Source: Steroidobacteraceae bacterium
GTDB lineage: Bacteria; Pseudomonadota; Gammaproteobacteria; Steroidobacterales; Steroidobacteraceae
Direction: 5' to 3'
Length of the DNA stretch: 64,000 nt
Assembly (NCBI GenBank): GCA_017853555.1
Contig: JAFMJH010000004.1
Coordinates: 62,001-126,000, forward strand
Shown here: one piece after another, positions 1 through 64,000 of the stretch
Layout: the number at the start of each line of letters is the position of its first letter
Position numbering within the stretch: the first letter of the stretch is position 1
Notes under the pieces: model-generated
What the model was told of the DNA's origin: nothing
What the model saw: only the letters and a program-made list of their open reading frames with translations
Databases searched by the model: none
Made by a program: the position numbers and the translations under genes

Positions 1-64
1 TCTGATACAGCCGGCTGACGTACTGCATCTTGCGCTCGCTGCAGGATTGACCCTGATCGCGCAT
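1..64 (-). CDS. Possible start of a downstream gene, cut by the window edge
   Basis: On the minus strand an ATG at 64 opens a frame with no stop to the left edge (21 codons: begins MRDQGQSCSERK). It starts 8 bases after the stop of the peptide-binding protein, the spacing expected of a next gene in the same operon. The peptide is too short to assign, and it could be non-coding. No family recognised. Confidence 0.25.
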   Translation of the reverse strand, partial: MRDQGQSCSERKMQYVSRLYQ

Positions 65-72
65 GCGACAAC

Positions 73-1656
73 TCAGCGTGGTGCGACCGACATCATCCAG
101 GTCGGATAAACGCCGCGCGGATTATCGGCGAAACCCTGTACCCGGGCCGCCACGAGTCGCCGTCCGACCAGATAGTACACTGGCGCAACAGGCTGATCCG
201 CGAGTGCGATCGACTCGGCCTCACGCAAGATCGCGGCGCGACGCTGCACGTCGACTTCACGCGACGCCGCTTCGAGCCTCTCGTCGAATTTAGGGTTCGC
301 ATACCCCGAGGTATTCACAGCACCCGCAGAGCCGGTCGACACCATTCGCTCCAAATAAGCGTACGGATCGCTCGCCGACGCCACCCACACGGTACGGACT
401 GCGTCGAAATCACCTTTGCCGATCTCGGCAAACAAGGCCTTGGATTCTTTGGATTCCAAATCGACTTTGACTCCGCCGCGCGACCACATCGCGCCGATCG
501 TGACGGCAACCTTGCGGTTCAAGTCGGTGTTCGGAAAACCGAGTCGCATTCTGAGAGGTTTATCGTTCGTGTAGCCCGCCGCCGCCAGCAAGCGCTGCGC
601 CTCGGCAACGCGTTTGCCCGGAAGCCAAGCCGCGAAGTCCGGCTTGGCGGCGTTGCCGTAGTTGAGGACACCGGGCGGGACAAAAGAATAACCCTCGACG
701 CCCGGAAACCCGATCACCGCGCGTGCGATCGCCTCGCGCTCGATCAACATCGAAAGTGCACGCCGGACGCGTGCGTCAGCCGCCGGACCGCGACGGGTAT
801 TGAATACGATGACTTCGTTGGCCAGTCCGCGCATCACTTTCAGGCGCGGATCGCGCGAAGATTGCAGATCAGCCGCGCGGTCGGGCGGGACCACCATCAC
901 GAAATCAAGCTCGCCGGCGTTGAATCGGCGCAGCAAGGTGGCCGGATCGCTGATCGGATAGTGGTACACACCGTCGAGCGTCACGCGGTCGGCCGCCCAG
1001 AAATTTGCGTTGCGCCGCAGGCGGACATAGGCGTTGGGACGCCATTCCTCGAGCACGAAGGGCCCGTTACTCACGAAATTCTCGGGTCGCACCCAAGCCG
1101 CGCCGTATTTCTCGATCACGTGACGTGGCACGGGCATGGCGGCGGCCATCATCGAATCGACCAGGTAAGGCGCGGGATTTTCAAGATCGATCCGGACGGT
1201 ACGCGCATCGGGGGCGCTGACGCCGAGTTCGGTGGGCGGTTTTACGCCTGTCGCTACTGCACGGGCGTTGCGGATCGGGAACAAACGCGACGCCAAAGGA
1301 AAGGCCGTCGCCGGATCGAGCATGCGCTGGAACGACCACACCCAATCGGCTGCAGTGAGCGGCTTGCCGTCGGACCAACGCGAATTCGGACGCAGCTTGA
1401 AGAGATACGTTTTGCCATCGGCACTGATGGTCCAGGACTCGGCGGCGCCGGGAATCGGCCGCCCATTCATGCCGGGGGTCGAAAGACTCATGAACATGTC
1501 GAGAATGACCAGCTGCTCGCCGGGCAGCGCGACTTTGTGCGGATCGAGTGTGGCGGGGTCGTCGGTACCGACCCTATGAAATATTCGCTCGGCAGCTTCG
1601 ATGCTGCCCGCCCACATCATGAGCCAAACGAACAGAACGGCGAGATTGCGTTTCAT
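73..1656 (-). CDS. ABC transporter substrate-binding protein, oligopeptide type (SBP_bac_5, OppA/MppA-like)
   Basis: A 527-residue periplasmic solute-binding protein that would capture peptides or similar ligands for an ABC importer. The N terminus is a Sec signal (MKRNLAVLF..., cleavage near SIEA/AE). The mature protein shows the family pattern: the N-terminal DPATLDPHK segment, a DGKPLTAADWVWSFQRMLDP region around residues 100-120, and GPFVLEEWRPN near residue 200. Length fits OppA. I chose the ATG at 1656 because the longer frame adds residues in front of the signal peptide. No permease or ATPase gene is visible; if present it lies beyond the left edge. It is divergent from the SDR gene across about 87 bases. 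Ligand unknown. Confidence 0.9.
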   Translation of the reverse strand: MKRNLAVLFVWLMMWAGSIEAAERIFHRVGTDDPATLDPHKVALPGEQLVILDMFMSLSTPGMNGRPIPGAAESWTISADGKTYLFKLRPNSRWSDGKPLTAADWVWSFQRMLDPATAFPLASRLFPIRNARAVATGVKPPTELGVSAPDARTVRIDLENPAPYLVDSMMAAAMPVPRHVIEKYGAAWVRPENFVSNGPFVLEEWRPNAYVRLRRNANFWAADRVTLDGVYHYPISDPATLLRRFNAGELDFVMVVPPDRAADLQSSRDPRLKVMRGLANEVIVFNTRRGPAADARVRRALSMLIEREAIARAVIGFPGVEGYSFVPPGVLNYGNAAKPDFAAWLPGKRVAEAQRLLAAAGYTNDKPLRMRLGFPNTDLNRKVAVTIGAMWSRGGVKVDLESKESKALFAEIGKGDFDAVRTVWVASASDPYAYLERMVSTGSAGAVNTSGYANPKFDERLEAASREVDVQRRAAILREAESIALADQPVAPVYYLVGRRLVAARVQGFADNPRGVYPTWMMSVAPR

Positions 1657-1743
1657 GGGCTTCCACTCTACCCGAACGTCCGCTCGAAAATCCCCGCTAC
1701 AATGTACCGGTCGTTCAGCCATCCGACACGCCGAGGGGCAAAC

Positions 1744-2496
1744 GTGAAATTCACCGATCGCGTGGTACTCGTCACCGGCAGCAGTTCAGGCATCGGTCGT
1801 GCCGTGGCCGTGGCATTCGCCGCGCAGGGCGCGGCGGTCGTGGTTAACTACCCGAGCGAACGCGAAGCCGACGCAGCGCACAGCGTCGTCAACCGCATAG
1901 TCGCCGAGGGCGGAAATGCCGCGGCCATATGCGCAGATGTCAGCAGCGAAGTCGATGTCGCGGCACTCATCGCCGAGGCGCACCGCCGCTTCGGTCGCAT
2001 CGACGTACTCGTCAACAATGCCGGAATCGCCGCCGCCGGCGCCGTACATGAAATGCCGGTCTCGCTATGGGACCGCGTGATAGCCGTCCATTTGCGCGGA
2101 ACATTTTTGATGACGCGTGCGGTATTGCCCGAGATGTATGCCAGGAACTCCGGCCGCATCATCAACACCGCTTCGCAACTCGCCTACAAAGGCGCGCCGG
2201 GCTTCGCCGCCTACACAGCCGCCAAAGGAGCGATGCTCTCCTTCACGCGCAGCACCGCCCTCGAAATCGGCCCGCGCAACATCACCATCAACTGCGTCGC
2301 ACCCGGCGCAACGCATACCCCCATCCTCGACGACGTGCCGGCCGCCGTTCTCGAGGACATACGCCGAGCGATTCCGGTCGGGCGCATCGCGGACGTCGAC
2401 GACATCGTACCGACCTATCTGTTCCTTGCCGCCGACGAAGCTCGTCACTATCAAGGTCAATGTTTGAGTCCGAACGGCGGCGACGTATTCTTGTAG
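1744..2496 (+). CDS. SDR family NAD(P)-dependent oxidoreductase
   Basis: A 250-residue classical short-chain dehydrogenase/reductase. The cofactor motif TGSSSGIG is at residues 11-18, NNAG near 91-94, the catalytic Ser in NTASQ, and the YTAAK catalytic Tyr/Lys at about 157/161; the C-terminal part keeps the PG(A)T segment. The start is GTG at 1744, preceded by a GAGGGG Shine-Dalgarno-like stretch; an upstream in-frame ATG at 1702 would add an atypical leader. The family reduces or oxidises carbonyl/alcohol groups of small molecules, often 3-oxoacyl thioesters. It lies 51 bases before the AlkB-like gene on the same strand, so it may oxidise an alcohol made by that enzyme (inference). Confidence 0.9.
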   Translation: MKFTDRVVLVTGSSSGIGRAVAVAFAAQGAAVVVNYPSEREADAAHSVVNRIVAEGGNAAAICADVSSEVDVAALIAEAHRRFGRIDVLVNNAGIAAAGAVHEMPVSLWDRVIAVHLRGTFLMTRAVLPEMYARNSGRIINTASQLAYKGAPGFAAYTAAKGAMLSFTRSTALEIGPRNITINCVAPGATHTPILDDVPAAVLEDIRRAIPVGRIADVDDIVPTYLFLAADEARHYQGQCLSPNGGDVFL

Positions 2497-2547
2497 CGAG
2501 CCGAACGCCGCCTCCGACATCCGGTTTCCCCGGAGTACACTCCCCGC

Positions 2548-3558
2548 ATGCCTCGATATTTTCTCGCTTATCTCATCCCCGCCACTGCGGCACTCGGCAT
2601 GTTGCTGGGTGGCAGTTGGAGCTGGGTCACACCCGTCGTCACCTTCGCCGCAATTCCGGCGGTCGATTGGTGGCTGGGCGCCGATCCGCGACCCATTGCA
2701 ACACCGCCTACCGTCCGCGCGAATCTGCCACTGTATCTGGCTCTGCCGGTTCAATACGGCTTGATCGTCTTGCTCGCGACACGTCTTGCCGACACGGTCG
2801 AGCCTGTCGAGTACCTTGGATGGATCGTTTCAACCGGACTCGCGAGCGCATCGCTTGGCATCGTGGTCGCACATGAACTCGTGCATCGACGGAATCGCAT
2901 CGAGTATTGGTGTGGCAAATTATTGTTGCTGCCGGTGCTGTACATGCATTTCGCGATAGAACACGTGCGCGGACACCACGAGCGCGTGGCGACATCCGCC
3001 GATCCCGCGAGCGCTGCAGGCGGAGTTTCGCTCTACCGATTTCTACCGCGTAGCGTGACGGGGCAATTGCGCTCCGCATGGCGTCTCGAAGCCGCGCGCC
3101 TGAAAAGAAAAGATCGGCCGACCCTCTGCCGGGACAACGAAATGCTCGGCATCTGCGCAATCCAGATCATCTGGATCACCGGCTGGGCGGTGTTCGACTT
3201 GCGCGTCGCGCTCGCACTCATCCTGACGGCAGCGATCGCCGTGTCGCTGCTCGAAATCATCAACTATGTCGAACATTACGGGTTACGCCGAAGCACGGAC
3301 GCGAACGGCCGCCCCGAACCGGTACGTGCGCAACACTCCTGGAACAGCGACCACCGGGCAAGTCGCGCGATGCTGTTCGAGTTGCCCCGACACACCGATC
3401 ACCACATGAGCGGGGCACGTCCCTATTCCACCTTGCAAAGCGTGCCGCACGCGCCGCACCTGCCGGCAGGATACCCCGCGATGGTTCTGCTTGCGCTGGT
3501 TCCGCCTCTTTGGTTCAAGGTGATGGACCCACGCGTGCAGACCGTGAGTCGTCTTTGA
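2548..3558 (+). CDS. AlkB-like membrane diiron hydroxylase (alkane 1-monooxygenase / desaturase superfamily)
   Basis: A 336-residue integral membrane non-haem diiron enzyme. All histidine motifs typical of AlkB are present: HELVH at residue 109, EHVRGHH at 138-144, NYVEHYGL at 239-246 and HTDHH at 282-286. Hydrophobic stretches before the first box and between the boxes fit the six-helix fold. Family members hydroxylate terminal CH3 groups of alkanes, fatty acids or related chains using rubredoxin-delivered electrons; no rubredoxin gene is seen here. It is shorter than classical AlkB (about 400 residues), so the substrate may differ. Its stop overlaps the TTG start of the methyltransferase (TTGA), which implies translational coupling. 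Confidence 0.85.
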   Translation: MPRYFLAYLIPATAALGMLLGGSWSWVTPVVTFAAIPAVDWWLGADPRPIATPPTVRANLPLYLALPVQYGLIVLLATRLADTVEPVEYLGWIVSTGLASASLGIVVAHELVHRRNRIEYWCGKLLLLPVLYMHFAIEHVRGHHERVATSADPASAAGGVSLYRFLPRSVTGQLRSAWRLEAARLKRKDRPTLCRDNEMLGICAIQIIWITGWAVFDLRVALALILTAAIAVSLLEIINYVEHYGLRRSTDANGRPEPVRAQHSWNSDHRASRAMLFELPRHTDHHMSGARPYSTLQSVPHAPHLPAGYPAMVLLALVPPLWFKVMDPRVQTVSRL

Positions 3559-4739
3559 AGACCGCGCGCAACGCGCTCGCTCCGCGCTACGAACTCGACG
3601 AACGTGCCCGACTGTCGTTCGTAAGAGACTTGCGCCGCTACGTGCTCGACGAACTGGCCCGAGGTTTGCGAGGCGACTACCACGCGCACGTTGAACCGAA
3701 ACTCGCGAGCCGTCGCACACCGACGCCGCAAGCCATTCATGGAGCGATGCGCTCGCGGGACAGCTTTCGCTTCTATTCCGCGCTGCGCACCACTTCGCAG
3801 GATATGCTTTATCAATACAACCGCGCTGCCATCGAGCGCGATCGAGAACGCCTGCGCGTCACGGCCGCCCGACTCGATGCACGTCACCGCCACACCGGCT
3901 CTCTCCGGCTGCGATCAGATTTAATAGTCCCGCGATCGGTATCGGCGATCGACATCCACTTGATGCCGGGAAGCTATCACACGGAATATGAAAAAGATGA
4001 TCTGACGATGGGAGCGGTGTACGAGAATCGACTCGCGAGCTCGACCTTCGGGCTCTTCGGGCCCAATTTGGACGATATCGGCCGATCGATCGCGACGTTC
4101 GTCTCGATGCGAAATCCGCTACTGCGTCCACGAGCCATCTTGGATCTCGGCTGCACGGTGGGGCACAACACGGGTCCGTGGAAGGAGGTCTACCCTCAAG
4201 CCGAGGTTTACGGCATCGACGTTGCGGCTCCGTGCCTGCGTTATGCACGCGCGCGCGCCTTGTCGCAACGCCGTGCAATCCATTTTGCCCAGATGGACGC
4301 CAGGAAACTCGACTTTCCCGATGCCAGCTTCGATATCGTCTTCTCCTCGATGTTTTTACATGAGGTTCCTGCACGCGACATTCCGAAAGTGCTCGGCGAA
4401 GCCCATCGCATATTGCGACCCGGCGGGTTGATGCTGCATATGGAGTTGCCACCCCAAAACCAGCTCTCGCCGTGGGATTCCTTCTATCTGGATTGGGATG
4501 GTCACTTCAACAACGAGCCTTTTTATCGCGGATTCCGTGCGATGAACCTCCGCCGAATCGTGGTTGCGGCCGGTTTCAATGAATCGAACTACGAACAACA
4601 TGTCGTGCCGTCTTTGCATGCGCTCGGGCCGGGAGCCTGGCGTGCGGCATTGCGGTCGCATCGCACCGTCGATGGCGAAACCGGAAGGCTCGCAACAGGG
4701 GTGCGTTGGTTCTGCTTCGGCGCGTCGAAGTCGCAATGA
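3555..4739 (+). CDS. SAM-dependent methyltransferase (class I) with a long N-terminal extension
   Basis: 394 residues if translation starts at the TTG at 3555, which overlaps the AlkB stop. No better start exists between there and the conserved part. Residues 195-204 (ILDLGCTVGH) form the SAM-binding motif I, and an acidic end of strand beta-2 follows (YGIDVA); DFPDASFDIVFS and HRILRPGG match the Methyltransf_11/25 core. About 190 residues precede the fold, helix-rich and rich in Arg, with no motif I recognise. The ORF is open further upstream, but that would be antiparallel in meaning to the AlkB gene and is not credible. The next gene starts in its stop codon (ATGA). Substrate unknown; context suggests a lipid-like or chain-hydroxylated molecule. 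Confidence 0.8.
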   Translation: MKTARNALAPRYELDERARLSFVRDLRRYVLDELARGLRGDYHAHVEPKLASRRTPTPQAIHGAMRSRDSFRFYSALRTTSQDMLYQYNRAAIERDRERLRVTAARLDARHRHTGSLRLRSDLIVPRSVSAIDIHLMPGSYHTEYEKDDLTMGAVYENRLASSTFGLFGPNLDDIGRSIATFVSMRNPLLRPRAILDLGCTVGHNTGPWKEVYPQAEVYGIDVAAPCLRYARARALSQRRAIHFAQMDARKLDFPDASFDIVFSSMFLHEVPARDIPKVLGEAHRILRPGGLMLHMELPPQNQLSPWDSFYLDWDGHFNNEPFYRGFRAMNLRRIVVAAGFNESNYEQHVVPSLHALGPGAWRAALRSHRTVDGETGRLATGVRWFCFGASKSQ

Positions 4740-5977
4740 TCGGCACCACCAAGACGACGAAGTTCTTCGGCTGGCGCGTCGTGTTTGCCTCCACCATCGG
4801 ATTGGCTTGCGGAATCGCGACTCTCGGCGCCGCGACCTTCAGCATTTTCGTCGGACCGATCCGTGCCGAAATGGGTTGGACGCAAAGCTCGGCCTACGCC
4901 GCGCTGCTGGCGGTCACCGTCACGGCCTCGCTGCTGTCACCTCTGATGGGCGCAATCATCGACCGGTTTGGCGCACGGCGCGTAATCCTGTTCGGTTTCG
5001 TCGCCGAGGTGTCCGTCTTTGCCTCATTCGCACTTCAAGATGCGACGCTTTGGAGCTTCTACCTGCGCTATTTCCTGTTCGCGGCACTCGCGCTGGGGAC
5101 GACCCACGTCGCTTTCGCTCGAGTTCTCACTCTTTGGTTCGATCGGCGACGCGGCCTCGCGCTCGGCATAGCCCTTTCCGGTGTCGGTCTTGGCGGATTC
5201 GTTTGGCCTTTGTACGTGCAGTGGATGATCGATCACTACGGTTGGCGCACGGCGTATCTGTTGCTGGCTGCCACGATCGCGATCGTGGTCTTGCCGACGA
5301 TATTGCTATTCGTCCGCGACGATCCGAGCACTCTCGGCCAACATCGCGACGGCGTCGCCTCCAGTCTCGCGCGCGCATCGACAACGGGCACGACGCTCGG
5401 TGTCGCCAGTCGCAGTCCGATCTTTTGGCTGGTACTCGGGACCTTTTTCCTGATCGGCTTCACCGTTCAGGGCGTGCAAATGCATCTCGTGCCGCTCATG
5501 ACGAGCCGCGGCATCTCGCCCATGGTGGCAGCACTGGCGCAGTCCCTGCTGTTTCTCGCGGTAACGAGCGGCCGTCTCGTCACCGGTTGGCTGATGGATC
5601 GATTTTTCGCCCCTCGCGTCGCGCTTGGTTTTCTGCTGGCACCGATCATCGGCATTGGTCTGTTGTCTCTGGAGCTGCCCACGATGATGCTCGTGGGCGC
5701 GGCATTGATGATCGGTCTCGCCGTCGGCGCCGAAGTCGACGTGCTGGCCTATCTGACCGGTCGCTACTTCGGAACACGCCATTACGCGCGCATCTACGGA
5801 TCGTTTTACGGCGCTTATTCGCTGAGTGGCGGGCTGGGGCCACTCGCCACGGCCTTCGTCGCGGAACGCCACGGATATTCCACCGCCATGCTGTGCCTGG
5901 CGGGCATGCTCGCCGTCGGGTGCATCATGCTCTACCGCTTTCCGCAATTTGCCCCGGACGGGCATGCCCTACGCTGA
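4736..5977 (+). CDS. MFS transporter
   Basis: A 413-residue, about 12-helix major facilitator. An MFS A-motif-like loop follows helix 2 (GAIIDRFGARR) and the second-half equivalent is GWLMDRFFAPR. The first helix begins FFGWRVVFAST, as in OFA (oxalate/formate antiporter-like) and monocarboxylate-type carriers. I set the start at the ATG at 4736, which forms an ATGA overlap with the methyltransferase stop; an upstream start at 4706 would overlap the coding end by more. It is the third member of the coupled AlkB-methyltransferase-MFS unit, so it may import the substrate or export the product. Its 3' end overlaps the convergent membrane-protein gene by 9 bases. Confidence 0.88.
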   Translation: MIGTTKTTKFFGWRVVFASTIGLACGIATLGAATFSIFVGPIRAEMGWTQSSAYAALLAVTVTASLLSPLMGAIIDRFGARRVILFGFVAEVSVFASFALQDATLWSFYLRYFLFAALALGTTHVAFARVLTLWFDRRRGLALGIALSGVGLGGFVWPLYVQWMIDHYGWRTAYLLLAATIAIVVLPTILLFVRDDPSTLGQHRDGVASSLARASTTGTTLGVASRSPIFWLVLGTFFLIGFTVQGVQMHLVPLMTSRGISPMVAALAQSLLFLAVTSGRLVTGWLMDRFFAPRVALGFLLAPIIGIGLLSLELPTMMLVGAALMIGLAVGAEVDVLAYLTGRYFGTRHYARIYGSFYGAYSLSGGLGPLATAFVAERHGYSTAMLCLAGMLAVGCIMLYRFPQFAPDGHALR

Positions 5978-6913
5978 AAGTTTTTGCCGCGCCATCTCGG
6001 CTTTTTGATGCATGGGAGTTCGCGCGGCGAGCCAAGCCGCGATCACGATGCCCGCCGCGAGCAGTGTCAATTTCAGCGCGTGATCCTCGGGATGTTCCCA
6101 GAACTCGGTGAACAAGTGCCATCGGCCGCCCAGCTCGACGGCGTTCCAGGCGACGATCGCGGTCGGGATGCCGTAGCGAATCGCCGTCGTCACTTTCCAG
6201 AATTTCATCAGGCGTCGGAACAAGTAGACAGCCCAGATCATGTTGAGTGCGAAAATCGCGTAAGCAATCGGGTGGCGGTCACCGACGAACCTGTCGTCAT
6301 AGAGAAACAGGAGAAAGAGATAGAAGAACCAGATCACGTAGATGGTCTCGAGCGCGGTGATTCCGGCAAAACTGCGTTGATGTTCTGGGTGCGGCTTGCC
6401 CGTGCGCAAGCCGGCGTTGCGCTGGAAAAATATGAAGAAATTGCATTTGGTCTCTTTGTTGAACAGAAAGTAGACGAGCGTCGCCCCCATCACGCCGATC
6501 GACGACATCATGACGAGATACTCGGCTTTGGTGGCGATGGCGCCGGGTTTCAGCGGATCCATCAAGTCCGGCACGCCCAAAGTGTCGGCGGACCAAACGA
6601 ACGCGAACTCGACCCAGCCTGTCCACAAGAAGGTTCCGGCCCAAAAACCCAACCATGTCGCAGACACTTCGTTGTTGTTGCGCATGCCGAACCAAAGCAG
6701 CAACGCACCAAAAAACCCCATGCCGATCGCCGATTCGTAGACATAGCCGGGACCCGGCCAGATGTCTTCCATCATGATCATCACGGTATGGCCGAGCGCC
6801 TGGACCACGAAAACGATCATGAACGCAACCAGCCCTATCCAAGGCGGTCGATAGAGCACCCCTTTCCATCCGCCCTGCTTAGCGACCGGATCGATACCTA
6901 CGGCGTTCGTCAT
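5969..6913 (-). CDS. Polytopic membrane protein of unknown function
   Basis: 314 residues from the ATG at 6913, which has a GGGGGTG ribosome-binding stretch just upstream; a longer frame reaching 6985 lacks one. I count about seven or eight hydrophobic helices, with a lipid-facing composition rich in W, F and M. Histidines cluster in loops (HTVMIMMED, KPHPEHQRS, WHLFTEFWEHPEDH), which could ligate a metal or haem, but no known motif is complete. The C terminus is charged and cytoplasmic-looking. I do not recognise the family. It is a single gene, convergent with the MFS gene and downstream of the AmiD-like gene on the same strand by 117 bases. Confidence 0.7.
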   Translation of the reverse strand: MTNAVGIDPVAKQGGWKGVLYRPPWIGLVAFMIVFVVQALGHTVMIMMEDIWPGPGYVYESAIGMGFFGALLLWFGMRNNNEVSATWLGFWAGTFLWTGWVEFAFVWSADTLGVPDLMDPLKPGAIATKAEYLVMMSSIGVMGATLVYFLFNKETKCNFFIFFQRNAGLRTGKPHPEHQRSFAGITALETIYVIWFFYLFLLFLYDDRFVGDRHPIAYAIFALNMIWAVYLFRRLMKFWKVTTAIRYGIPTAIVAWNAVELGGRWHLFTEFWEHPEDHALKLTLLAAGIVIAAWLAARTPMHQKAEMARQKLSA

Positions 6914-7030
6914 GATCACCCCCGATTTAGACGAGGCTATAGGTATGCCATCGACTTCGACAATTGGCAACATGTTTGCAGTCAACTAAAGCCCGGACAC
7001 CACGATCAATCCATATCTGGTGCATCTCCC

Positions 7031-7906
7031 TCAGTCTGCCGCGAAGGTCTTCCAATCCCCGTCGCCATCTCTAAGCTGCCAACCGTCCGCGCGACCCATC
7101 ACTTCAAGTAGTGCCGCCGTCTCCGCGTCGGGAACGCCGTCGAAACGCGCGGGGCGATACCGCATCTGGAAGGCTGCGATGACCCGGCGCGTTGGCTCAT
7201 CGAGTGTCGCGCTCGAAGGCACGCGATAGCCGACTGCCTCGAGCTTTTTTTGGAACCACTCGATCGACGGTACGGCGTTGACGAACCCGGCGCGTGCCTC
7301 GGCAACCATGACCTCGTTAGGCCACGGAACCACCCCTTCCTCGGCAAGCCGCCGCCAGGGGAAATTGGGACCGGGATCCGTTTTTCGTTGTGGCGCGATG
7401 TCGCTGTGCCCGACGATGTTGAACGGTGCGATGCGGTGACGCCGCACGATGTCGCGAACCAAGGACACGACGACATCGATTTGCGCCGGCGGGTAAGCCG
7501 CGAAATTCGTGCTGCGAGCGTCATCGCCGGCGTTGACGATTTCGATCCCGATGGATGTTGCATTGAGCTGGGAATCGCCGCGCCAATACGATTGCCCCGC
7601 GTGCCACGCACGATGCGTTTCATCCACGAGCCTGTAGATGCGCGGCGGGCTCGCGCCGACAAGATAATGGCTGCTGACCCGGTTTGCGCCGCTGTTGCGG
7701 GTCAGTTCTTCGACGGAGCGCGCAAAATCGAGTTGCGTGAAGTGGAGGACGACGTAGCGCACCCGGCTGTCATGGTTGGCACTTCGATAGCCGACCTCGA
7801 TCGGAAGTCCATCAAAAGTCGTCGATGCGCATCCGGCCAGCAAGCCGAACGTCATGCATGCGACGACGGCCAGTGCGCTCGAGGCACGCACGCGGGCGCG
7901 GTTCAC
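7031..7906 (-). CDS. N-acetylmuramoyl-L-alanine amidase, AmiD-like lipoprotein (Amidase_2 plus peptidoglycan-binding domain)
   Basis: A 291-residue outer-membrane-type lipoprotein: signal sequence with lipobox LLAGC about residues 22-26. The Amidase_2/PGRP domain carries the zinc ligands: His in VVLHFTQ near residue 55, His in VGHSD near 165 and Asp in TDPGP near 176. It would cleave the amide between MurNAc and the stem peptide, including anhydro-muropeptides. A C-terminal helical peptidoglycan-binding module (IEWFQKKL... to LEVMG) follows. The start is GTG at 7906, overlapping the stop of the dipeptidase gene as GTGA; the longer frame upstream is antisense-like filler. Coupling to the dipeptidase suggests a shared role in muropeptide turnover. 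Confidence 0.87.
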   Translation of the reverse strand: MNRARVRASSALAVVACMTFGLLAGCASTTFDGLPIEVGYRSANHDSRVRYVVLHFTQLDFARSVEELTRNSGANRVSSHYLVGASPPRIYRLVDETHRAWHAGQSYWRGDSQLNATSIGIEIVNAGDDARSTNFAAYPPAQIDVVVSLVRDIVRRHRIAPFNIVGHSDIAPQRKTDPGPNFPWRRLAEEGVVPWPNEVMVAEARAGFVNAVPSIEWFQKKLEAVGYRVPSSATLDEPTRRVIAAFQMRYRPARFDGVPDAETAALLEVMGRADGWQLRDGDGDWKTFAAD

Positions 7907-9177
7907 TCGGCAGGTTTCGAGAACTGCATGATCGACGGCGTTCGCTCTTTTTGCAGGCGCTGCGCAACAGACTCGGCCTGCCCCCACGCACGCAGCAGGT
8001 TTTCGCCGGCGAGCTTCTTGAGGTCGCGATCCGACCACCCACGACGAATGAGCTCGGCGAACAGCTTCGGGTAACCGGTTACGTCTTCCAAACCTTCAGG
8101 CCACCACTCGTTGCCGTCGTAGTCGCCACCCAGACCGACGTGGTCGACGCCGGCGACCTTGCGTATGTGCTCGATGTGATCAGCCACCATCGCGATGGTG
8201 GTCGGCGGCAACTTGAGTGCCGCATAGCCTTCGCTGCGGATTCTTTCGGCTTCGGCCGGTGTCGCCGCCGCCCGCGCACGCAAGCCGATCTCGGCCAGCG
8301 CCGGTTGCAACACTTTGTCGAGATCGCAATTGATGAAGCTCGAAACGAAAGTCACCATCACGACACCCCCATTGCGCGGCAACTCGCGCAAGATGTCGTC
8401 GGGGACGTTGCGCGGCACGCCGCACAAGGCCTTCGCCGAGGAATGCGAAAAAATCACCGGCGCTTCGGCGATGCGCAACGCATCGGCCATGGTGCTCGGC
8501 GCTGCGTGTGACAAGTCGACGAGCATGCCGAGCCGATTCATCTCGCGCACGACTTCTTTGCCGAACGGCGTCAGGCCGTTGTTGCGGGGCTGCAGCGGTG
8601 CGGCGGCATCCGCCCAGTCGAGATGCGAATTGTGCGTCAACGCCATGTAACGCACGCCGAGCGCGTAATAGGTTCGCAATGCGCCGATCGAGTTTTCGAG
8701 CCCATAACCGCCTTCCATGCCCAGCATCGAGGCGATCTTGCCGGCTCGCTTTGCAGCACGGACATCGGCCACGGAACCGGCGAACATCAATTGATCCGGA
8801 TAGCGATCGATGATGCGACGTGCGATATCGATCTGTTCGAGCTGTTGCCGCGCATACGGACCCGACCCCTCGCCGGGGATGTACACCGACCAAAACTGTG
8901 CGCCGATACCACCGGCACGCAAACGCGCAAAGTCGGTATTGCCTTTCGTGGGCTGGCGCAAGTCGTACGCGATGACATCGAAGGGCGCTGCGGAATTACG
9001 GCGTATCGCCATCGGCAAGTCGTTGTGCCCGTCGATGAGAATGGCGGAACGCAGCAGGGCTCGCGCGTGCTTCACGGCCGCATCTTCGGCTGCAACAGCC
9101 GGGCGCACGAACAGCGCGGCGAGCATGACCCATGATGCGCAGAGCGAGGCGACGCGAGACCGAGTTTTGGTGTTCAT
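7903..9177 (-). CDS. Membrane dipeptidase (peptidase family M19), exported
   Basis: A 424-residue zinc dipeptidase of the renal-dipeptidase family, with a Sec signal (MNTKTRSRVASLC..., cleavage near AVAAED). The HxD metal motif is DGHNDLP at residues 48-54. Other family marks are GMEGGYGLENSIGALRTYYALGVRYMALTHN, where the full pattern spans about residues 150-180, VDLSHA, PVIFSHSSAK and GGDYDG. It would hydrolyse dipeptides, often with D-residues at the C-terminal side, in the periplasm. I prefer ATG 9177 over the longer frame from 9225 because it begins the signal peptide. It is divergent from the APC permease and translationally coupled to the AmiD-like amidase. Confidence 0.92.
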   Translation of the reverse strand: MNTKTRSRVASLCASWVMLAALFVRPAVAAEDAAVKHARALLRSAILIDGHNDLPMAIRRNSAAPFDVIAYDLRQPTKGNTDFARLRAGGIGAQFWSVYIPGEGSGPYARQQLEQIDIARRIIDRYPDQLMFAGSVADVRAAKRAGKIASMLGMEGGYGLENSIGALRTYYALGVRYMALTHNSHLDWADAAAPLQPRNNGLTPFGKEVVREMNRLGMLVDLSHAAPSTMADALRIAEAPVIFSHSSAKALCGVPRNVPDDILRELPRNGGVVMVTFVSSFINCDLDKVLQPALAEIGLRARAAATPAEAERIRSEGYAALKLPPTTIAMVADHIEHIRKVAGVDHVGLGGDYDGNEWWPEGLEDVTGYPKLFAELIRRGWSDRDLKKLAGENLLRAWGQAESVAQRLQKERTPSIMQFSKPAE

Positions 9178-9231
9178 GCCGAAAGTGTCGCGTAGGCGCA
9201 CGGGCTGCGCAAGACACCGTATCATTGGCGC

Positions 9232-10623
9232 ATGAGTCAGTTACAACGCGGCCTCGGCCTGTGGGCGGGTATCGCCGTAAACGTGGGAAACGTCATCGGC
9301 ACGGGTGTGTTTTTGAAAACCCGCGTGATGACCTGCAACGTCGAGGACCCGATGCTGGTCATGGCGGTTTGGGTGGCCGCAGGTTTGTTATCGCTCCTCG
9401 GCGCCCTGTGCTACGCCGAACTCTCCTCCGCCATGCCGTCCGCAGGCGGCGATTATGTTTTTCTGCAGCGTGCCTACGGCAAGCCCGCCAGCTTCCTCTA
9501 TGGCTGGACGGTGTTCGCGATCATGAAAACCGGCTCGCAGGCCGCGCTGGCCGTCGGTTTCGCGATTTTCGTGAATGCCGTGACGGGCGGCTCTTTGGAT
9601 GCGACCTGGGCAAGCATTCCCATCGGCACGGGAATTCCCGTCCGCGGGTTGACCGTTGTCGCGCTGACCGCCTTGTGGGGCGTGACGCTGCTCAATTGCG
9701 CATCGATCGGTGCGACCGGTGCATTCGCGACATTTTTGACCGCACTCAAGGTTGCGGCGCTGGTGGCGATCGGAGTCGCGGCATTCTGGTTCGGCAGCGG
9801 CGAGTTCATCCATTTCGCCGAGTCGGCCGTAGGGGGACGGTGCGAGGGCGTGCAAGCGAGCGCGATCGGCGGCCTCGGCGGGATCGGGGCGGCAATGCTC
9901 GGTGCGATGTGGGCCTACGACGGATGGAACAACGTCGCCCCGCTCTGCGGCGAAGTCAAAAACCCCCAACGCAACTTGCCCCGCATATTTCTTTGGAGCA
10001 CGCTGCTCGTCATTCTGCTCTACACGGGCATCAACGCCGCCTACTTCTACGTCCTTGCACCGTCGACGATCGCCGATGTATCGGCGACTTCTTCTGTTGC
10101 GACGGAAGTGGTCAGCCGTTTCGCCGGCCCCGTAGCCGTGACCCTGATGGCGGCGGTGCTCATGCTCTCGTCACTCGGCTCCCTGCACGCATCGATTCTC
10201 GCCAATTCGCGCGTGCCGTATGCAATGGCGGTCGACGGCATGTTCTTCAAGCCCTTGGCAAAGATTTCGACGAAGACGCACATACCCACGAATGCCGTGC
10301 TCGCCCAAGCGGCATGGGCGAGCGTACTCACCATCTCCGGCACCTACGATACGCTCACCGACTCGGTCGTATTCGCGTCGTGTTTGTTCTACGCGCTGAC
10401 GGCGGCCGCGGTGCTCATCTTGCGCAAACGCGAACCCGGTCTCGCCCGGCCGTTCAAAACCTGGGGCTACCCGCTCACGCCGATCGCGTTCGTGCTCGTT
10501 TCGATCGCGCTGCTGGCCAATGCGCTCATCGCCACGCCCGCGCAGGCGCTACTCGGCATCGGCATGATCTTGCTCGGCGTGCCGTTCTATTTCTACTGGC
10601 AACGCGCCGCTCAACGCCGGTAG
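9232..10623 (+). CDS. APC family amino acid permease
   Basis: A 463-residue, 12-helix amino acid/polyamine/organocation transporter. Helix 1 has the unwound substrate-binding motif GNVIGTGVF, and helix 2 ends in CYAELSSAMPSAGGDYVFL, both typical of the LAT/APC group. Helix 6 contains GAMWAYDGWNNV. It imports or exchanges amino acids across the inner membrane. Divergent from the M19 dipeptidase over 54 bases, it may take up the amino acids released by that enzyme (inference). Its end overlaps the convergent M20 gene by 13 bases. Confidence 0.9.
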   Translation: MSQLQRGLGLWAGIAVNVGNVIGTGVFLKTRVMTCNVEDPMLVMAVWVAAGLLSLLGALCYAELSSAMPSAGGDYVFLQRAYGKPASFLYGWTVFAIMKTGSQAALAVGFAIFVNAVTGGSLDATWASIPIGTGIPVRGLTVVALTALWGVTLLNCASIGATGAFATFLTALKVAALVAIGVAAFWFGSGEFIHFAESAVGGRCEGVQASAIGGLGGIGAAMLGAMWAYDGWNNVAPLCGEVKNPQRNLPRIFLWSTLLVILLYTGINAAYFYVLAPSTIADVSATSSVATEVVSRFAGPVAVTLMAAVLMLSSLGSLHASILANSRVPYAMAVDGMFFKPLAKISTKTHIPTNAVLAQAAWASVLTISGTYDTLTDSVVFASCLFYALTAAAVLILRKREPGLARPFKTWGYPLTPIAFVLVSIALLANALIATPAQALLGIGMILLGVPFYFYWQRAAQRR

Positions 10624-12023
10624 TCGAGCGGCGGCTTGCGTCCCCCGACCGCGCTCACGTATTTGAAGTCGGGGCCGCGTCGACGCTCGAACTCGGCTCG
10701 CGCCTTCGCGATCAACTCCGGCTGCGTGAACAAATCGACTGCGGTGAGCGCCAGTACGCGACTCGCATTTTCCATGCCCTTGAAGCCGATCGACATTCCG
10801 CCGGCCGCAACGGCCTGCCAGGAGTGCGCCGGCGTGCCCGGCACCCAAGTCGCCGCGCGAAATCCGATCGTGGGTACGGTCCAGCTGACATCGCCGACGT
10901 CGGTCGATCCCTGGCCCAGTCGGTTGCCGATCGGTTGGATTTCACGCTCGGAGCCGAGTGCGATATCCGTCTTGCCGAGCGTAGGCAGCAACTTTTCGGC
11001 GAACGCTTGTTCGGCGGCGTCGTACGTGATGCCCCCGACCTTCCGCAAATTGCCGTCGACGACGTTTGCCAGGACGTCATTCGGCAACAGACTGAACGCG
11101 CCATGGATCACCTCGTGTTCGACGCGAGTACCCGTGCCGAGAGCAGCGGCCTCCGAAGTTTTCACCAGCCGATCGAAGAGCTCAGCCATCACTTGCGGAT
11201 TGCGATGCCGAACGTAATAAAACACTTCCGCGAACTCGGGTACGACGTTCGGCGCATCGCCACCACGGGTGATGATGTAATGCATGCGCGCATCCTCGGG
11301 CATATGTTCGCGCATCAGGTTCGCCATGAAATTCATGGCCTCGACGGCATCGAGCGCCGAGCGACCGCGCTCGGGCGCGGCGGAGGCGTGTGCGGCCACT
11401 CCGTAGAAGCGGAACTTCGCACTTTTGTTGGCCAGCGTCGGCTCGTTGGTGACGGTATTGCGATCGCCGGCGTGCCAATGCAATGCCACATCGACATCGT
11501 CGAACAATCCGGCGCGCACCATGTAGGCCTTGCCGGCACCGCCCTCCTCGGCGGGAGTGCCATAAATGCGGATGGTGCCGCTGCGGCGATTGCTCGCGAG
11601 CCAATTCTTCAGCGCAATACCCGCCGACGTCGACGCCGTGCCAAAGAGATGGTGCCCGCATGCATGCCCGCTGATTCGGCCACGCAACGGTGATCGCTCG
11701 GGCACCGCCGCTTGCGACACGCCCGGCAACGCATCCATTTCGGCAAGTATGCCGATCACCGGCTTGCCGCTTCCGTACTCGGCGACGAAGGCCGTCGGCA
11801 TCTCGGCCACGCCGGTACGAATGGTGAAGCCTGCATCGCGCAGTTCTTTTTGCAAACGTGCACTGCTCTGCACTTCCTGATAGCCGACCTCGGCCCAATT
11901 CCACAATTCGAGCGCCATCGCGCGATCGGCCGCGCGGCGGGCCTCGACCGTGCGCAACACCGAGTCGTCGGCTGCGGCAACGGACATGCCGAACAGAGCA
12001 AGGGCGATAGCGAGATGTTTCAT
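10611..12023 (-). CDS. M20 family amidohydrolase (AbgB-like), exported
   Basis: 470 residues with a Sec signal (MKHLAIALALFGMSVAAADD). The M20/M40 metallo-amidohydrolase fold is evident from ILAEMDALPGVSQ, the SGHACGHHLFG metal-ligand segment near residues 115-125, and the EEGGAGKAYMV segment with catalytic Glu. YGVAAHASAAPERGRSALDAVEAM matches the dimerisation-domain His region (split here: YGVAAHASAAP, then GRSALDAVEAM). Relatives (AbgB, indole-acetyl-amino acid hydrolases) cleave N-acyl or aminobenzoyl-amino acids. The ATG at 12023 has a GGATTGAG stretch upstream. Substrate unknown; the neighbouring amino acid permease fits an amino acid product. Confidence 0.9.
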   Translation of the reverse strand: MKHLAIALALFGMSVAAADDSVLRTVEARRAADRAMALELWNWAEVGYQEVQSSARLQKELRDAGFTIRTGVAEMPTAFVAEYGSGKPVIGILAEMDALPGVSQAAVPERSPLRGRISGHACGHHLFGTASTSAGIALKNWLASNRRSGTIRIYGTPAEEGGAGKAYMVRAGLFDDVDVALHWHAGDRNTVTNEPTLANKSAKFRFYGVAAHASAAPERGRSALDAVEAMNFMANLMREHMPEDARMHYIITRGGDAPNVVPEFAEVFYYVRHRNPQVMAELFDRLVKTSEAAALGTGTRVEHEVIHGAFSLLPNDVLANVVDGNLRKVGGITYDAAEQAFAEKLLPTLGKTDIALGSEREIQPIGNRLGQGSTDVGDVSWTVPTIGFRAATWVPGTPAHSWQAVAAGGMSIGFKGMENASRVLALTAVDLFTQPELIAKARAEFERRRGPDFKYVSAVGGRKPPLDYRR

Positions 12024-12160
12024 GGTCGCTCAATCCTGAATTTCATTACGATGGGGTAACGATACCGGCAGACCAACTCACCATTCAACCGCAGCGGTTG
12101 ACGCCCAATTTCCTTATCAACCACACTTGCGTTGTCCTCGGCCGGTTTGCAGAGCCCCTC

Positions 12161-12622
12161 ATGCGAAATGCGTTCGTTTCATCGCTCTTTGCGGCGTTTT
12201 GCTTGCTCACAAGCGTTGCCGATGCAGCGCCCGGCATCGCGCTCGAGGGCGGCAGAGCGCGCGAAACGGCCCCCGGTCAAACCGTCGGCGCCGGCTATGT
12301 CACCATCATCAACGCAACGGCGACGCCCGATCGTCTGCTGCGCGTGGCATCCCCCGCAGCCGCCGAGGTTCAGATCCACGACACGAGCATGCAAAACGGC
12401 ATGATGCAAATGCGGCTGATCACAGCCGGTTTGTCGATTCCGGCCAACGCGCGCGTGGAACTCAAGCCGGGCAGCATGCATCTGATGCTCGTTCGTCTGG
12501 CGAAGCCGCTCGTGACGGGCAACTCCTTTCCGGTGACCTTCGAATTCGAGCGCAGCGGTCGCTTGGTCACGCAGTTCACGGTCGAGTCTACCGGCAGTGC
12601 GAGCGCCACGGAGCATCGCTGA
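12161..12622 (+). CDS. Copper chaperone PCu(A)C family protein
   Basis: A 153-residue periplasmic copper(I) chaperone. The Sec signal is MRNAFVSSLFAAFCLLTSVADA. The copper-site pattern H-M...M-x21-HxM is visible: His73 in QIHDTSM with the following Met residues, and M106-H107-x-M109 in GSMHLML. It feeds copper to the Cu-A site of cytochrome oxidase with SCO proteins. I chose ATG 12161 over the longer frame because it gives a clean signal peptide. It overlaps the SCO start by one base (TGATG). The oxidase genes themselves are not in the window. Confidence 0.9.
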   Translation: MRNAFVSSLFAAFCLLTSVADAAPGIALEGGRARETAPGQTVGAGYVTIINATATPDRLLRVASPAAAEVQIHDTSMQNGMMQMRLITAGLSIPANARVELKPGSMHLMLVRLAKPLVTGNSFPVTFEFERSGRLVTQFTVESTGSASATEHR

Positions 12623-13227
12623 TGTCGAAGCACTTTTCTTTGCGAGCAATCGCTTTGCCGCTGTTGGCTGCCGTCGCGCTGATGAGCGCGTGCAGCGCTC
12701 CCCCGCCCCCGTTCAATGCCACGGAAGTACCCGGTTTGAAGTACGGTTATGGTGTCGAACTCACCGACACCGACGACAAGCCGCGTCGTATCGAAGACTT
12801 CCGCGGCAACGTCACCGTCGTGTTCTTCGGTTTCACCCGTTGTCCGGACGTCTGTCCGACGACTCTGATGCGACTGCGTCAGATGCGAGCGTCACTCGGC
12901 GCCGCGGCAACCGACGTCAAGGTCGTGCTGATCAGCGTCGACCCGGAGCGCGACACTGCGGACGCTTTGCGCGCTTACGTCAAACACTTCGATCCATCGT
13001 TCATCGGGCTGCGCTCGGACACGAAGAATCTGGAAGGCATGCTGCGTGCCTTCCACTCCGTGGCGGTGCGCGTACCCGCCGCCGACGGTAGCGACTACAC
13101 GATCGATCATTCATCGAGCATCTTCGTCTACGATCGCAAAGCCGAACTGCGCCTGCTCGCCGAACCGAACATGGACATGACGCTGCTGGCGGCGGATCTG
13201 CGACGCCTCGTTGCAGAGGGCAAGTGA
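12622..13227 (+). CDS. SCO1/SenC family protein (Cu-A assembly thiol-disulfide factor), lipoprotein
   Basis: 201 residues with a lipoprotein signal (lipobox LMSAC near residues 26-30). The thioredoxin-like SCO domain has the copper/redox motif CPDVCP at residues 74-79 and the copper-ligand His at about 163 (TIDHSSS). Together with the overlapping PCu(A)C gene it should load copper into cytochrome c oxidase at the outer face of the inner membrane. The stop overlaps the GTG start of the following MFS gene (GTGA), so three genes form one transcription unit. Confidence 0.93.
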   Translation: MSKHFSLRAIALPLLAAVALMSACSAPPPPFNATEVPGLKYGYGVELTDTDDKPRRIEDFRGNVTVVFFGFTRCPDVCPTTLMRLRQMRASLGAAATDVKVVLISVDPERDTADALRAYVKHFDPSFIGLRSDTKNLEGMLRAFHSVAVRVPAADGSDYTIDHSSSIFVYDRKAELRLLAEPNMDMTLLAADLRRLVAEGK

Positions 13228-14543
13228 CGAGCGATCCACGTCCGGTCGACGTCACGCCCCTCAAAGGCTGGTTTGCCGTTGGCGTCCTGTTGTCGGCCTA
13301 TGCCGTGTCGTTTCTGGATCGACAACTGCTCACGCTGCTCGTACAACCGATCGAAGCGACCCTCGGCATCACCGACGCCCAAATGGGCTTGTTGCAAGGA
13401 CCCGCCTTTGCGGCGTTTTACGCGACCATGGGTCTGCCGCTCGGCTGGCTGGCGGACCGTACGCATCGCGTTCGACTCATCGCCGCCGCGATTCTTTTTT
13501 GGTCGGCGATGACCGCGGCGTCGGGGCTCGCAAGCCAATACCACCATTTGCTGCTCGCCCGATTCGGCGTCGGCTTCGGGGAAGCGGCGTTGGTGCCTGC
13601 AGCCGTGTCGTTGCTGGCCGACTTGTTCTCTAGCGAGCGTCGCGCCTTGCCGGTGAGCGTGTTCACCTGCGGCCTCGCCGTCGGCTCGGGTCTCGCGCTG
13701 ACCTTGGGTGGTGCGCTGATCGGCTTCGCGACATCGGGTGCGACCGACTTGCCGCTGATCGGATATTTTTTGAACGGGCGCGAGCCCTGGCAAATCGTCT
13801 TCATCCTCGCAGGATTCGCGGGCTTGCCGGTCGCCGCGCTCGTCACACTGTTGCCCGAACCGCGAACGCTGCAAGCCGTCGATTTCGCGAACCACGCCAG
13901 CGCCACTCTGCGCGATACGCTGCGCCACCTCGGCGAACGACGTACGTTCTTCATCCCCATGCTCACGGCGATGGGCGGTCTGTTCGTCGTCACGACGTCG
14001 TTGTCCGCGTGGTTTCCGTCGGTGTTCATTCGCGATCACGGTTGGAGCGGCCCGGCGACCGGTTATGCGCTGGGCTCCGTATTGATGGTCTCGGCGCTGC
14101 TCGGCAATTTGGTCGGCGGCAGTGCATCTACCTGGCTGGCGCTGCGCGGCCACAAAGATGCCGTGCTGCGCACGATGCTCGTCGGGGCTGCCGTGATGGT
14201 GCCGTGCGCGGCGCTCGCGACGACTGCAGCCACGCCCCAATACGCCTTGGGCTTCGCGGCGCCGCTCTATCTTGCTATGTCGATCACCTTCGGCATCGCC
14301 CCTTTGGCGTTCGTCGAGATCACGCCGCCCCGCATGCGCGGACAAGTCGTATCGATCTATCTCTTGCTCAGCAACTTGCTGGGTCTCAGCATCGGTCCAC
14401 CGCTGGTCGGAGTGCTGACTACCTCGGGCATCGACGTCTTCGCGACCGTCGGCGTGGCGCTCGCCGCCGTCTGCCTCGTCACCGGGCTGCCCTCGCTTCT
14501 CGCCCTGCATCGCGCTCGCGGACACTACGCGCCGCAATCGTAA
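13224..14543 (+). CDS. MFS transporter
   Basis: A 439-residue, 12-helix major facilitator. The loop after helix 2 reads GLPLGWLADRTHRVRLI, an MFS A-motif variant, and helix 1 has AYAVSFLDRQLLTLLV as in Spinster-like/sugar-acid MFS carriers. The start is GTG 13224 overlapping the SCO stop. Substrate unknown. Proximity to copper-assembly genes might suggest a CcoA-like copper importer, but I see no Met/His-rich motif that would support that, so the link may be only transcriptional. Confidence 0.87.
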   Translation: MTSDPRPVDVTPLKGWFAVGVLLSAYAVSFLDRQLLTLLVQPIEATLGITDAQMGLLQGPAFAAFYATMGLPLGWLADRTHRVRLIAAAILFWSAMTAASGLASQYHHLLLARFGVGFGEAALVPAAVSLLADLFSSERRALPVSVFTCGLAVGSGLALTLGGALIGFATSGATDLPLIGYFLNGREPWQIVFILAGFAGLPVAALVTLLPEPRTLQAVDFANHASATLRDTLRHLGERRTFFIPMLTAMGGLFVVTTSLSAWFPSVFIRDHGWSGPATGYALGSVLMVSALLGNLVGGSASTWLALRGHKDAVLRTMLVGAAVMVPCAALATTAATPQYALGFAAPLYLAMSITFGIAPLAFVEITPPRMRGQVVSIYLLLSNLLGLSIGPPLVGVLTTSGIDVFATVGVALAAVCLVTGLPSLLALHRARGHYAPQS

Positions 14544-14640
14544 AAGCCGTCCGCGGCCGTGTAGGATACGCATCGCCTGAACACGAACTGCGCAGTCGAC
14601 GTCGATCGCGCAGATCCAACGCATCGACTCGGGGGTTCGC

Positions 14641-15495
14641 ATGATTCTGCTCACAGGTATCACCGGCAACATCGGCAGCGCGACGGCCAAAGCCTTGCTC
14701 GCCAGGGGCGTACGCTTTCGTGCACTCGTCCGCGATCTCGCCAAAGCCGCGGCCTGGGCCGATCAAGGCGTCGAACTCGTACAGGGAGATCTTGAAAACG
14801 CCGAGTCGGTCAAGCGCGCACTCGCCGGCGTGGATCGCGCCTTGCTGGTGTTGCCGAATGGGCAAACCCAGGAAGCGCTCGAACTCGCGTTCGTTCGTTC
14901 AGCCAAAGAAATCGGCTTGCCGTGGATCATAAAACTGTCGTCACCGGAGGCGGTGCGCGGCACGACGAGTCCGATACCGCTCGCTCACATCGCCGCCGAG
15001 GACGCGATCATGGCATCGGGCATGCATTGGACTTTCGTTCGTCCCAGCTTCTACATGCAGAACTTCCGCAGTTCGCTCAAGTCAGCGCGCGCGACCGGCA
15101 AGCTGTCGATGCCCATGGGCAAAGGTACCGTCGCGCTCACCGACAACAACGATGCCGGTGAATTCATCGCGTACATCCTCACCGACGCCGACAGCGCCCG
15201 CCACGACCGACAGTGCTACGACATCACGGGCCCCGACCCGGTCATGAACTTCCACGATATTGCCGAGGTCATCGGCCAGGTGATCGGTCAAAAAGTCGCT
15301 TACGACGATTGCGATCCCGCCGCCTTTCAGGAGGCGATACGTCCGTTCCACCGCAACCAATGGCACTCCGATGCCGTAGCGCGATTGTTCGCCGAAATCG
15401 CCAATGGCAAGACGCCCGGACACAAAACCGACACCTTTGAAAAAATCATGGGCCGCCCGGGACGCTCGCTGCGCAAGTATTTGGAGTCTCTGTGA
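14641..15495 (+). CDS. NmrA-like NAD(P)-binding protein (atypical SDR)
   Basis: 284 residues of an extended/atypical SDR fold. The N-terminal glycine motif is GITGNIGSA at residues 5-13; RALVRDLAKA and VELVQGDLEN follow as in NmrA/QOR2/azoreductase-type proteins, and the PSFYMQNF segment near residue 138 is characteristic of the group. Members act as NAD(P)H quinone reductases, nitrogen-regulator-type redox sensors or small-molecule reductases. A GGGGG stretch precedes the ATG. Its stop overlaps the GTG start of the Old Yellow Enzyme gene (GTGA), so the two are cotranscribed and may act on the same electrophilic substrates. Confidence 0.87.
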   Translation: MILLTGITGNIGSATAKALLARGVRFRALVRDLAKAAAWADQGVELVQGDLENAESVKRALAGVDRALLVLPNGQTQEALELAFVRSAKEIGLPWIIKLSSPEAVRGTTSPIPLAHIAAEDAIMASGMHWTFVRPSFYMQNFRSSLKSARATGKLSMPMGKGTVALTDNNDAGEFIAYILTDADSARHDRQCYDITGPDPVMNFHDIAEVIGQVIGQKVAYDDCDPAAFQEAIRPFHRNQWHSDAVARLFAEIANGKTPGHKTDTFEKIMGRPGRSLRKYLESL

Positions 15496-16595
15496 TCGAT
15501 CAAGCACTGCTTCGTCCCGTCTCGTACGGTGTCATCGAAGCGAAAAATCGTATGGTCATGGCGCCACTTACGCGTATGCGCGCCATCACCGGTGACGTGC
15601 CTAATCCGCTCGCGGTCGAGTATTACGCCCAGCGCGCATCGGCGGGACTGATCGTCTCCGAGGGCACACAAATCAGCCCGCTTGGCAAAGGATACCCGGC
15701 CACGCCGGGCATCCACTCGGATTCCCAAACGGAAGGCTGGGGCCGGATCGTCGACGCCGTACATGCGCGAGGCGGGAAAATCGTCGCCCAGTTGTGGCAC
15801 GTCGGTCGCATATCGCACTCGTCGCTTCATCCTGTCGATGGCCTGCCAATCGCACCGTCGGCTATCGCGCCTGACGGCGAAGCGATGACGGCCGATTGGC
15901 AACAAGTGCCATTCGAGACACCGCGCGAGATGAACGATGCCGATATCGCCGAATTGTTGCAGCAGTTTCGACGTGCCGCGGAAAATGCCAAACGCGCCGG
16001 TTTCGATGGCATCGAAATTCACGGCGCAAACGGTTACCTGCTTGATCAGTTCCTTCAAGACGGAACGAATCATCGCCAAGATCGGTACGGAGGATCTTTC
16101 GAGAATCGTTATCGACTCTTGAGCGAGGTGATCGACATTACCGCTACAGTGTTTTCCTCGAATCGAATCGGCGTACGACTCTCGCCCTACGGAACCTTCA
16201 ACTCGATCGGCGACAGTCGCCCCATCGAGCTGTTCAAGTTCGTCATCGGCCAACTCTCCCAGAGAAATTTGGCGTATTTGCATTTGATAGAACCGCGCGC
16301 GACGGGCGCAGGCGGCGGTGCACCTAACGATCCGACTGCGCCTTGCACCTCGGAATTGTTTCGCAGCGCGTACGCCGGCGCACTGATCAGTGCAGGCGGA
16401 TACGGTCGAGAAGATGGCAATGCAGCGATCGAATCCGGTCGTGCCGACGGGATCGCATACGGACGTTTATTCATCGCGAATCCCGACTTGCCCGCGCGAT
16501 TCGCCCGCAATGCTGCTCTCAACGCGTACGATCGCTCGACGTTCTATGGCGGCGATGAGAAGGGCTACGTCGACTACCCGGCTCTCGCCGACTGA
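15492..16595 (+). CDS. Old Yellow Enzyme family NADH:flavin oxidoreductase (NemA-like ene-reductase)
   Basis: 367 residues, the usual OYE length. The FMN-binding TIM barrel begins NRMVMAPLTRMRA. QLWHVGRISH, the substrate-binding HGANGYLLDQFL near residues 177-188 and the RYGGSFENRYR segment follow; GGYGREDGNAAIESGRADGI is the phosphate-binding end region (here GGY...G.ADGIAYGR). It reduces activated C=C or nitro groups with NAD(P)H. The start is GTG 15492, coupled to the NmrA-like gene. The gene is convergent with the first TonB receptor, 13 bases away. Confidence 0.93.
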   Translation: MIDQALLRPVSYGVIEAKNRMVMAPLTRMRAITGDVPNPLAVEYYAQRASAGLIVSEGTQISPLGKGYPATPGIHSDSQTEGWGRIVDAVHARGGKIVAQLWHVGRISHSSLHPVDGLPIAPSAIAPDGEAMTADWQQVPFETPREMNDADIAELLQQFRRAAENAKRAGFDGIEIHGANGYLLDQFLQDGTNHRQDRYGGSFENRYRLLSEVIDITATVFSSNRIGVRLSPYGTFNSIGDSRPIELFKFVIGQLSQRNLAYLHLIEPRATGAGGGAPNDPTAPCTSELFRSAYAGALISAGGYGREDGNAAIESGRADGIAYGRLFIANPDLPARFARNAALNAYDRSTFYGGDEKGYVDYPALAD

Positions 16596-16608
16596 ATCGC
16601 GCCGATAG

Positions 16609-18687
16609 TCAAAAAATCTTTCGAACGCGGAGCATGTAAATGCGGCTCAGGCGCGCCTCGCGGTGTTCCTGAAGCGTTGGAACGCCGACCGCACGCGAGC
16701 CGGCAAACACGGTTCGCTCGCGGGCCCGCAGGCGATCGGAAAAGTTTTCGCACTGCAGACGCAACAGCAAATCCGTTCGGGGGGTCCAGTCCCAGTACGC
16801 TTTCCACAACGGGGCTTCGTACGTCGTACGGATTTCGTTGATACGGTAGGCGGTCTCGCGATAGCCGAAGCCGCCTTCAAGGCCCGCCGCAGACCGCCAT
16901 CGCGGCAAGCTTTTCGTAAGAAACAACTCACCCTCGAACGGCCGCTCAAGCGAAATTCGACGTCGAGCGCCAGTCACCGGATCATCGACTTGGGAATTGC
17001 GCCAAGTTCCATTCACACGCAGTTGTGCGCCAGTGACACCAATCGATTCGAGCGGCAGCGTGACGCCGAGCTTCGCTTCAGTACGCGTACCCGACCCGAT
17101 ATTGCCTGGCGCATCGAAAACTCCCGATACCGGCACCAAGTCCACGATTTTTTCGACGCGGGCACGCGATATGCTCGCCGTGATCGCACCACCCTTTCCG
17201 AAGCGACGCTCGAGGCCGATCTCGGCGAGCCATGCCCGCTCGGGCTCCAGATTGGCGTTACCGGCATTCACGGTTCCGAGGTCGAGTTCGGATGAAGCTG
17301 CAAAATCATTGAAGTTCAGTTGACCGACCGTACGCTCGAGGCGAAGCCGCGCTTGCATGCCCGCCGAACTCCATGACAACAGGAGGCGCGGCTTGGGAAA
17401 AGTCAGCGTCTTTTCCTTTTGGATGGCACCCGATTGTTTGATCGTCGAGGTTTCGAGACGCAATCCACTCTCGACGGAGTAGGCAGTACTCCACCGCCAG
17501 GTCGCCGTCGCGAACCCCTCGGCCCGACGCTCTTCGACGCGAACGTTGGCGGATGGCAAATTGACCACCAGACCGTTCGTGGTCAGCGTGGACCGAGCGT
17601 CCAACGAATTGAATGCCGCTTCGGCGCCGCCTTCGAGTGTCAACCCGTTGCGGATCTCCCAGCGCAGAACCGCTCGTGCGATCGATTCGTTGGTCGTGAA
17701 GTCACCACTCGCCAGTTGTGTACCGGTGGAGGTTGCCGAATTAGATTTTTGATCCTGCGACTTGTTACGCGCCAGGCCCAATAGCTTCAGACTCAGAGCT
17801 GGCGTCACTTGGCGTACGTGTTCCGCACCGAATTCACCCGTCATATCGCGCTGATTGATCGCGACGCGCTCGGTTGCGGAGGACCCCGTCGACAACCGCA
17901 GCGCAATGTCATCGGCGCGATCCGTATCTTTGCGCTCACCGGCGACATTCAGTCGAAGCAACCCATACGAGCCGCGGTGCTCGGCGGCGCCGTTCAATTG
18001 CAGAATGTCGTTCACGGCACGCGTGCGCAAAGACCCCACGTCGAAGCCGGCCGGACGCCCGCGAACAATCTCGCCCGAACCGCTGTCGGTGGTCAAATCG
18101 GTACGCAACATCCCCTGACCCTCTACAGCGAGATCAGAGCCGCGCCATGAAGTTTCCCCGCGCACTACTTTGCCGACGAACCCGTTACCGTAGAACTTGC
18201 CCACCGCCTGTGCCGACTTGCTTGCGGTCGAGTTCTGCTTGCGCACGATGTTTGCCAGCATCGTCTGCCCGAGCATCTCGACGCCTGGAGTACCGCTACG
18301 AATAATCTCGATCCTTTCAACGGAGCTGGCTGGAATCCGCTGCAATTGTTGTTCGAGTGGCACCGACTTCGTGGCGGGCCTCGCGCCGTCGATCAAAACG
18401 TTACCCGATGATCCCGCGTAGCCGCGCACGTCTTCGCCTCCCTGGATTGCGAAGCCAGGCGTACGATCGATCATGTCGCGCGCGCTGCCAGGCCTGAACT
18501 CCTCGTAAAAGGACGCAGGATAGGCAACCACGCCGGCCGGCCCGGCTGCATTTTCAGGACTGTCGTCGGCGAATGCCGGTGATGCCAGCGCAAGTAAAAT
18601 CACGCCAACGATCGTACGCGCCGCACCAGCGGTGGCGGCCTGTTGCGACTTGCGATAGTGCACGCGGCTACTTTGGACAACGGACAT
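16609..18687 (-). CDS. TonB-dependent outer-membrane receptor (692 residues)
   Basis: An outer-membrane active transporter with a signal peptide ending near AFADDSP, a plug domain (DMIDRTPGFAIQGG, VLIDGARP, VERIEIIRSGTPG), and a long beta-barrel ending in aromatic YMLRVRKIF, which is a proper C-terminal signature. There is no TonB-box-like DEIVVTG motif, unlike the other two receptors. The gene is read divergently from the LacI regulator and a perfect palindrome sits in the promoter region, so its expression is probably controlled by that repressor and induced by its ligand. The substrate is probably a sugar or oligosaccharide linked to the downstream locus. Confidence 0.88.
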   Translation of the reverse strand: MSVVQSSRVHYRKSQQAATAGAARTIVGVILLALASPAFADDSPENAAGPAGVVAYPASFYEEFRPGSARDMIDRTPGFAIQGGEDVRGYAGSSGNVLIDGARPATKSVPLEQQLQRIPASSVERIEIIRSGTPGVEMLGQTMLANIVRKQNSTASKSAQAVGKFYGNGFVGKVVRGETSWRGSDLAVEGQGMLRTDLTTDSGSGEIVRGRPAGFDVGSLRTRAVNDILQLNGAAEHRGSYGLLRLNVAGERKDTDRADDIALRLSTGSSATERVAINQRDMTGEFGAEHVRQVTPALSLKLLGLARNKSQDQKSNSATSTGTQLASGDFTTNESIARAVLRWEIRNGLTLEGGAEAAFNSLDARSTLTTNGLVVNLPSANVRVEERRAEGFATATWRWSTAYSVESGLRLETSTIKQSGAIQKEKTLTFPKPRLLLSWSSAGMQARLRLERTVGQLNFNDFAASSELDLGTVNAGNANLEPERAWLAEIGLERRFGKGGAITASISRARVEKIVDLVPVSGVFDAPGNIGSGTRTEAKLGVTLPLESIGVTGAQLRVNGTWRNSQVDDPVTGARRRISLERPFEGELFLTKSLPRWRSAAGLEGGFGYRETAYRINEIRTTYEAPLWKAYWDWTPRTDLLLRLQCENFSDRLRARERTVFAGSRAVGVPTLQEHREARLSRIYMLRVRKIF

Positions 18688-18727
18688 GACAGAAACTCGA
18701 CAGGCGCGGAATCAAGTGCGAGTTTAC

Positions 18728-18745
18728 TATGAAATCCATTTCATA
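18728..18745. promoter_or_regulatory. Operator-like palindrome (site A) between TonB receptor and LacI genes
   Basis: TATGAAAT-CC-ATTTCATA is a perfect inverted repeat with 8-base arms. It lies 41 bases upstream of the receptor start and 85 bases upstream of the regulator start. The TGAAAT...ATTTCA arms recur at other promoters of the locus (see the sites near 26863, 27076, 31207, 36987 and 41556), so it is a good candidate for the LacI-family binding site. Confidence 0.6.
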
Positions 18746-18829
18746 AATATGTTTGCCCGCTTCGGAATACGTCCCCCCGCCGCCGGAGTTGGTTAAACTC
18801 GCCGCCTGATCGTGCACCCGCAGTAATCG

Positions 18830-19873
18830 GTGAGCCCCTTGAATTCTCAAAAGCCCAAGCGCCATCCGGCGCAAAACGTGACCATCAAGGAAGTTGCGCG
18901 CAAGCTCGGCGTCTCGCCGGCCACCATCTCTCGTGCCCTTGCCCGGCCTGAGCTGCTGCGTGAAGAGACTCGTACGCGGGTACTCGCGGCGGTTGAGCGA
19001 CTGGGTTATCAACCAAATCTCATCGCACGCGACCTTCGTCTGCAAAAGACACGATTGCTGTTCGTCGTGGTTCCCACCCTGAGTCCATTTTTTCTCGAGG
19101 TGTTCCGCGGCGTCGAGCGTGGCGCGAGAGAGAGCGGATACGCCGTGCTGATGGGACACACTGAGCGCGATCCGACACGCGAACATCGCTTTCTCGACCA
19201 AGTTGCCAGCGGTCGCGCCGACGGAGTCATTTTGGTGACCAGTTCTGATTCGGCGGCGTTGTTGGCGCGAAATCGCAAGAGGATGCCGCCCGTCGTCGTC
19301 GCTTTGGCGAGCGTTGACGGCATTCAATTGCCGACGGTGCGCGTCAATCATCGCATCGCGGCAATCAATGCCACGAACCACTTACTGGCTCTTGGACACA
19401 AACGCATTGCTCATATCGCGGGCCCGGATGGTCAAGCGATTGCTGCTCATCGACGCGAGGGTTTTCGCACGGCCATGAATACAGCGGGACTCGACCCCGA
19501 CTCCTATCCGTGCCTATCGGGTCCTTACGCCGTGCCACGAGGCGAAGCGGCCATGGAAACCCTGCTTACCTGCAACCCGCGGCCTACTGCGGTATTTGCT
19601 GGGAATGACGAGCTCGCGATCGGCGCGATACAAACTTTGAAGCGAGTTGGATTGCGTGTCGGTCGGGACGTTTCAATCATCGGATTCGACGATCAACGAA
19701 TTGCGACGCTCTACGAGCCACCGCTCACCACCATCCGAGTTCCGACCGAAGAGCTCGGATATCGTGCCACCATATTGCTCATCGACGTCTTGCGCGGCAA
19801 GGCGACGGACAGCGACATGGTATTGCCGACGTCGCTGGTTACTCGTTCGACCACAGGCCCGGTTCCGAGTTGA
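18830..19873 (+). CDS. LacI family transcriptional regulator
   Basis: 347 residues. The N-terminal helix-turn-helix and hinge are clear: TIKEVARKLGVSPATISRAL then a LxxAVERLGYQPN hinge near residues 65-75, followed by the periplasmic-binding-protein-like effector domain (TLSPFFLEVFRGVERGA, AVFAGNDELAIGAIQ, SIIGFDDQ). It starts at GTG 18830. Such proteins usually repress sugar or sugar-acid genes and are released by a pathway intermediate; KDG-type effectors are plausible given dgoK-dgoA next door. It is the only DNA-binding regulator I find within the 16.6-43.9 kb locus, hence the probable reader of the repeated palindromes. Confidence 0.93.
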   Translation: MSPLNSQKPKRHPAQNVTIKEVARKLGVSPATISRALARPELLREETRTRVLAAVERLGYQPNLIARDLRLQKTRLLFVVVPTLSPFFLEVFRGVERGARESGYAVLMGHTERDPTREHRFLDQVASGRADGVILVTSSDSAALLARNRKRMPPVVVALASVDGIQLPTVRVNHRIAAINATNHLLALGHKRIAHIAGPDGQAIAAHRREGFRTAMNTAGLDPDSYPCLSGPYAVPRGEAAMETLLTCNPRPTAVFAGNDELAIGAIQTLKRVGLRVGRDVSIIGFDDQRIATLYEPPLTTIRVPTEELGYRATILLIDVLRGKATDSDMVLPTSLVTRSTTGPVPS

Positions 19874-19909
19874 AAGCCTCGCCGAAGGAAATTCGGTCAG
19901 CCCGTTTTT

Positions 19910-19926
19910 AACCGATGTAATCGGTT
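19910..19926. promoter_or_regulatory. Inverted repeat AACCGAT-GTA-ATCGGTT upstream of dgoK
   Basis: Perfect 7-base arms around 3 bases, in the 106-base gap between the regulator stop and dgoK. No T-run follows, so it is not a convincing terminator. It could be an operator of a different type from the TGAAA palindromes, or a small RNA hairpin in the lacI-dgoK transcript. Confidence 0.4.
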
Positions 19927-19979
19927 GCAATCGCGGCTATTCGGGTCGAGAATCGGACGATGAACGACGAGGGTATGGC

Positions 19980-20894
19980 ATGAGCGCGCGTTTTTTAGCG
20001 GTCGATTGGGGAACGACCAATCTGCGCGCGTGGGTCGTGGGCGACAACGGGGCCGCGTCAAACAGTGTCGAGTTCCCGCTCGGCGTAGGCAAGATTCCAG
20101 CCGGCGAAGCGGCCCGTGAATTCGCAGCCACTGTCCGTCCACGCATGGATGCGCAGGAATTGCCGGCTTTCTTGTGCGGCATGGTCGGGTCCAATCTGGG
20201 CTGGGCCTCGGTTCCGTACCTCGACAGTCCGCTGTGCTTCTCCGATCTGCAAGGACATCTGCATAAAGCATCAACCAGCGGCCCTCCCGCTTGGATCGTC
20301 CCAGGGGTGCGCTGCGTGCGTCCAGACGGCGGGCCGGATGTGATGCGCGGCGAAGAAACTCAATTGCTCGGCTGGCTATCAATGGATCCCGCCAGATCGC
20401 GCGGTGAATATTTGATTTGCCAACCCGGAACGCACTCCAAATGGGTACGTGTCGTCGACGGCCAGTTGCAGCATTTCGTGACCAGCATGACCGGTGAACT
20501 ATTCGATGTTCTGGTAAACCACAGCGTGCTGCAGGTGACGAAGACCGAGGAAAATCCGTCCGCGTTCGACGCGGGCGTCGAGGCGGCCGGGGACGGTGGC
20601 GCGCTTGCGTCGCGCCTGTTCACCGCGCGCGCAAGAGTCGTCGGCGGTTCAATGCCACCCGCACATGTCCATTCTTATCTCTCCGGAATACTGATCGGTG
20701 CCGAAGTCGCCGGGGTACCAAGCTTGTTGCGCATGAGTAAAAAAACCCCGGTGACGGTAATCGGTGATGCGCGATTGAGTAATCACTACCTGCGCGCTCT
20801 GCGAACGCATGGCTATACGGTATCCACACAGGATGGCGAAGCGGCTGCCTTGAGCGGACTATCCGCGCTCGCGAATGATGTGCTTGCACGATGA
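19980..20894 (+). CDS. dgoK: 2-dehydro-3-deoxygalactonokinase
   Basis: 304 residues of the ASKHA-fold DgoK family. The N terminus has the phosphate-binding VDWGTTNLRAW at residues 8-18; CGMVGSNLGW, MRGEETQLLGW, QPGTHSKWV and FTSMTGELFDVL-type segments (here FVTSMTGELF) follow in the family order. It phosphorylates 2-keto-3-deoxy-galactonate with ATP to the 6-phosphate. The ATG at 19980 has a GAGGGT ribosome-binding site; the longer open frame upstream overlaps the lacI gene. Its stop overlaps the start of dgoA (ATGA), giving a coupled kinase-aldolase pair of the De Ley-Doudoroff pathway. Confidence 0.93.
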   Translation: MSARFLAVDWGTTNLRAWVVGDNGAASNSVEFPLGVGKIPAGEAAREFAATVRPRMDAQELPAFLCGMVGSNLGWASVPYLDSPLCFSDLQGHLHKASTSGPPAWIVPGVRCVRPDGGPDVMRGEETQLLGWLSMDPARSRGEYLICQPGTHSKWVRVVDGQLQHFVTSMTGELFDVLVNHSVLQVTKTEENPSAFDAGVEAAGDGGALASRLFTARARVVGGSMPPAHVHSYLSGILIGAEVAGVPSLLRMSKKTPVTVIGDARLSNHYLRALRTHGYTVSTQDGEAAALSGLSALANDVLAR

Positions 20895-21523
20895 GCCAAC
20901 TAACCCTCGAAACGGCGCTTGCCGAAATGCCGCTGATCGCGATTTTGCGAGGTGTGAAATCCGAAGAAATCATAGGCATCGCCGATGCACTGTACGACGC
21001 GGGATTTCGTGTCGTCGAAGTTCCGCTCAATTCACCCGACCCCTTCGCGAGCATCACGGCGCTTGAGGCATTTCGTGGTCGCATGATCTGGGGCGCCGGC
21101 ACCGTGCTCGATACAGCGGCGGTAACTGAAGTCGGACGAGCGGGTGGTCAACTAATCGTCTCGCCTAACACGGATCCAGCGGTAATCTCGGCATCGATTT
21201 CGGCAAAACTTACGCCGTTACCCGGATTCGCCACTGCAACCGAAGCGTTCATCGCACTCAACAGCGGCGCAAGATACTTGAAGCTCTTCCCTGCTTCGAC
21301 GTACGGACCAGCACACTTGAAGGCGTTGGGCGCCGTACTACCATCGGCGGCATGTGTTATTCCGGTCGGCGGTGTAGGCCCATCGCAAATGGCGCAATGG
21401 TGGCAGGCCGGCGCTCGCGCCTTCGGTGTGGGATCCGAGCTTTACAAGCCAGGGCTGACCGCGAATGAAGTTAGATGGCGAGCCAAGGATATCGTTGCCG
21501 CATTGCATGCCGCGATGCGTTGA
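20891..21523 (+). CDS. dgoA: 2-dehydro-3-deoxy-6-phosphogalactonate aldolase
   Basis: 210 residues of the KDPG/KDPGal aldolase family (class I, (beta/alpha)8 barrel). Catalytic Glu at about 43 (VEVPLNS) and Schiff-base Lys131 (YLKLFPAS) are present, along with AILRGV, GAGTVL and GGVGPSQM. It splits KDPGal into pyruvate and glyceraldehyde 3-phosphate. NSPDP after the Glu, and the YLKLFPAS/YGPAHLKAL run, fit DgoA better than Eda. Coupled to dgoK by ATGA. It is convergent with the PQQ dehydrogenase gene, 21 bases away. Confidence 0.93.
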   Translation: MSQLTLETALAEMPLIAILRGVKSEEIIGIADALYDAGFRVVEVPLNSPDPFASITALEAFRGRMIWGAGTVLDTAAVTEVGRAGGQLIVSPNTDPAVISASISAKLTPLPGFATATEAFIALNSGARYLKLFPASTYGPAHLKALGAVLPSAACVIPVGGVGPSQMAQWWQAGARAFGVGSELYKPGLTANEVRWRAKDIVAALHAAMR

Positions 21524-21544
21524 ACTTCGCGTTAACCCAGGATG

Positions 21545-23680
21545 TCAGTCCGACAACGCGAACGCGATATAGGCACCCCCCGCTTGCCCGCTCGTAACAG
21601 CCTGCGAGTTGTCTTGAGTACGCGCCTGCGCGCCTCCCCGACGCGCACTCGCTGCGATAACCACGAATTGTTTGCCATTCACCACATAGGTTGCGGGAGT
21701 GGCTTGCGCCGGCGCCGTTAAGGTCGTCTCCCAAAGCAAGCTTCCGTTACGGGCATCAAAAGCTCTGAGCTTGCGATCAGCCGTGGCGCCGATGAACAAC
21801 AGGCCACTCGCCGTTACGACGGCTCCACCGGTATTCGAACCGCCGAACTCCGGACCCAAGGATCCCGTATTGCCAAACGGGATACGCCAAATGAACTTGC
21901 CGGAATTCATGTCGATGGCGGTCAGCGTTCCCCACGGAGGTTTGACACCCGGGTAGCCTTCAGCGTCGACGAAATTGCGATTGCCTGTCGAGGTATACAG
22001 CGTCTTCGAAGGTGCAAAACGTCCCTGCAGTGAAATGGCGGGGCGCGCCGTTCCCGGCAAATCTTCGCCGGTCGTCAAAAATGACACGAGGTTGGATACG
22101 GTGTTCGCCGGCAACGCTGGGAATCCCGGCATGCGACCGCGCCCGTTCTTGATGACCGCCCCGATTTCGGCATCGGAGAGTTTGCTCTTGACGTCGATCA
22201 GCGACGGGAAAACCGAAGCCACGCCTTTGCGATCTGCGCCGTGACAGTTGGCGCACTGCGTTCGGTACGTACCCTCACCTACGCCGGAGGTCAGCAGGTT
22301 TTTGGACTCGATGATGCTGCTGATGCCAGGGAAGTCCGTAGCATTCGCATACAAAACGCCGTTTCGATCGGCCGCCATGCCACCCCAACCAACGCCGCCC
22401 GTGAACCCGGCGAAAATCAAAGTCTCTTTGCCGATGGCCATCGGCACGAATTGTTTTCCGTCTCCGTTGATCGCGTCAAACACCCCGCGCGCCCAATCAT
22501 TCGCGGACCTTGAGCGATCAGTTAAATCGTCGATCGTGATCGAAGTACGTGACAACGGCTTCGGCAACGTCGGAACCGGTTGCGTGCGAGACGCCACTTC
22601 GCCGGGCACGGTGCTGGCCGGCACACGCTGCTCCTTTATCGGGAACAACGGCTGACCGGTCATTCTGTCAAAGATATACACGTAACTTAGCTTGTTGGTC
22701 GCCGCGACAGCGTCGACTTTTTTCCCGTTACGAACCACGGTCAACAACACAGGTGCGGAATTGAAGTCCATATCCCACAAGTCGTGCCGCACAGCTTGAA
22801 AATCCCAGAGGCGCTTGCCCGTGCGCGCATCAAGGGCGATCAACGAATTGGCGTAACGATTCGTACCCAGTCGCTCTGCGCCGTAGAAATCGTCCGCCGC
22901 GGATCCCGTTGCAAAAAACACGATGCCGCGCGCGACATCGACCACGGACCCCGCCCAACCGTTCGCACCGCCTTGCGTAAGATGTGCGTTTTTAGGCCAT
23001 GTTTCCGCGCCGGGCTCACCGGGATGCGGAATGGTATGAAACACCCATCGCAACTTGCCAGTATGCACGTCAAAGGCACGGATATCCCCAGGCGACGACG
23101 GTGTGCTCTCGGATACACGACCGCTGACGATGTACAAATCTTCGAACACCGAACCCGGAGTCGTGACGAACATCCCGTTTTGCGATGCCGGCCCGCGAAG
23201 ATTCTCGTTCAAATCGATGCGACCATCGCTACCGAACGTCGAGATCGGTTTCCCACTCTCCACATCGATCGCGTACAAAAAGTTTTGTGTCGCGAACAGT
23301 AAGCGCCGTGAACGCCCCTCGCCGTGCGCAACAACACCACGGATAGGTTGTGCGCCACCAACACCCGGATCGAACGTCCATTTCACCTTACCGCTCGCCG
23401 CATCAAGCGCAACCAGTTTTCCAGAGGGCGTCGGGCCATAAAGTACGCCATCGATCACCAGCGGCTGAGCCTGAAGTCCGCCGTCTTCAAAATCGAAACG
23501 CCAAACTTGTTTCAATCGCCCTACGTTGCTCGCGTCGATCTGGTTGATTTCAGCGTAGTGATCGCCCGCGGGGCCGCCGTTGTAAAGCCAATCGGCACCC
23601 GCTCGTGCGGGCCCGTTGACAACGGCAGCCACGAAGAAGCCGATCATCAATCCTGAAATCATCGCACGATGCGTTTTCAA
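21545..23680 (-). CDS. PQQ-dependent dehydrogenase with internal cytochrome c site (copy 1)
   Basis: 711 residues: a Sec signal (KTHRAMISGLMIGFFVAAVVNGPARA) and a PQQ beta-propeller with repeated W-type blades (KVKWTFDPG, KLRWVFHT, KRLWDFQAVRHDLWDMDF, and SLLWETTL near the end). A haem-c motif CANCHG at about residue 477 lies before the last blades, not at a terminus. These enzymes oxidise alcohols or aldose sugars in the periplasm and pass electrons through haem. TTG 23680 is chosen as start: GGAG lies 8 bases upstream and it supplies the basic n-region; an in-frame GTG at 23725 sits inside a hairpin. It is about 50% alike in layout to copy 2 at 38364. Expression may depend on its own promoter because a hairpin lies upstream. 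Confidence 0.85.
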   Translation of the reverse strand: MKTHRAMISGLMIGFFVAAVVNGPARAGADWLYNGGPAGDHYAEINQIDASNVGRLKQVWRFDFEDGGLQAQPLVIDGVLYGPTPSGKLVALDAASGKVKWTFDPGVGGAQPIRGVVAHGEGRSRRLLFATQNFLYAIDVESGKPISTFGSDGRIDLNENLRGPASQNGMFVTTPGSVFEDLYIVSGRVSESTPSSPGDIRAFDVHTGKLRWVFHTIPHPGEPGAETWPKNAHLTQGGANGWAGSVVDVARGIVFFATGSAADDFYGAERLGTNRYANSLIALDARTGKRLWDFQAVRHDLWDMDFNSAPVLLTVVRNGKKVDAVAATNKLSYVYIFDRMTGQPLFPIKEQRVPASTVPGEVASRTQPVPTLPKPLSRTSITIDDLTDRSRSANDWARGVFDAINGDGKQFVPMAIGKETLIFAGFTGGVGWGGMAADRNGVLYANATDFPGISSIIESKNLLTSGVGEGTYRTQCANCHGADRKGVASVFPSLIDVKSKLSDAEIGAVIKNGRGRMPGFPALPANTVSNLVSFLTTGEDLPGTARPAISLQGRFAPSKTLYTSTGNRNFVDAEGYPGVKPPWGTLTAIDMNSGKFIWRIPFGNTGSLGPEFGGSNTGGAVVTASGLLFIGATADRKLRAFDARNGSLLWETTLTAPAQATPATYVVNGKQFVVIAASARRGGAQARTQDNSQAVTSGQAGGAYIAFALSD

Positions 23681-23713
23681 ACCACGCGCTCCGATAAATG
23701 ACGTCCAATGTGA

Positions 23714-23737
23714 AAGCGGGGGCACGTGCCCCCGCTT
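23714..23737 (-). terminator. 24-base perfect palindrome, probable terminator of the TonB receptor gene
   Basis: AAGCGGGGGCAC/GTGCCCCCGCTT is perfectly self-complementary and, read on the minus strand, is followed by TTTCA. It lies 59 bases after the stop of the 995-residue receptor and 33 bases before the dehydrogenase start. It fits a strong GC hairpin terminating or attenuating the receptor transcript; the short T-run makes read-through likely. Confidence 0.6.
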
Positions 23738-23795
23738 CCATCAACTCGTGAGGGCACAGGCACCCACGTAATCAGGTCAATCGCCTAGTCGACGA

Positions 23796-26783
23796 TTACT
23801 TGCTGCGATAACGCAGACCGACCGTGAAGTAGCGACCGAGCAGATCCTCGCCCGGGATGTAACCACCAAACAGACCGGGCACGCCGGCCGGACCACCGAT
23901 CGCGCCATAGGCGGTCGGCTGTTTGTCGAACAGGTTGTTCACCGAGAAATAGAACTGCGTGTTCTTCTCTTCCCAATCACGGGTCAGAGTCAGCGCAGTG
24001 TACGTCTTGGAGGGAATCGCCGGCTCTGAGAACGCGAGCGAACGATCAACCTGCCACCAAACACCCGACCACCAGCGCTGCTGGATATCGATGGCGTTGG
24101 CACCACGCTTGTATTTCACGAACAACGTACCGCGCGTGCGCGGCAACCCCACAACTCCGGCCGCATCAAAACGCGGCAATTCCGGAATTTGGCGCGTGGC
24201 GAGTTCGCGCTGATAGGCAACGAGCGCGCGAGCGGAGAACTGACCACCAAACAGGTAATGCGAGTAGTTCGCCTCTATGTCGACGCCACGGGTGTATGTC
24301 ACCTGCGCGTTCAAGGGCTTCGAATAGAAAGCCGTGACGAAGTTCGCTGCAGAACGATCACTGAACGGCAACGGACGCTCGATCAGCGCACAGTATGGCG
24401 ATGTGCCATTGCTGGTCTCGCACAAGGTCTGAATCGTCACGTTCTGACCCTGCACGTTCGTGATGGCCTTGTTGATACGCAACTGGTACCAATCGATCGC
24501 CAAGCTGAAGTTCGGGATGAATTGCGGGCGCAAAACCACGCCAGCGGTCCAAGTATCAGCCTCTTCCGGCGTGAGAGTCGGGTTCGGATCCGTGACGAAC
24601 GGCGCCGAGGCGGTAATGTTCGTATGCACGTCCGTCACACCGGCGGGGTTGATGACACGAGCATTGAACAACTCGATCAAGCTCGGCGCACGAATATCCC
24701 GCGAGCGCGTGGCACGCACCGTCATCTGATCATCGAGCAGATGCCAGTCGATGCCTAACTTCCACGTCGTCGCATCGAACTTCGGACTAATGTTCTTCTT
24801 CGATGCGAAGTCGTAGCCCTCATTCTTGTAACTCGCGAAACGAGCAGCGCCGTTTACGTTGAGGGAGGTCGCCAACTGCCCGGCTTCCTTCAACACCGGC
24901 AGATCGAATTCATAAGCGACTTCCGAAACCTGCTGGCTCACTTGCGGTCGGTTGCCAAGCACGTTTGACACGTAACGGAACGGCGCAGTCGGATACGGGC
25001 AATTCAATCGGAGCGCGGCGCATGCAGCCGTCCCGGTCGCCACGTTGTCCGATGCGTTGCTATCGACGTTGTAGCGCAACTTTCGCCACTCTGCCGAAAT
25101 CGCCATGTTGACGGGCCCCGCCCACGATTCGAGCGGCGCTCCGGTGATGCTGCCGCCGAAATCATGCTGCTTGGACGACGCCTTGAACTCCGTCACCGTG
25201 GTGACGTAATCGACCATCTCCTTCGTTTCAGAGTTGGTTCCGAAGTAGTTCATCGGCACGCAACCGGGGAACAGGCCCGCGTTCGCGGTGGTGCTCACGT
25301 AGCAAACGATCTGGCCGGAAGAGTTGAGCACTGCGTCGGACGCCGCAGCCATTTTCAGATTGTCGATATTGTGATTGTTGCGGGTACGCTGCTCGCCAAC
25401 AGTCGGAACGTAAAACGCTTCCCAGCGATATTTGTCGCCCAGCTTGCCTTCAAGACCGAATTGCACCGATACGTTCTTGATGAACGCGTCGGGTTGCAGA
25501 ACCCCGATCGTGTTGAAGATCTTGCCGAACAGGAAACTGTTCGCAGGGCAATAACCGTTCGACCCGGCTTTACCGACCGACGGCAAGGTTGCGGGCACGA
25601 GCGCAAGCTGTGCCGACGTCAATGCGTTGCGGAAGTACGGATTGGCGAGATTGATACACCAGTTCAAGACTTCGTTGTTTTGGTGGTTGTTCTCGTTGTG
25701 CTTGTTCATCCCGGTCACTTCGACCGAGAAATGCGTGTCATCCGTCACGTCGTAATCGAAACGCCCGAACGCCAATTGGTGAACGTCCTTCTGCAACATC
25801 GACGCCTGATTGTAATAACCACCATCACCACCGCTTTCGACACCGGTCGTCACGGCGGTGCCATGCCGGAACGGAGTCAGTCCGCCGGTTGCCGATGCAA
25901 ATGTGTAATCACGCAAAGTAAAAGCGGCGTTGTTGCCAGGCAGGATATATCCGCCGAACGTACGGTTATTCAACCGCGTGTCGTACACCAGTCTGTAGGG
26001 GGACGACGCATTTGCGCGGTTCACCGTGATGACGTTTCGGCCCCACTCACGACCGGACTTGGTAAAGATACCCGGGCTGTTGAAGAGCTCGATGCTGCCC
26101 TCGATATGGCCGCGACCTTCAAACAGCCGCATACCTCCGGCGATCCCGAATTCGCTTTCCGGACCGTCATTGCGTGCCGAAATTCCGTAGTGCGAATTGA
26201 CCTTGATGCCGGTGAAGTTGCGATCCGTCACGAAGTTGACGACGCCCGAAACGGCGTCCGAGCCGTACACCGCCGATGCGCCTCCGGTTACGACGTCAAT
26301 GCGTTGCAGCAGCATCGAGGGGACGAAATCGGCATCCACTTCTGCTTGCGGCGTGGTCGGCATGACTCGCTTGCCATCGAACAAAACCAGCGTCTGCTTC
26401 ACACCGATGTTGCGCAGGTTCAGCGAACGATACGAGCCGTTTTGCGAACTGTTGCCCGGATTCGTTTGCGGGCTGCGACCGCCTGCGAATACAGGCAAAG
26501 TCAAAAGACCTTCCACGACGGTACGCGGAGTCGTCGTGATCAGCTGCTCGGTTTGCACGACCGTAACCGGCGTCGGACTGTTGTCGCCGTTCTGAATGAC
26601 GCGCGAGCCGGTGACTACGATCTCGTCAAGCGCCTGCTCGCCGCCGCCAGCGGCCGACTGCGCGTTGGCGAGGCCACCCATGGCCATCGCCCCAAAACCT
26701 ACGAGTAAGACCCCCAGTTGCTGGTTGGCGATCCGCTTGCCCGGAATACCACTCAGCCCGCGGAACAACGGGATGGCTTTCAT
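23796..26783 (-). CDS. TonB-dependent outer-membrane receptor (995 residues)
   Basis: A large receptor. Signal region ends near GLANAQSA. A TonB-box-like ALDEIVVTGSR is at about residues 52-62, followed by a plug with VEGLLTLPVF, LVLFDGKRV, QRIDVVTGGASAVYGSDA and GVVNFVTD. The barrel ends in GRYFTVGLRYRSK, with the Phe/Tyr-rich last strand. The Oar/FyuA-like style with GGASAVYGSDAV is common in Steroidobacter- and Caulobacter-type receptors for sugars and sterols. An operator-like site and a plausible -35/-10 (TTGATA, 17 bases, TACGGT) precede it. Ligand unknown; probably a saccharide given the flanking dehydrogenases. Confidence 0.92.
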   Translation of the reverse strand: MKAIPLFRGLSGIPGKRIANQQLGVLLVGFGAMAMGGLANAQSAAGGGEQALDEIVVTGSRVIQNGDNSPTPVTVVQTEQLITTTPRTVVEGLLTLPVFAGGRSPQTNPGNSSQNGSYRSLNLRNIGVKQTLVLFDGKRVMPTTPQAEVDADFVPSMLLQRIDVVTGGASAVYGSDAVSGVVNFVTDRNFTGIKVNSHYGISARNDGPESEFGIAGGMRLFEGRGHIEGSIELFNSPGIFTKSGREWGRNVITVNRANASSPYRLVYDTRLNNRTFGGYILPGNNAAFTLRDYTFASATGGLTPFRHGTAVTTGVESGGDGGYYNQASMLQKDVHQLAFGRFDYDVTDDTHFSVEVTGMNKHNENNHQNNEVLNWCINLANPYFRNALTSAQLALVPATLPSVGKAGSNGYCPANSFLFGKIFNTIGVLQPDAFIKNVSVQFGLEGKLGDKYRWEAFYVPTVGEQRTRNNHNIDNLKMAAASDAVLNSSGQIVCYVSTTANAGLFPGCVPMNYFGTNSETKEMVDYVTTVTEFKASSKQHDFGGSITGAPLESWAGPVNMAISAEWRKLRYNVDSNASDNVATGTAACAALRLNCPYPTAPFRYVSNVLGNRPQVSQQVSEVAYEFDLPVLKEAGQLATSLNVNGAARFASYKNEGYDFASKKNISPKFDATTWKLGIDWHLLDDQMTVRATRSRDIRAPSLIELFNARVINPAGVTDVHTNITASAPFVTDPNPTLTPEEADTWTAGVVLRPQFIPNFSLAIDWYQLRINKAITNVQGQNVTIQTLCETSNGTSPYCALIERPLPFSDRSAANFVTAFYSKPLNAQVTYTRGVDIEANYSHYLFGGQFSARALVAYQRELATRQIPELPRFDAAGVVGLPRTRGTLFVKYKRGANAIDIQQRWWSGVWWQVDRSLAFSEPAIPSKTYTALTLTRDWEEKNTQFYFSVNNLFDKQPTAYGAIGGPAGVPGLFGGYIPGEDLLGRYFTVGLRYRSK

Positions 26784-26862
26784 GAGTTTTCCCCTAATTA
26801 ACGTTTTTATCAGCGGGCCGTGGCCCGGCAGGCAGCAGCCTTAAAACGACCGTACCTCAGAA

Positions 26863-26876
26863 TGAAAACGTTATCA
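26863..26876. promoter_or_regulatory. Operator-like palindrome (site B) upstream of the 995-residue receptor
   Basis: TGAAAACGTTATCA, 13 of 14 positions as in a TGAAAACGTTTTCA ideal. On the minus strand it overlaps a TTGATA -35 whose -10 would be TACGGT 17 bases on. A repressor bound here would block the receptor promoter. Confidence 0.6.
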
Positions 26877-27075
26877 AGACTCGGCTCTTCGGGTCGCAAT
26901 GGAGGCGATTTCACAGTGTCGCCACGTGGATGCGTCAGCCGGAGACATCCACCCTCGCGCCCGCCGCGATGCGCCAGGAATGGCGGAAAATCACCGTCAA
27001 ATCGATCGAGTTCGGCTTTCGCACCTGCTCGACGGCCGGGTCGGGGTCGCCTTGACACCACTCGGACCGAGGTTT

Positions 27076-27089
27076 GACAATCGATTTCA
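27076..27089. promoter_or_regulatory. Operator-like half-palindrome (site C) upstream of the RraA-family gene
   Basis: GACAATCGATTTCA. On the minus strand it reads TGAAATCGATTGTC, identical to the ideal TGAAATCGATTTCA in its first 11 bases, imperfect in the other arm. It is 74 bases before the ATG of the RraA-family gene. Confidence 0.4.
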
Positions 27090-27162
27090 TCGTCGGCGTT
27101 TCCTCCCTCGATTCTTCGGGCGCACCCGAATGACTCCCACTCCCCGCCTCGAGGCCGCATCC

Positions 27163-27834
27163 ATGCTCAAGACATTCAACGATTTCACCCGCAGACCCGA
27201 CCTGCTTGCCCGGTTCGACAAGCTCATGCCGAGCTACTCGATCTCGTGCATTTTCGCGGACGTGATGTATCGCCAGAACGTGATGGCCTCGGCAATAAAA
27301 CCGGCCTTCAAGGCGAAGGCCGTTGGTCAGGCGGTCACGGTACAACTCTCCGGCGGTGACTTGGTCGATCCGCTCAAGGCTCTTGAAATGGGGCAACCCG
27401 GCGACATCATCGTGGTCGACGCCGGCGGCGATACCGAGACGTCGGTGTGCGGCGGTCTCATGGGCGGTCTGGCGAAAAATCGCGGTATCCGGGCGATGAT
27501 CGTCGACGGCGCCGGCCGCGACATCGACGAGCTCGAAGACATCAACTGGCCGATCTGGACGCGCGCAATCACGGCACGCGGCACACACACGATGTTTTCA
27601 CAACGCAAAGAAGAGCTTTCCATCAATGTGCCAATCGCATGCGGCGGCGTGGTCGTGCGCCCTGGCGATTTCATCGTCGCCGACACGATTGCAGTGGTGG
27701 TGATACCTCTCGAACGCGCTGACGAGTTTTTGACTTTGGCGGCAGAACAAGCCGACCGAGAACAGCGGACCCGCGAGTGGGTCGCCAAGGGCAAGACCAT
27801 TGAAGACTTGTTGAACGAATTCGGTCGTATTTGA
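27163..27834 (+). CDS. RraA family protein (class II 4-hydroxy-4-methyl-2-oxoglutarate/oxaloacetate-type aldolase-like)
   Basis: 223 residues matching the RraA/MenG-like fold: GGxxxxxAxxRGxxxxxVDGxxRD is clear as GGLMGGLAKNRGIRAMIVDG then AGRDIDE near residues 103-130. The Arg and Asp of this pattern form the metal/pyruvate site in the aldolase branch. Members cleave 4-hydroxy-2-oxo acids or decarboxylate oxaloacetate; true RraA, the RNase E inhibitor, is shorter. The ATG at 27163 has a GAGG stretch 8 bases upstream; an alternative ATG at 27130 has none. It begins an operon with the MFS and Sel1/oxygenase genes, suggesting action on a sugar-acid breakdown product. Confidence 0.82.
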   Translation: MLKTFNDFTRRPDLLARFDKLMPSYSISCIFADVMYRQNVMASAIKPAFKAKAVGQAVTVQLSGGDLVDPLKALEMGQPGDIIVVDAGGDTETSVCGGLMGGLAKNRGIRAMIVDGAGRDIDELEDINWPIWTRAITARGTHTMFSQRKEELSINVPIACGGVVVRPGDFIVADTIAVVVIPLERADEFLTLAAEQADREQRTREWVAKGKTIEDLLNEFGRI

Positions 27835-27861
27835 GCGCGTAGTCATCAGGAGACTGGCACA

Positions 27862-29151
27862 ATGAATGGTAAATCGGAAAAGCTGAGCCGCATCCAGAAG
27901 ACTGCAGTCTCTTTGCTGGTGATCGCCGGCCTTATCAACTATCTCGATCGCAGCACCCTCTCGATCGCCAACAACTCCATCAGCACCGAAATGGGGTTTA
28001 CCGCATCCGAGATGGGGTTGTTGTTATCCGCATTTTCTTTGGCATACGCGTTCGCACAACTGCCGGTCGGGGTTTTGCTGGATCGCCTGGGCGCGCGACT
28101 CGTACTCGGCGTCAGCATGTTCGTCTGGTCCTTGGCTCAGCTGCTGGCGGGCTTCGTGCAGTCAATGCAGCAGTTTCTGCTCGCACGAGTGTTTCTCGGC
28201 ATCGGCGAGGCTCCGCAGTTTCCTGCCGGAGCCAAGGTGTTCAGCGAGTGGTTTGCGTTGCACGAGCGAGGTCGCCCGAGCGGCATCTTCACGGCGTCAT
28301 CGACGATCGCGCCGGCTCTCGCGCCACCGTTACTCACCGGACTGATGCTGGCGTTCGGCTGGCGCGGAATGTTCGCTGTCATGGGCGCGCTAGGAATTGC
28401 GGCAGCGATAGGCTGGTACCTCATATACCGTGACCGACGCGACGTTCAGCTCGAAACGGACGAGATCCGGTATCTGGACGGCAGCGAAACAACCACGCAA
28501 TCCGATGCACCGATTTCTTTTGCCGATTTTCGCAATCTGCTTACGCAACGCACCACGCTCGGCTTGTTGTTCGGCTTCATGGGCGTGATCTACATGGTAT
28601 GGCTCTATCTGACGTGGTTACCGGCTTACCTCGAGCGCGAGCGTGGGCTGTCGATCGCGACGCTCGGTTGGGTCGTTGCCATTCCGTACCTTGCGGGGAC
28701 ACTCGGAATGGTGTCGAGCGGGATGATCGCAGACTGGCTGCTGGCGCGTGGCCTGAAACCCATCGCAAGTCGTAAGTGGCCCATCTGCATCGGCCTGATC
28801 TGCGCAGCCGGATTCACCGTCCCGGCCGCTTACACCCCGAATCTCACGCTCGCGATCACGTACATCTCTTTGGCGATGTATTTCGTAAATCTCGCAAGTG
28901 GAGGGTCGTGGGCGCTCGTCAGCGTTGCTGCACCGCGTCGTCTGGTTGCTTCGCTCGGTGGCCTCAAAAACTTCGGTGGATACCTCGGGGGATCGGCTGC
29001 GCCCGTGATCACCGGGATGGTGGTCGATTCCACCGGCTCGTTCGTCAACGCGTTGCTGATCAGCGCCGCGGTCGCGGCGGTCGGCGCGTTGTTCTATCTG
29101 TTCGTGGTCCGTGACCCGATCGTCGACGACGCGGTTGCTGAAGGACGTTGA
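27862..29151 (+). CDS. MFS transporter, ACS family (hexuronate/galactonate type)
   Basis: 429 residues and 12 predicted helices. Helix 1 has INYLDRSTLSIAN, helix 2/3 the GVLLDRLGARLVLG A-motif, and RVFLGIGEAPQFPAGAKVFSEWF follows helix 4; these are signature segments of the anion:cation symporters such as DgoT, ExuT and GudP. It should carry aldonates or uronates with protons into the cytoplasm. An AGGAGAC ribosome-binding site precedes the ATG. It lies 27 bases after the RraA-family gene in the same operon and is the likely importer linking periplasmic oxidation to the cytoplasmic kinase/aldolase steps. Confidence 0.9.
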   Translation: MNGKSEKLSRIQKTAVSLLVIAGLINYLDRSTLSIANNSISTEMGFTASEMGLLLSAFSLAYAFAQLPVGVLLDRLGARLVLGVSMFVWSLAQLLAGFVQSMQQFLLARVFLGIGEAPQFPAGAKVFSEWFALHERGRPSGIFTASSTIAPALAPPLLTGLMLAFGWRGMFAVMGALGIAAAIGWYLIYRDRRDVQLETDEIRYLDGSETTTQSDAPISFADFRNLLTQRTTLGLLFGFMGVIYMVWLYLTWLPAYLERERGLSIATLGWVVAIPYLAGTLGMVSSGMIADWLLARGLKPIASRKWPICIGLICAAGFTVPAAYTPNLTLAITYISLAMYFVNLASGGSWALVSVAAPRRLVASLGGLKNFGGYLGGSAAPVITGMVVDSTGSFVNALLISAAVAAVGALFYLFVVRDPIVDDAVAEGR

Positions 29152-29163
29152 CCGGGAAAAGAT

Positions 29164-30117
29164 ATGCATCCAGGCTTCGCGAAAGTCCACGAGCTTGCAA
29201 AGACGGGCCGCCTTGACGAGGCGCTGGATCTCCTGCACGAACTCGCGGATGACGACGAACCGGAATCGCTGATCACGCTCGGAAACTTTTATTGGCAAGG
29301 TGGCCCGGTCGAACAAGACCCCGTGCGAGGCCGCGCATTGTTCGAGCGTGCGGCGGCAGCCGGACATCCGCTGGCGCAAGCCTTTCATACGAATCTGCTT
29401 GCCAGCGGAGTCTTCGGTACACGCGACTGGCCAGCCGCTCTCGCCCGCCTTGCCGTCGAGGCACGCTCCAACCCGGAACGCGCGCAAATGCTCGCTGCGT
29501 TGCAGTCGATGAACATCGATGAAGATGGCGGCCCGCGGACGATGCCCCGATATGAGTCACTCTGTGACGAGCTGGAAGTGAGGATTTATCGCGGCCTGTT
29601 CTCGTCAGACGAGTGCCGCTTGGTGCGCGCCATCGCCGAGCCCCGCTACATGCGTTCGGTCATTCACGATGCCCAGGGAAACGAGGTGCCGCATCCGCTG
29701 CGCAGCTCAGATGGAGCACCGCTCCATTGGTTGATTGAAGACCCGGCAATCCATGCGTTGAATCGCCGTTTGGCTGCTGCCAGCAACACTTTGTACGATC
29801 AGGCGGAACCGCTGCTCGTGCTTCGGTACAAACCCGGACAGCAATATCATCGTCACTTCGACGCGCTTGCCGGCCTGGACAATCAAAGAATCAAAACCGC
29901 GCTAGTTTATTTGAACGAAGATTACTCTGGCGGCGAGACCGAGTTTTCGCGCCTGGGGTTGAAAATAAAAGGGCGATCGGGCGACGTGCTCGTATTCGCC
30001 AACACCGACTCGAGCGGACAGCCGCACCCCCTCGCTGAACATGCAGGGCTGCCTGTCACATCAGGCACCAAATATCTTGGAAGCCGGTGGATCCGCGAAC
30101 ACCGGCACCTGCCTTAA
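29164..30117 (+). CDS. 2-oxoglutarate/Fe(II) dioxygenase with N-terminal Sel1-like repeats (prolyl 4-hydroxylase type)
   Basis: 317 residues. The first 110 residues contain Sel1/TPR-like repeats (LITLGNFYWQGG..., FERAAAAGHPLAQAFH). The C-terminal half is a prolyl 4-hydroxylase-like double-stranded beta-helix: iron ligands His231 and Asp233 (HRHFDAL), distal His293 (AEHAGLPV) and Lys303 that would bind 2-oxoglutarate (SGTKYLGSRW). No signal peptide, so it is cytoplasmic. It would hydroxylate a protein or small substrate, using 2-oxoglutarate and O2. It is the last gene of the rraA-family/MFS operon, convergent with the SMP-30 lactonase 4 bases away. Its role in the sugar locus is unclear. Confidence 0.85.
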   Translation: MHPGFAKVHELAKTGRLDEALDLLHELADDDEPESLITLGNFYWQGGPVEQDPVRGRALFERAAAAGHPLAQAFHTNLLASGVFGTRDWPAALARLAVEARSNPERAQMLAALQSMNIDEDGGPRTMPRYESLCDELEVRIYRGLFSSDECRLVRAIAEPRYMRSVIHDAQGNEVPHPLRSSDGAPLHWLIEDPAIHALNRRLAAASNTLYDQAEPLLVLRYKPGQQYHRHFDALAGLDNQRIKTALVYLNEDYSGGETEFSRLGLKIKGRSGDVLVFANTDSSGQPHPLAEHAGLPVTSGTKYLGSRWIREHRHLP

Positions 30118-30121
30118 CGCG

Positions 30122-31150
30122 TCACTTGAATGCCGGCGTCTGCCCCGCCAGTTTCACGTTGAGCTTGTACAAACTTGTCTCGGCAGTGATGTACAAAGTC
30201 TTACCGTCGGAACTCCAAGCAAGATTCGACGGCCCCTCGGGAACCTTGATCGTGCCGAGTTGCCTGCCATCGGGGGCGAATACCCAAATTCCTCCCGGAC
30301 CAGTCGCGTAGACATTACCGGCGGAGTCGGTCTTCAATCCGTCGGGAACTCCAGCCTCAGGCGAGGAGGTAGCATCGGCAAACACTTTGCCATTCGAAAG
30401 TGTGCCGTCAGCAGCCACTTCGTAGCGCATCCAGAGCCGCTTTCCTTGCTCTGAACTCGAGACGTACAACAACTTGTAATCGGGCGAGAACGCAATGCCG
30501 TTCGGCAAGGTCAAATCTTTTGCGGCGAGAGCAACCTTGCCCTTACTCACGCGATAGATCCCGTTCACAGGCTGTTCTTTCGACGGATCATCATTGGCTT
30601 TCGGCAACCCGAAGGGCGGATCCGTGAAGAAGAACGAACCGTCCGGAGCAAAAACCAAATCGTTCGGGCTGTTGATGCGTTTTCCGGCGTAGCGATCGAC
30701 GAGAGTCGTCACTTTGCCGTCGATGCCGATCTTCACGATGCGGCGATTGCCGTGCTGACACAGGACGACGTCGCCATCCGGACCCACGGCCATGCCGTTC
30801 GGACCAATGTACCCCCCGGGCGGAAGATCTTTGCCATCGTAACCGCCGGGATTCATCACCTCGCTGACCTTGCCGTCCGGAGTCCAGCGATAAAGCACGT
30901 TGCCCACGAGATCGCTGAACATCACCGAGCCGTCGGGGCGTGCAAGCGGCCCTTCGATGAACTTGAAGCCGCCCGCCAATTTTTCGACCTTGGCGTCGGA
31001 GGCGACCAGAGTATCGAGCCCCGGATCGAGCTTTACGATGCCCGACGGTGACGGGGGTGCTGTCTGCGCAGGAGGCGGCGCCTTGGCGCACCCAACAGCG
31101 GTCAGGACCAGGCAAGGCACCAAAAGTCGAATTGCAGAGTTGATATTCAT
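30122..31150 (-). CDS. SMP-30/gluconolactonase family lipoprotein
   Basis: 342 residues with a lipoprotein signal (lipobox TAVGC, residues ~17-21), then a six-bladed SMP-30 propeller. EGPLARPDGSVMFSD near the start is the first metal-ligand region (Glu), with SPNDLVFAPDGSFFFTDPPFG and LPNGIAFSPDYKLLYVS supplying the Asn and Asp ligands of the family; VPDGLKTDSAGNVYATGP closes it. It would open aldonolactones such as glucono- or galactonolactone to the free acids in the periplasm. I chose ATG 31150 because it starts the signal. Divergent from the Tat-exported isomerase gene, with operator site D between them. Confidence 0.92.
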   Translation of the reverse strand: MNINSAIRLLVPCLVLTAVGCAKAPPPAQTAPPSPSGIVKLDPGLDTLVASDAKVEKLAGGFKFIEGPLARPDGSVMFSDLVGNVLYRWTPDGKVSEVMNPGGYDGKDLPPGGYIGPNGMAVGPDGDVVLCQHGNRRIVKIGIDGKVTTLVDRYAGKRINSPNDLVFAPDGSFFFTDPPFGLPKANDDPSKEQPVNGIYRVSKGKVALAAKDLTLPNGIAFSPDYKLLYVSSSEQGKRLWMRYEVAADGTLSNGKVFADATSSPEAGVPDGLKTDSAGNVYATGPGGIWVFAPDGRQLGTIKVPEGPSNLAWSSDGKTLYITAETSLYKLNVKLAGQTPAFK

Positions 31151-31206
31151 GGTTGTGTTGCTACACGGTGCGGGTGAATCTATGATCGGACGAGAATAAT
31201 CGGCTT

Positions 31207-31220
31207 TGAAAACGTTCTCA
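31207..31220. promoter_or_regulatory. Operator-like palindrome (site D) between the lactonase and TIM-barrel genes
   Basis: TGAAAACGTTCTCA differs by one base from a perfect palindrome and by one from the site near 26863. It lies 57 bases upstream of the lactonase start and 55 bases before the isomerase start, so it could control both divergent genes. Confidence 0.6.
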
Positions 31221-31274
31221 ACCCGGATAAAAGCCGCTTCTCGCTGGGGACACATCGCTACAGGAGCTACCGCC

Positions 31275-32351
31275 ATGACCGGAAAGATTACCCGTCGTGC
31301 AACCATGACCGCGGCGCTCGCCGCAGGACTCACAGGCAGCGGCGGAGCCGACTCTGCGCCGAACAAAGCGACGATGAAAAAGTCGGGTATTGCCGGTCTC
31401 TCGCCTGTTTGGGGAGAGGATTTCCTGTACCAATGGAGCCCGCCCGAGGCGCTGAAGCGCGATCTCACCCCCGGCCCGTCCCACATTCGCCTGAGCAGCC
31501 AGAGCACACCTCGGCTGACCGGCGAAGAAGGCGTCGACTACGCGAAACTCTTCAGGTCGATGCGTGACGGCGGCTGGAGCGCTTGCGAAACCGCTTCTGC
31601 CGGGTGGTTGGCGCGCAAACGTTCCGAGTCGGAAATACGCGAAATCAAAACTCAGGCGAAAGCGAACGACATCGTCTTCTACGGTATTCACTGTGCCGGC
31701 AACATCATCGCACCGGACCCCGACGCGGAACGCTGGCAACGCCACATCATCGATGCCATTCATTCCGCTGACGAGATGGGATGCCAATTGGTTTTGACGC
31801 ACGTTGGCAGCATGTATCCGAATCGAAACACGCCTCACCCGAAAAACTGGAGTCGTGAGGCCTGGAATCGATCGGTAAACGCGCTCAAGCGTATTTGCCG
31901 CGATACGGCGGGAGTAAAGATCGACATCGCGATCGAAGCCGTGAATTCGGAGTCAATCAACAATCCATGGGCACACAAGCGGTTGCGCGAGGATGTGGGC
32001 GACCCGCGCATTACCGTCGGTCTCGATGTCACGAATATGGTGTTCTCCAACACCGCATTCCGCATGACCGAGTTGATCGATACGACATTCGATCTGCTGG
32101 CCGATCAAATCGCATACGTTCATGCCAAGGACTTTTCCTGGAACAGCATGATGCCAGGGCTCAACTGGGCGATGATTGGTACAGGGAACATGGATTACGA
32201 AACGTTTCTCGCGCGTGTGAGCCGACTCAAGCGGCCGACCAACATGCTGGTCGAATTTCTCACGACCAACGAGGAATACCAGCAGGCGCAACGAAACATT
32301 CGTTCAATCGCGCAGAACATCGGCGTCAAAATCTACGGTACTCAACCCTGA
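31275..32351 (+). CDS. Tat-exported sugar phosphate isomerase/epimerase-like TIM-barrel protein
   Basis: 358 residues. The N terminus is MTGKITRRATMTAALAAGLT, an RR-containing region plus hydrophobic stretch, compatible with Tat export. The xylose-isomerase-like (AP endonuclease 2) barrel carries a typical divalent-metal set: Glu221 (IAIEAVN), Asp251 (GLDVTN), His283 (YVHAKDF) and Glu327 (VEFLTT). The start is ATG 31275 with AGGAG 8 bases upstream; a longer TTG-started frame reaches 31206 and would run through the operator. Known relatives isomerise, epimerise or act on 3-keto sugars. Its exact reaction is unknown. Followed by the small exported protein at 32354 in the same unit. Confidence 0.85.
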   Translation: MTGKITRRATMTAALAAGLTGSGGADSAPNKATMKKSGIAGLSPVWGEDFLYQWSPPEALKRDLTPGPSHIRLSSQSTPRLTGEEGVDYAKLFRSMRDGGWSACETASAGWLARKRSESEIREIKTQAKANDIVFYGIHCAGNIIAPDPDAERWQRHIIDAIHSADEMGCQLVLTHVGSMYPNRNTPHPKNWSREAWNRSVNALKRICRDTAGVKIDIAIEAVNSESINNPWAHKRLREDVGDPRITVGLDVTNMVFSNTAFRMTELIDTTFDLLADQIAYVHAKDFSWNSMMPGLNWAMIGTGNMDYETFLARVSRLKRPTNMLVEFLTTNEEYQQAQRNIRSIAQNIGVKIYGTQP

Positions 32352-32353
32352 GA

Positions 32354-32863
32354 ATGAAAATTGCCATGAAAAAATCATTGTTGGCCTTTTGCGCAACTCT
32401 TCTACTCCCTGGCGTTGCTCTGGCCGCGCCCGATTTCAGCGGCTCATGGATTCGTGACAATGGCAAAAGTGAGCAGGTTTCCTATCCGCTATTTTGGCTG
32501 ACGCGCGGCGTCGACCCGGGCGGCCGAGTCAACGGCGACTTCATCCTTGACGTGCAGCAAGACGCGCGGACGATCAAGATCAACGACCCACAACGTCCGC
32601 GTCGCGTGCTTGAACTGGATGGCAAAGCTCGCACCGTGCCCATGGATACGGGGATGCAATCTGCCGCAGTTGCTGCTCATCTGTCAGCGGATACACTCAC
32701 CGTCGTCACCATTGGTTCCTATGGCGGAATGCCTGGCAACGTCGGCAGCAAAACTCAGGAAATATGGTCACTATCGCCAGATGGCAAGATCCTGACCATA
32801 GCGACCACCAGAGAATCACCGGCGACCAAACAGGACTTCAAAGTCATATTCAATCGCAAGTGA
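32354..32863 (+). CDS. Small secreted protein of unknown function
   Basis: 169 residues. Sec signal MKIAMKKSLLAFCATLLLPGVALA (cleavage LAAPDFSGS) leaves a beta-rich protein of about 145 residues with the motifs DFSGSWIRDNGKSEQ and TQEIWSLSPDGKILTI. It resembles small lipocalin-like or exported proteins of unknown function often seen with sugar-oxidation genes; I do not recognise a family with confidence. ATG 32354 is 2 bases after the preceding stop, an alternative ATG 32366 gives the same signal peptide. Transcription ends at the terminator hairpin just downstream. Confidence 0.75.
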   Translation: MKIAMKKSLLAFCATLLLPGVALAAPDFSGSWIRDNGKSEQVSYPLFWLTRGVDPGGRVNGDFILDVQQDARTIKINDPQRPRRVLELDGKARTVPMDTGMQSAAVAAHLSADTLTVVTIGSYGGMPGNVGSKTQEIWSLSPDGKILTIATTRESPATKQDFKVIFNRK

Positions 32864-32868
32864 CGGCA

Positions 32869-32894
32869 GGGCGCGGCGTGGGGCCGCGCCCTTT
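32869..32894. terminator. Rho-independent terminator between convergent genes
   Basis: GGGCGCGGC-GTGGG-GCCGCGCCC: a 9-base perfect stem with 5-base loop followed by CTTTC on the plus strand. It starts 5 bases after the stop of the small secreted gene and 17 bases before the end of the convergent four-cupin gene. Confidence 0.75.
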
Positions 32895-32910
32895 CATCTG
32901 ATTCCGTCTT

Positions 32911-34563
32911 TCAATTGACGACGTAGAGCAAACTCGCCGTCTTGTCGGAGAGATTGATATTCGAATGGGCGCTGATCCCGTTCGGCGGTGCGCGATAGGC
33001 CGATCCCATCGGCAACCGTCGCAGCTGCTTGCCGAGTAAGACGTCGATATCGCCGTCGGTCGCAATCCAGATTTCCTCGGTATCCTTGCCCGCGCTATAT
33101 GGGCGCGACATGGCCATGGCACGAAGCTCCACCATGTTGACGCTTCGGTACTGCGCCAAGCCGTCGTCTCGAACAAATAGTGTGCGCTCCGAATTTACCC
33201 ATGAACGCGTGATCGGATCGACGTTTCGCCCATCGACAATGCGGAGACTCTCTGATGGCTTCGCTCCGGCAGCAATCTTTTCGCTGATGGCATAAAAGCT
33301 CATGTATCGGTCGCCAGTGGCGGTGAGCTTGAAATCGAGCCCCGGCGTCAGCAAAAACGCCATGCCTTTTCTTAGATCGTGCCGCTCATTGCCTACGACG
33401 ATGGTCCCGGTGCCGGATTGGACGACGAACGTCTGCTGCTGTCCATACAACTCATCTTTTACGGCATGGGCGGAGGATCCCGGCTCGAGCATCACGTAAC
33501 TCACCGCTTCCGCATGCGTCAGTACCGCGCCTTTTCGTGTCGGCCGCAGTGCGTCACCGCCCTGTGCAGCCGTGAGCAAATCCCGAAAATACATGTTGCC
33601 GTGCATGATGCGCGGAAACGAATCGCGCCAATCACCGATGAACATGTCGATGTCGGGCTCTACCGTCCGGTTGAAGGGCGTGTTGTCCAACATCGCATAG
33701 TCGACGGCCTCCGCCTGCGGGCTACGCCCCGTTGCCGCCGGCCCCATGAAGATCATTTGCACCGGTTCATCACCGACGTTCAAGTTGCTGTGCGGCGTGA
33801 TTCCCGTCGGCGGGATTTTGTATGCTTCTCCCGCGCGCATCCGTCGCAAGTGCTTGCCAAGCATCAGCACCGTTTCCCCTTCGACCATCAACCAGCACTC
33901 CTCTGCAGGATGACTGTGGGGATGAGGGATCGTGCGCGGTGCGATCGTTATCAAACTCATGCCGCTCGGGCCACCGTTCCCGATGTGCACCCAGTGATTG
34001 CCGATGCGCCGATCATTGTCGAAGCGTTGAACGACTACGACATCGGCCCGCGGTTGATAATTCGTCGGTAGCGGCTCGGTGCGCACGTAGAAAATCAACG
34101 CTTCAGAGCCGATTGCCGCAATAGAGAAATCGAACTCGGGTGTCAACGTAAAGCCTGTTCCCTTGCGTACCGGATAAGCGGTACCGTTGACAACGAGCTT
34201 CCCTTCGCCGCTCGCGGTGTAGAAAACCTGACGCTCGCCGCTGACCGCGCGCCCGCTGGCTTTCGCACCAGGCGCCAAGGTCGCGCGACTGATCGCGGTT
34301 ATTCCCACGAGCACGGCCCCTTTCTTTTTGGGGCGCAACGGATCGCCCCCCTCGAGCGGCGTGAGAATGTCCTGCACCAACAAACTGCCGTACAACTTGC
34401 GTGATTTCGCCTTGCGCCAATCATTGATGAAAAGGTCAATGTCGGGGTCGACCGCCGAGTCGATCGGGCGCGGGTCCAATCCGTCTTGCCGCGCCGCATC
34501 GGCCGGCAAGGAAAACGTCGACAGGCAACACGCCGCGAACGTCAGCAGCAAAAAATTCTTCAT
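32911..34563 (-). CDS. Secreted tandem-duplicated four-cupin protein
   Basis: 550 residues with a Sec signal (MKNFLLLTFAACCLSTFSLPADAA). The mature part consists of two similar halves. Each begins with a D/E-PDIDLFI/MFIGDW segment, then a first cupin (VFYTASGEGKLVVNG / TFVVQSGTGTIVVGN), then a second (IPHPHSHPAEECWLMVEGE...GITPHSN / TEEIWIATDGDIDVLLGK...GISAHSN). Only the second cupin of the first half retains a full HxH...E...H metal set; the others are degenerate. I know no named family with this layout. It follows the lactonase-like gene by 4 bases in the operon from 36932, so a role in sugar-acid or lactone chemistry is likely (inference). Confidence 0.82.
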   Translation of the reverse strand: MKNFLLLTFAACCLSTFSLPADAARQDGLDPRPIDSAVDPDIDLFINDWRKAKSRKLYGSLLVQDILTPLEGGDPLRPKKKGAVLVGITAISRATLAPGAKASGRAVSGERQVFYTASGEGKLVVNGTAYPVRKGTGFTLTPEFDFSIAAIGSEALIFYVRTEPLPTNYQPRADVVVVQRFDNDRRIGNHWVHIGNGGPSGMSLITIAPRTIPHPHSHPAEECWLMVEGETVLMLGKHLRRMRAGEAYKIPPTGITPHSNLNVGDEPVQMIFMGPAATGRSPQAEAVDYAMLDNTPFNRTVEPDIDMFIGDWRDSFPRIMHGNMYFRDLLTAAQGGDALRPTRKGAVLTHAEAVSYVMLEPGSSAHAVKDELYGQQQTFVVQSGTGTIVVGNERHDLRKGMAFLLTPGLDFKLTATGDRYMSFYAISEKIAAGAKPSESLRIVDGRNVDPITRSWVNSERTLFVRDDGLAQYRSVNMVELRAMAMSRPYSAGKDTEEIWIATDGDIDVLLGKQLRRLPMGSAYRAPPNGISAHSNINLSDKTASLLYVVN

Positions 34564-34567
34564 GGCC

Positions 34568-35710
34568 CTACTTCCAGAGTATGAAAACGGGAGCGGAAAC
34601 TTTGGCGCGTGAAATTTCCGCACCGACGGCACCGGAATCGCCATCGACGGGAAACACTACCAACTCTCCACTGGCCTGATTGGCGGCGAGCAAGAACTTG
34701 CCGGCAGGATCAAGGTCGATGAAGCGCGGCTGCTTTCCGCCCGATGGCGTGAGTTGGTTACGCACCGGTATTCCGTCAGCGCCCACATTGAAGTGCGTCA
34801 CGGAGTTGCTGTCGCCGCGGTTGGAGATGTAAAGACTTTTGCCAGCCGGATGCAGCACTATTTCCGCACTGCTGCGACGACCTTTGTATTCGTCGGGCAA
34901 CGACGAAGTCACTGCCACTTGAGTGAACGTCCCCCGACGGGCATCCCACCGCAAGGTGATGACTCCCGGATTTAGTTCTGCAATTACGTATGCAAAATGT
35001 CCATCGTGCGAGAAGACGATGTGTCTCGGCCCGGATCCGGGCGGCACCGCGAAGGTCCCGACCTGATGCTCGGTCAGACGACCGACTCGCGCATCGAATC
35101 GATAGACGAATATCTTGTCCGCACCCAAGTCGATTGATACGAGATATTTGCCGCCCGGAGCGGTCACCAGTTGGTGCGAATGCGGCCGTTGCTGGCGCGG
35201 CATCACCGGGCCCGTGCCCTGTTGATGAACGACCTGCACGGCCTCGGCCAACGTTCCGTTGCGACGAATGGGGATCACCGCGATGCTCCCACTCGCTTTG
35301 ACGGCGTAGTTCGCGACGAACAGCCAGCGTCCGCTGCGATCGATACTGAGATAGCAGGGATCGATGCCGGCTGACGACACCGTACCGAGCAAGCGCAGCT
35401 TTTGTCCGCCAGCGCGGTCGAATTCGAATGCACTGATGCGATCAAACCCGTCTTGAGTGCCGTTTTCATTGACACTGTACAGAAATCGACCGTTCGGATG
35501 ACGAACCATGAACGAAGGATTGTCCGTTTCAGCTGCGACGGCGATATCGCTCAAGACACCGGTGTCCGGATCAAACCGGAAGGAATAGATGCCGAGGCTA
35601 CCCGTCGGATTTCCGTTGGAGGTGGTGTACGTACCGATCCATCCCAGACGTTCAGCTGCTTGTAGTTGCGACGCAATGGCGAGCAAAAGAAAGCTGATCA
35701 GCAGTCTCAT
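34568..35710 (-). CDS. Lactonase family protein, 7-bladed beta-propeller (6-phosphogluconolactonase-like, secreted)
   Basis: 380 residues with a Sec signal (MRLLISFLLLAIASQLQAAE). It begins with the Pgl/YbhE family pattern IGTYTTSNGNPTGSLGIY, followed by NPSFMVRHPNGRFLYSVNE, DPCYLSIDRSGRWLFVANY, PHSHQLVTAPGGKYLVSIDLGADKI, GPRHIVFSHDGHFAYVI (segments given separately) and QPRFIDLDPAGKFLLAANQ. Cytosolic Pgl works in the pentose phosphate path; the signal peptide here moves the activity outside, so an unphosphorylated sugar lactone is a more probable substrate. A GGGAGACCGAG site precedes ATG 35710. Confidence 0.9.
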   Translation of the reverse strand: MRLLISFLLLAIASQLQAAERLGWIGTYTTSNGNPTGSLGIYSFRFDPDTGVLSDIAVAAETDNPSFMVRHPNGRFLYSVNENGTQDGFDRISAFEFDRAGGQKLRLLGTVSSAGIDPCYLSIDRSGRWLFVANYAVKASGSIAVIPIRRNGTLAEAVQVVHQQGTGPVMPRQQRPHSHQLVTAPGGKYLVSIDLGADKIFVYRFDARVGRLTEHQVGTFAVPPGSGPRHIVFSHDGHFAYVIAELNPGVITLRWDARRGTFTQVAVTSSLPDEYKGRRSSAEIVLHPAGKSLYISNRGDSNSVTHFNVGADGIPVRNQLTPSGGKQPRFIDLDPAGKFLLAANQASGELVVFPVDGDSGAVGAEISRAKVSAPVFILWK

Positions 35711-35732
35711 ATCTCGGTCTCCCGATTGTGGT

Positions 35733-36932
35733 TCAGCGCGGCGCAGATCGAATCGACGCCGGCCCCCCCGATAAATCCAGACGCTGACCCGTATCAACGA
35801 GACGCCTGCCCCGAACGGCATAAACGGCGATTTGCTTCTCGACGTTGAATTGCACCAACACGCGTCGCCCATCGGCTGTGAAAGTGATTCCCTGCGCCGC
35901 CTCGCCACCAGGGACGTCGTCGAGTTTGCGTATATCGCCGTCGCGATTTTCGAACAGCAGGACGCGCCCACGCTTGATACGCGCCGGATTGTCAGGGAGT
36001 AGATTCGATCCGTTCATCGCTTGCACCGCGATCAATCGGCCATCCGGCGAAATCGTAACGCCCTCGGGTGTAGACGGAACCGTAACGTGTTGGACCGCAC
36101 GAAACGGGCGATGTGAAACGTCGATCAACGTGAAGGAGTCGACGTCCGCCGCCAAACGACCGGCATTCGCCAAACTCGCCAAACCCGCGTTACCGACCAC
36201 CGCCCATTTGCCGTCACTCGATACCTCGATTGAATACGGGCCTACGCCACTCGCAATCCGCTCGCGCGCCGTACTGACGCGTCCGCGGTCGATGTCGAGC
36301 ACCATCAAGCCTTGCTCATCACGCAGCGCCACAAGCGCGGCTTTGCCGTCGTGCGTGAAACTGATGCCGGATAATCGACGCTCCGAAATTTTGAGGGTAT
36401 CGCGCAAGGTCATTTTTCCCTCGGCGATATCGAGTACCGCAACCGTACCGGCGAGCGTGGCGGCCAACAACAGCGTACCGTCTCGATTGATCGCCAGCCC
36501 CTGCGGATGAGACCCGAGTTCGATGCGATCAACCAGCCGTGCCGGCGTCGTCGTCAGATCGACGACTTGCAAAAAGCTGCCTAGGACCACTGCCTTGGAC
36601 GCGCGGTCGTAGTAATTCGGGCTCGATACGATCGCCAGACGACCATCGGGCGTGATCGCAACCCCTTGCGGCGGGCCCGCCAACGTATGGCTCACCGGCA
36701 CCGACGCGACGACGCGCAAACCTCCGGCTGCGGCATCAAGAACCGTGAGCGTGTCGGCGCCGACGCCCTCGGGGTAAGTATCCGCGCCCTCCACACGTTG
36801 ATACTTTGCGTCGTTGGCCGAAACGATCAGATCGGCACCGGCCGCGCTCACCGCCGTGAAACGCCCGGCAAGACAAAACAGGATAAGCACGGGCATGATC
36901 GACCTGAGAAGGCTCGGGACGACGGAGTTCAT
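35733..36932 (-). CDS. Secreted YVTN-type beta-propeller protein
   Basis: 399 residues with a Sec signal (MNSVVPSLLRSIMPVLILFCLAG..., cleavage near TAVSAAG). Repeats of the pattern GVAITPDGRLAIVSS, GLAINRDGTLLLAAT, GISFTHDGKAALVA, SIEVSSDGKWAVVGN, GVTISPDGRLIAVQ and GITFTADGRRVLVQ describe a seven-bladed propeller. Such proteins bind or degrade ligands; some are lactonases, others have no enzyme activity. A GGAGG site is placed 9 bases before ATG 36932. First gene of the 36932-32911 operon, divergent from the ManD-like dehydratase with site E between them. Function unknown. Confidence 0.85.
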   Translation of the reverse strand: MNSVVPSLLRSIMPVLILFCLAGRFTAVSAAGADLIVSANDAKYQRVEGADTYPEGVGADTLTVLDAAAGGLRVVASVPVSHTLAGPPQGVAITPDGRLAIVSSPNYYDRASKAVVLGSFLQVVDLTTTPARLVDRIELGSHPQGLAINRDGTLLLAATLAGTVAVLDIAEGKMTLRDTLKISERRLSGISFTHDGKAALVALRDEQGLMVLDIDRGRVSTARERIASGVGPYSIEVSSDGKWAVVGNAGLASLANAGRLAADVDSFTLIDVSHRPFRAVQHVTVPSTPEGVTISPDGRLIAVQAMNGSNLLPDNPARIKRGRVLLFENRDGDIRKLDDVPGGEAAQGITFTADGRRVLVQFNVEKQIAVYAVRGRRLVDTGQRLDLSGGPASIRSAPR

Positions 36933-36976
36933 CGGTACATCCTCCACGGGCTTGTGTACGCCAAGAGCATTCATTC

Positions 36977-36982
36977 TATACT
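36977..36982 (+). promoter_or_regulatory. Probable -10 element (TATACT) of the ManD-like gene
   Basis: TATACT is followed 5 bases later by operator site E. A -35 is poor (TTGTGT with a 19-base spacer). The repressor site would lie just downstream of the -10, a classical blocking position. Confidence 0.4.
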
Positions 36983-36986
36983 GCAC

Positions 36987-36999
36987 TGAAATCGATTCA
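36987..36999. promoter_or_regulatory. Operator-like site (site E) between the propeller and dehydratase genes
   Basis: TGAAATCGATTCA: one base shorter in the right arm than the ideal TGAAATCGATTTCA, otherwise the same. It is 54 bases upstream of the propeller start and 17 bases before the dehydratase start. Confidence 0.5.
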
Positions 37000-37016
37000 C
37001 TGCGGGAGTTTTTCGC

Positions 37017-38351
37017 ATGAACAGTCGTCGCAACCTGATGAAGACCCTGACCGCCGCCGCCGTAACCGCCTCTCTCGCCACGCGCGAGTCGGTGGCGCAG
37101 ACCAAAGTCGACCATGCGGCGCGTGGCATGAGCTCCCCGAAGATTAAGGACGTCCGGGTCATCGCGGTCCAACCGGCCAACGTCCGACTGATCGTGGTCA
37201 AGGTGATCACCGATCAGGACGGCCTCTACGGGTACGGCTGCGCAACGTTCACCCAACGTGCCGAGCTTGTCGTGGCGGCAATTGAAAAATACTTGAAGCC
37301 GTTCTTGATCGGTCGACCGGCCGATCGTATCGATGATTTGTGGCAAGCAATGTACTTCAGTTCTTATTGGCGTAACGGCCCCGTGCTCAACAATGCCATC
37401 AGTGGTGTCGACCAGGCGCTTTGGGACATCAAGGGTCGACAAGCGGGATTGCCCGTCTATCAATTGCTCGGAGGCAAGTGCCGCGAGGCCGCCACGCTAT
37501 ACACCGGCGTGAATGGTCGCGAGCCGGCACAGATCGTCGACGGCATACGCAAGCTGCAAGGATCGGGATATCGACACTTCAGGTTCAACGTCGGCGGCGA
37601 AGGCACGGGCGATACCACCTCCGGGCGAGCGGACGTGCTGCACTCGTCGCCGCTCTTCGATCGCAAAGCGTACATCCGCAATATCATCAACACTTTCGAG
37701 GCGATTCGGAAAGAACTCGGCCCCGACGTCGAGGTGATGAACGACGTACACGAAAAGGTTACGCCGACGCAGGCTTTGCAGTTGTGCAAAGACGTCGAGC
37801 AGTATCGCCCGTTCTTCCTCGAAGATCCGTTGTCTCCCGAAGATCTCGCTTATTACCGAATAATCAGACAGCAGTGTTCAACGCCGATCGCGATGGGTGA
37901 ATTGTTCAACAGCCCCCACGAATGGATGCCACTGGTGACCGAGCGCCTGATCGACTACATACGCATTCACGTTTCCCAAGCGGGAGGCTTGACCCCGTGT
38001 CGAAAAATCGCCGTTCTCGGCGAGCTGCATGGCGTCAGAACGGCGTGGCACGGCCCGGCCGACACATCGCCTGTAGGACACTGCGCGAACGTCACGCTGT
38101 CGGTTGCGGCCTACAACTTCGGGATTCAGGAAATGGCGCAATTCAATGAGGCCACACGCGAGATCTTCAAAGGTTGTCCGGAAGTCAAAAACGGCTACGC
38201 CTACCCGAACGAAGCGCCCGGTTGGGGCGTCGAAATCGACGAAAAAATGGCAGCCAAGTATCCGTTCAAGTACGACAATAGCGAACGCGGCAAACTCAAC
38301 TATGGTTGGGGCGATCTAAGATTGCCGGACGGCACCGTCATCAAACAGTGA
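37017..38351 (+). CDS. Enolase-superfamily sugar-acid dehydratase (ManD/RspA-like) with Tat signal
   Basis: 444 residues. The N terminus reads MNSRRNLMKTLTAAAVTASLA, with SRRNLMK at residues 3-9 close to the Tat consensus. The mandelate-racemase/muconate-lactonising fold follows: metal ligands Asp243 (with His245, VMNDVHEK), Glu269 (FFLEDPL) and Glu295 (AMGELF), and the ManD-type catalytic/substrate segment WHGPADTSPVGH at 344-355. Family members dehydrate aldonates such as mannonate or gluconate to 2-keto-3-deoxy acids. An export signal on this cytoplasmic family is unusual. It sits between the propeller/lactonase/cupin operon and the PQQ dehydrogenase, consistent with periplasmic dehydration of the acids. 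Substrate not determined. Confidence 0.87.
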   Translation: MNSRRNLMKTLTAAAVTASLATRESVAQTKVDHAARGMSSPKIKDVRVIAVQPANVRLIVVKVITDQDGLYGYGCATFTQRAELVVAAIEKYLKPFLIGRPADRIDDLWQAMYFSSYWRNGPVLNNAISGVDQALWDIKGRQAGLPVYQLLGGKCREAATLYTGVNGREPAQIVDGIRKLQGSGYRHFRFNVGGEGTGDTTSGRADVLHSSPLFDRKAYIRNIINTFEAIRKELGPDVEVMNDVHEKVTPTQALQLCKDVEQYRPFFLEDPLSPEDLAYYRIIRQQCSTPIAMGELFNSPHEWMPLVTERLIDYIRIHVSQAGGLTPCRKIAVLGELHGVRTAWHGPADTSPVGHCANVTLSVAAYNFGIQEMAQFNEATREIFKGCPEVKNGYAYPNEAPGWGVEIDEKMAAKYPFKYDNSERGKLNYGWGDLRLPDGTVIKQ

Positions 38352-38363
38352 TCGTGTTCGCGC

Positions 38364-40490
38364 TCAAGGCAGCGCGAACACGACATAGGTTGCCGAATCG
38401 ATCGACGGCCCGGAATTGGTGTCGACGCCGGCGCTTCTGCGCGGGCTCGCCGCAATCACGACATATTGCTTGCCATTGACCGAATATGTTGCCGGTGTCG
38501 CCACGCCGTGCCCCGGCAAAGCGCCCTCCCACAGCATCTTGCCGTTCGCGCTGTCGTACGCCCGGAACTTGAGATCGTTCTCGCTGCCACCTGCAAACAG
38601 CACGCCGGTAGCCGTCAGGACGGTCCCGCCGTGGCTGTCGGAGCCGGTGTCCTTGAGTCCTTTGGCGGCCAGCTCCGTGTACTGACCGTAAGGAACCGTC
38701 CAAAGATAAGAGCCGGTGTTCAGATCAACCGCGCTCAAAGTACCCCAAGGCGTCGGACCTGCCGGATATCCCTCGGGATCGGTGAAATACTTGTATCCCG
38801 TAAACACGTATTTGGTATTTGCGCCGGCACTGCCGCCGCGACGTGAATTGTCAGCCACCGCGTCACGACCGGAGGTGAGATAGGAAATCACGTTGGTCAC
38901 TGCAGAAGCCGAGAGGGACGGAAAGCCGACCATCCGACCGCGACCGCGCAAAATAACCTCGGTCATCTGCTCGGCGGTCAATCGCGAACCGATATCCACC
39001 AGCGCCGGTATTGCAGGTGGTGCTCCCTTGCGCTCCGATCCATGACAAATCATGCATTGCGCGCGATACGTACGCTCTCCTTGGCCACTCTGCCGATAGG
39101 ATGCCGCTTCGGCAAGCGTCCCCAAAGAATAGGCATTGTTCACGTTGGCGTAGATGATTCCACGCTCGGGATCTGCCGTGATTCCGCCCCACTCGACACC
39201 GCCCTTCCAGCCCGGCGCAACTAACGTTGGCCGATCGATGCTGAGGGGGGTGAACGGTTGAGTTGCACCCAGGAAACTGTCGTATTCATTGCGCGCCCAA
39301 TCACGCAACGCTGGCGTGCGCCCCGTTATCTCCGAGCGTTCAAGAGTCTGCCTGGCGAGGGGTCGCGGCAATTGCGGAAAGGGCTGCGTCGGGCTCGTCA
39401 CTTCCCCGGGCACCGAACTCTTGGGCACAGGCTTGTCGATTATCGGAAACAATGACTCACCGCTCACGCGATCAAAGACGTAGATGAACCCCCACTTGTT
39501 CGTAGCGGCGACAGCGTCGATTCGCTTGCCGTTGCGATTGACGCTCAACAGAACCGGCGGCGCGGCGAAGTCCGAGTCCCAAAGATCGTGCTTAACGGCC
39601 TGGAAATGCCACAACTTCTTGCCGGTGTTCGCATCGAGTGCAATCACGCAGTTCGAATACAGATTGTCACCCGGTCGATTCACGCCGTAGAAATCATCCG
39701 ACGGCGAACCGGTCGCGATAAACACGATACCGCGCTTAATGTCGACGATCGAGCCGGCCCACGCATTGGCACCACCTTGCGAGCGGCGAGCTCCGGCGGG
39801 CCAGGTCTCGGCGCCAGGCTCGCCGTCTTCCGGCACGGTGCGAAACGACCAGCGCATTGCACCCGTGCGCACGTCATAGGCACGCTCATCGCCCGGCGAA
39901 GCCGGCGTCGTTTCCGCAACGCGACCACCTACGATCAGCAAATCTTTGTATACGACTGGCGGCGTAGTCGCGGCGAAGACGTTGTCTTCGGGAGCGCCAC
40001 GCAAGTTTGCCCGCAAGTCTATTTTGCCCTGGTCTCCGAATGACGAAATTGATGAGCCGGTTTCGGCATCAATCGCGTAGAGATAGCTAGCGACCGATGC
40101 GAAAAGTCGACGCTCTCTTCCGTCCGACCAATATGCCAAACCGCGCGTCGGATTCCCCGTTCCGATACCCGAGTCGAACGTCCACTTGACCTTCCCGTTC
40201 GTCGCATCGAGTGCGACTATTTTTTGCCGCGCGGTGACGACGTACATCACGCCATCGACAACCAGCGGTGTGCTCTGCACCGGACCGGGATCGGGCGTAA
40301 CGAATCGCCAAGCTTCCTTCAGGCCGGCGACGTTGCTGCGCGTGATCTGCGTGAGCTTCGAGTAATGTGTTCCAGCCTCGTCTCCGTGATAGGACGGCCA
40401 ATTCTCGCCTGCTGCCGCGGCGACGACGCCGCACGCCAATGCCAGTACGACCCCCCACAAGCGACTTGCATTCGTTTTTTGAAACAACAC
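38364..40490 (-). CDS. PQQ-dependent dehydrogenase with internal cytochrome c site (copy 2)
   Basis: 708 residues from GTG 40490, which has GGAG 8 bases upstream. The Sec signal ends near VVAAAAGE. The mature enzyme begins NWPSYHGDEAGTHYSKLTQI, typical of quinoprotein dehydrogenases, and shows propeller blades (KVKWTFDSG, AMRWSFRT, KLWHFQAVKHDLWDSDF). The haem motif CMICHG is at about residue 480, followed by the last blade(s). It is a paralogue of the gene at 21545 with the same domain order. Likely electron acceptor: a periplasmic cytochrome. It follows the mutarotase-like gene by 24 bases and is cotranscribed with it. Confidence 0.87.
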   Translation of the reverse strand: MLFQKTNASRLWGVVLALACGVVAAAAGENWPSYHGDEAGTHYSKLTQITRSNVAGLKEAWRFVTPDPGPVQSTPLVVDGVMYVVTARQKIVALDATNGKVKWTFDSGIGTGNPTRGLAYWSDGRERRLFASVASYLYAIDAETGSSISSFGDQGKIDLRANLRGAPEDNVFAATTPPVVYKDLLIVGGRVAETTPASPGDERAYDVRTGAMRWSFRTVPEDGEPGAETWPAGARRSQGGANAWAGSIVDIKRGIVFIATGSPSDDFYGVNRPGDNLYSNCVIALDANTGKKLWHFQAVKHDLWDSDFAAPPVLLSVNRNGKRIDAVAATNKWGFIYVFDRVSGESLFPIIDKPVPKSSVPGEVTSPTQPFPQLPRPLARQTLERSEITGRTPALRDWARNEYDSFLGATQPFTPLSIDRPTLVAPGWKGGVEWGGITADPERGIIYANVNNAYSLGTLAEAASYRQSGQGERTYRAQCMICHGSERKGAPPAIPALVDIGSRLTAEQMTEVILRGRGRMVGFPSLSASAVTNVISYLTSGRDAVADNSRRGGSAGANTKYVFTGYKYFTDPEGYPAGPTPWGTLSAVDLNTGSYLWTVPYGQYTELAAKGLKDTGSDSHGGTVLTATGVLFAGGSENDLKFRAYDSANGKMLWEGALPGHGVATPATYSVNGKQYVVIAASPRRSAGVDTNSGPSIDSATYVVFALP

Positions 40491-40514
40491 GATGATGTCT
40501 CCGGATTGCGCGGA

Positions 40515-41540
40515 TCAGGTCTTCACGAAAAATCGGTAACGTACGCTCCAACGCACGGTCCTGCCTGGAAGTACAAGCACGTGTACATAACCTTCGGGAC
40601 ACGCAGTACGGGAGTTTGCCCAAAACACCACCCGAGTCAGCGGCAGCGATCCGGTTTGCTGAACACCGGCGCCGGTCTTGGCATTTTCGATCGTGAAATC
40701 GAACTGCGAGGGTTCACTCGAGAATCCCAGAATTTCACTAGTCGAGGTATCGCCCGGCGCGAATTCCCGGTCGAATACGATCGCTTGCCCGTCGATTCGC
40801 GCACCGTTGCGCAATGTACGAAGCGCCTCAGGCTTGAATGGAAATCGGATGCTGATGTCCGGCCCGGTCGGCGTATCGTCGAAGACGAAGAAGTCATGGT
40901 AATAGGTCTGCAAATCGATGACCTTCGAACCGGTGTTCTTCATTTCATGTTCGACGATCAGAATCGGCTCCTTCGCATCGAGCCGCAAAGTCTTGTCATA
41001 ACGATATGCGATTCCGATCGGCGAGGAGAGTTCATGCCGGAACCAAACACGGTCTTTTGAAGGCTTGACGGTCCACTTGCCCGGATCGATCACCGGATAT
41101 TGAAAATTGAAGCTGTAGGGAGTGGTATCAACGCGGCGCAACACCCCTACGCCGGGTTTCACGAACGCCTCGCCGGGCTTCGCATCGTCATATCCTGGGG
41201 AACTAATGCTGTCAGCGGCGCGAAACTCCTCCACCGGACCGCTGACGTGATCGCGTGTTCCCGGGGTCGCATTCGCAGCCCAAAGTCCGAAGAACCCATG
41301 GCCTTTGTATTTCAAACAGGAGACTACGCCGGCCCAGTCAAAGCGCGTTCCGCGATAAAACCCTTTGTCACGGTCGGGCAGCATGACGATTGCGTCGACG
41401 GTGCCGTTCGTTATGCGCGCGTGCGGCGCGTCCGCGGGCTCGGCGGGCCCGCAACCTTCGCTCGCAGCGCGAGAAACCGCAGGCATCGCGGCGATCGCCA
41501 GCACGGCCAACAACGACAGCACACCAGCACGTTCGCTCAT
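40515..41540 (-). CDS. Secreted galactose-mutarotase-like protein
   Basis: 341 residues with a Sec signal (MSERAGVLSLLAVLAIAAMPAVSRAAS). The conserved region begins IVMLPDRDKGFYRGTRFDWAG and later has WVVF-type beta strands, HEMKNTGSKVIDLQTYYHDFFV and LPGRTVRWSVRY; this all-beta layout fits the carbohydrate-binding mutarotase superfamily, which interconverts sugar anomers or binds sugar. I assign it only at fold level. A GGGGAGG site precedes ATG 41540. It heads the operon with PQQ dehydrogenase copy 2 and has a good promoter and operator site F just upstream, so anomer supply to the dehydrogenase is plausible. Confidence 0.65.
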   Translation of the reverse strand: MSERAGVLSLLAVLAIAAMPAVSRAASEGCGPAEPADAPHARITNGTVDAIVMLPDRDKGFYRGTRFDWAGVVSCLKYKGHGFFGLWAANATPGTRDHVSGPVEEFRAADSISSPGYDDAKPGEAFVKPGVGVLRRVDTTPYSFNFQYPVIDPGKWTVKPSKDRVWFRHELSSPIGIAYRYDKTLRLDAKEPILIVEHEMKNTGSKVIDLQTYYHDFFVFDDTPTGPDISIRFPFKPEALRTLRNGARIDGQAIVFDREFAPGDTSTSEILGFSSEPSQFDFTIENAKTGAGVQQTGSLPLTRVVFWANSRTACPEGYVHVLVLPGRTVRWSVRYRFFVKT

Positions 41541-41555
41541 TGGACCTCCCCTTTA

Positions 41556-41569
41556 CGAAAACGATTTCA
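41556..41569. promoter_or_regulatory. Operator-like palindrome (site F) upstream of the mutarotase-like gene
   Basis: CGAAAACGATTTCA; on the minus strand TGAAATCGTTTTCG, one base from the ideal TGAAATCGTTTTCA. It lies 11 bases downstream of the -10 of the promoter at 41581-41610 and 15 bases before the ATG: a blocking position for a repressor. Confidence 0.6.
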
Positions 41570-41580
41570 TTTCTTGCGAC

Positions 41581-41610
41581 ATTATGCGCCAATCGCGGTA
41601 CACCTGTCAG
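41581..41610 (-). promoter_or_regulatory. Probable sigma-70 promoter of the mutarotase-like/PQQ dehydrogenase operon
   Basis: On the minus strand: -35 CTGACA (41605-41610), 18-base spacer, -10 CATAAT (41581-41586). It overlaps the last codons of eda. The closest of the promoters here to consensus. Confidence 0.5.
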
Positions 41611-42227
41611 ATCGGGCGTCGCAGGCCACTGGCCGTGGCGGCTGCCGCTCTGATCCGCGCCGGATCCGGCTGCTCGCGTTCCACGAGCCAAGTTCCACCA
41701 ACGCAGAGCACCTGAGGATTCGAAAGCCAGTCGGCGGCGTTCTGTTGCGTGATACCACCGGTCGGACAAAAGTGCACGCCTCGGAATGGGCCGCAGAGCG
41801 CCTTGAGCGCAGGAGGGCCGCCACTCGTGGATGCCGGGAAGAACTTGAAATGATCAAGACCGAACTCGAGGCCGCGCATGATGTCTGAGGCCGTCGCGAC
41901 GCCCGGCAAGAACGGAACGTTGCTGCGCGTAGCGGCTTTGGACAGCATCTCCGTGAGTCCCGGCGAGACGATGAATTGCGCGCCGGCAGACAAACTCGCC
42001 TCGAGATCTTGGGTATTGCACACAGTGCCGGCACCGACGATCGCACCGTCAACTTCGCTGATGAGCCGAATCGCTTCGAGCGCGCACGGGGTACGTAGCG
42101 TCACCTCGATGATCGGCAGCCCTCCGGCCACCAAGGATGCGGCGATCGACTGGGCGTGAGCAACATCGTCGATCATGAGCACCGGGATGACCGGCGCCAA
42201 AGTCATCAGATCGTGAATCGACTTCAT
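41607..42227 (-). CDS. eda: 2-dehydro-3-deoxy-6-phosphogluconate aldolase (KDPG/KHG aldolase)
   Basis: 206 residues. Class I aldolase of the Entner-Doudoroff pathway; it splits KDPG into pyruvate and glyceraldehyde 3-phosphate. Catalytic Glu is in IIEVTLRT near residue 41, and the Schiff-base Lys128 in HFKFFPAS; PVLMIDDVAHA, GAGTVC, PGVATASDIM and FCPTGGITQQN follow the family order. ATG 42227 is used; the preceding TTG at 42230 would add one residue. It is the second gene of the kdgK-eda operon (18-base gap). It is a distinct enzyme from dgoA at 20891. Confidence 0.94.
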   Translation of the reverse strand: MKSIHDLMTLAPVIPVLMIDDVAHAQSIAASLVAGGLPIIEVTLRTPCALEAIRLISEVDGAIVGAGTVCNTQDLEASLSAGAQFIVSPGLTEMLSKAATRSNVPFLPGVATASDIMRGLEFGLDHFKFFPASTSGGPPALKALCGPFRGVHFCPTGGITQQNAADWLSNPQVLCVGGTWLVEREQPDPARIRAAAATASGLRRPI

Positions 42228-42245
42228 CAACGAACCCGACCCGAA

Positions 42246-43253
42246 CTAGCGCCGGACATCTCGCGTACCCGCGACGAATGCGTCGATATCAGCTTGTGAA
42301 AATAGACTCGCATCGCCAGGAAGCGTGTGCTTCAACGCCGCCAGCGCGATGCCGGTTTCAGCCATGACTTTCAATGAATTTTGCTTCAGAAAGGCATGCA
42401 ATACGCCTGTCGCAAAGGCGTCGCCCGCACCGATTCGATCGACAATTCCGGTCAACTCCAATGCGTCGGTGCGGTGAGCGGCGTCACGCGCATAGACCTG
42501 ACCGGCAAGACGATGATGTTCCGCACTGGCGATGTTCCGGATTGTCGAAGCGATCAATTTCAAATTCGGCCACCGCTCGAACGCCATCGCCGCCGCACGG
42601 TCATCAGGGTCATCATTCGGGTTGAATTTTTGGCCCGACACCAAAGAGAAATCCACGTGATTTGCGAATAGAACATCAGAGGCGTCCATCATCGTGCCGA
42701 TGATCGTTGCCGAATCACCTCCCCACCTCTCCCACAATGATGCGCGATAGTTCACATCGAAGGAAACCGTCACTCCGAGCGAACGCGCAACTCGCGCTCC
42801 CTCCAAGACCATCGCTGAACTCTCTGCGCCGAGCGCACAGGTGATTCCCGATAGATGGAGTAATCGCGCGCCATCGAGCAATTTCGGCCAATCAATATCG
42901 GCTGGACCAGCCATCGCAAAGGCGGAGCGCTCGCGGTCATAGATGATCGCCGATGCCCGCGGTCCCGCCCCGGTTTCCAGAAAATAGAGCCCCATGCGAC
43001 CTGGGCGCTCGACCACGGCGCTGCAATCGACACCGCGCCCTCGCAGCGTCGCCTTGGCACTACGGCCCAATGCATTCGCCGGGACGAAACTCGCCATTCG
43101 GCATGAATGCCCCAAATGAGCGAGTCCAGTCGCGACATTCGCCTCGGCACCACCATAATGGACGTCGAGCCGCGGTGATTGAGTGAGCAACTCGTGGCCC
43201 GGCGCACCAAGACGCAGCAATAATTCACCGAAAAACACGCAGGGCTTATTCAT
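42246..43253 (-). CDS. kdgK: 2-dehydro-3-deoxygluconate kinase (PfkB/ribokinase family)
   Basis: 335 residues of the PfkB fold. Substrate-binding N-terminal part: CVFFGELLLRLGAPGHELL, then VHYGGAEANVATGLAHLG. The catalytic anion-hole motif GAGDAFATGV is near residues 272-281 with the catalytic Asp. The sequence and the partner aldolase favour 2-keto-3-deoxygluconate as substrate, although a fructokinase-like sugar kinase is not excluded. ATG 43253 has a GGAG site; the longer frame to 43310 lacks one. Divergent from the AllA-family gene by 74 bases. No copy of the TGAAA operator is seen upstream. Confidence 0.9.
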   Translation of the reverse strand: MNKPCVFFGELLLRLGAPGHELLTQSPRLDVHYGGAEANVATGLAHLGHSCRMASFVPANALGRSAKATLRGRGVDCSAVVERPGRMGLYFLETGAGPRASAIIYDRERSAFAMAGPADIDWPKLLDGARLLHLSGITCALGAESSAMVLEGARVARSLGVTVSFDVNYRASLWERWGGDSATIIGTMMDASDVLFANHVDFSLVSGQKFNPNDDPDDRAAAMAFERWPNLKLIASTIRNIASAEHHRLAGQVYARDAAHRTDALELTGIVDRIGAGDAFATGVLHAFLKQNSLKVMAETGIALAALKHTLPGDASLFSQADIDAFVAGTRDVRR

Positions 43254-43327
43254 CGTTCTCCGACTATAGTGTTTATGATTTGCCAGTGCCACCGGGGGAC
43301 GGGGCCCCATGAAGCGGTAGTAAAGTA

Positions 43328-43906
43328 ATGTCTAACACCCAAGAAGATCTCATTCGTCGCACTTATCGCGTGGAGAACGCCACGCCCGACAATATTGCTC
43401 CGTTCGGTGCGCTCATCGGACCTCGCGCTGCGGTGCGACCTTCGGATGTCGGATATTACGCAGGCGCCGTCTCGACCGGTCGTCAGGTCGATTTTCAATG
43501 CGATACCCGCGTGGACCTCACCTACGCGACATTGAAAAGACGACCGCTCGAAGTGCACTACATGGAACGCCATGCAATGCACACCCAGACATTTTTGCCA
43601 CTCGGCAACAAGCCGTTCTTGGCGATACTCGCACCGCCCTGCGAGGACGATCTGCCGAACTTCGACGCCATCAAGGCATTCCGCTTCGAAGGCGATACCG
43701 GCTTGTGCTTGCACCGCGGGACTTGGCACGAGTTTCCGTTTCCGCTCGAAGACGACACGCACGTGCTGGTGCTGCTGTCGTCACAGACCAGCCAAGACCT
43801 CAAGCAACGGGCACCAAACGGCATCGAGGCCTTCGGCCCCGATCTCGACAAGAAGGACATCACCCTGCGTGCCGGGCTATGCCTGGTGCTCGATTATCCC
43901 GACTAG
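43328..43906 (+). CDS. Ureidoglycolate lyase (AllA) family protein
   Basis: 192 residues of the AllA cupin-like fold (PF04115). The hallmark segments EVHYMERHAMHTQTFLPLG (with the conserved His, Gln and Phe), APFGALI near the start, AFRFEGDTGLCLHRGTWHEF and FPFPL are present. AllA converts ureidoglycolate to glyoxylate and urea, but no allantoin or ureide genes are near; it is placed divergently from kdgK-eda. I suspect it acts on a sugar-acid related substrate in this locus or is a regulatory/accessory member; that is inference. No signal peptide, so it is cytoplasmic. Confidence 0.82.
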   Translation: MSNTQEDLIRRTYRVENATPDNIAPFGALIGPRAAVRPSDVGYYAGAVSTGRQVDFQCDTRVDLTYATLKRRPLEVHYMERHAMHTQTFLPLGNKPFLAILAPPCEDDLPNFDAIKAFRFEGDTGLCLHRGTWHEFPFPLEDDTHVLVLLSSQTSQDLKQRAPNGIEAFGPDLDKKDITLRAGLCLVLDYPD

Positions 43907-43929
43907 TAGCGATCCGACGGCGCAGCGAT

Positions 43930-45753
43930 TCACCCCGCGCTTTTTTGTTTCGCTATCCACGTACCGACCACGTCATCGAGCACTTCGAGCGGCATGCTGC
44001 CGTTCATCAGCAGCACTTCGTGAAATCCTTTGACGTCGAAGCGTTCACCGAGTTCGCGCTGCGCACGCTCGCGCGCCCGCAGGATCGCCAACTGCCCCAC
44101 TTTGTAGGACGTCGCCTGTCCCGGCCAAACGACGTAACGCTCGATTTCGCGCGTCACTTCCGCTTCGGTCATGCCGGTCTTGGCAATCATGTACTCGATC
44201 GCCTGCTCACGTGACCAACGCTTGGCGTGCATGCCGGTATCCACGACCAATCGAACGGCACGGAACATCTCGGCTTGCAGCCGACCCAGATCACCGAGCG
44301 CGTCGGTGTCATAAATGCCCATTTCGGTTTTCGCGATGCGTTCGGCGTAAAGCGCCCAACCCTCGGCATAGGCGCTGAATGGCAACACTTTGCGCAGCAG
44401 CGGTACGCCCTCGATGGTTTGCGCCGCCGACAGTTGGAAATGGTGCCCCGGCGATCCTTCGTGCACCATCAAAGTCGGCAACGTGAACTTCGGATTGTCG
44501 GCCGTGTTTTTCTGATTGATGTAGAAGCGTCCCGGACGCGAACCGTCGAGCGCCGGCGGATTGTAGTAGCCGCCGGGCGCGGAGTCCTGCGAATAGATCG
44601 GCACCCGCACGATCTCGAGCGGTTGCGGCGGAATCTTTTTGAAAAACCTCGGTGCCGCTGCCATCACTCGCGCATCGACGGACTTCAAATACGCAAGCAT
44701 CTGCGCGCGCCCGGAATCGTCGTCGGCGAACACCTGATCGGCGCGGGTGTTGAGGCTGTGGATCCGAGCCGCCAGCGTATCGCCGGCAACTCCTTGTGCA
44801 TCGAGAATCGAGCGCATCTCGGCTTCGATGCGTGCAACCTCGGACAAACCGAGTTCGTGAATCTGCTCCGCATTGAGCTTGGTGGTGGTGTTCGACTGCA
44901 AGGCGATCGCATAGAGCTCGCCACCTTCCGGCAAACGCCAGATTCCCGCGTCGTGGGTGGCGGTTTTCTGCATGTCCTCGAACAGCGCAATCAGGGATTT
45001 GTAGCCTGGAATGACCTCGCGCTGCACGATGTCCTTCGCGTCCGACAACATCTTGCGTCGGTCTGCATCGCGAAGCTCGGTGACCTTTGCCAGCTTCTCG
45101 GGGAGCGTGGTCACCAATGCGTTCTTCTCCGCACCGCCATCGATGAACGCGCGCATCCCCACGAGCGTCTGTGCAATCACGAAATCGGGCGGCACCACGC
45201 CATGCGCCCGATCGTCGACCACCCGCGCCTCGCTCTCGCGCAGTACACGGCCGAATTCGGTCAGCCGTGACAGATATCGCTCGGCACTACGCCGACTTTT
45301 GATGACATGGGCATCCGTCAAAAATTGCGGGATGTCCACCGTCGATCCGGAAATCTGATTGATGCGATAGCGGGAGTATTCTTTCTCGCCCTGCCGGATC
45401 GCATCGTCCAGAAACCATGCCGTGATTTTCCAGGTCAGCAATTCCTGACCCTGCAGACCCTTCGGGCCATAGCGGTCGAGCCCGGCGCGCGCCTCGCGTG
45501 CGCGCTGCAACATTTTTTTCTCGAATGCCGCGGTCTGATCGTCAAGTTTGCCGCTGTGAAAGTCGAGCAGCGTGTCGTCGATGATGCCGATTTGCGTGAG
45601 CGTCTGTGGCGAATCGAGTGCAAGCTGGATCGTGATCTTGTTGACGTAGTTGTTGAGGCCCACCGGGGTGAACCAGAACCACATTGATGCTCCCGCCAAA
45701 GCGATCGCCAGAACGCCCAGCGTCCACGCCAAAACTTTCTTCAAAGTGTTCAT
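43930..45753 (-). CDS. DUF885 family protein (predicted metal-dependent exopeptidase/hydrolase), membrane anchored
   Basis: 607 residues, the usual family length. One N-terminal hydrophobic segment (residues 6-30) would anchor or export it; the rest is helical. The signature HEGSPGHHFQLS near residue 440 (HEGxPGHH) is the zinc-like HExxH-related motif of DUF885, with a Glu further on (FSAYAEGWALYAE). Characterised relatives degrade peptides or have been linked to carboxypeptidase-like action. Its ATG overlaps the stop of the glucokinase gene (ATGA), a coupled pair. Substrate unknown. Confidence 0.85.
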   Translation of the reverse strand: MNTLKKVLAWTLGVLAIALAGASMWFWFTPVGLNNYVNKITIQLALDSPQTLTQIGIIDDTLLDFHSGKLDDQTAAFEKKMLQRAREARAGLDRYGPKGLQGQELLTWKITAWFLDDAIRQGEKEYSRYRINQISGSTVDIPQFLTDAHVIKSRRSAERYLSRLTEFGRVLRESEARVVDDRAHGVVPPDFVIAQTLVGMRAFIDGGAEKNALVTTLPEKLAKVTELRDADRRKMLSDAKDIVQREVIPGYKSLIALFEDMQKTATHDAGIWRLPEGGELYAIALQSNTTTKLNAEQIHELGLSEVARIEAEMRSILDAQGVAGDTLAARIHSLNTRADQVFADDDSGRAQMLAYLKSVDARVMAAAPRFFKKIPPQPLEIVRVPIYSQDSAPGGYYNPPALDGSRPGRFYINQKNTADNPKFTLPTLMVHEGSPGHHFQLSAAQTIEGVPLLRKVLPFSAYAEGWALYAERIAKTEMGIYDTDALGDLGRLQAEMFRAVRLVVDTGMHAKRWSREQAIEYMIAKTGMTEAEVTREIERYVVWPGQATSYKVGQLAILRARERAQRELGERFDVKGFHEVLLMNGSMPLEVLDDVVGTWIAKQKSAG

Positions 45754-46829
45754 TCAACTTCTCCTCGAGTCGTCATTTCGTCCGTGCCGGCCACCGGGTG
45801 CAACGCAGCGATCGCGGCGCCACGCAGCGCCGCCGCATCGTCCGCAACGAGGTGCAGTGGAATGTTTTTGATCCAGGAAGACATGCGTCCCTTGGCATCG
45901 AAGCGCGCGTGCAAATCGCTCTCCGCAAGCAGCGACGACAGGCGCGGCACGATGCCGCCGGCGAAATACACGCCGCCGCGCGCACCATACAACAAGGCAC
46001 AATCCCCGGCGAAGCTGCCGAGGATGGCGAGAAATCGCATCACCGCCTCGCGTGCCGTAGCCTCGCCGGACTGCGCCTCGCGGGTGATTTCGGCGGCGGT
46101 AGCGGGTCGCAATCGGGTTGCACCGGACCTTGCCAGCAAAAATGCGTACAAGGTGACGAGTCCCTCGCCGCAGAGCACCCGCTCGGCCGACACCCGACCA
46201 TGTTTGTCACGCAGATGGCGCAGCAAATCCGTTTCGAACTCATCCACCGGCGCGAACGAGGCATGACCCCCCTCGCCCGCAATCGGGTGCCATGCCCGAC
46301 CGGCACCGGTTCCCGTGGCGATGACGGCGGCCACCCCGAGCCCCGTCCCCGGGCCCACGATGACGCGCGGGGCATCAGCATTTGCCGTACCGCGTCGCAA
46401 CGGCCGCACCTCGCCCGGCTTCATATGCGGCGTGCGCAACGCCAGCGCCTCGAAATCGTTGACGAGCACGAGCTGCCTCAATCGCAAGTCATCCGACAGC
46501 TCGCGACGGCTGAAGCGCCAAGGCGAATTGGTGAAGCAAATCTCGTCGTCGGTCACCGGTGATGCAATCGCGAAGCTCGCGCCCCGCAACGCACCCGGCT
46601 CCACACCGGCATCGGCCAGATAGCGGGAAATTGCCGCGGCAAACTCGCCATGGTCAGCCGCCAGCAGGGTCGATCGCACCGACAGCGCCCCGTCGCCGGG
46701 CGCAACATCCCCCGATTCGTAGATCGCGAAGCGCGCGTGGGTACCACCGATGTCGCCGACCAGCCAAAGATCACCCGCAGCGCCGGGACGTCTTCCGATT
46801 CGGGGGGGTTCGGGCGTGTGGATCGTCAT
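45750..46829 (-). CDS. glk: Glucokinase (Glk family)
   Basis: 359 residues from ATG 46829. The ATP phosphate-1 motif is LVGDIGGTHARFA at about residues 23-35; PVTDDEICFTNSPWRFS, LVNDFEALA, GPGTGLGVAAVI, EGGHASFAPVDEFE and YFAGGIVPRL follow the Glk order. It phosphorylates glucose with ATP in the cytoplasm, giving glucose 6-phosphate. About 20 residues at the N terminus before the motif are extra relative to E. coli Glk. It is coupled to the DUF885 gene and lies 156 bases from the divergent exporter operon. Its pairing with a periplasmic glucose-oxidising system would give the cell both direct and oxidative glucose routes. Confidence 0.92.
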   Translation of the reverse strand: MTIHTPEPPRIGRRPGAAGDLWLVGDIGGTHARFAIYESGDVAPGDGALSVRSTLLAADHGEFAAAISRYLADAGVEPGALRGASFAIASPVTDDEICFTNSPWRFSRRELSDDLRLRQLVLVNDFEALALRTPHMKPGEVRPLRRGTANADAPRVIVGPGTGLGVAAVIATGTGAGRAWHPIAGEGGHASFAPVDEFETDLLRHLRDKHGRVSAERVLCGEGLVTLYAFLLARSGATRLRPATAAEITREAQSGEATAREAVMRFLAILGSFAGDCALLYGARGGVYFAGGIVPRLSSLLAESDLHARFDAKGRMSSWIKNIPLHLVADDAAALRGAAIAALHPVAGTDEMTTRGEVE

Positions 46830-46985
46830 GGAGGTTCGAAGAATAACAACTTGTCGCGCGCCGGGTGCGGCACTCCCTAGGACGATACGAACCTCACCTC
46901 GGTTGCATCGCCGCCATCGCACGGCAGGACGCGCGCCCTTTGATACCCTTTGCTTTGAAACTTTGTCTTGAACGGAACCGTGCAG

Positions 46986-47990
46986 ATGAAGCGCACCACC
47001 TTGATCGTCACCACCCTGCTGGTCGCCGGCGCGGCCGGAGGATATTGGGCGCTGCGGTGGCAACCGCTACGGGTGGTCGCCGAGCCCCCGTCGCGCAACA
47101 CGGCCCTCGATGCCGTCTATGCAACCGGCATAGTCGAATCGACGCTCGAGATCAAACTGACCCCGCGTACCGCCGGACGACTCGTCGCCCTCGAAGTAGA
47201 CGAAGGCTCGGTCGTCAAACGGGGGCAGGTGCTCGCGCGACTCGAAGACGCCGATCTGAAATCGACCGTGGACGAGGCGACTGCCAAGGCGCTCTATGCC
47301 GACGCGCAAGCGCAGCGTCTCGCGCGTCTGCGCGAAGCAGGACTCGTGTCACTCGATGCGCTCGAGCGCGCCCGCGCGGATGCCGACGCGGCGCGCGCAT
47401 CGTTGCGGCGTAGCCGCGAGCAACTGTCGTTCATGACCTTGCGCGCGCCTGCCGACGGCGTGATCACCCGACGTGAAGGTGAAGTCGGTGATTTCATCGC
47501 GGCCAATCAGGCGTTGCTGTATCTCTCCGGAACCCAGCCGCTGCGCATCACGGCCGATGTCGACGAAGAAGATCTGCCGCGCATCGTGATCGGACAGCGC
47601 GCGCTGGTCCGGATCGATGCCTATCCGGGGCGAATCTTCGAAGCGCGCGTAGCCGAGATCACGCCGCGCGGTGATCCGATTTCGCGTTCCTATCGCGTGC
47701 GGCTGGCGCTCGACAAATCCGAATCGCTCAGCATCGGCATGACTGCCGAGATCAACGTGGTGATCGCGGAGCGCAAGAATGCGCTGCTGATCCCGACGAC
47801 CGCGCTGCGCGACGACACCGTCTGGGTGATGAACGGCGAGAAGGCAGCCAAGCGCAGCTTGCGGCTCGGCGTCAAAAGTCCGGACAAAACCGAAGTCCTG
47901 TCGGGTTTATCCGACACCGATGTCGTCATCTCGCAGCCCCCTGCGGATCTGAGCGAACGCTCACGCCTGCAGCGCATCGTGAAACCGTGA
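46986..47990 (+). CDS. HlyD/MacA-type periplasmic adaptor protein of an ABC exporter
   Basis: 334 residues. One N-terminal membrane segment (TLIVTTLLVAGAAGGYW) anchors a periplasmic adaptor with an interrupted lipoyl domain (ATGIVESTLEIKLTPRTAGRLVALEVDEG, then APADGVITRREGEVGDF) flanking a helical hairpin that is rich in Ala, Arg and Glu, and a beta-barrel (YPGRIFEARVAEITPRGDP). It connects the inner-membrane permease to an outer-membrane channel. I chose ATG 46986, since upstream TTG only adds six residues. Its stop overlaps the permease start (GTGA). The adaptor-permease-ATPase order matches DevBCA. Confidence 0.9.
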   Translation: MKRTTLIVTTLLVAGAAGGYWALRWQPLRVVAEPPSRNTALDAVYATGIVESTLEIKLTPRTAGRLVALEVDEGSVVKRGQVLARLEDADLKSTVDEATAKALYADAQAQRLARLREAGLVSLDALERARADADAARASLRRSREQLSFMTLRAPADGVITRREGEVGDFIAANQALLYLSGTQPLRITADVDEEDLPRIVIGQRALVRIDAYPGRIFEARVAEITPRGDPISRSYRVRLALDKSESLSIGMTAEINVVIAERKNALLIPTTALRDDTVWVMNGEKAAKRSLRLGVKSPDKTEVLSGLSDTDVVISQPPADLSERSRLQRIVKP

Positions 47991-49231
47991 GACTTGCGCT
48001 CGACATCGCATGGTCGCACCTTCGGGGGCGCCGACGGCAAAGTATCGTCTCGTTGCTCGGAGTCACCCTGGGTGTCGCGTTTTTTTTGGCGGTGTCGGCA
48101 CTGATGCGGGGATCGGAGCAAGATCTCGTGCGACGCCTCGTCGACACCTCGCCGCACATCACGATCCGCGATCAGTATCGCAACATCCCGAAGCAGGCTG
48201 CAGAGCAACTCTACCCGCAGGGTGCGATCGCCCTGCGCGGCGTCAAACCCAAAACCGAGTTGCGCGGCATACGTCAATACCGCAAGCACCTGAGCGCAAT
48301 CGAGGCGCTCGGAGGCATACGTGCGGCACCGATACTCGCCGGGCAAGCCATCTTCAGTTTCGCCGGCCGCAACGAAGCCGTCAGCCTGTCGGGCATCGTC
48401 CCTTCGAAAATGCGCGACGTGAGTGCGATCGACGAGGATATGGTCGCCGGAAGTCTCGACGCGCTCGATGTCGACACCAACGGCATCGTGATCGGCCGTG
48501 CACTCGCGAAAAAGCTGAGTCTGCGCATGGGCGAGAACATCATCGTGGTCTCGCCGAGCGGCAACGTTCGCCCGATGCGCATCGTAGGGCTGTTCGAGAC
48601 CGGCAATTCGAACTATGACGAAACCCAAACCTTCGCGAATCTCACGCGAGTACAAGCCCTTCTGAATCGGCCCAACGTCGCCAACACCATCGTCGTCAAA
48701 CTCGACGATGCGACGCGCGCGCGCGAAGTGGCTGCCACCATCGAGGCGACGATCGGCTACAAGTCCGTGTCCTGGCAGGAAGCAAGCAAGGATTTGCTCG
48801 ACACGCTCGTCGTACGCAACGTCATCATGTACAGCGTCGTCGGAGCGATCCTGCTCGTGGCGTGCTTCGGCATTTACAACATCATCTCGACGGTCGTGCT
48901 CGAGAAAACCCGCGACATCGCGATCCTGAAGTCGATGGGCTTCCACTCTGCCGATATCCGCCGCATTTTCGTGACCGAAGGCGCGATCATGGGAATCTCC
49001 GGCAGCCTGCTCGGACTCGGGCTGGGATTGTTGATGATGCGTGCGATTGCCGCCGTGGAGATTCGTCCTCCGGGATATACCGGTGTCGTGCACCTGCCCG
49101 TCTATTGGGGCTTCGATCAATTCTTGATCGCGGCAGGCTTCGCGGTCGGCTCGGCGGTCATCGCCGCGTGGCTGCCGGCACGCAAAGGCAGCCGCGTACA
49201 GCCCGTCGACATCCTGCGCGGAGCCACTTGA
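47987..49231 (+). CDS. ABC exporter permease, FtsX/MacB-type
   Basis: 414 residues, GTG start. One N-terminal helix (SIVSLLGVTLGVAFFLAVSAL), a large periplasmic domain (residues about 45-270, MacB_PCD-like, SLSGIVPSKMRDVSAIDEDM), then three helices: NVIMYSVVGAILLVACFGIYNIISTV, GAIMGISGSLLGLGLGLLMM and DQFLIAAGFAVGSAVIAAWLPARK (each shown here as a shortened segment), as in FtsX-like permeases. It couples to the adaptor and the ATPase to move a lipid, peptide or metabolite out of the cell. Coupled to the upstream adaptor by GTGA and to the downstream ATPase. Confidence 0.9.
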   Translation: MRLALDIAWSHLRGRRRQSIVSLLGVTLGVAFFLAVSALMRGSEQDLVRRLVDTSPHITIRDQYRNIPKQAAEQLYPQGAIALRGVKPKTELRGIRQYRKHLSAIEALGGIRAAPILAGQAIFSFAGRNEAVSLSGIVPSKMRDVSAIDEDMVAGSLDALDVDTNGIVIGRALAKKLSLRMGENIIVVSPSGNVRPMRIVGLFETGNSNYDETQTFANLTRVQALLNRPNVANTIVVKLDDATRAREVAATIEATIGYKSVSWQEASKDLLDTLVVRNVIMYSVVGAILLVACFGIYNIISTVVLEKTRDIAILKSMGFHSADIRRIFVTEGAIMGISGSLLGLGLGLLMMRAIAAVEIRPPGYTGVVHLPVYWGFDQFLIAAGFAVGSAVIAAWLPARKGSRVQPVDILRGAT

Positions 49232-49233
49232 GC

Positions 49234-49905
49234 GTGAGCGTGCTGGTCGCCGAAAAGCTCGGTCGCACGCTCGACGGCGAGGTCCCCGTGACGCTGGTGC
49301 AGGATGCCGACGTGACGATCGAACGGGGTGAATTCGTCGTCATCCGCGGTCCATCGGGTTCGGGCAAGTCGTCCCTGCTCTATCTGCTCGGCTTGCTCGA
49401 CAAGCCGACGTCCGGTCGCCTGCTCATCGACGGCAAAGACACCGTCGGCTTCGATGACGATGAACGTGCCGATGTCCGCTTGCGGAAGATCGGCTTCGTC
49501 TTTCAATTCCATTTCCTGCTCGGCGAATTTTCGGCGCTCGACAACGTCCGTATGCCGATGCGCAAGCTCGGTCAACTCGGCGAGTCGGCACAAGTGGAAC
49601 GAGCGCAGGCGTTGCTGGACTCGCTCGGACTCGCCGATCAAGCGCACAAACGCCCATCGCAATTGTCCGGTGGCCAGCGACAGCGCGTGGCGATTGCCCG
49701 CGCACTCGCCAACGACCCGCTACTGATTCTTGCGGACGAGCCGACCGGGGCACTCGATACCAAATCGAGCGAGAACGTGCGCTTGATCCTGCGCGAACTG
49801 GCAAGCCGGGAGGGGCGCAGCATCGTCGCGGTGACCCATGATCCGGGGTTTGCGAGCGCGGCCGATCGTCAGGTACAAATCGTCGACGGCAAAATCGTCG
49901 CGTAA
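49234..49905 (+). CDS. ABC exporter ATPase (LolD/MacB N-terminal type)
   Basis: 223 residues. Walker A GPSGSGKSS at about 38-46, Q-loop FQFHFLLGEF, signature LSGGQRQRVAIARAL, Walker B LLILADEPTGALD and switch His in VTHDP are all present. It hydrolyses ATP to drive the exporter with the permease upstream. GTG 49234 has GGAG 10 bases before it; TTG 49228 overlapping the permease stop (TTGA) is the alternative. The stop codon TAA sits inside the A-run that forms the T-tract of the terminator of the convergent receptor gene. Confidence 0.92.
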   Translation: MSVLVAEKLGRTLDGEVPVTLVQDADVTIERGEFVVIRGPSGSGKSSLLYLLGLLDKPTSGRLLIDGKDTVGFDDDERADVRLRKIGFVFQFHFLLGEFSALDNVRMPMRKLGQLGESAQVERAQALLDSLGLADQAHKRPSQLSGGQRQRVAIARALANDPLLILADEPTGALDTKSSENVRLILRELASREGRSIVAVTHDPGFASAADRQVQIVDGKIVA

Positions 49906-49939
49906 AAAAAAGCCGGGGCGACCTCGCGGCCGCCCCGGC
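49904..49939 (-). terminator. Rho-independent terminator of the 872-residue TonB receptor gene
   Basis: On the minus strand: GCCGGGGCG, a 10-base loop, CGCCCCGGC, then a run of eight T. It starts 14 bases after the receptor stop. The T-tract overlaps the stop codon of the convergent ATPase gene. Confidence 0.85.
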
Positions 49940-49953
49940 AACTCGGTTCTTCG

Positions 49954-52572
49954 TCAGAACTTGTAGCCGACGCGCACACCATAGGTGCGCAGCTCAGGTA
50001 GTCCGAGGTTCAGATACGCATTGCCGACGACTGCAAAGGTCGGCACCAGCAACGAGTTCTGCGCGATGGAAACGTAGTTGTCGTCGTTGAAGACGTTCAA
50101 CACGTACGCGTCGATCGACAAGGGACCACGCTTCACGCCGGCGCGCACGTTGGCGACGGTACGCGCACGAATCCAGGTCAGATTCGCAGCATCGACGTAC
50201 TGCTTGTCTTTCCAGGACAGGTCACCCCGCGCGAACCATTCGGCATCGCCCCAGGTTGCGAGCGGCGCCGTGTACTGCGCGCCAAGATTGGCGGACATGC
50301 GCGAGGTTTGGGGCAATTGCTTGCCCTTGAAACCGTCGCCGATCACGCCGGTCACCTGCGACACCGAAGGCGTCGCATAGGATTTCACGCTCGAGTCGTT
50401 GAGCGCCGCGGCGAAGCTGAGATCGATGCGATCACCCACCTTCGCGGCAATATCCACTTCGAAGCCTTTGAGATCCGTACCGCCGGTGTTCGCATAACCG
50501 ACGACCTGACCCGTGCCACCCGGACCGCCCTGAGAAATGGGTAGTTCGGCGTAGATGCGCTGACGATAGTTCAGCTGATCGTCCCAAACGGCGTAGTACG
50601 CCGCAGCCTGGGCCACCACCCGACCTTCGAGGAACTTGCCCTTCAAGCCGACTTCGTAGTTCTTCAGACGTTCCGGCTTCTGCACGACCGAGATTCCGAG
50701 CTCGTTCGCATATTGCAGACCGAGTGCGGAGAGTGACAGAAAGCTGGTGTTGAAGGTGTTGACGCCGACGCTGACGCCCTTCGAATACGACGCGTAGCCC
50801 ATGAGATCCGGATTGAAGTCGTATTGAGCGATGACGCGGGGCAGGAAGTTGTTGTACTCACGCTCGATCAACTTTTGCAACGGGCCGTATTTGCCGGCAT
50901 TGATGCCGTACTGCGCCGCAGCAACCGTGCCGACCGTCACACCCGCGGGATTCGACCCGGTGAAGCCGGCGACTTTATCCCTCTGATATCGACCTTCGGC
51001 CGTGATCTTGAGTGCGTCGTTCAGCTTGTAGGTGGCGCCGAAGAACACGCCTTTGGTGTCCACGGGGTTTTTGCCGACCTGCGGTACGCGGGCCGTACCG
51101 CTGACGATTTCGTTGGTGATGGCGATCAGGTCGTTCCAGACCAGCGTTTTCAGATAGCTCGCACCGAACGTACCGGAGAGCGCGCCGCCTGCGTCGTAAG
51201 ACAAACGCAATTCCTGCGAGAAGTCGCGCGTCTCGCGCTCGACGCCGTACACGTAATCCCAATAGGCGTTGAGATTCGCGTTGGCACCGGTCGGATTCAA
51301 CGGATTGATGAAAGCGCTCGTGTTGTAATTGTCGAGATCTTCGACTTCGCTGTAAAACTCGTCGTTGATCGACGTCAACGAAGTGAGCGTGAACGCATCG
51401 TTGAGTTTCCAATCGAGGTTCAGGTGCGAGTGCCAGTATTCACGTACCAGCCCGTACCCTTTTACGCCGTCGCTCGGCGACACGACGCGCTGCGCGCCGT
51501 TGTCGAGCGCACGCGCGAGCAGCGCTGCAGGAACGATGTTCTGCGCGGGGCTGTAGCCTTTCGGCAGCTTCGGCGCCGCACCGCAGATGAACGGACGTGA
51601 CACGCGAGCCTCGGTCGCTTCGCGTCCCGCGGCGAATCCGAGCAACGTGCAGTTGGCCATGCTCGGCAGCACGAGCGTGCCCGCGCTGCTTCCCGACAGC
51701 AGCGGGACGTTGGTGATGCCGTTGTTCGAGCGGACCTCATACGCGGACAACTGGCCCTGAGTACTCGGACCGTCGTCGTCCTTCGAAAACATGGTGAACA
51801 ATTTCGCGGTGAAGTTGTCCGTCGGCTCGGCGGTCAACATCAAGGTGACGGTCTTCGTTTCCTGATCGCCGAGCGTTTGACTGAGATTCGCCTGGTTCTT
51901 GTATGAACCATCCTTGTTCATGTAGTGCACGCCGAGCCGGAAGCCTGCGTTGCCGGAGAACAGCGGGCCGTCGACCGAACCCGTGAAGTCCATGTTGTTG
52001 CGTGTCCCGCCCATCAAGGTCACCGAACCACCAAGGTCCTTGCCCGGCATTTTGTTGACGACGTTCACGGCGCCGGCGAACGTGTTGCGACCGAAGTACG
52101 CGGACTGCGGTCCTTTGAGGATTTCGATACGTGCAGGATCGGTGACTACGGCGACTGCGGACGGCGAAGCGACCGGCGCGCCGTCGATGAAGGTCGCGGT
52201 GAGGGTCGACAACGTGGTCGACGGCACGAAACCGCGCAGCGTGATCTGCTGGAAGGAGCGATCGCTACGACCGGAGCTGATATTGCTGATCGTGATGCCG
52301 GGCGTGTTGTCGGCCAGCTGGTTGAAGGACACGATGCCCTTCGCGGAGATGGCTTCGCTCGAGATGGCGGTAATCGCGATCGGCGTATCGAGGATGCTCT
52401 CCTCGCGCTTGCGCGCGGTGACCACGACTTCTTCGATGAGCGATGCCGAGCTCGTGCTTTGAGCGAGCGCCGGTGCCGTTGCACCGGCGAGGCTCGCGAT
52501 GATGGCGGCCGTGAGCGCGGCTGAAGCCGGCACGGGCGTCGACTTTTTCATACCGTTTTCTGAACGTTGCAT
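49954..52572 (-). CDS. TonB-dependent outer-membrane receptor (872 residues)
   Basis: A receptor with a signal peptide (cleavage near PALAQST), TonB-box-like EEVVVTARKREE at about residues 47-58, a plug with LADNTPGITISNI, TLRGFVPST, FIDGAPVAS and RIEILKGPQSAYFGRNTFAGAVN, and a beta-barrel that ends in a typical aromatic strand (YGVRVGYKF). This fits the IroN/FecA-like class for iron-chelates, vitamins or small organic ligands; in sphingomonad-like and Steroidobacter-like genomes these are numerous and mostly uncharacterised. The first ATG at 52572 is used (a GGGGAC stretch upstream); ATG 52551 is an alternative. Not linked to the sugar locus. Confidence 0.92.
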   Translation of the reverse strand: MQRSENGMKKSTPVPASAALTAAIIASLAGATAPALAQSTSSASLIEEVVVTARKREESILDTPIAITAISSEAISAKGIVSFNQLADNTPGITISNISSGRSDRSFQQITLRGFVPSTTLSTLTATFIDGAPVASPSAVAVVTDPARIEILKGPQSAYFGRNTFAGAVNVVNKMPGKDLGGSVTLMGGTRNNMDFTGSVDGPLFSGNAGFRLGVHYMNKDGSYKNQANLSQTLGDQETKTVTLMLTAEPTDNFTAKLFTMFSKDDDGPSTQGQLSAYEVRSNNGITNVPLLSGSSAGTLVLPSMANCTLLGFAAGREATEARVSRPFICGAAPKLPKGYSPAQNIVPAALLARALDNGAQRVVSPSDGVKGYGLVREYWHSHLNLDWKLNDAFTLTSLTSINDEFYSEVEDLDNYNTSAFINPLNPTGANANLNAYWDYVYGVERETRDFSQELRLSYDAGGALSGTFGASYLKTLVWNDLIAITNEIVSGTARVPQVGKNPVDTKGVFFGATYKLNDALKITAEGRYQRDKVAGFTGSNPAGVTVGTVAAAQYGINAGKYGPLQKLIEREYNNFLPRVIAQYDFNPDLMGYASYSKGVSVGVNTFNTSFLSLSALGLQYANELGISVVQKPERLKNYEVGLKGKFLEGRVVAQAAAYYAVWDDQLNYRQRIYAELPISQGGPGGTGQVVGYANTGGTDLKGFEVDIAAKVGDRIDLSFAAALNDSSVKSYATPSVSQVTGVIGDGFKGKQLPQTSRMSANLGAQYTAPLATWGDAEWFARGDLSWKDKQYVDAANLTWIRARTVANVRAGVKRGPLSIDAYVLNVFNDDNYVSIAQNSLLVPTFAVVGNAYLNLGLPELRTYGVRVGYKF

Positions 52573-52793
52573 TGTGTAGTGTCCCCGGGGAGGTATTCGT
52601 TATGGAGAAATGCGTAACCAGCGCTAAATATGGTTCAGCACGCGCCGGGGTACCACCTGCAGACCGTGCCTGCATTTCATTATTGAAATTATTACGTGCG
52701 ATACGCATGCCTGCGGCCGGCATGCGAACGCATCGGCCGCGTCGACGCCTGCGTGCCCCGCATGGGTCGGATGGGACGAACGTCAGAGATTCT
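52573..52793. other. 221-base intergenic region with palindromes
   Basis: Between the receptor start and the end of the Maf-like gene, both on the minus strand. It holds ATTTCA-TTAT-TGAAAT (52674-52689), an inverted repeat in an AT-rich patch that may be part of the receptor promoter, and CGCATGCC-TGCGGCC-GGCATGCG (52704-52725), an 8-base hairpin without T-run downstream of the Maf-like gene. No gene recognised. Confidence 0.45.
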
Positions 52794-54707
52794 TCAGAGG
52801 CTGCGCGCGACCTTTGCAGCCTTTGCGTACTGCAATGCCAACTCGTTCGCCGTCGCAGCCGCCTTCAGAGCCAGCGTTTTCAAAAGTTCCGGACTGGCCG
52901 AACCTCCACCGGCGCGGACTTGTTCAACGTGTTCCTGCACTGCTATCAGTGGTTTCGCGAGCAACGCGGTGACTTCCGGAAGTTGCTCTGCCGACGCGAT
53001 CACCTTCTCGTAGACGCCGATATCCGCGCTCACCCTGCCGCAAGTCGCTTCGAAGGCGCGCAACTTCGATGCACGGGCGAGCAGTCGCTCGGGCAAGGAT
53101 TTGAGATTGGTCTTCGTGACTCCGGTCGCCTTGTCGATTCGCGCCCGCAGATCGAAGTCCACCGCTTTGCCCCGGAATTCCGCGATATCGATCCACGGTG
53201 CCCCTTGAATGATCGCTCCTTGGCGGGCCACGTTGTAGAACCTGAGGGATGCGGAATCCGCGCTTGCGCCTGCGATGAATCGCTCGGTCCATTGTCGAAA
53301 CTCGATCATCTCGACACTCGCACCGATCGACGTTCCATCGTTTGCGGGTACGGACAGCAGCGATCCCGCGCGAAAATGCGAATCAAGCGGCTGTCGCGCG
53401 TAGGACTTTCCGTCAGCCGCCACTTTGAATTGATCACCCGTGCCGGCACCGCTGGCGTACAAACGATTTTCAGGGAAACCGAAGTCGGCACCGGCGAGTG
53501 CGATATCGGTACAACCGAACAGCACGGCCAGTTGCAACGCCACATGCACGGCGCTGCCGCCCGTCCCGACGATTGGCAGATTTGCCACGTCGACAGCGCG
53601 TGACAATTCGACCGTCACGTCTGATCCCAAAAAAGGCAGCAGCGGACAATCGACGATCGCCTCGACCAACGCCGCGTTTGCGGCCATCTCGACGGCAAAC
53701 GCCGCGACGCCGCGCAAATTCGCCGCACCCAGATGACGCAGCGTCTGCTTGGGATCCATGCACACGACGATGTCGGGAGTCACGCCCGCAACCGTCAGCG
53801 CGTTCAAGGCCTTGAAGGCGCAAATCACCAACGGGCGCTCGCGTCGGCCCTTCAGCCACTCGAGCGCAGGCTCCAAAGATGGCCCGGCGCCGAGCACGAG
53901 GGCGGAATATCCGGCAAACGCATTGCGTAGCGCGAACAACGACTTCCCGCGTGCCAAGGTTGCTGGCAAGTTGTCGATGAATTGCCGCGTCCAGAGCTCC
54001 CCGAGTATCTCTCGGTTGTTTCGGTTCAGATAAAGCAAATTGATTTGAACGGACAGCTGCTCGATGATCGTGCGCGCAGACTCGGGCCGATCGATATCGA
54101 GATACCAAATGGTTTGCGGCTTGACGGCAAAAATCCCAGGGAGCTCCGACAACATGTTTTTCAGACGCTCTTCATCGAGCTTGGGCGGATGCGCGGCATG
54201 AAGGAGCGCCGAGTGGTCGAGAACTCTTTGATAGCCGCGCACGCGCAGATCTTGTTTCAGCGCCGCAGCGCTCGATCCACCCAGAACGAAAATGTCGTGC
54301 TCGGGATCAGCCTTGAGCCGCAACTGCGATTCGACGTAGCGGAACAGCGGATCCACCGCTTTCTCATCGAGCGAGCGCAGCCAATCGTCGAGTAGCTGTT
54401 CGTTTTTTTTGATTTTGATCGTCAACTCGACGTAGTCGATCGCCTTCTGGAGATTGTCAGGCGAGGCATTGACCTGCCGTTCCATTTCGAATGGCGGAAG
54501 TGAGACATACGCGACCCGCGTGCGTCGCACGCGATCCAGTCCGTTCGGGATTGCAGGGTCGGTTTCGTCGGCGACGATGCGCTGCATCACGCCGTATTGC
54601 GCTTCCATGTAGCGTTCTGCCGCCGCGAATCGATCGCGCCACTCGGCACGCATGTCTTCGGCTTCGTTGCTCTTTGCCATGGACCCGTCACTCGACCCGG
54701 AGTTCAT
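52794..54707 (-). CDS. Maf/DUF115 family protein (motility accessory factor-like glycosyltransferase)
   Basis: 637 residues. The central domain has ALVLGAGPSLEPALEWL near residue 275, VICAFKALNALTVAGVTPDIVVCMD (split: VICAFKALNAL, GVTPDIVVCMDP), GTGGSAVHVALQLAVLFGC and ALAGADFGF, which is the MAF_flag10/6-hydroxymethylpterin-pyrophosphokinase-like arrangement. Family members transfer nonulosonic acids such as pseudaminic acid to flagellin in the cytoplasm. There is no flagellar or nonulosonate gene in the window. ATG 54707 is my choice; ATG 54680 is possible and neither has a good ribosome-binding site. The gene is divergent from the small conserved gene with 19 bases between. Confidence 0.8.
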   Translation of the reverse strand: MNSGSSDGSMAKSNEAEDMRAEWRDRFAAAERYMEAQYGVMQRIVADETDPAIPNGLDRVRRTRVAYVSLPPFEMERQVNASPDNLQKAIDYVELTIKIKKNEQLLDDWLRSLDEKAVDPLFRYVESQLRLKADPEHDIFVLGGSSAAALKQDLRVRGYQRVLDHSALLHAAHPPKLDEERLKNMLSELPGIFAVKPQTIWYLDIDRPESARTIIEQLSVQINLLYLNRNNREILGELWTRQFIDNLPATLARGKSLFALRNAFAGYSALVLGAGPSLEPALEWLKGRRERPLVICAFKALNALTVAGVTPDIVVCMDPKQTLRHLGAANLRGVAAFAVEMAANAALVEAIVDCPLLPFLGSDVTVELSRAVDVANLPIVGTGGSAVHVALQLAVLFGCTDIALAGADFGFPENRLYASGAGTGDQFKVAADGKSYARQPLDSHFRAGSLLSVPANDGTSIGASVEMIEFRQWTERFIAGASADSASLRFYNVARQGAIIQGAPWIDIAEFRGKAVDFDLRARIDKATGVTKTNLKSLPERLLARASKLRAFEATCGRVSADIGVYEKVIASAEQLPEVTALLAKPLIAVQEHVEQVRAGGGSASPELLKTLALKAAATANELALQYAKAAKVARSL

Positions 54708-54726
54708 GGTGTAGTCTATCGGGCAA

Positions 54727-55218
54727 ATGATCTCGGTAGCGATCATAAAAGGTGCGCGAGTCGATCGCGTGGAAGTACGTCGGGCGAACGGTCACTGCGC
54801 AACGTTCGATGTGCCGAAAAAAGGCCCGTTGCCGCACGATGGTGTTCACCATGCCGTCGAATCCGTCATGGGTTTGCGACATGCGTTCTGGGGACGAATC
54901 ACCGCCGGCGAGAATCCGGATCGTATCCAGGAAATCGCCGCCGCGGGCGGCCATCCGAGCGCGACGCGAGCGGGGCGTCCGGACGACGACATCCGCGAAA
55001 TGCTGCAGGCTGAACGTCTGGTCGAGTGTATCGAGGCGGAGGTTTGGGGCGGGGTCGGCGACTTGCAAACCTTCCTCTCCGTGTATGCCGCCGCGTGCGC
55101 GCAGAGCGGTGTCGCGCCGCTCGATCTCACCGACCGGCAGTTGCAACTCATTCGGTCGCGCATCGCCATCTTGAAAGCGGCGTGGAGTAGCGGGCGTTAC
55201 GAATTCGATTTCGGGTGA
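54727..55218 (+). CDS. Conserved protein of unknown function
   Basis: 163 residues, no signal or membrane segment. The N-terminal half has FDVPKKGPLPHDGVHHAVES and GLRHAFWGRITAGENPDRI; the C-terminal half has QAERLVECIEAEVWGGVGDLQTF and an all-helical end (LQLIRSRIAILKAAW). I recall similar proteins in sphingomonad-type genomes as hypothetical. The HHAVE segment could suggest a metal site, but I would not assign one. Start codons of this gene and of the Maf-like gene are 19 bases apart, so the promoters must overlap the coding starts. Confidence 0.75.
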   Translation: MISVAIIKGARVDRVEVRRANGHCATFDVPKKGPLPHDGVHHAVESVMGLRHAFWGRITAGENPDRIQEIAAAGGHPSATRAGRPDDDIREMLQAERLVECIEAEVWGGVGDLQTFLSVYAAACAQSGVAPLDLTDRQLQLIRSRIAILKAAWSSGRYEFDFG

Positions 55219-55252
55219 GCGCCCCCGGTCGAACTTGAGGCCAGGCCCGACG

Positions 55253-56788
55253 TCAGCGGACATGCCGCTCCATGTGCAGACCCATGCGTGCAGCGTACGG
55301 ATTCTCGATCAATGCCGGACTCGCCTGCACCTGCATCATCTGCGGCGCCTGAGGTTCGTTCGGTGCCCACACGGGCACGCCAGGCGCTGACGGCTGCCCC
55401 GACTTCGCAAAGTTCACCCAAAGTCGACGCAGCGTGTCGCCCATGCGTCGGTCTTCAAGGCTTGCCACCTCGCCGCGCCACGTCGTGCCGAAGATGCGCG
55501 GTGTCTCAGAACAGTGATACGCGCCGCTGGCCTTGCCTCGCTGCGCCTCGTTCACGTAACGATACTCGTAGAGATACCCGCGCTGATTCACTTTGCGCAT
55601 TTCGCGAGTCAGAAAGTAGGCCGATGACATGAACAGGCTGTCTTTGAAGTACTCGTCTTTCAAAGCGGGGGCATCAATATTGCCGTACGCGAGTCGCGCG
55701 CGATCGAGCGGCATTCCGTTCAACACCAAGGGCAGCGGCAAGTTGAACGGCTTGATCAAACTCGCTTCGTAGGTCGAGGCGCCCGACATGAACGGCACGC
55801 GCATCTGCTCGCCGCGCGCGAACACTCTGGCCGGATCATCGACGATGACCTTGCCGTCGACGATCGGTTGCATGGAAAAATCTTTTTGCGGATAGGAGAT
55901 CACCTGCTCCGCCGTCAAGGCGCGCAATCGAACGGCCGTATCAGCCCCTTCGGCGATGTCGAAGTGTGCTGCAAACCGACGGCCGTCCTCGTCCAGGGAC
56001 ACCGTCTGGCCCACTTTTTCGCTGAGTCGACGCTCGCCCTCCGGAACGATAGAGCCGCTTTGGGCGATGGCGCCTGCAAACAGTCCGCGCGATTGCGGAG
56101 CGCTCATCAAAAAGTCGACGGACACTCCGCCCGCCGAACAACCGAAAATCGTGATCCGTCGCGGATCACCGCCGAAGCGACCGATGTTGCGCTGCACCCA
56201 CTGCAACGCGGCGAGCTGATCCATGAGTGCATAGTTGCCTTGCGGCTCGTCGGCATGTTGTTCACGCAGCGAAGGGTGCGCAAATCGACCGAATCGATCC
56301 AGCCGATAGTTGATGGTGACGAGAATCACGCCCTCGGCCGTCAGCGCCCGCCCATCGAACGCCGGATCCATCGCGCTCCCCCACCGGAAGCTGCCGCCAT
56401 GTATCCACAGCATGACCGGCAGGGCCGTCGAAGGACGCTTCTGCGCCGGCTTGAAGACGTTCAAATAAAGACAGTCCTCGGACATGCCTTTCGGAAATCG
56501 CTCGAAGTCCGCGACCTTTTCTTGCGCGCAGGCATGACCGAACTGCGTCGCATCGCGCACGCCGCTCCAGGGCTGCGGCGCTTGGGGCGGGCGCCATCGC
56601 AAGGGGCCGACCGGTGGCGAGGCAAACGGGAGGTTGTAGTAGACGACCATGCCGTCCCGCACGAGGCCGCGCACGTCGCCCTGCTCGGTGCGAACCACGG
56701 GCAACTCGGCGGCAGTCGCCGCCCCGAGCGGGAGGACCGCCAGAAGCCCGAGCAGGACCGGAAACCGCTGGGATGTGCGCTGACGCAT
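55253..56788 (-). CDS. Type-B carboxylesterase/lipase family protein, secreted
   Basis: 511 residues with a Sec signal (MRQRTSQRFPVLLGLLAVLPLGAATAAE). The carboxylesterase-B fold is clear: YYNLPFASPPVGPLRW, EDCLYLNVFKP, LPVMLWIHGGSF, YALMDQLAALQWVQRNIGRFGGDP; the nucleophile Ser218 is in GCSAGG (the usual GESAGG has Cys at the second position here). The catalytic His is in GAYHCSE near residue 400. It hydrolyses carboxylic esters in the periplasm or outside. ATG 56788 is used; a TTG at 56797 is possible. It is convergent with nothing and adjoins the PF10118 gene divergently. Confidence 0.9.
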   Translation of the reverse strand: MRQRTSQRFPVLLGLLAVLPLGAATAAELPVVRTEQGDVRGLVRDGMVVYYNLPFASPPVGPLRWRPPQAPQPWSGVRDATQFGHACAQEKVADFERFPKGMSEDCLYLNVFKPAQKRPSTALPVMLWIHGGSFRWGSAMDPAFDGRALTAEGVILVTINYRLDRFGRFAHPSLREQHADEPQGNYALMDQLAALQWVQRNIGRFGGDPRRITIFGCSAGGVSVDFLMSAPQSRGLFAGAIAQSGSIVPEGERRLSEKVGQTVSLDEDGRRFAAHFDIAEGADTAVRLRALTAEQVISYPQKDFSMQPIVDGKVIVDDPARVFARGEQMRVPFMSGASTYEASLIKPFNLPLPLVLNGMPLDRARLAYGNIDAPALKDEYFKDSLFMSSAYFLTREMRKVNQRGYLYEYRYVNEAQRGKASGAYHCSETPRIFGTTWRGEVASLEDRRMGDTLRRLWVNFAKSGQPSAPGVPVWAPNEPQAPQMMQVQASPALIENPYAARMGLHMERHVR

Positions 56789-56870
56789 GACGTTCAAATA
56801 CTAGCATCGACTCGGGCGATCACGCGGCAGGGCTCCTGCATCAATACCGACCTGCGGTACTATCGGACCC

Positions 56871-57716
56871 ATGCCGCTCGACGCTCGCTCCACCGACAAA
56901 GAAACGGACATCGTGCCTCGCGATCTGCATTTCGATCTCGAGGGCGTCCGCGGTAACTGGTGGCTCGGCGGGGATCCCGTCGGCACCGCAGTGCTCAATG
57001 CATTGTCTTTGACATTCCCCGACGGCGAGCGCCTGTTCGTCGACGCCGTGCGGCATTTTCGCGATGCAACGGACGGTTCCTTGCGCGAAGACGTCAGAAA
57101 ATTCATCGCGCAAGAGGCGGCACACTCCCGCGAGCATCACGTGCTCAACGAATTGATCGACGCGGCGAAATACCCGGTTGATCGAATACGTGCGCACGTG
57201 CGCGAACGCATCGGCATCACGCGCGCACGCGGCCCTCATGCGATGTTGCTCGCGACCATCGCGCTCGAGCATTTCACCGCGATGATGGCCGATCTGCACA
57301 TGTCGAACCGCGGCCTGTTTGCGTCGGTCGACCCCGAGATCACCAAAATGTGGCGCTGGCACGCACTCGAGGAAACCGAGCACAAAGCCGTGGCTTTCGA
57401 CGTATTCTTGGCCGCCACGCGCCATTGGTCGCCGCTGAAGCGTTACCTCGTGCGCTGCTGGGCGATGGCCTACATCACCTGGCAGTTCACCCGCAACATC
57501 GCGAAGCACGCCGCGACGCTGCTCGAAGCCGATGGATACCCGGAGCAAGAAGCACGCCGCGCCGTGCGGCGATTTCTTTGGCGAGATCCCGGTCTGTTTC
57601 GCAGCGGATGGCGATTGTATGTCGCCTGGTATCGACCGGGCTTCCACCCTTGGGATCACGACAACCGTGCGGGCGTCGCCGCCTGGCGCGCCGAATTCGA
57701 CGCCATGCGGCGCTGA
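56871..57716 (+). CDS. PF10118-type metal-dependent hydrolase (ferritin-like diiron motif)
   Basis: 281 residues. The all-helical fold carries a carboxylate/His set compatible with a dinuclear metal site: QEAAHSREHH near residues 84-93, ALEHFTAMMADLHM and WHALEETEHKAVAFDVF near 164-180. GNWWLGGDPVGTAVLNALSLTFPDGERLF is shown here in two parts in the N-terminal region and matches the family's beginning. The molecular reaction of the family is poorly known. ATG 56871 is divergent from the carboxylesterase. It ends 3 bases from the convergent DUF1838 gene. Confidence 0.85.
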   Translation: MPLDARSTDKETDIVPRDLHFDLEGVRGNWWLGGDPVGTAVLNALSLTFPDGERLFVDAVRHFRDATDGSLREDVRKFIAQEAAHSREHHVLNELIDAAKYPVDRIRAHVRERIGITRARGPHAMLLATIALEHFTAMMADLHMSNRGLFASVDPEITKMWRWHALEETEHKAVAFDVFLAATRHWSPLKRYLVRCWAMAYITWQFTRNIAKHAATLLEADGYPEQEARRAVRRFLWRDPGLFRSGWRLYVAWYRPGFHPWDHDNRAGVAAWRAEFDAMRR

Positions 57717-57719
57717 GCG

Positions 57720-58598
57720 TCAGCGCTTCTCCAGACTTTTCAGATATTCCGAGTCTTCGAACTGGAATTGCGTCCAGTTCGCCGTGTCGAACACTTCCGG
57801 CACGAAGCGTTTCGCACCGGCGCGCACCGAGGCGGGCAGCGCATCGAGACTCGCAACCTTGCCGCCGAAGCCTCGCGCGACCGTACCACCCGGCCGATCT
57901 CCCATGCCCATCCACGGTGCCCAGCGATTTTTGTTGTGCAGCTGCAGATGCACCGGCGCCGACAGCACCGCCGGATTCGCAATATCGGCGAGCGGTGCCG
58001 ACATCGTCATGAACGAGTTCGTGTAACTCGTCTGACCCGGGTGCAACATGTCGGGCCGACTTTCGATCGACTCGGTCGCGAGGAATACCCGATCACCGAT
58101 CACCTCGATAGGCAACAACTTCGGCGTATATCCCATGGCGATCACGCCCGACGGCGTATACATGCGGGGCACCGGCCCCAAGCGAAAGTGATGGATCGGC
58201 AGCGTTTTCCCCGTGATCGGATTCGCGAATTCTTCGAGCGGTTCGTGACTGTCATAACGGGTGTAGAAGCCGACCTCGTATTTGCGCATCTCGTGCTGGT
58301 GATCTTCCTTGGGCTCCCAGTAATCGACCAGAATGTTGTTCATGGTGAAAAAGGGCACGAAGTTGCCCTCGCCGAGATCGGCATAGATATTGAGGCGCAT
58401 GAACGAAACCACCTGCCCCTTGCCGAGCGTACCCACCATCTTCACGTGAGTGCGCAACAAGGTCAGCGGATCACTGAAATCCGGAACCGCTTTTACCCGC
58501 CCGGCAGCCGCCGCGGCATCCACCGATTCCGACACGACGAGGCCTGCACCACCCAGTGCAGCCGCACCTTTCAAAGCTGAACGACGAGAAATCTTCAT
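57720..58598 (-). CDS. DUF1838 family protein with Tat signal
   Basis: 292 residues. The N terminus MKISRRSALKGAAALGGAGLVV is a Tat signal (SRRSALK). The remainder has WEPKEDHQHEMRKYEVGFYTRY, LPIHHFRLGPVPRMYTP and HNKNRWAPWMGMGDRPGG, in the DUF1838 order. The function of the family is not known; Tat export suggests a folded, perhaps cofactor- or metal-containing protein. A GGGGGT site precedes ATG 58598. It lies 63 bases after the amidase gene stop on the same strand, so it may be its downstream operon partner. Confidence 0.85.
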   Translation of the reverse strand: MKISRRSALKGAAALGGAGLVVSESVDAAAAAGRVKAVPDFSDPLTLLRTHVKMVGTLGKGQVVSFMRLNIYADLGEGNFVPFFTMNNILVDYWEPKEDHQHEMRKYEVGFYTRYDSHEPLEEFANPITGKTLPIHHFRLGPVPRMYTPSGVIAMGYTPKLLPIEVIGDRVFLATESIESRPDMLHPGQTSYTNSFMTMSAPLADIANPAVLSAPVHLQLHNKNRWAPWMGMGDRPGGTVARGFGGKVASLDALPASVRAGAKRFVPEVFDTANWTQFQFEDSEYLKSLEKR

Positions 58599-58661
58599 AC
58601 GACCCCCAAAGACGACGAATGGCGACAGTGTAGCGTCAACGATGCGACGACCTCGACACTC

Positions 58662-60368
58662 TCAAGGCACGGCTGTCGGCGGCATGCGTCGCTTCGTCGT
58701 CTGTTCGAAGGCGAATGCGATTTCCAGCAGCTTCGGTTCGCTGCACGCCATACCCGTGAAACTGATGCCGAAGGGCGCAGGCTTGCCCGCGAATCCCGGT
58801 TGAATCGGCGCCGTATCGATCAGACCGAACGGCACCATCACCGTCGGGTAGCCGGCCTTTGCCGCAATCGATGCGCCGAACGGCCCGGGGAACAATATCG
58901 CATCAAGGCGGTGCCGCTGCATTGCGGCATCGATGCCCTCGGTGGCCGCGAGGCGTATGTCTTTGGCTCGGTCGGCGCGATACCGCTCGGCATCCAGTCG
59001 AACGTCCATCTCGTCCGAAATGTCGAGTTGGGCCTGGCCGTACTTGATGGCGCCGCCTTTTTGGTGCACCACGTTCCATTGACGCAATTCGGTCAGCGAC
59101 TTGACCGGCGCCGCATCACCCAAAGATTTGAGCCACGCATTGAAATCCCGTTTCATGCCGTACTTCAGCACGACCGAGCACTCGGCATCCTTGCCCTTGG
59201 CATTGTCGAGTCCGGCGCAGGTGCCCCAGGCGAGAAAGTTGTCCGCCGTCGCGGGCGCCACGACGCTAGGTATGTCGGCCGGATCCACGATCACCGCGCC
59301 CTGCATCTTCAATACTTCGATCGCCTCGGCCATCACTTTGGCTTGCGCCGCATTCAACCCCCCTTGCGGCTCTTTTTCGCCAGGCACGTTGACGCGATCG
59401 AAATAGAACGCACGCGGAATGCCGATACGCGCGCCCTTCAAACCGTCCCGTTTCAAAAAGCGGGTGTAGTCGCGTCCCGGCGGGGCGGCGCAGGCACTTG
59501 TCGCCGAGTCGTGGGGATCGGGTTGCGCGCCTTCGAGAGCGCCCAACAGCACGGCAGCATCGGTCACGGTACGGGCCATCGGCCCCGCGGTATCCTGGTC
59601 AGCGGTGATCGGAATGACCCCGTAACGGCTGATACGCCCGACGGTGGGTTTGATCCCGGCGAGCATGTTCTGATTCGTCGGACTCAAGATCGACCCTGAT
59701 GTTTCCGTGCCGACGTTGGCCGCCCAAAAATTGGCGGCCGTACCGATCCCCGAACTCGACCCGCCGGTGGCCAGCACGGGTCGTCCGTCCGCATACGCCT
59801 CGCGCGGGTCGCGACGCGGGTCATAAGGGTTCATGCCATAGCCTTGGATCGCGTTGTAGTTGGTCGGCATTCCGGATGCGACCCAGTTCGCAAGTTCGGT
59901 CATGCCCGTCTTGGCGATGATGATGGCGCCCGCGTCCCGCAGGTTTTTGGTGATCGTCGCCTCGTAACTCGGCGTGAAATCGGCAAACGCCAAAGCACCG
60001 CCGGTGGTCGGCATGTTCAGGGTATGTATGTTGTCCTTGAGTGCGATCGGAATGCCGTGCAAGGGTCCGCGCAACTTGCCCGCCGCACGCTCGCGATCAA
60101 GCTGCTCGGCCTCTTTGAGCGCATCTTTGTTGATCACGATCGCCGCATTCAGACGATCTTCGTAAAGCGCGATCCGCGTCAGATACTGCAGGACGAGATC
60201 ACGCGACGTCGTCCGCCGCTGCTGCATCGCCCGCTGCATATCCGGAATCGTCGCCTCGACGACTTCGAAGGACTGCTTTTTCGGATCCGGCAAATCACGC
60301 GCGCCCAGCATGCCACTCGCCGCGAAAGCCGCGAATGCAATGCACCATGGAATGCAACGATTCGACAC
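58662..60368 (-). CDS. Amidase signature family enzyme, secreted
   Basis: 568 residues from GTG 60368, which has GGAG 7 bases upstream and starts a Sec signal (SNRCIPWCIAFAAFAASGMLG). Ser-cisSer-Lys triad: Lys in PIALKDNIHT, Ser in TSGSILSPTN and in GGSSSGIGTAANFW (GGSSSG near residues 185-190). Such enzymes hydrolyse amides such as peptide amides or lactam-derived amides. The frame is open upstream to 60398, but that part overlaps the end of the preceding gene. It follows the esterase gene by 17 bases in the operon from 64000 to 57720. Confidence 0.9.
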   Translation of the reverse strand: MSNRCIPWCIAFAAFAASGMLGARDLPDPKKQSFEVVEATIPDMQRAMQQRRTTSRDLVLQYLTRIALYEDRLNAAIVINKDALKEAEQLDRERAAGKLRGPLHGIPIALKDNIHTLNMPTTGGALAFADFTPSYEATITKNLRDAGAIIIAKTGMTELANWVASGMPTNYNAIQGYGMNPYDPRRDPREAYADGRPVLATGGSSSGIGTAANFWAANVGTETSGSILSPTNQNMLAGIKPTVGRISRYGVIPITADQDTAGPMARTVTDAAVLLGALEGAQPDPHDSATSACAAPPGRDYTRFLKRDGLKGARIGIPRAFYFDRVNVPGEKEPQGGLNAAQAKVMAEAIEVLKMQGAVIVDPADIPSVVAPATADNFLAWGTCAGLDNAKGKDAECSVVLKYGMKRDFNAWLKSLGDAAPVKSLTELRQWNVVHQKGGAIKYGQAQLDISDEMDVRLDAERYRADRAKDIRLAATEGIDAAMQRHRLDAILFPGPFGASIAAKAGYPTVMVPFGLIDTAPIQPGFAGKPAPFGISFTGMACSEPKLLEIAFAFEQTTKRRMPPTAVP

Positions 60369-60385
60369 GTCGAGGCTCCGAGTGC

Positions 60386-62125
60386 TCAATATCGCCAACT
60401 GCGCACGTCGGCGCCCTGCGGCGCCGTTGCGAGCATGCGCTCGACGGCCCAGGGCAATACCATCTGCGGGTAACGCAATCTCGAATACGCGTTGGCTCGA
60501 CTATGATCGCCGTTCCAGCAATGCTCGTCCCGGTCACCGTAGTCGATCACCGCATCGGCCGCCGGCTGCGCAGTACGCAAGAACTCTTCGACGGCGTAGA
60601 CCGCATTGTTCAAATAGTAGTTGTCCATGTCACCGACATAGATGCGCAATTTCCCGCGGAGCTTGGGGGCGAGGGTTTGCCAGTCGCGGCGCAGGATGAA
60701 CCCCAGATCATAGTTGTCGCGCCAATACGCAGCCGTGATGGGATCGATTTCGCCGGTCAGACGATCCCAGATGCGCCGCGGATAGCCATCTTTTCCGACC
60801 GGTGAATATACCGACTCCCAGACGTCCCATTGATCGCCGCTGCGCCCTTTCGTGCCGAGGGCGTATTCCCAAAGATTGTTCTCCTCCACGGTCGTGTCGA
60901 CATGCCCCAGCCAGTTTCGATGCGCGGGTCGCGGCGTGCGCTTGAACCGATTCGGCATGAAGTAGGCATTTTTATCGGCGTAGATGTCGACCGTCATGTA
61001 ATGACGGAAGTCGATCGGATCCGGGCAGGCGATCCAGGCACCGTTGTAATCCTCCGGATAGAACATTTGAGTCGCCATCGCGATCCAGCCGCCCGTGCTC
61101 CCGCCGAACACGAATCGAGCCCAGCCCTGGCCGATGCCGCGAAATCGCTTTTCGATTTCCGGGATGAGTTCGTACTGGATCGCATCGCCGTACGGGCCGT
61201 TGTTGGCCGAATTGACACCGTAGGAGTCGTCGTAGAACGGCGTGGGATGCTGTATCTCGACCAGCAGGACGCGTGGAAACCCTTTGCCGGTCCACGCTTG
61301 AAAGAACTCCCATTCGAGTTGTTGCTGAATTTTGTTGTAACCGTCGAGTCTGAATCGCTTGCTGTACTCGGATTTCAGATTCGGATCAGGCGGCGTTTCG
61401 CGCCAACCCGACGGGCGGGACGGGAAATGTCCGTGATTGATGACGAGTGGATAACGCGCACCCGGATGCGCATCGAATCCGAGCGGCAACGTGACGAACG
61501 CCCCAAGGTGCACGTCGCGCCCCCAGAACTTCGACAGTCGTTCGCTGCGAATGCGTACGTACTTGACCCAAGGCGTATCCTTGATTTCGGGAACGGGCGG
61601 GATTCGTTCGGATAAAACGAAGGTCGGCAAGGCGCCGCCCCGGCCTGCCCCCTGCCAACGTATGGACACGGGCTTGGAGTACAGATTGCCCGACTTGTCA
61701 CGCCACTGCTGACCTTCGCCACGATCGGGCGGCAACTTCAGGACGCGCCCATCACCCATGGTGAAGGTTTCATATCGATTGAGAAACGCCTGCACCCGAT
61801 AGTCGCCGGGCGGCAGATCCGCGAGCTTGCGTACCGGAAATCCGAACGCCTCGTCGGCGACTTTTCTGACGGTACCCGGTTTCCAGTTTTCGACGTCGAC
61901 TCCGAAAAACGGAATCGCCTCGCCATCCCAGTTGACCAGCGCGCGAGGCTCTTTTTCGGGCGACTGCGAAGCCGGCGCGAAAATCAGCAACAGGCGACCG
62001 TCTTGCGCGCTCTTCTCGACCGACGCCGGCAGCCGCACTTCGACAACCGCCGCGGTGCAGATCAGCGATCCGCAGCCGAAAACCATGGCAACCAGGGCCG
62101 TGACCAAAATTTTGAAATGATGCAT
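60386..62125 (-). CDS. Exported alpha/beta-hydrolase, esterase-like
   Basis: 579 residues with a signal region (MHHFKILVTALVAMVFGCGSLICTAA). The hydrolase domain shows RYPLVINHGHFPS, the nucleophile in VFGGSTGGWIA near residue 345 and later GDRDEHCWNGDH with a candidate catalytic His. The N-terminal about 200 residues are beta-rich and may be a separate domain (Ig-like). It looks like the YieL/esterase-D type or an enterochelin-esterase-like enzyme that acts on polysaccharide-linked acids; I am not sure which. An AGGATGG site precedes ATG 62125. Between the RNA methyltransferase and amidase genes. Confidence 0.75.
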   Translation of the reverse strand: MHHFKILVTALVAMVFGCGSLICTAAVVEVRLPASVEKSAQDGRLLLIFAPASQSPEKEPRALVNWDGEAIPFFGVDVENWKPGTVRKVADEAFGFPVRKLADLPPGDYRVQAFLNRYETFTMGDGRVLKLPPDRGEGQQWRDKSGNLYSKPVSIRWQGAGRGGALPTFVLSERIPPVPEIKDTPWVKYVRIRSERLSKFWGRDVHLGAFVTLPLGFDAHPGARYPLVINHGHFPSRPSGWRETPPDPNLKSEYSKRFRLDGYNKIQQQLEWEFFQAWTGKGFPRVLLVEIQHPTPFYDDSYGVNSANNGPYGDAIQYELIPEIEKRFRGIGQGWARFVFGGSTGGWIAMATQMFYPEDYNGAWIACPDPIDFRHYMTVDIYADKNAYFMPNRFKRTPRPAHRNWLGHVDTTVEENNLWEYALGTKGRSGDQWDVWESVYSPVGKDGYPRRIWDRLTGEIDPITAAYWRDNYDLGFILRRDWQTLAPKLRGKLRIYVGDMDNYYLNNAVYAVEEFLRTAQPAADAVIDYGDRDEHCWNGDHSRANAYSRLRYPQMVLPWAVERMLATAPQGADVRSWRY

Positions 62126-62184
62126 GCGAACCATCCTAGCGCGTATCGGCACCGCGCACATCTTGACCATCGCCGATCGAGAAC

Positions 62185-62937
62185 TCACCTGCGAGACAAC
62201 TCGTAGGCACAAATATTGACCGCCGAGGCGAGATTGAGCGAATCGATCCCTCGCCCGCCCGGGATGGAAAATCGGTGGATGCCGGCGCTCACCAACAAGT
62301 CTTTGGGCAAACCGCGCGATTCGCTGCCGAAGGCGTAGACACCGAAGTCACGAAAGTCCGGGTTGCTCAAGGGTTCGCCTTGCACATCGAGCAGCGCAAT
62401 CGTCGGATGGCGCGCGAGCAACTGCTCGACGGTGACCTCGCATTCGATCGGTACGTGGAAAATCGCGCCCATGCTCGCGCGTACGACTTTTGGGTTGTAG
62501 GGGTCGACGCTTTGCGGCGACAACAGACAACGAAAACCACCGAACCATGCGAGCGTGCGCAGGATGGTGCCGAGATTTCCCGGGTCCTGGATGCCATGCA
62601 GATAGATCGTACGTTCGTCGGCTTGCAGCGGAGAAACAGGCGGCATGGGCACGACGGCCAGCACACCCTGCGGATTGCGCGTATCGCTCACCGCGGCGAT
62701 TTGGCGACTTGCCAAGCGGTGCACGCCGAGCCCGCGCCATCGATCTCCCATGGCATGCTCGGCGGCATATTCGTGGCTTACGTACACCTGTGCGGCGCCG
62801 AGCGCCGGGTGACGGGATACGGCTTTTTCCAGCTCGAGCACCAGGTGCTCGCCCTCCGCCAAAAAAAGCCCGCGCTCGTCGCGGAATTTTTTCTCGTGCA
62901 GCGATTTGAGCTCGTCGAGTTTCAACGGCGCATTCAT
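62185..62937 (-). CDS. TrmH/SpoU family RNA 2'-O-ribose methyltransferase
   Basis: 250 residues. The C-terminal SPOUT domain has the three motifs: LHGIQDPGNLGTILRT (motif 1, with Asn/Arg) near residues 112-127, FGSESRGLP (motif 2) near 203 and SIPGGRGIDSLNLASAVNI (motif 3) near 224-242. The N-terminal substrate-binding domain starts LKSLHEKKFRDERGLFLAEG. It methylates a ribose in rRNA or tRNA using SAM. The ATG at 62937 overlaps the stop of the FAD protein (ATGA), so the two are cotranscribed. Confidence 0.93.
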   Translation of the reverse strand: MNAPLKLDELKSLHEKKFRDERGLFLAEGEHLVLELEKAVSRHPALGAAQVYVSHEYAAEHAMGDRWRGLGVHRLASRQIAAVSDTRNPQGVLAVVPMPPVSPLQADERTIYLHGIQDPGNLGTILRTLAWFGGFRCLLSPQSVDPYNPKVVRASMGAIFHVPIECEVTVEQLLARHPTIALLDVQGEPLSNPDFRDFGVYAFGSESRGLPKDLLVSAGIHRFSIPGGRGIDSLNLASAVNICAYELSRR

Positions 62938-64000
62938 ACGCTCCCCGCACCCTGCAGACTTCTGACTACGGCCTCGGCCAATTTGATCCCATCCACGCCC
63001 GCAGACAGTATCCCGCCCGCGTAGCCCGCCCCCTCGCCGCCCGGAAACAAGCCACGGGTATTCAAACTTTGCAGCGTCGTCTCGTCACGCGTGATGCGGA
63101 CCGGCGACGACGTACGACTTTCGACGCCGGTCAGCACGGCATCCTCGCGATCGAACCCGCGTATCTGGCGCCCGAACGCAGGCAACGCCTCGCGTATCGC
63201 CTCGATGGCATAGGTCGGCAAGGACGTCGCGAGGTCGGTGAGCTTCACGCCGGGTTGATACGAAGGTTCCACTTCGCCCAATGCGGTCGATGCGCGGCCG
63301 GCGAGAAAATCGCCGACCAATTGACCGGGCGCCGAATAGTCTTCACCGCCGAGCAAATAGGCGCGACTTTCCAAAGTTTCTTGCAGCGCGAGCCCGGCCA
63401 AGGGGCCCCCGGGATAATCGGATGCCGGATCGATGCCCACGACGATGCCCGCGTTGGCGTTGCGCTCGTTGCGCGAGTACTGACTCATGCCGTTCGTGAC
63501 CACGCGCCCGGCCTCCGAGGTCGCCGCGACGACCGTGCCGCCCGGACACATGCAAAAACTGTAGACCGCGCGTCCGTTCTGCGCATGGTGCACGAGTTTG
63601 TAATCGGCGGCACCGATGTCCGGATGTCCGGCGAAACGCCCGAGTCGCGCGCGATCGATCATGGACTGCGGATGCTCGATGCGAAATCCGACGGCGAACG
63701 GTTTTGCTTCCATGAAGATGCCGCGACGCTCGAGCATCCGTACCGTATCGCGGGAACTGTGTCCGAGCGCGAGCACGACGTGTCGACTCTCGATACTCTC
63801 GCCACTGTCGAGCATGACACCGGCAACGCGTTTCGATCCGCTCGCATCCTCGTCGAGCAATAGATCCGTCACTTTCCGCTCGAAGCGGATTTCGCCGCCG
63901 AGCGCGATGATTTCTTCACGCAATCGGGCCACTACGCCCGTCAGACGAAACGTGCCGATATGCGGCTTGTTGACGTACATGATTTCCGGCGGTGCGCCGG
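62934..64000 (-). CDS. COG2509-type FAD-dependent protein (C-terminal part, cut by window edge)
   Basis: At least 355 residues; the N-terminal part lies past the right edge, since the frame continues (GAPPEIMYVNKPHIGTF at the edge, where the family has a similar segment internally). The visible part matches uncharacterised FAD-dependent dehydrogenases: LREEIIALGGEIRFERKV, VVLALGHSSRDTV, AKPFAVGFRIEHPQ, SFCMCPGGTVVAATSE (conserved Cys pair), FPGGEGAGYAGGI and SAGVDGIKLAEAV. The Rossmann GxGxxG motif would be beyond the edge. Redox substrate unknown. Coupled to the RNA methyltransferase. Confidence 0.88.
   Translation of the reverse strand, partial: GAPPEIMYVNKPHIGTFRLTGVVARLREEIIALGGEIRFERKVTDLLLDEDASGSKRVAGVMLDSGESIESRHVVLALGHSSRDTVRMLERRGIFMEAKPFAVGFRIEHPQSMIDRARLGRFAGHPDIGAADYKLVHHAQNGRAVYSFCMCPGGTVVAATSEAGRVVTNGMSQYSRNERNANAGIVVGIDPASDYPGGPLAGLALQETLESRAYLLGGEDYSAPGQLVGDFLAGRASTALGEVEPSYQPGVKLTDLATSLPTYAIEAIREALPAFGRQIRGFDREDAVLTGVESRTSSPVRITRDETTLQSLNTRGLFPGGEGAGYAGGILSAGVDGIKLAEAVVRSLQGAGSV

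Follow-up and report, generated by a model that had tools for sequence, protein, structure and literature searches.

An enolase-superfamily dehydratase-like protein with a predicted Tat leader in a Steroidobacteraceae genome and its leader-bearing homologues in Acidobacteriota

The dehydratase gene and its neighbourhood

The window, a stretch of 64,000 nucleotides, encodes at positions 37017–38351 of the forward strand (ATG start) an enolase-superfamily (MR_MLE) dehydratase-like protein of 444 amino acids with a twin-arginine (Tat) leader. Both Pfam domains pass their gathering thresholds, MR_MLE_C with 166.1 bits (threshold 29.4) and MR_MLE_N with 77.6 bits (threshold 22). A structure model calculated from 34 sequences had a mean pLDDT of 86 and a pTM of 0.84; its low-confidence parts were the leader (block means 54–61), the last ~24 residues (65–69) and residues 195–206 (pLDDT below 50). 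The top fold matches of the model were the gluconate dehydratases 3twa, 3tw9, 3twb and 3t6c together with 4ihc, probably a mannonate dehydratase, at 47–50% identity, and the top sequence matches among solved structures were ManD-subgroup gluconate dehydratases and, again, 4ihc. These structures have their metal ligands and histidines at the same positions as the window protein in the alignments. The gluconate dehydratases differ from it in the sequence of one loop and in that their alignments start at window residue 38, with no counterpart to the leader.

The metal ligands D243, E269 and E295 are conserved, together with H245, in all 103 close leader-bearing relatives (each locus counted once, by its best copy), as is H345. 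In the WHGP motif (residues 344–347), the tryptophan is present in 102 of these relatives and the histidine, glycine and proline each in all 103. The active-site residues and the WHGP motif that the earlier note had read from the sequence therefore stand. As far as the sequence can tell, dehydration is the probable activity of the protein.

The surrounding genes encode several proteins with apparent export signals, all of which were judged by eye. On the far upstream side, an RraA-like/aldolase family protein (26899–27834, forward strand) is followed by an MFS transporter (27862–29151, forward strand), a candidate importer whose best NCBIfam model is the D-galactonate transporter TIGR00893 (297.7 bits, short of the 395-bit cut-off). 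An SMP-30/gluconolactonase-like (SGL) protein with a lipoprotein-type leader is encoded on the reverse strand (30122–31150); its best PDB matches are 3e5z, a putative gluconolactonase, and then 3dr2, an exported gluconolactonase. A xylose-isomerase-like TIM barrel (31206–32351, forward strand) carries its own RR leader at an internal methionine and is a second possible Tat substrate in this island. Three further genes on the reverse strand lead up to the dehydratase: a cupin protein with three Cupin_2 stretches and a hydrophobic leader (32911–34644), a seven-bladed lactonase (PF10282) with a signal peptide at an internal methionine (34568–35971), and a second beta-propeller protein with a hydrophobic leader (35733–36932), the start of which was set by eye, the longest open reading frame extending to 37463.

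On the other side of the dehydratase, a PQQ dehydrogenase that includes a cytochrome c domain (38364–40490, reverse strand) is followed by a secreted-looking protein (40515–41540) whose family has no Pfam match and whose family profile found no convincing relative among solved structures (best E 0.5). Next come, both on the reverse strand, a KDPG/KHG aldolase (Eda; 41607–42230), which passes the TIGR01182 cut-off, and a 2-keto-3-deoxy sugar-acid kinase-like (KDG-kinase-like) protein (42246–43310), which passes no equivalog cut-off. The Eda and kinase-like genes are 3–5 kb from the dehydratase. A second PQQ dehydrogenase (21545–23725, reverse strand) was also identified, and in both of these proteins a cytochrome c domain lies between two propeller stretches. 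The flanks described in the earlier note are thus largely as it had them, with the SGL protein, the lactonase, the second propeller, the cupin and one PQQ dehydrogenase nearby; the exception is the second PQQ dehydrogenase, ~13 kb from the dehydratase. No Rfam match was found anywhere in the window at gathering thresholds.

The twin-arginine leader

The dehydratase opens with MNSRRNLMKTLTAAAVTASLA. Residues 1–30 (37017–37106, forward strand) make up the twin-arginine leader, MNSRRNLMKTLTAAAVTASLATRESVAQ, which is identified by its conservation in homologues and falls in a low-confidence part of the model. It contains SRRNLMK, and its highest 12-residue Kyte–Doolittle mean, 1.49, starts at residue 11; judged by eye, cleavage after SVA (residue 27) is possible. 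Taken alone, the RR motif is weak evidence, because a loose Tat-leader rule was also passed by 3.5% of shuffled window leaders and by 141 of 657 unrelated open reading frames with generously chosen starts. A chance RR motif was accordingly rejected on the conservation among homologues, not on the loose rule alone.

This conservation was assessed in 197 loci with a match, each represented by its best copy. From the census, 24 duplicates and L077 were removed; of three rows that were truncated by a contig end or had a late-opening frame, L158 and L202 (truncated) were set aside and L193 was retained; and L220–L225 and the extra copies in L043 were left out. Among homologues of at least 55% identity, 103 of 104 readable sequences pass the rule, with L152 as the sole miss and one more sequence cut by a contig end. 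On this evidence the leader is real. The fraction falls to 25 of 37 at 45–55% identity (one more was cut off), 8 of 14 at 40–45% and 1 of 15 below 40%. Five of the 12 misses at 45–55% (L188–L192) do carry an RR and a hydrophobic stretch, farther out than the rule permits; L193, scored as a miss, is cut inside the leader, and in L063, L065, L162–L164 and L204 neither feature was seen. The leaderless sequences L162, L163 and L164 (~54% identity) come from genomes that also hold a leader-bearing copy (G326, G299 and G466), and they may represent a return to the cytoplasm.

A single TatC match (243.1 bits) was found in the host genome. Both features looked for in a Tat substrate were therefore present, an RR with a hydrophobic stretch that is conserved in homologues and a TatC in the host. 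The proposal that a ManD-type enzyme here bears a Tat leader was thereby strengthened: it would have been undermined by a leader missing from close homologues, and the check came out in favour of the leader. Export of the dehydratase is likely, and is the firmest part of our reading. To our knowledge, the characterised members of the ManD-type dehydratase subgroup are cytoplasmic. No exported ManD-type enzyme was found in the literature as far as titles and the openings of abstracts tell, in a search that covered mainly open-access papers.

Catalytic loop, family assignment and a candidate route

The window protein scores below the cut-offs of the three dehydratase family models compared with it: 377.9 bits for the ManD equivalog NF043051 (cut-off 550), 364.8 bits for the subfamily model PRK15072 (D-galactonate dehydratase family, which we take to include RspA; cut-off 430) and 245.2 bits for the galactonate dehydratase equivalog DgoD (PRK14017; cut-off 311). 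ManD itself (2qjj) shares the fold, and its D210, H212 and R147 correspond to D243, H245 and R189 of the window protein, so that the arginine of what we take to be the Arg147/Tyr159 loop pair is kept. Tyr159, presumably the catalytic tyrosine, aligns with Thr200, and no tyrosine occurs in window residues 190–217, which leaves the pair expected of ManD without its second member. A mannonate-type reaction is therefore not to be assumed. The protein is an enolase-superfamily member of the mannonate/gluconate dehydratase kind, and the label 'ManD/RspA/DgoD-type' proposed for it is too specific. The ManD rows L081–L086 are also unlike the window protein in being without a leader.

Thr200 lies in a diverged active-site loop region (residues 163–216; 37503–37664, forward strand), where the window protein differs from its relatives by H164G, Q191N, P195E and Y200T. 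At the position of Thr200, 101 of the 103 close leader-bearing relatives have a tyrosine, one has a serine and one a gap. In a comparison of 64 rows, the window protein has its own residue at 21 positions where at least 90% of the rows agree, the changes around the active site including H242N and R247K as well as the four in the loop. Its identity to eight ccm-linked relatives is 0.27 in the loop and 0.67 elsewhere. A double frameshift was considered as the source of the odd loop, but the other two frames, inspected by eye, gave no relative-like loop. Because the loop is changed, the family gives no reading of the substrate. The loop of 3t6c, as aligned, also departs from the ManD pattern.

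A separate observation on this loop comes from the Bryobacterales genome fen_178, in which positions 1139–12729 of L043 hold eight tandem paralogues of the dehydratase, with further copies on other contigs of the same genome (L220–L225). The mean pairwise identity of the eight tandem copies is 0.19 in the loop and 0.73 in the rest, against 0.62 and 0.76 for eight hand-picked ccm-linked genes. With its variable loop on a fixed scaffold, the array would be a natural set of specificity variants.

On balance, and with moderate confidence, we favour a reading in which the exported dehydratase acts on an aldonate-like acid made outside the inner membrane, the product being imported by the MFS protein and passed to the kinase and the aldolase. 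A PQQ dehydrogenase and a lactonase would make the aldonate, or a near relative of it, outside the inner membrane, and Tat would export the folded, metal-dependent dehydratase to the periplasm. Enolase-superfamily enzymes of this kind work by abstraction of the C2 proton and loss of the hydroxyl at C3; the dehydratase would apply this metal-assisted chemistry to the aldonate in the periplasm. The resulting 2-keto-3-deoxy acid would enter through the neighbouring MFS protein, and the KDG-kinase-like protein and KDPG aldolase would process it once imported. We infer both the substrate and the import order of the product, and the substrate is the weakest step because of the changed loop.

Parts of this route have parallels. 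Sugars have been described as being turned into sugar acids in the periplasm and transported afterwards (PMC12076931); there, oxidation precedes TRAP import, whereas our proposal adds a dehydration outside. Large expansions of the enolase superfamily have been reported in SAR202, in passages that do not mention the periplasm (PMC10444878).

The changed loop also suits a different account, in which the enzyme is exported and its loop has diverged too far for mannonate- or gluconate-type dehydration. It would then act on some other external acid, such as an oligosaccharide-derived aldonate or a substrate for racemisation, and the kinase and aldolase would belong to a different branch. The 21 departures from largely fixed positions and the low loop identity to the ccm-linked relatives both fit this account, and the L043 copies show that the loop can vary widely on its scaffold. 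On the other hand, the metal ligands, H245 and H345 are intact, the top folds are gluconate dehydratases, one of which (3t6c) has a loop that is itself off the ManD pattern, and the kinase and the dehydratase are both absent from congeners. We consider this account unlikely, although it deserves serious weight.

That the enzyme is cytoplasmic, with the internal Met38 as its true start or with a leader that is vestigial, appears improbable. Met38 is the point at which alignments of the leaderless solved relatives start, and leaderless copies do exist at ~54% identity (L162–L164), but residue 38 is other than methionine in many of the close homologues, nearly all of which keep the leader (103 of the 104 readable). 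In several of them, for example L006, L028, L040 and L045, no more than a few codons of open frame precede MNRR, which makes the leader part of the protein. In the window itself, a GGGAG run found by eye lies 8 nt upstream of the leader's ATG at 37017.

Distribution, origin and wider meaning

A scan with one genome per species returned 79 loci, and the titles of 65 are acidobacterial. The only loci of at least 55% identity with other titles were L009 (Acidimicrobiia), L029 (Arcobacter) and L059 (Alphaproteobacteria), and these titles may be wrong, since all three fall among acidobacterial rows in the tree. In a 250-genome sample of the class to which L003 belongs, presumably Terriglobia, 89 genomes match at E ≤ 1e-110, 60 of these with at least 55% identity. 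At the same threshold, the genome of the window was alone in matching in a sample of 196 genomes of its order, and 4 of 398 genomes matched in a sample of its phylum, namely its own and three at 45–51% identity whose matches start no earlier than residue 38. Among plasmids, 126 records matched, none of them reaching 60% identity; the 15 matches listed lie at 48–50%.

In a tree built by a quick method, the window protein falls inside a 94-row clade (SH-aLRT 100) that contains few leaderless rows; the branch leading to it is flagged as long (0.58), and its position within the clade is not settled by the tree. Going by its sequence, the dehydratase belongs to a leader-bearing clade that is common in Acidobacteriota. 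The acidobacterial homologues L003, L018 and L052 (~60–66% identity) share its leader, metal site and clade, and differ from it in keeping the loop tyrosine and in the placement of their gene after ccmC. Among the leader-bearing acidobacterial homologues, no characterised member was found.

The genomic setting of these homologues is a different one. When the neighbours of the dehydratase were searched in loci L002–L086 (E ≤ 1e-15), SGL matches occurred in three loci, MFS matches in four and kinase matches in two; Eda, the PQQ dehydrogenase and the 40515–41540 protein each matched in one, and the lactonase, the cupin, the second propeller and the TIM barrel in none. Instead, ccmC lies directly upstream of the dehydratase gene in 37 of the 65 loci with enough sequence (from L002–L071, of which five more were too short; L065 and L066, among the 65, are non-acidobacterial by title). 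The notion that oxidation, lactone hydrolysis and dehydration form a conserved gene layout thus failed, and a conserved oxidise-hydrolyse-dehydrate cluster was rejected. In all 37 the dehydratase gene is on the strand of ccmC, and in L003 (5905–11326) the order is ABC-transporter gene, ccmB, ccmC and dehydratase. Of the two acidobacterial loci with a kinase homologue, L042 has it within 3 kb of the dehydratase, and L061 has it at a greater distance, next to an Eda homologue and another dehydratase copy of 39% identity. The 40515–41540 protein is matched in 58 of the 250 genomes from the class of L003 (E ≤ 1e-20). A link between it and the dehydratase was dropped: the two genes abut in L018 (G418) and are on different contigs or more than 100 kb apart in the genomes compared by eye.

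Within its own genus the dehydratase gene is absent from all 23 other genomes sampled (E ≤ 1e-40). The KDG-kinase-like gene was likewise confined to its own genome among 24 of the genus (E ≤ 1e-30). Neither absence is certain, because roughly half of the genomes in the genus are less than 90% complete. That the kinase and the dehydratase are both missing from sampled congeners is the best evidence for a pathway. When the segment 26.8–46.7 kb was compared with the congeners, 19 of 23 gave matches, nearly all within 43.4–46.5 kb and eight at E < 1e-129, and the island itself gave a few very short matches only. The contig is therefore one of this genus, with the island as an accessory. With the near homologues acidobacterial and the gene in none of the 23 congeners, lateral gain is likely, and we regard acquisition of the gene by lateral transfer as the simplest reading and probably the correct one. 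Its GC content of 57.8%, against 57.1–66.3% for the other window genes measured, gives no sign of a foreign origin.

A binning or assembly artefact that brought the gene or island in from an acidobacterial genome would equally account for acidobacterial near relatives and for the absence from 23 congeners, but it is scarcely credible, given congener-like DNA ~5 kb from the gene on the same 131-kb contig, a GC content inside the range of the other genes measured, a protein on a long branch of its own and a neighbourhood unlike the acidobacterial one.

Returning to the exported dehydratase as the preferred reading, we tentatively extend it to the clade as a whole, while doubting it more than the route itself: a large, undescribed, Tat-exported clade may serve a periplasmic branch resembling the Entner–Doudoroff pathway, in which the 2-keto-3-deoxy acid is what is imported and in which the loops have diversified for different external acids. 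Should export be real, such sugar-acid chemistry would take place in the periplasm of an important group of soil bacteria, which would change the compound that is imported.
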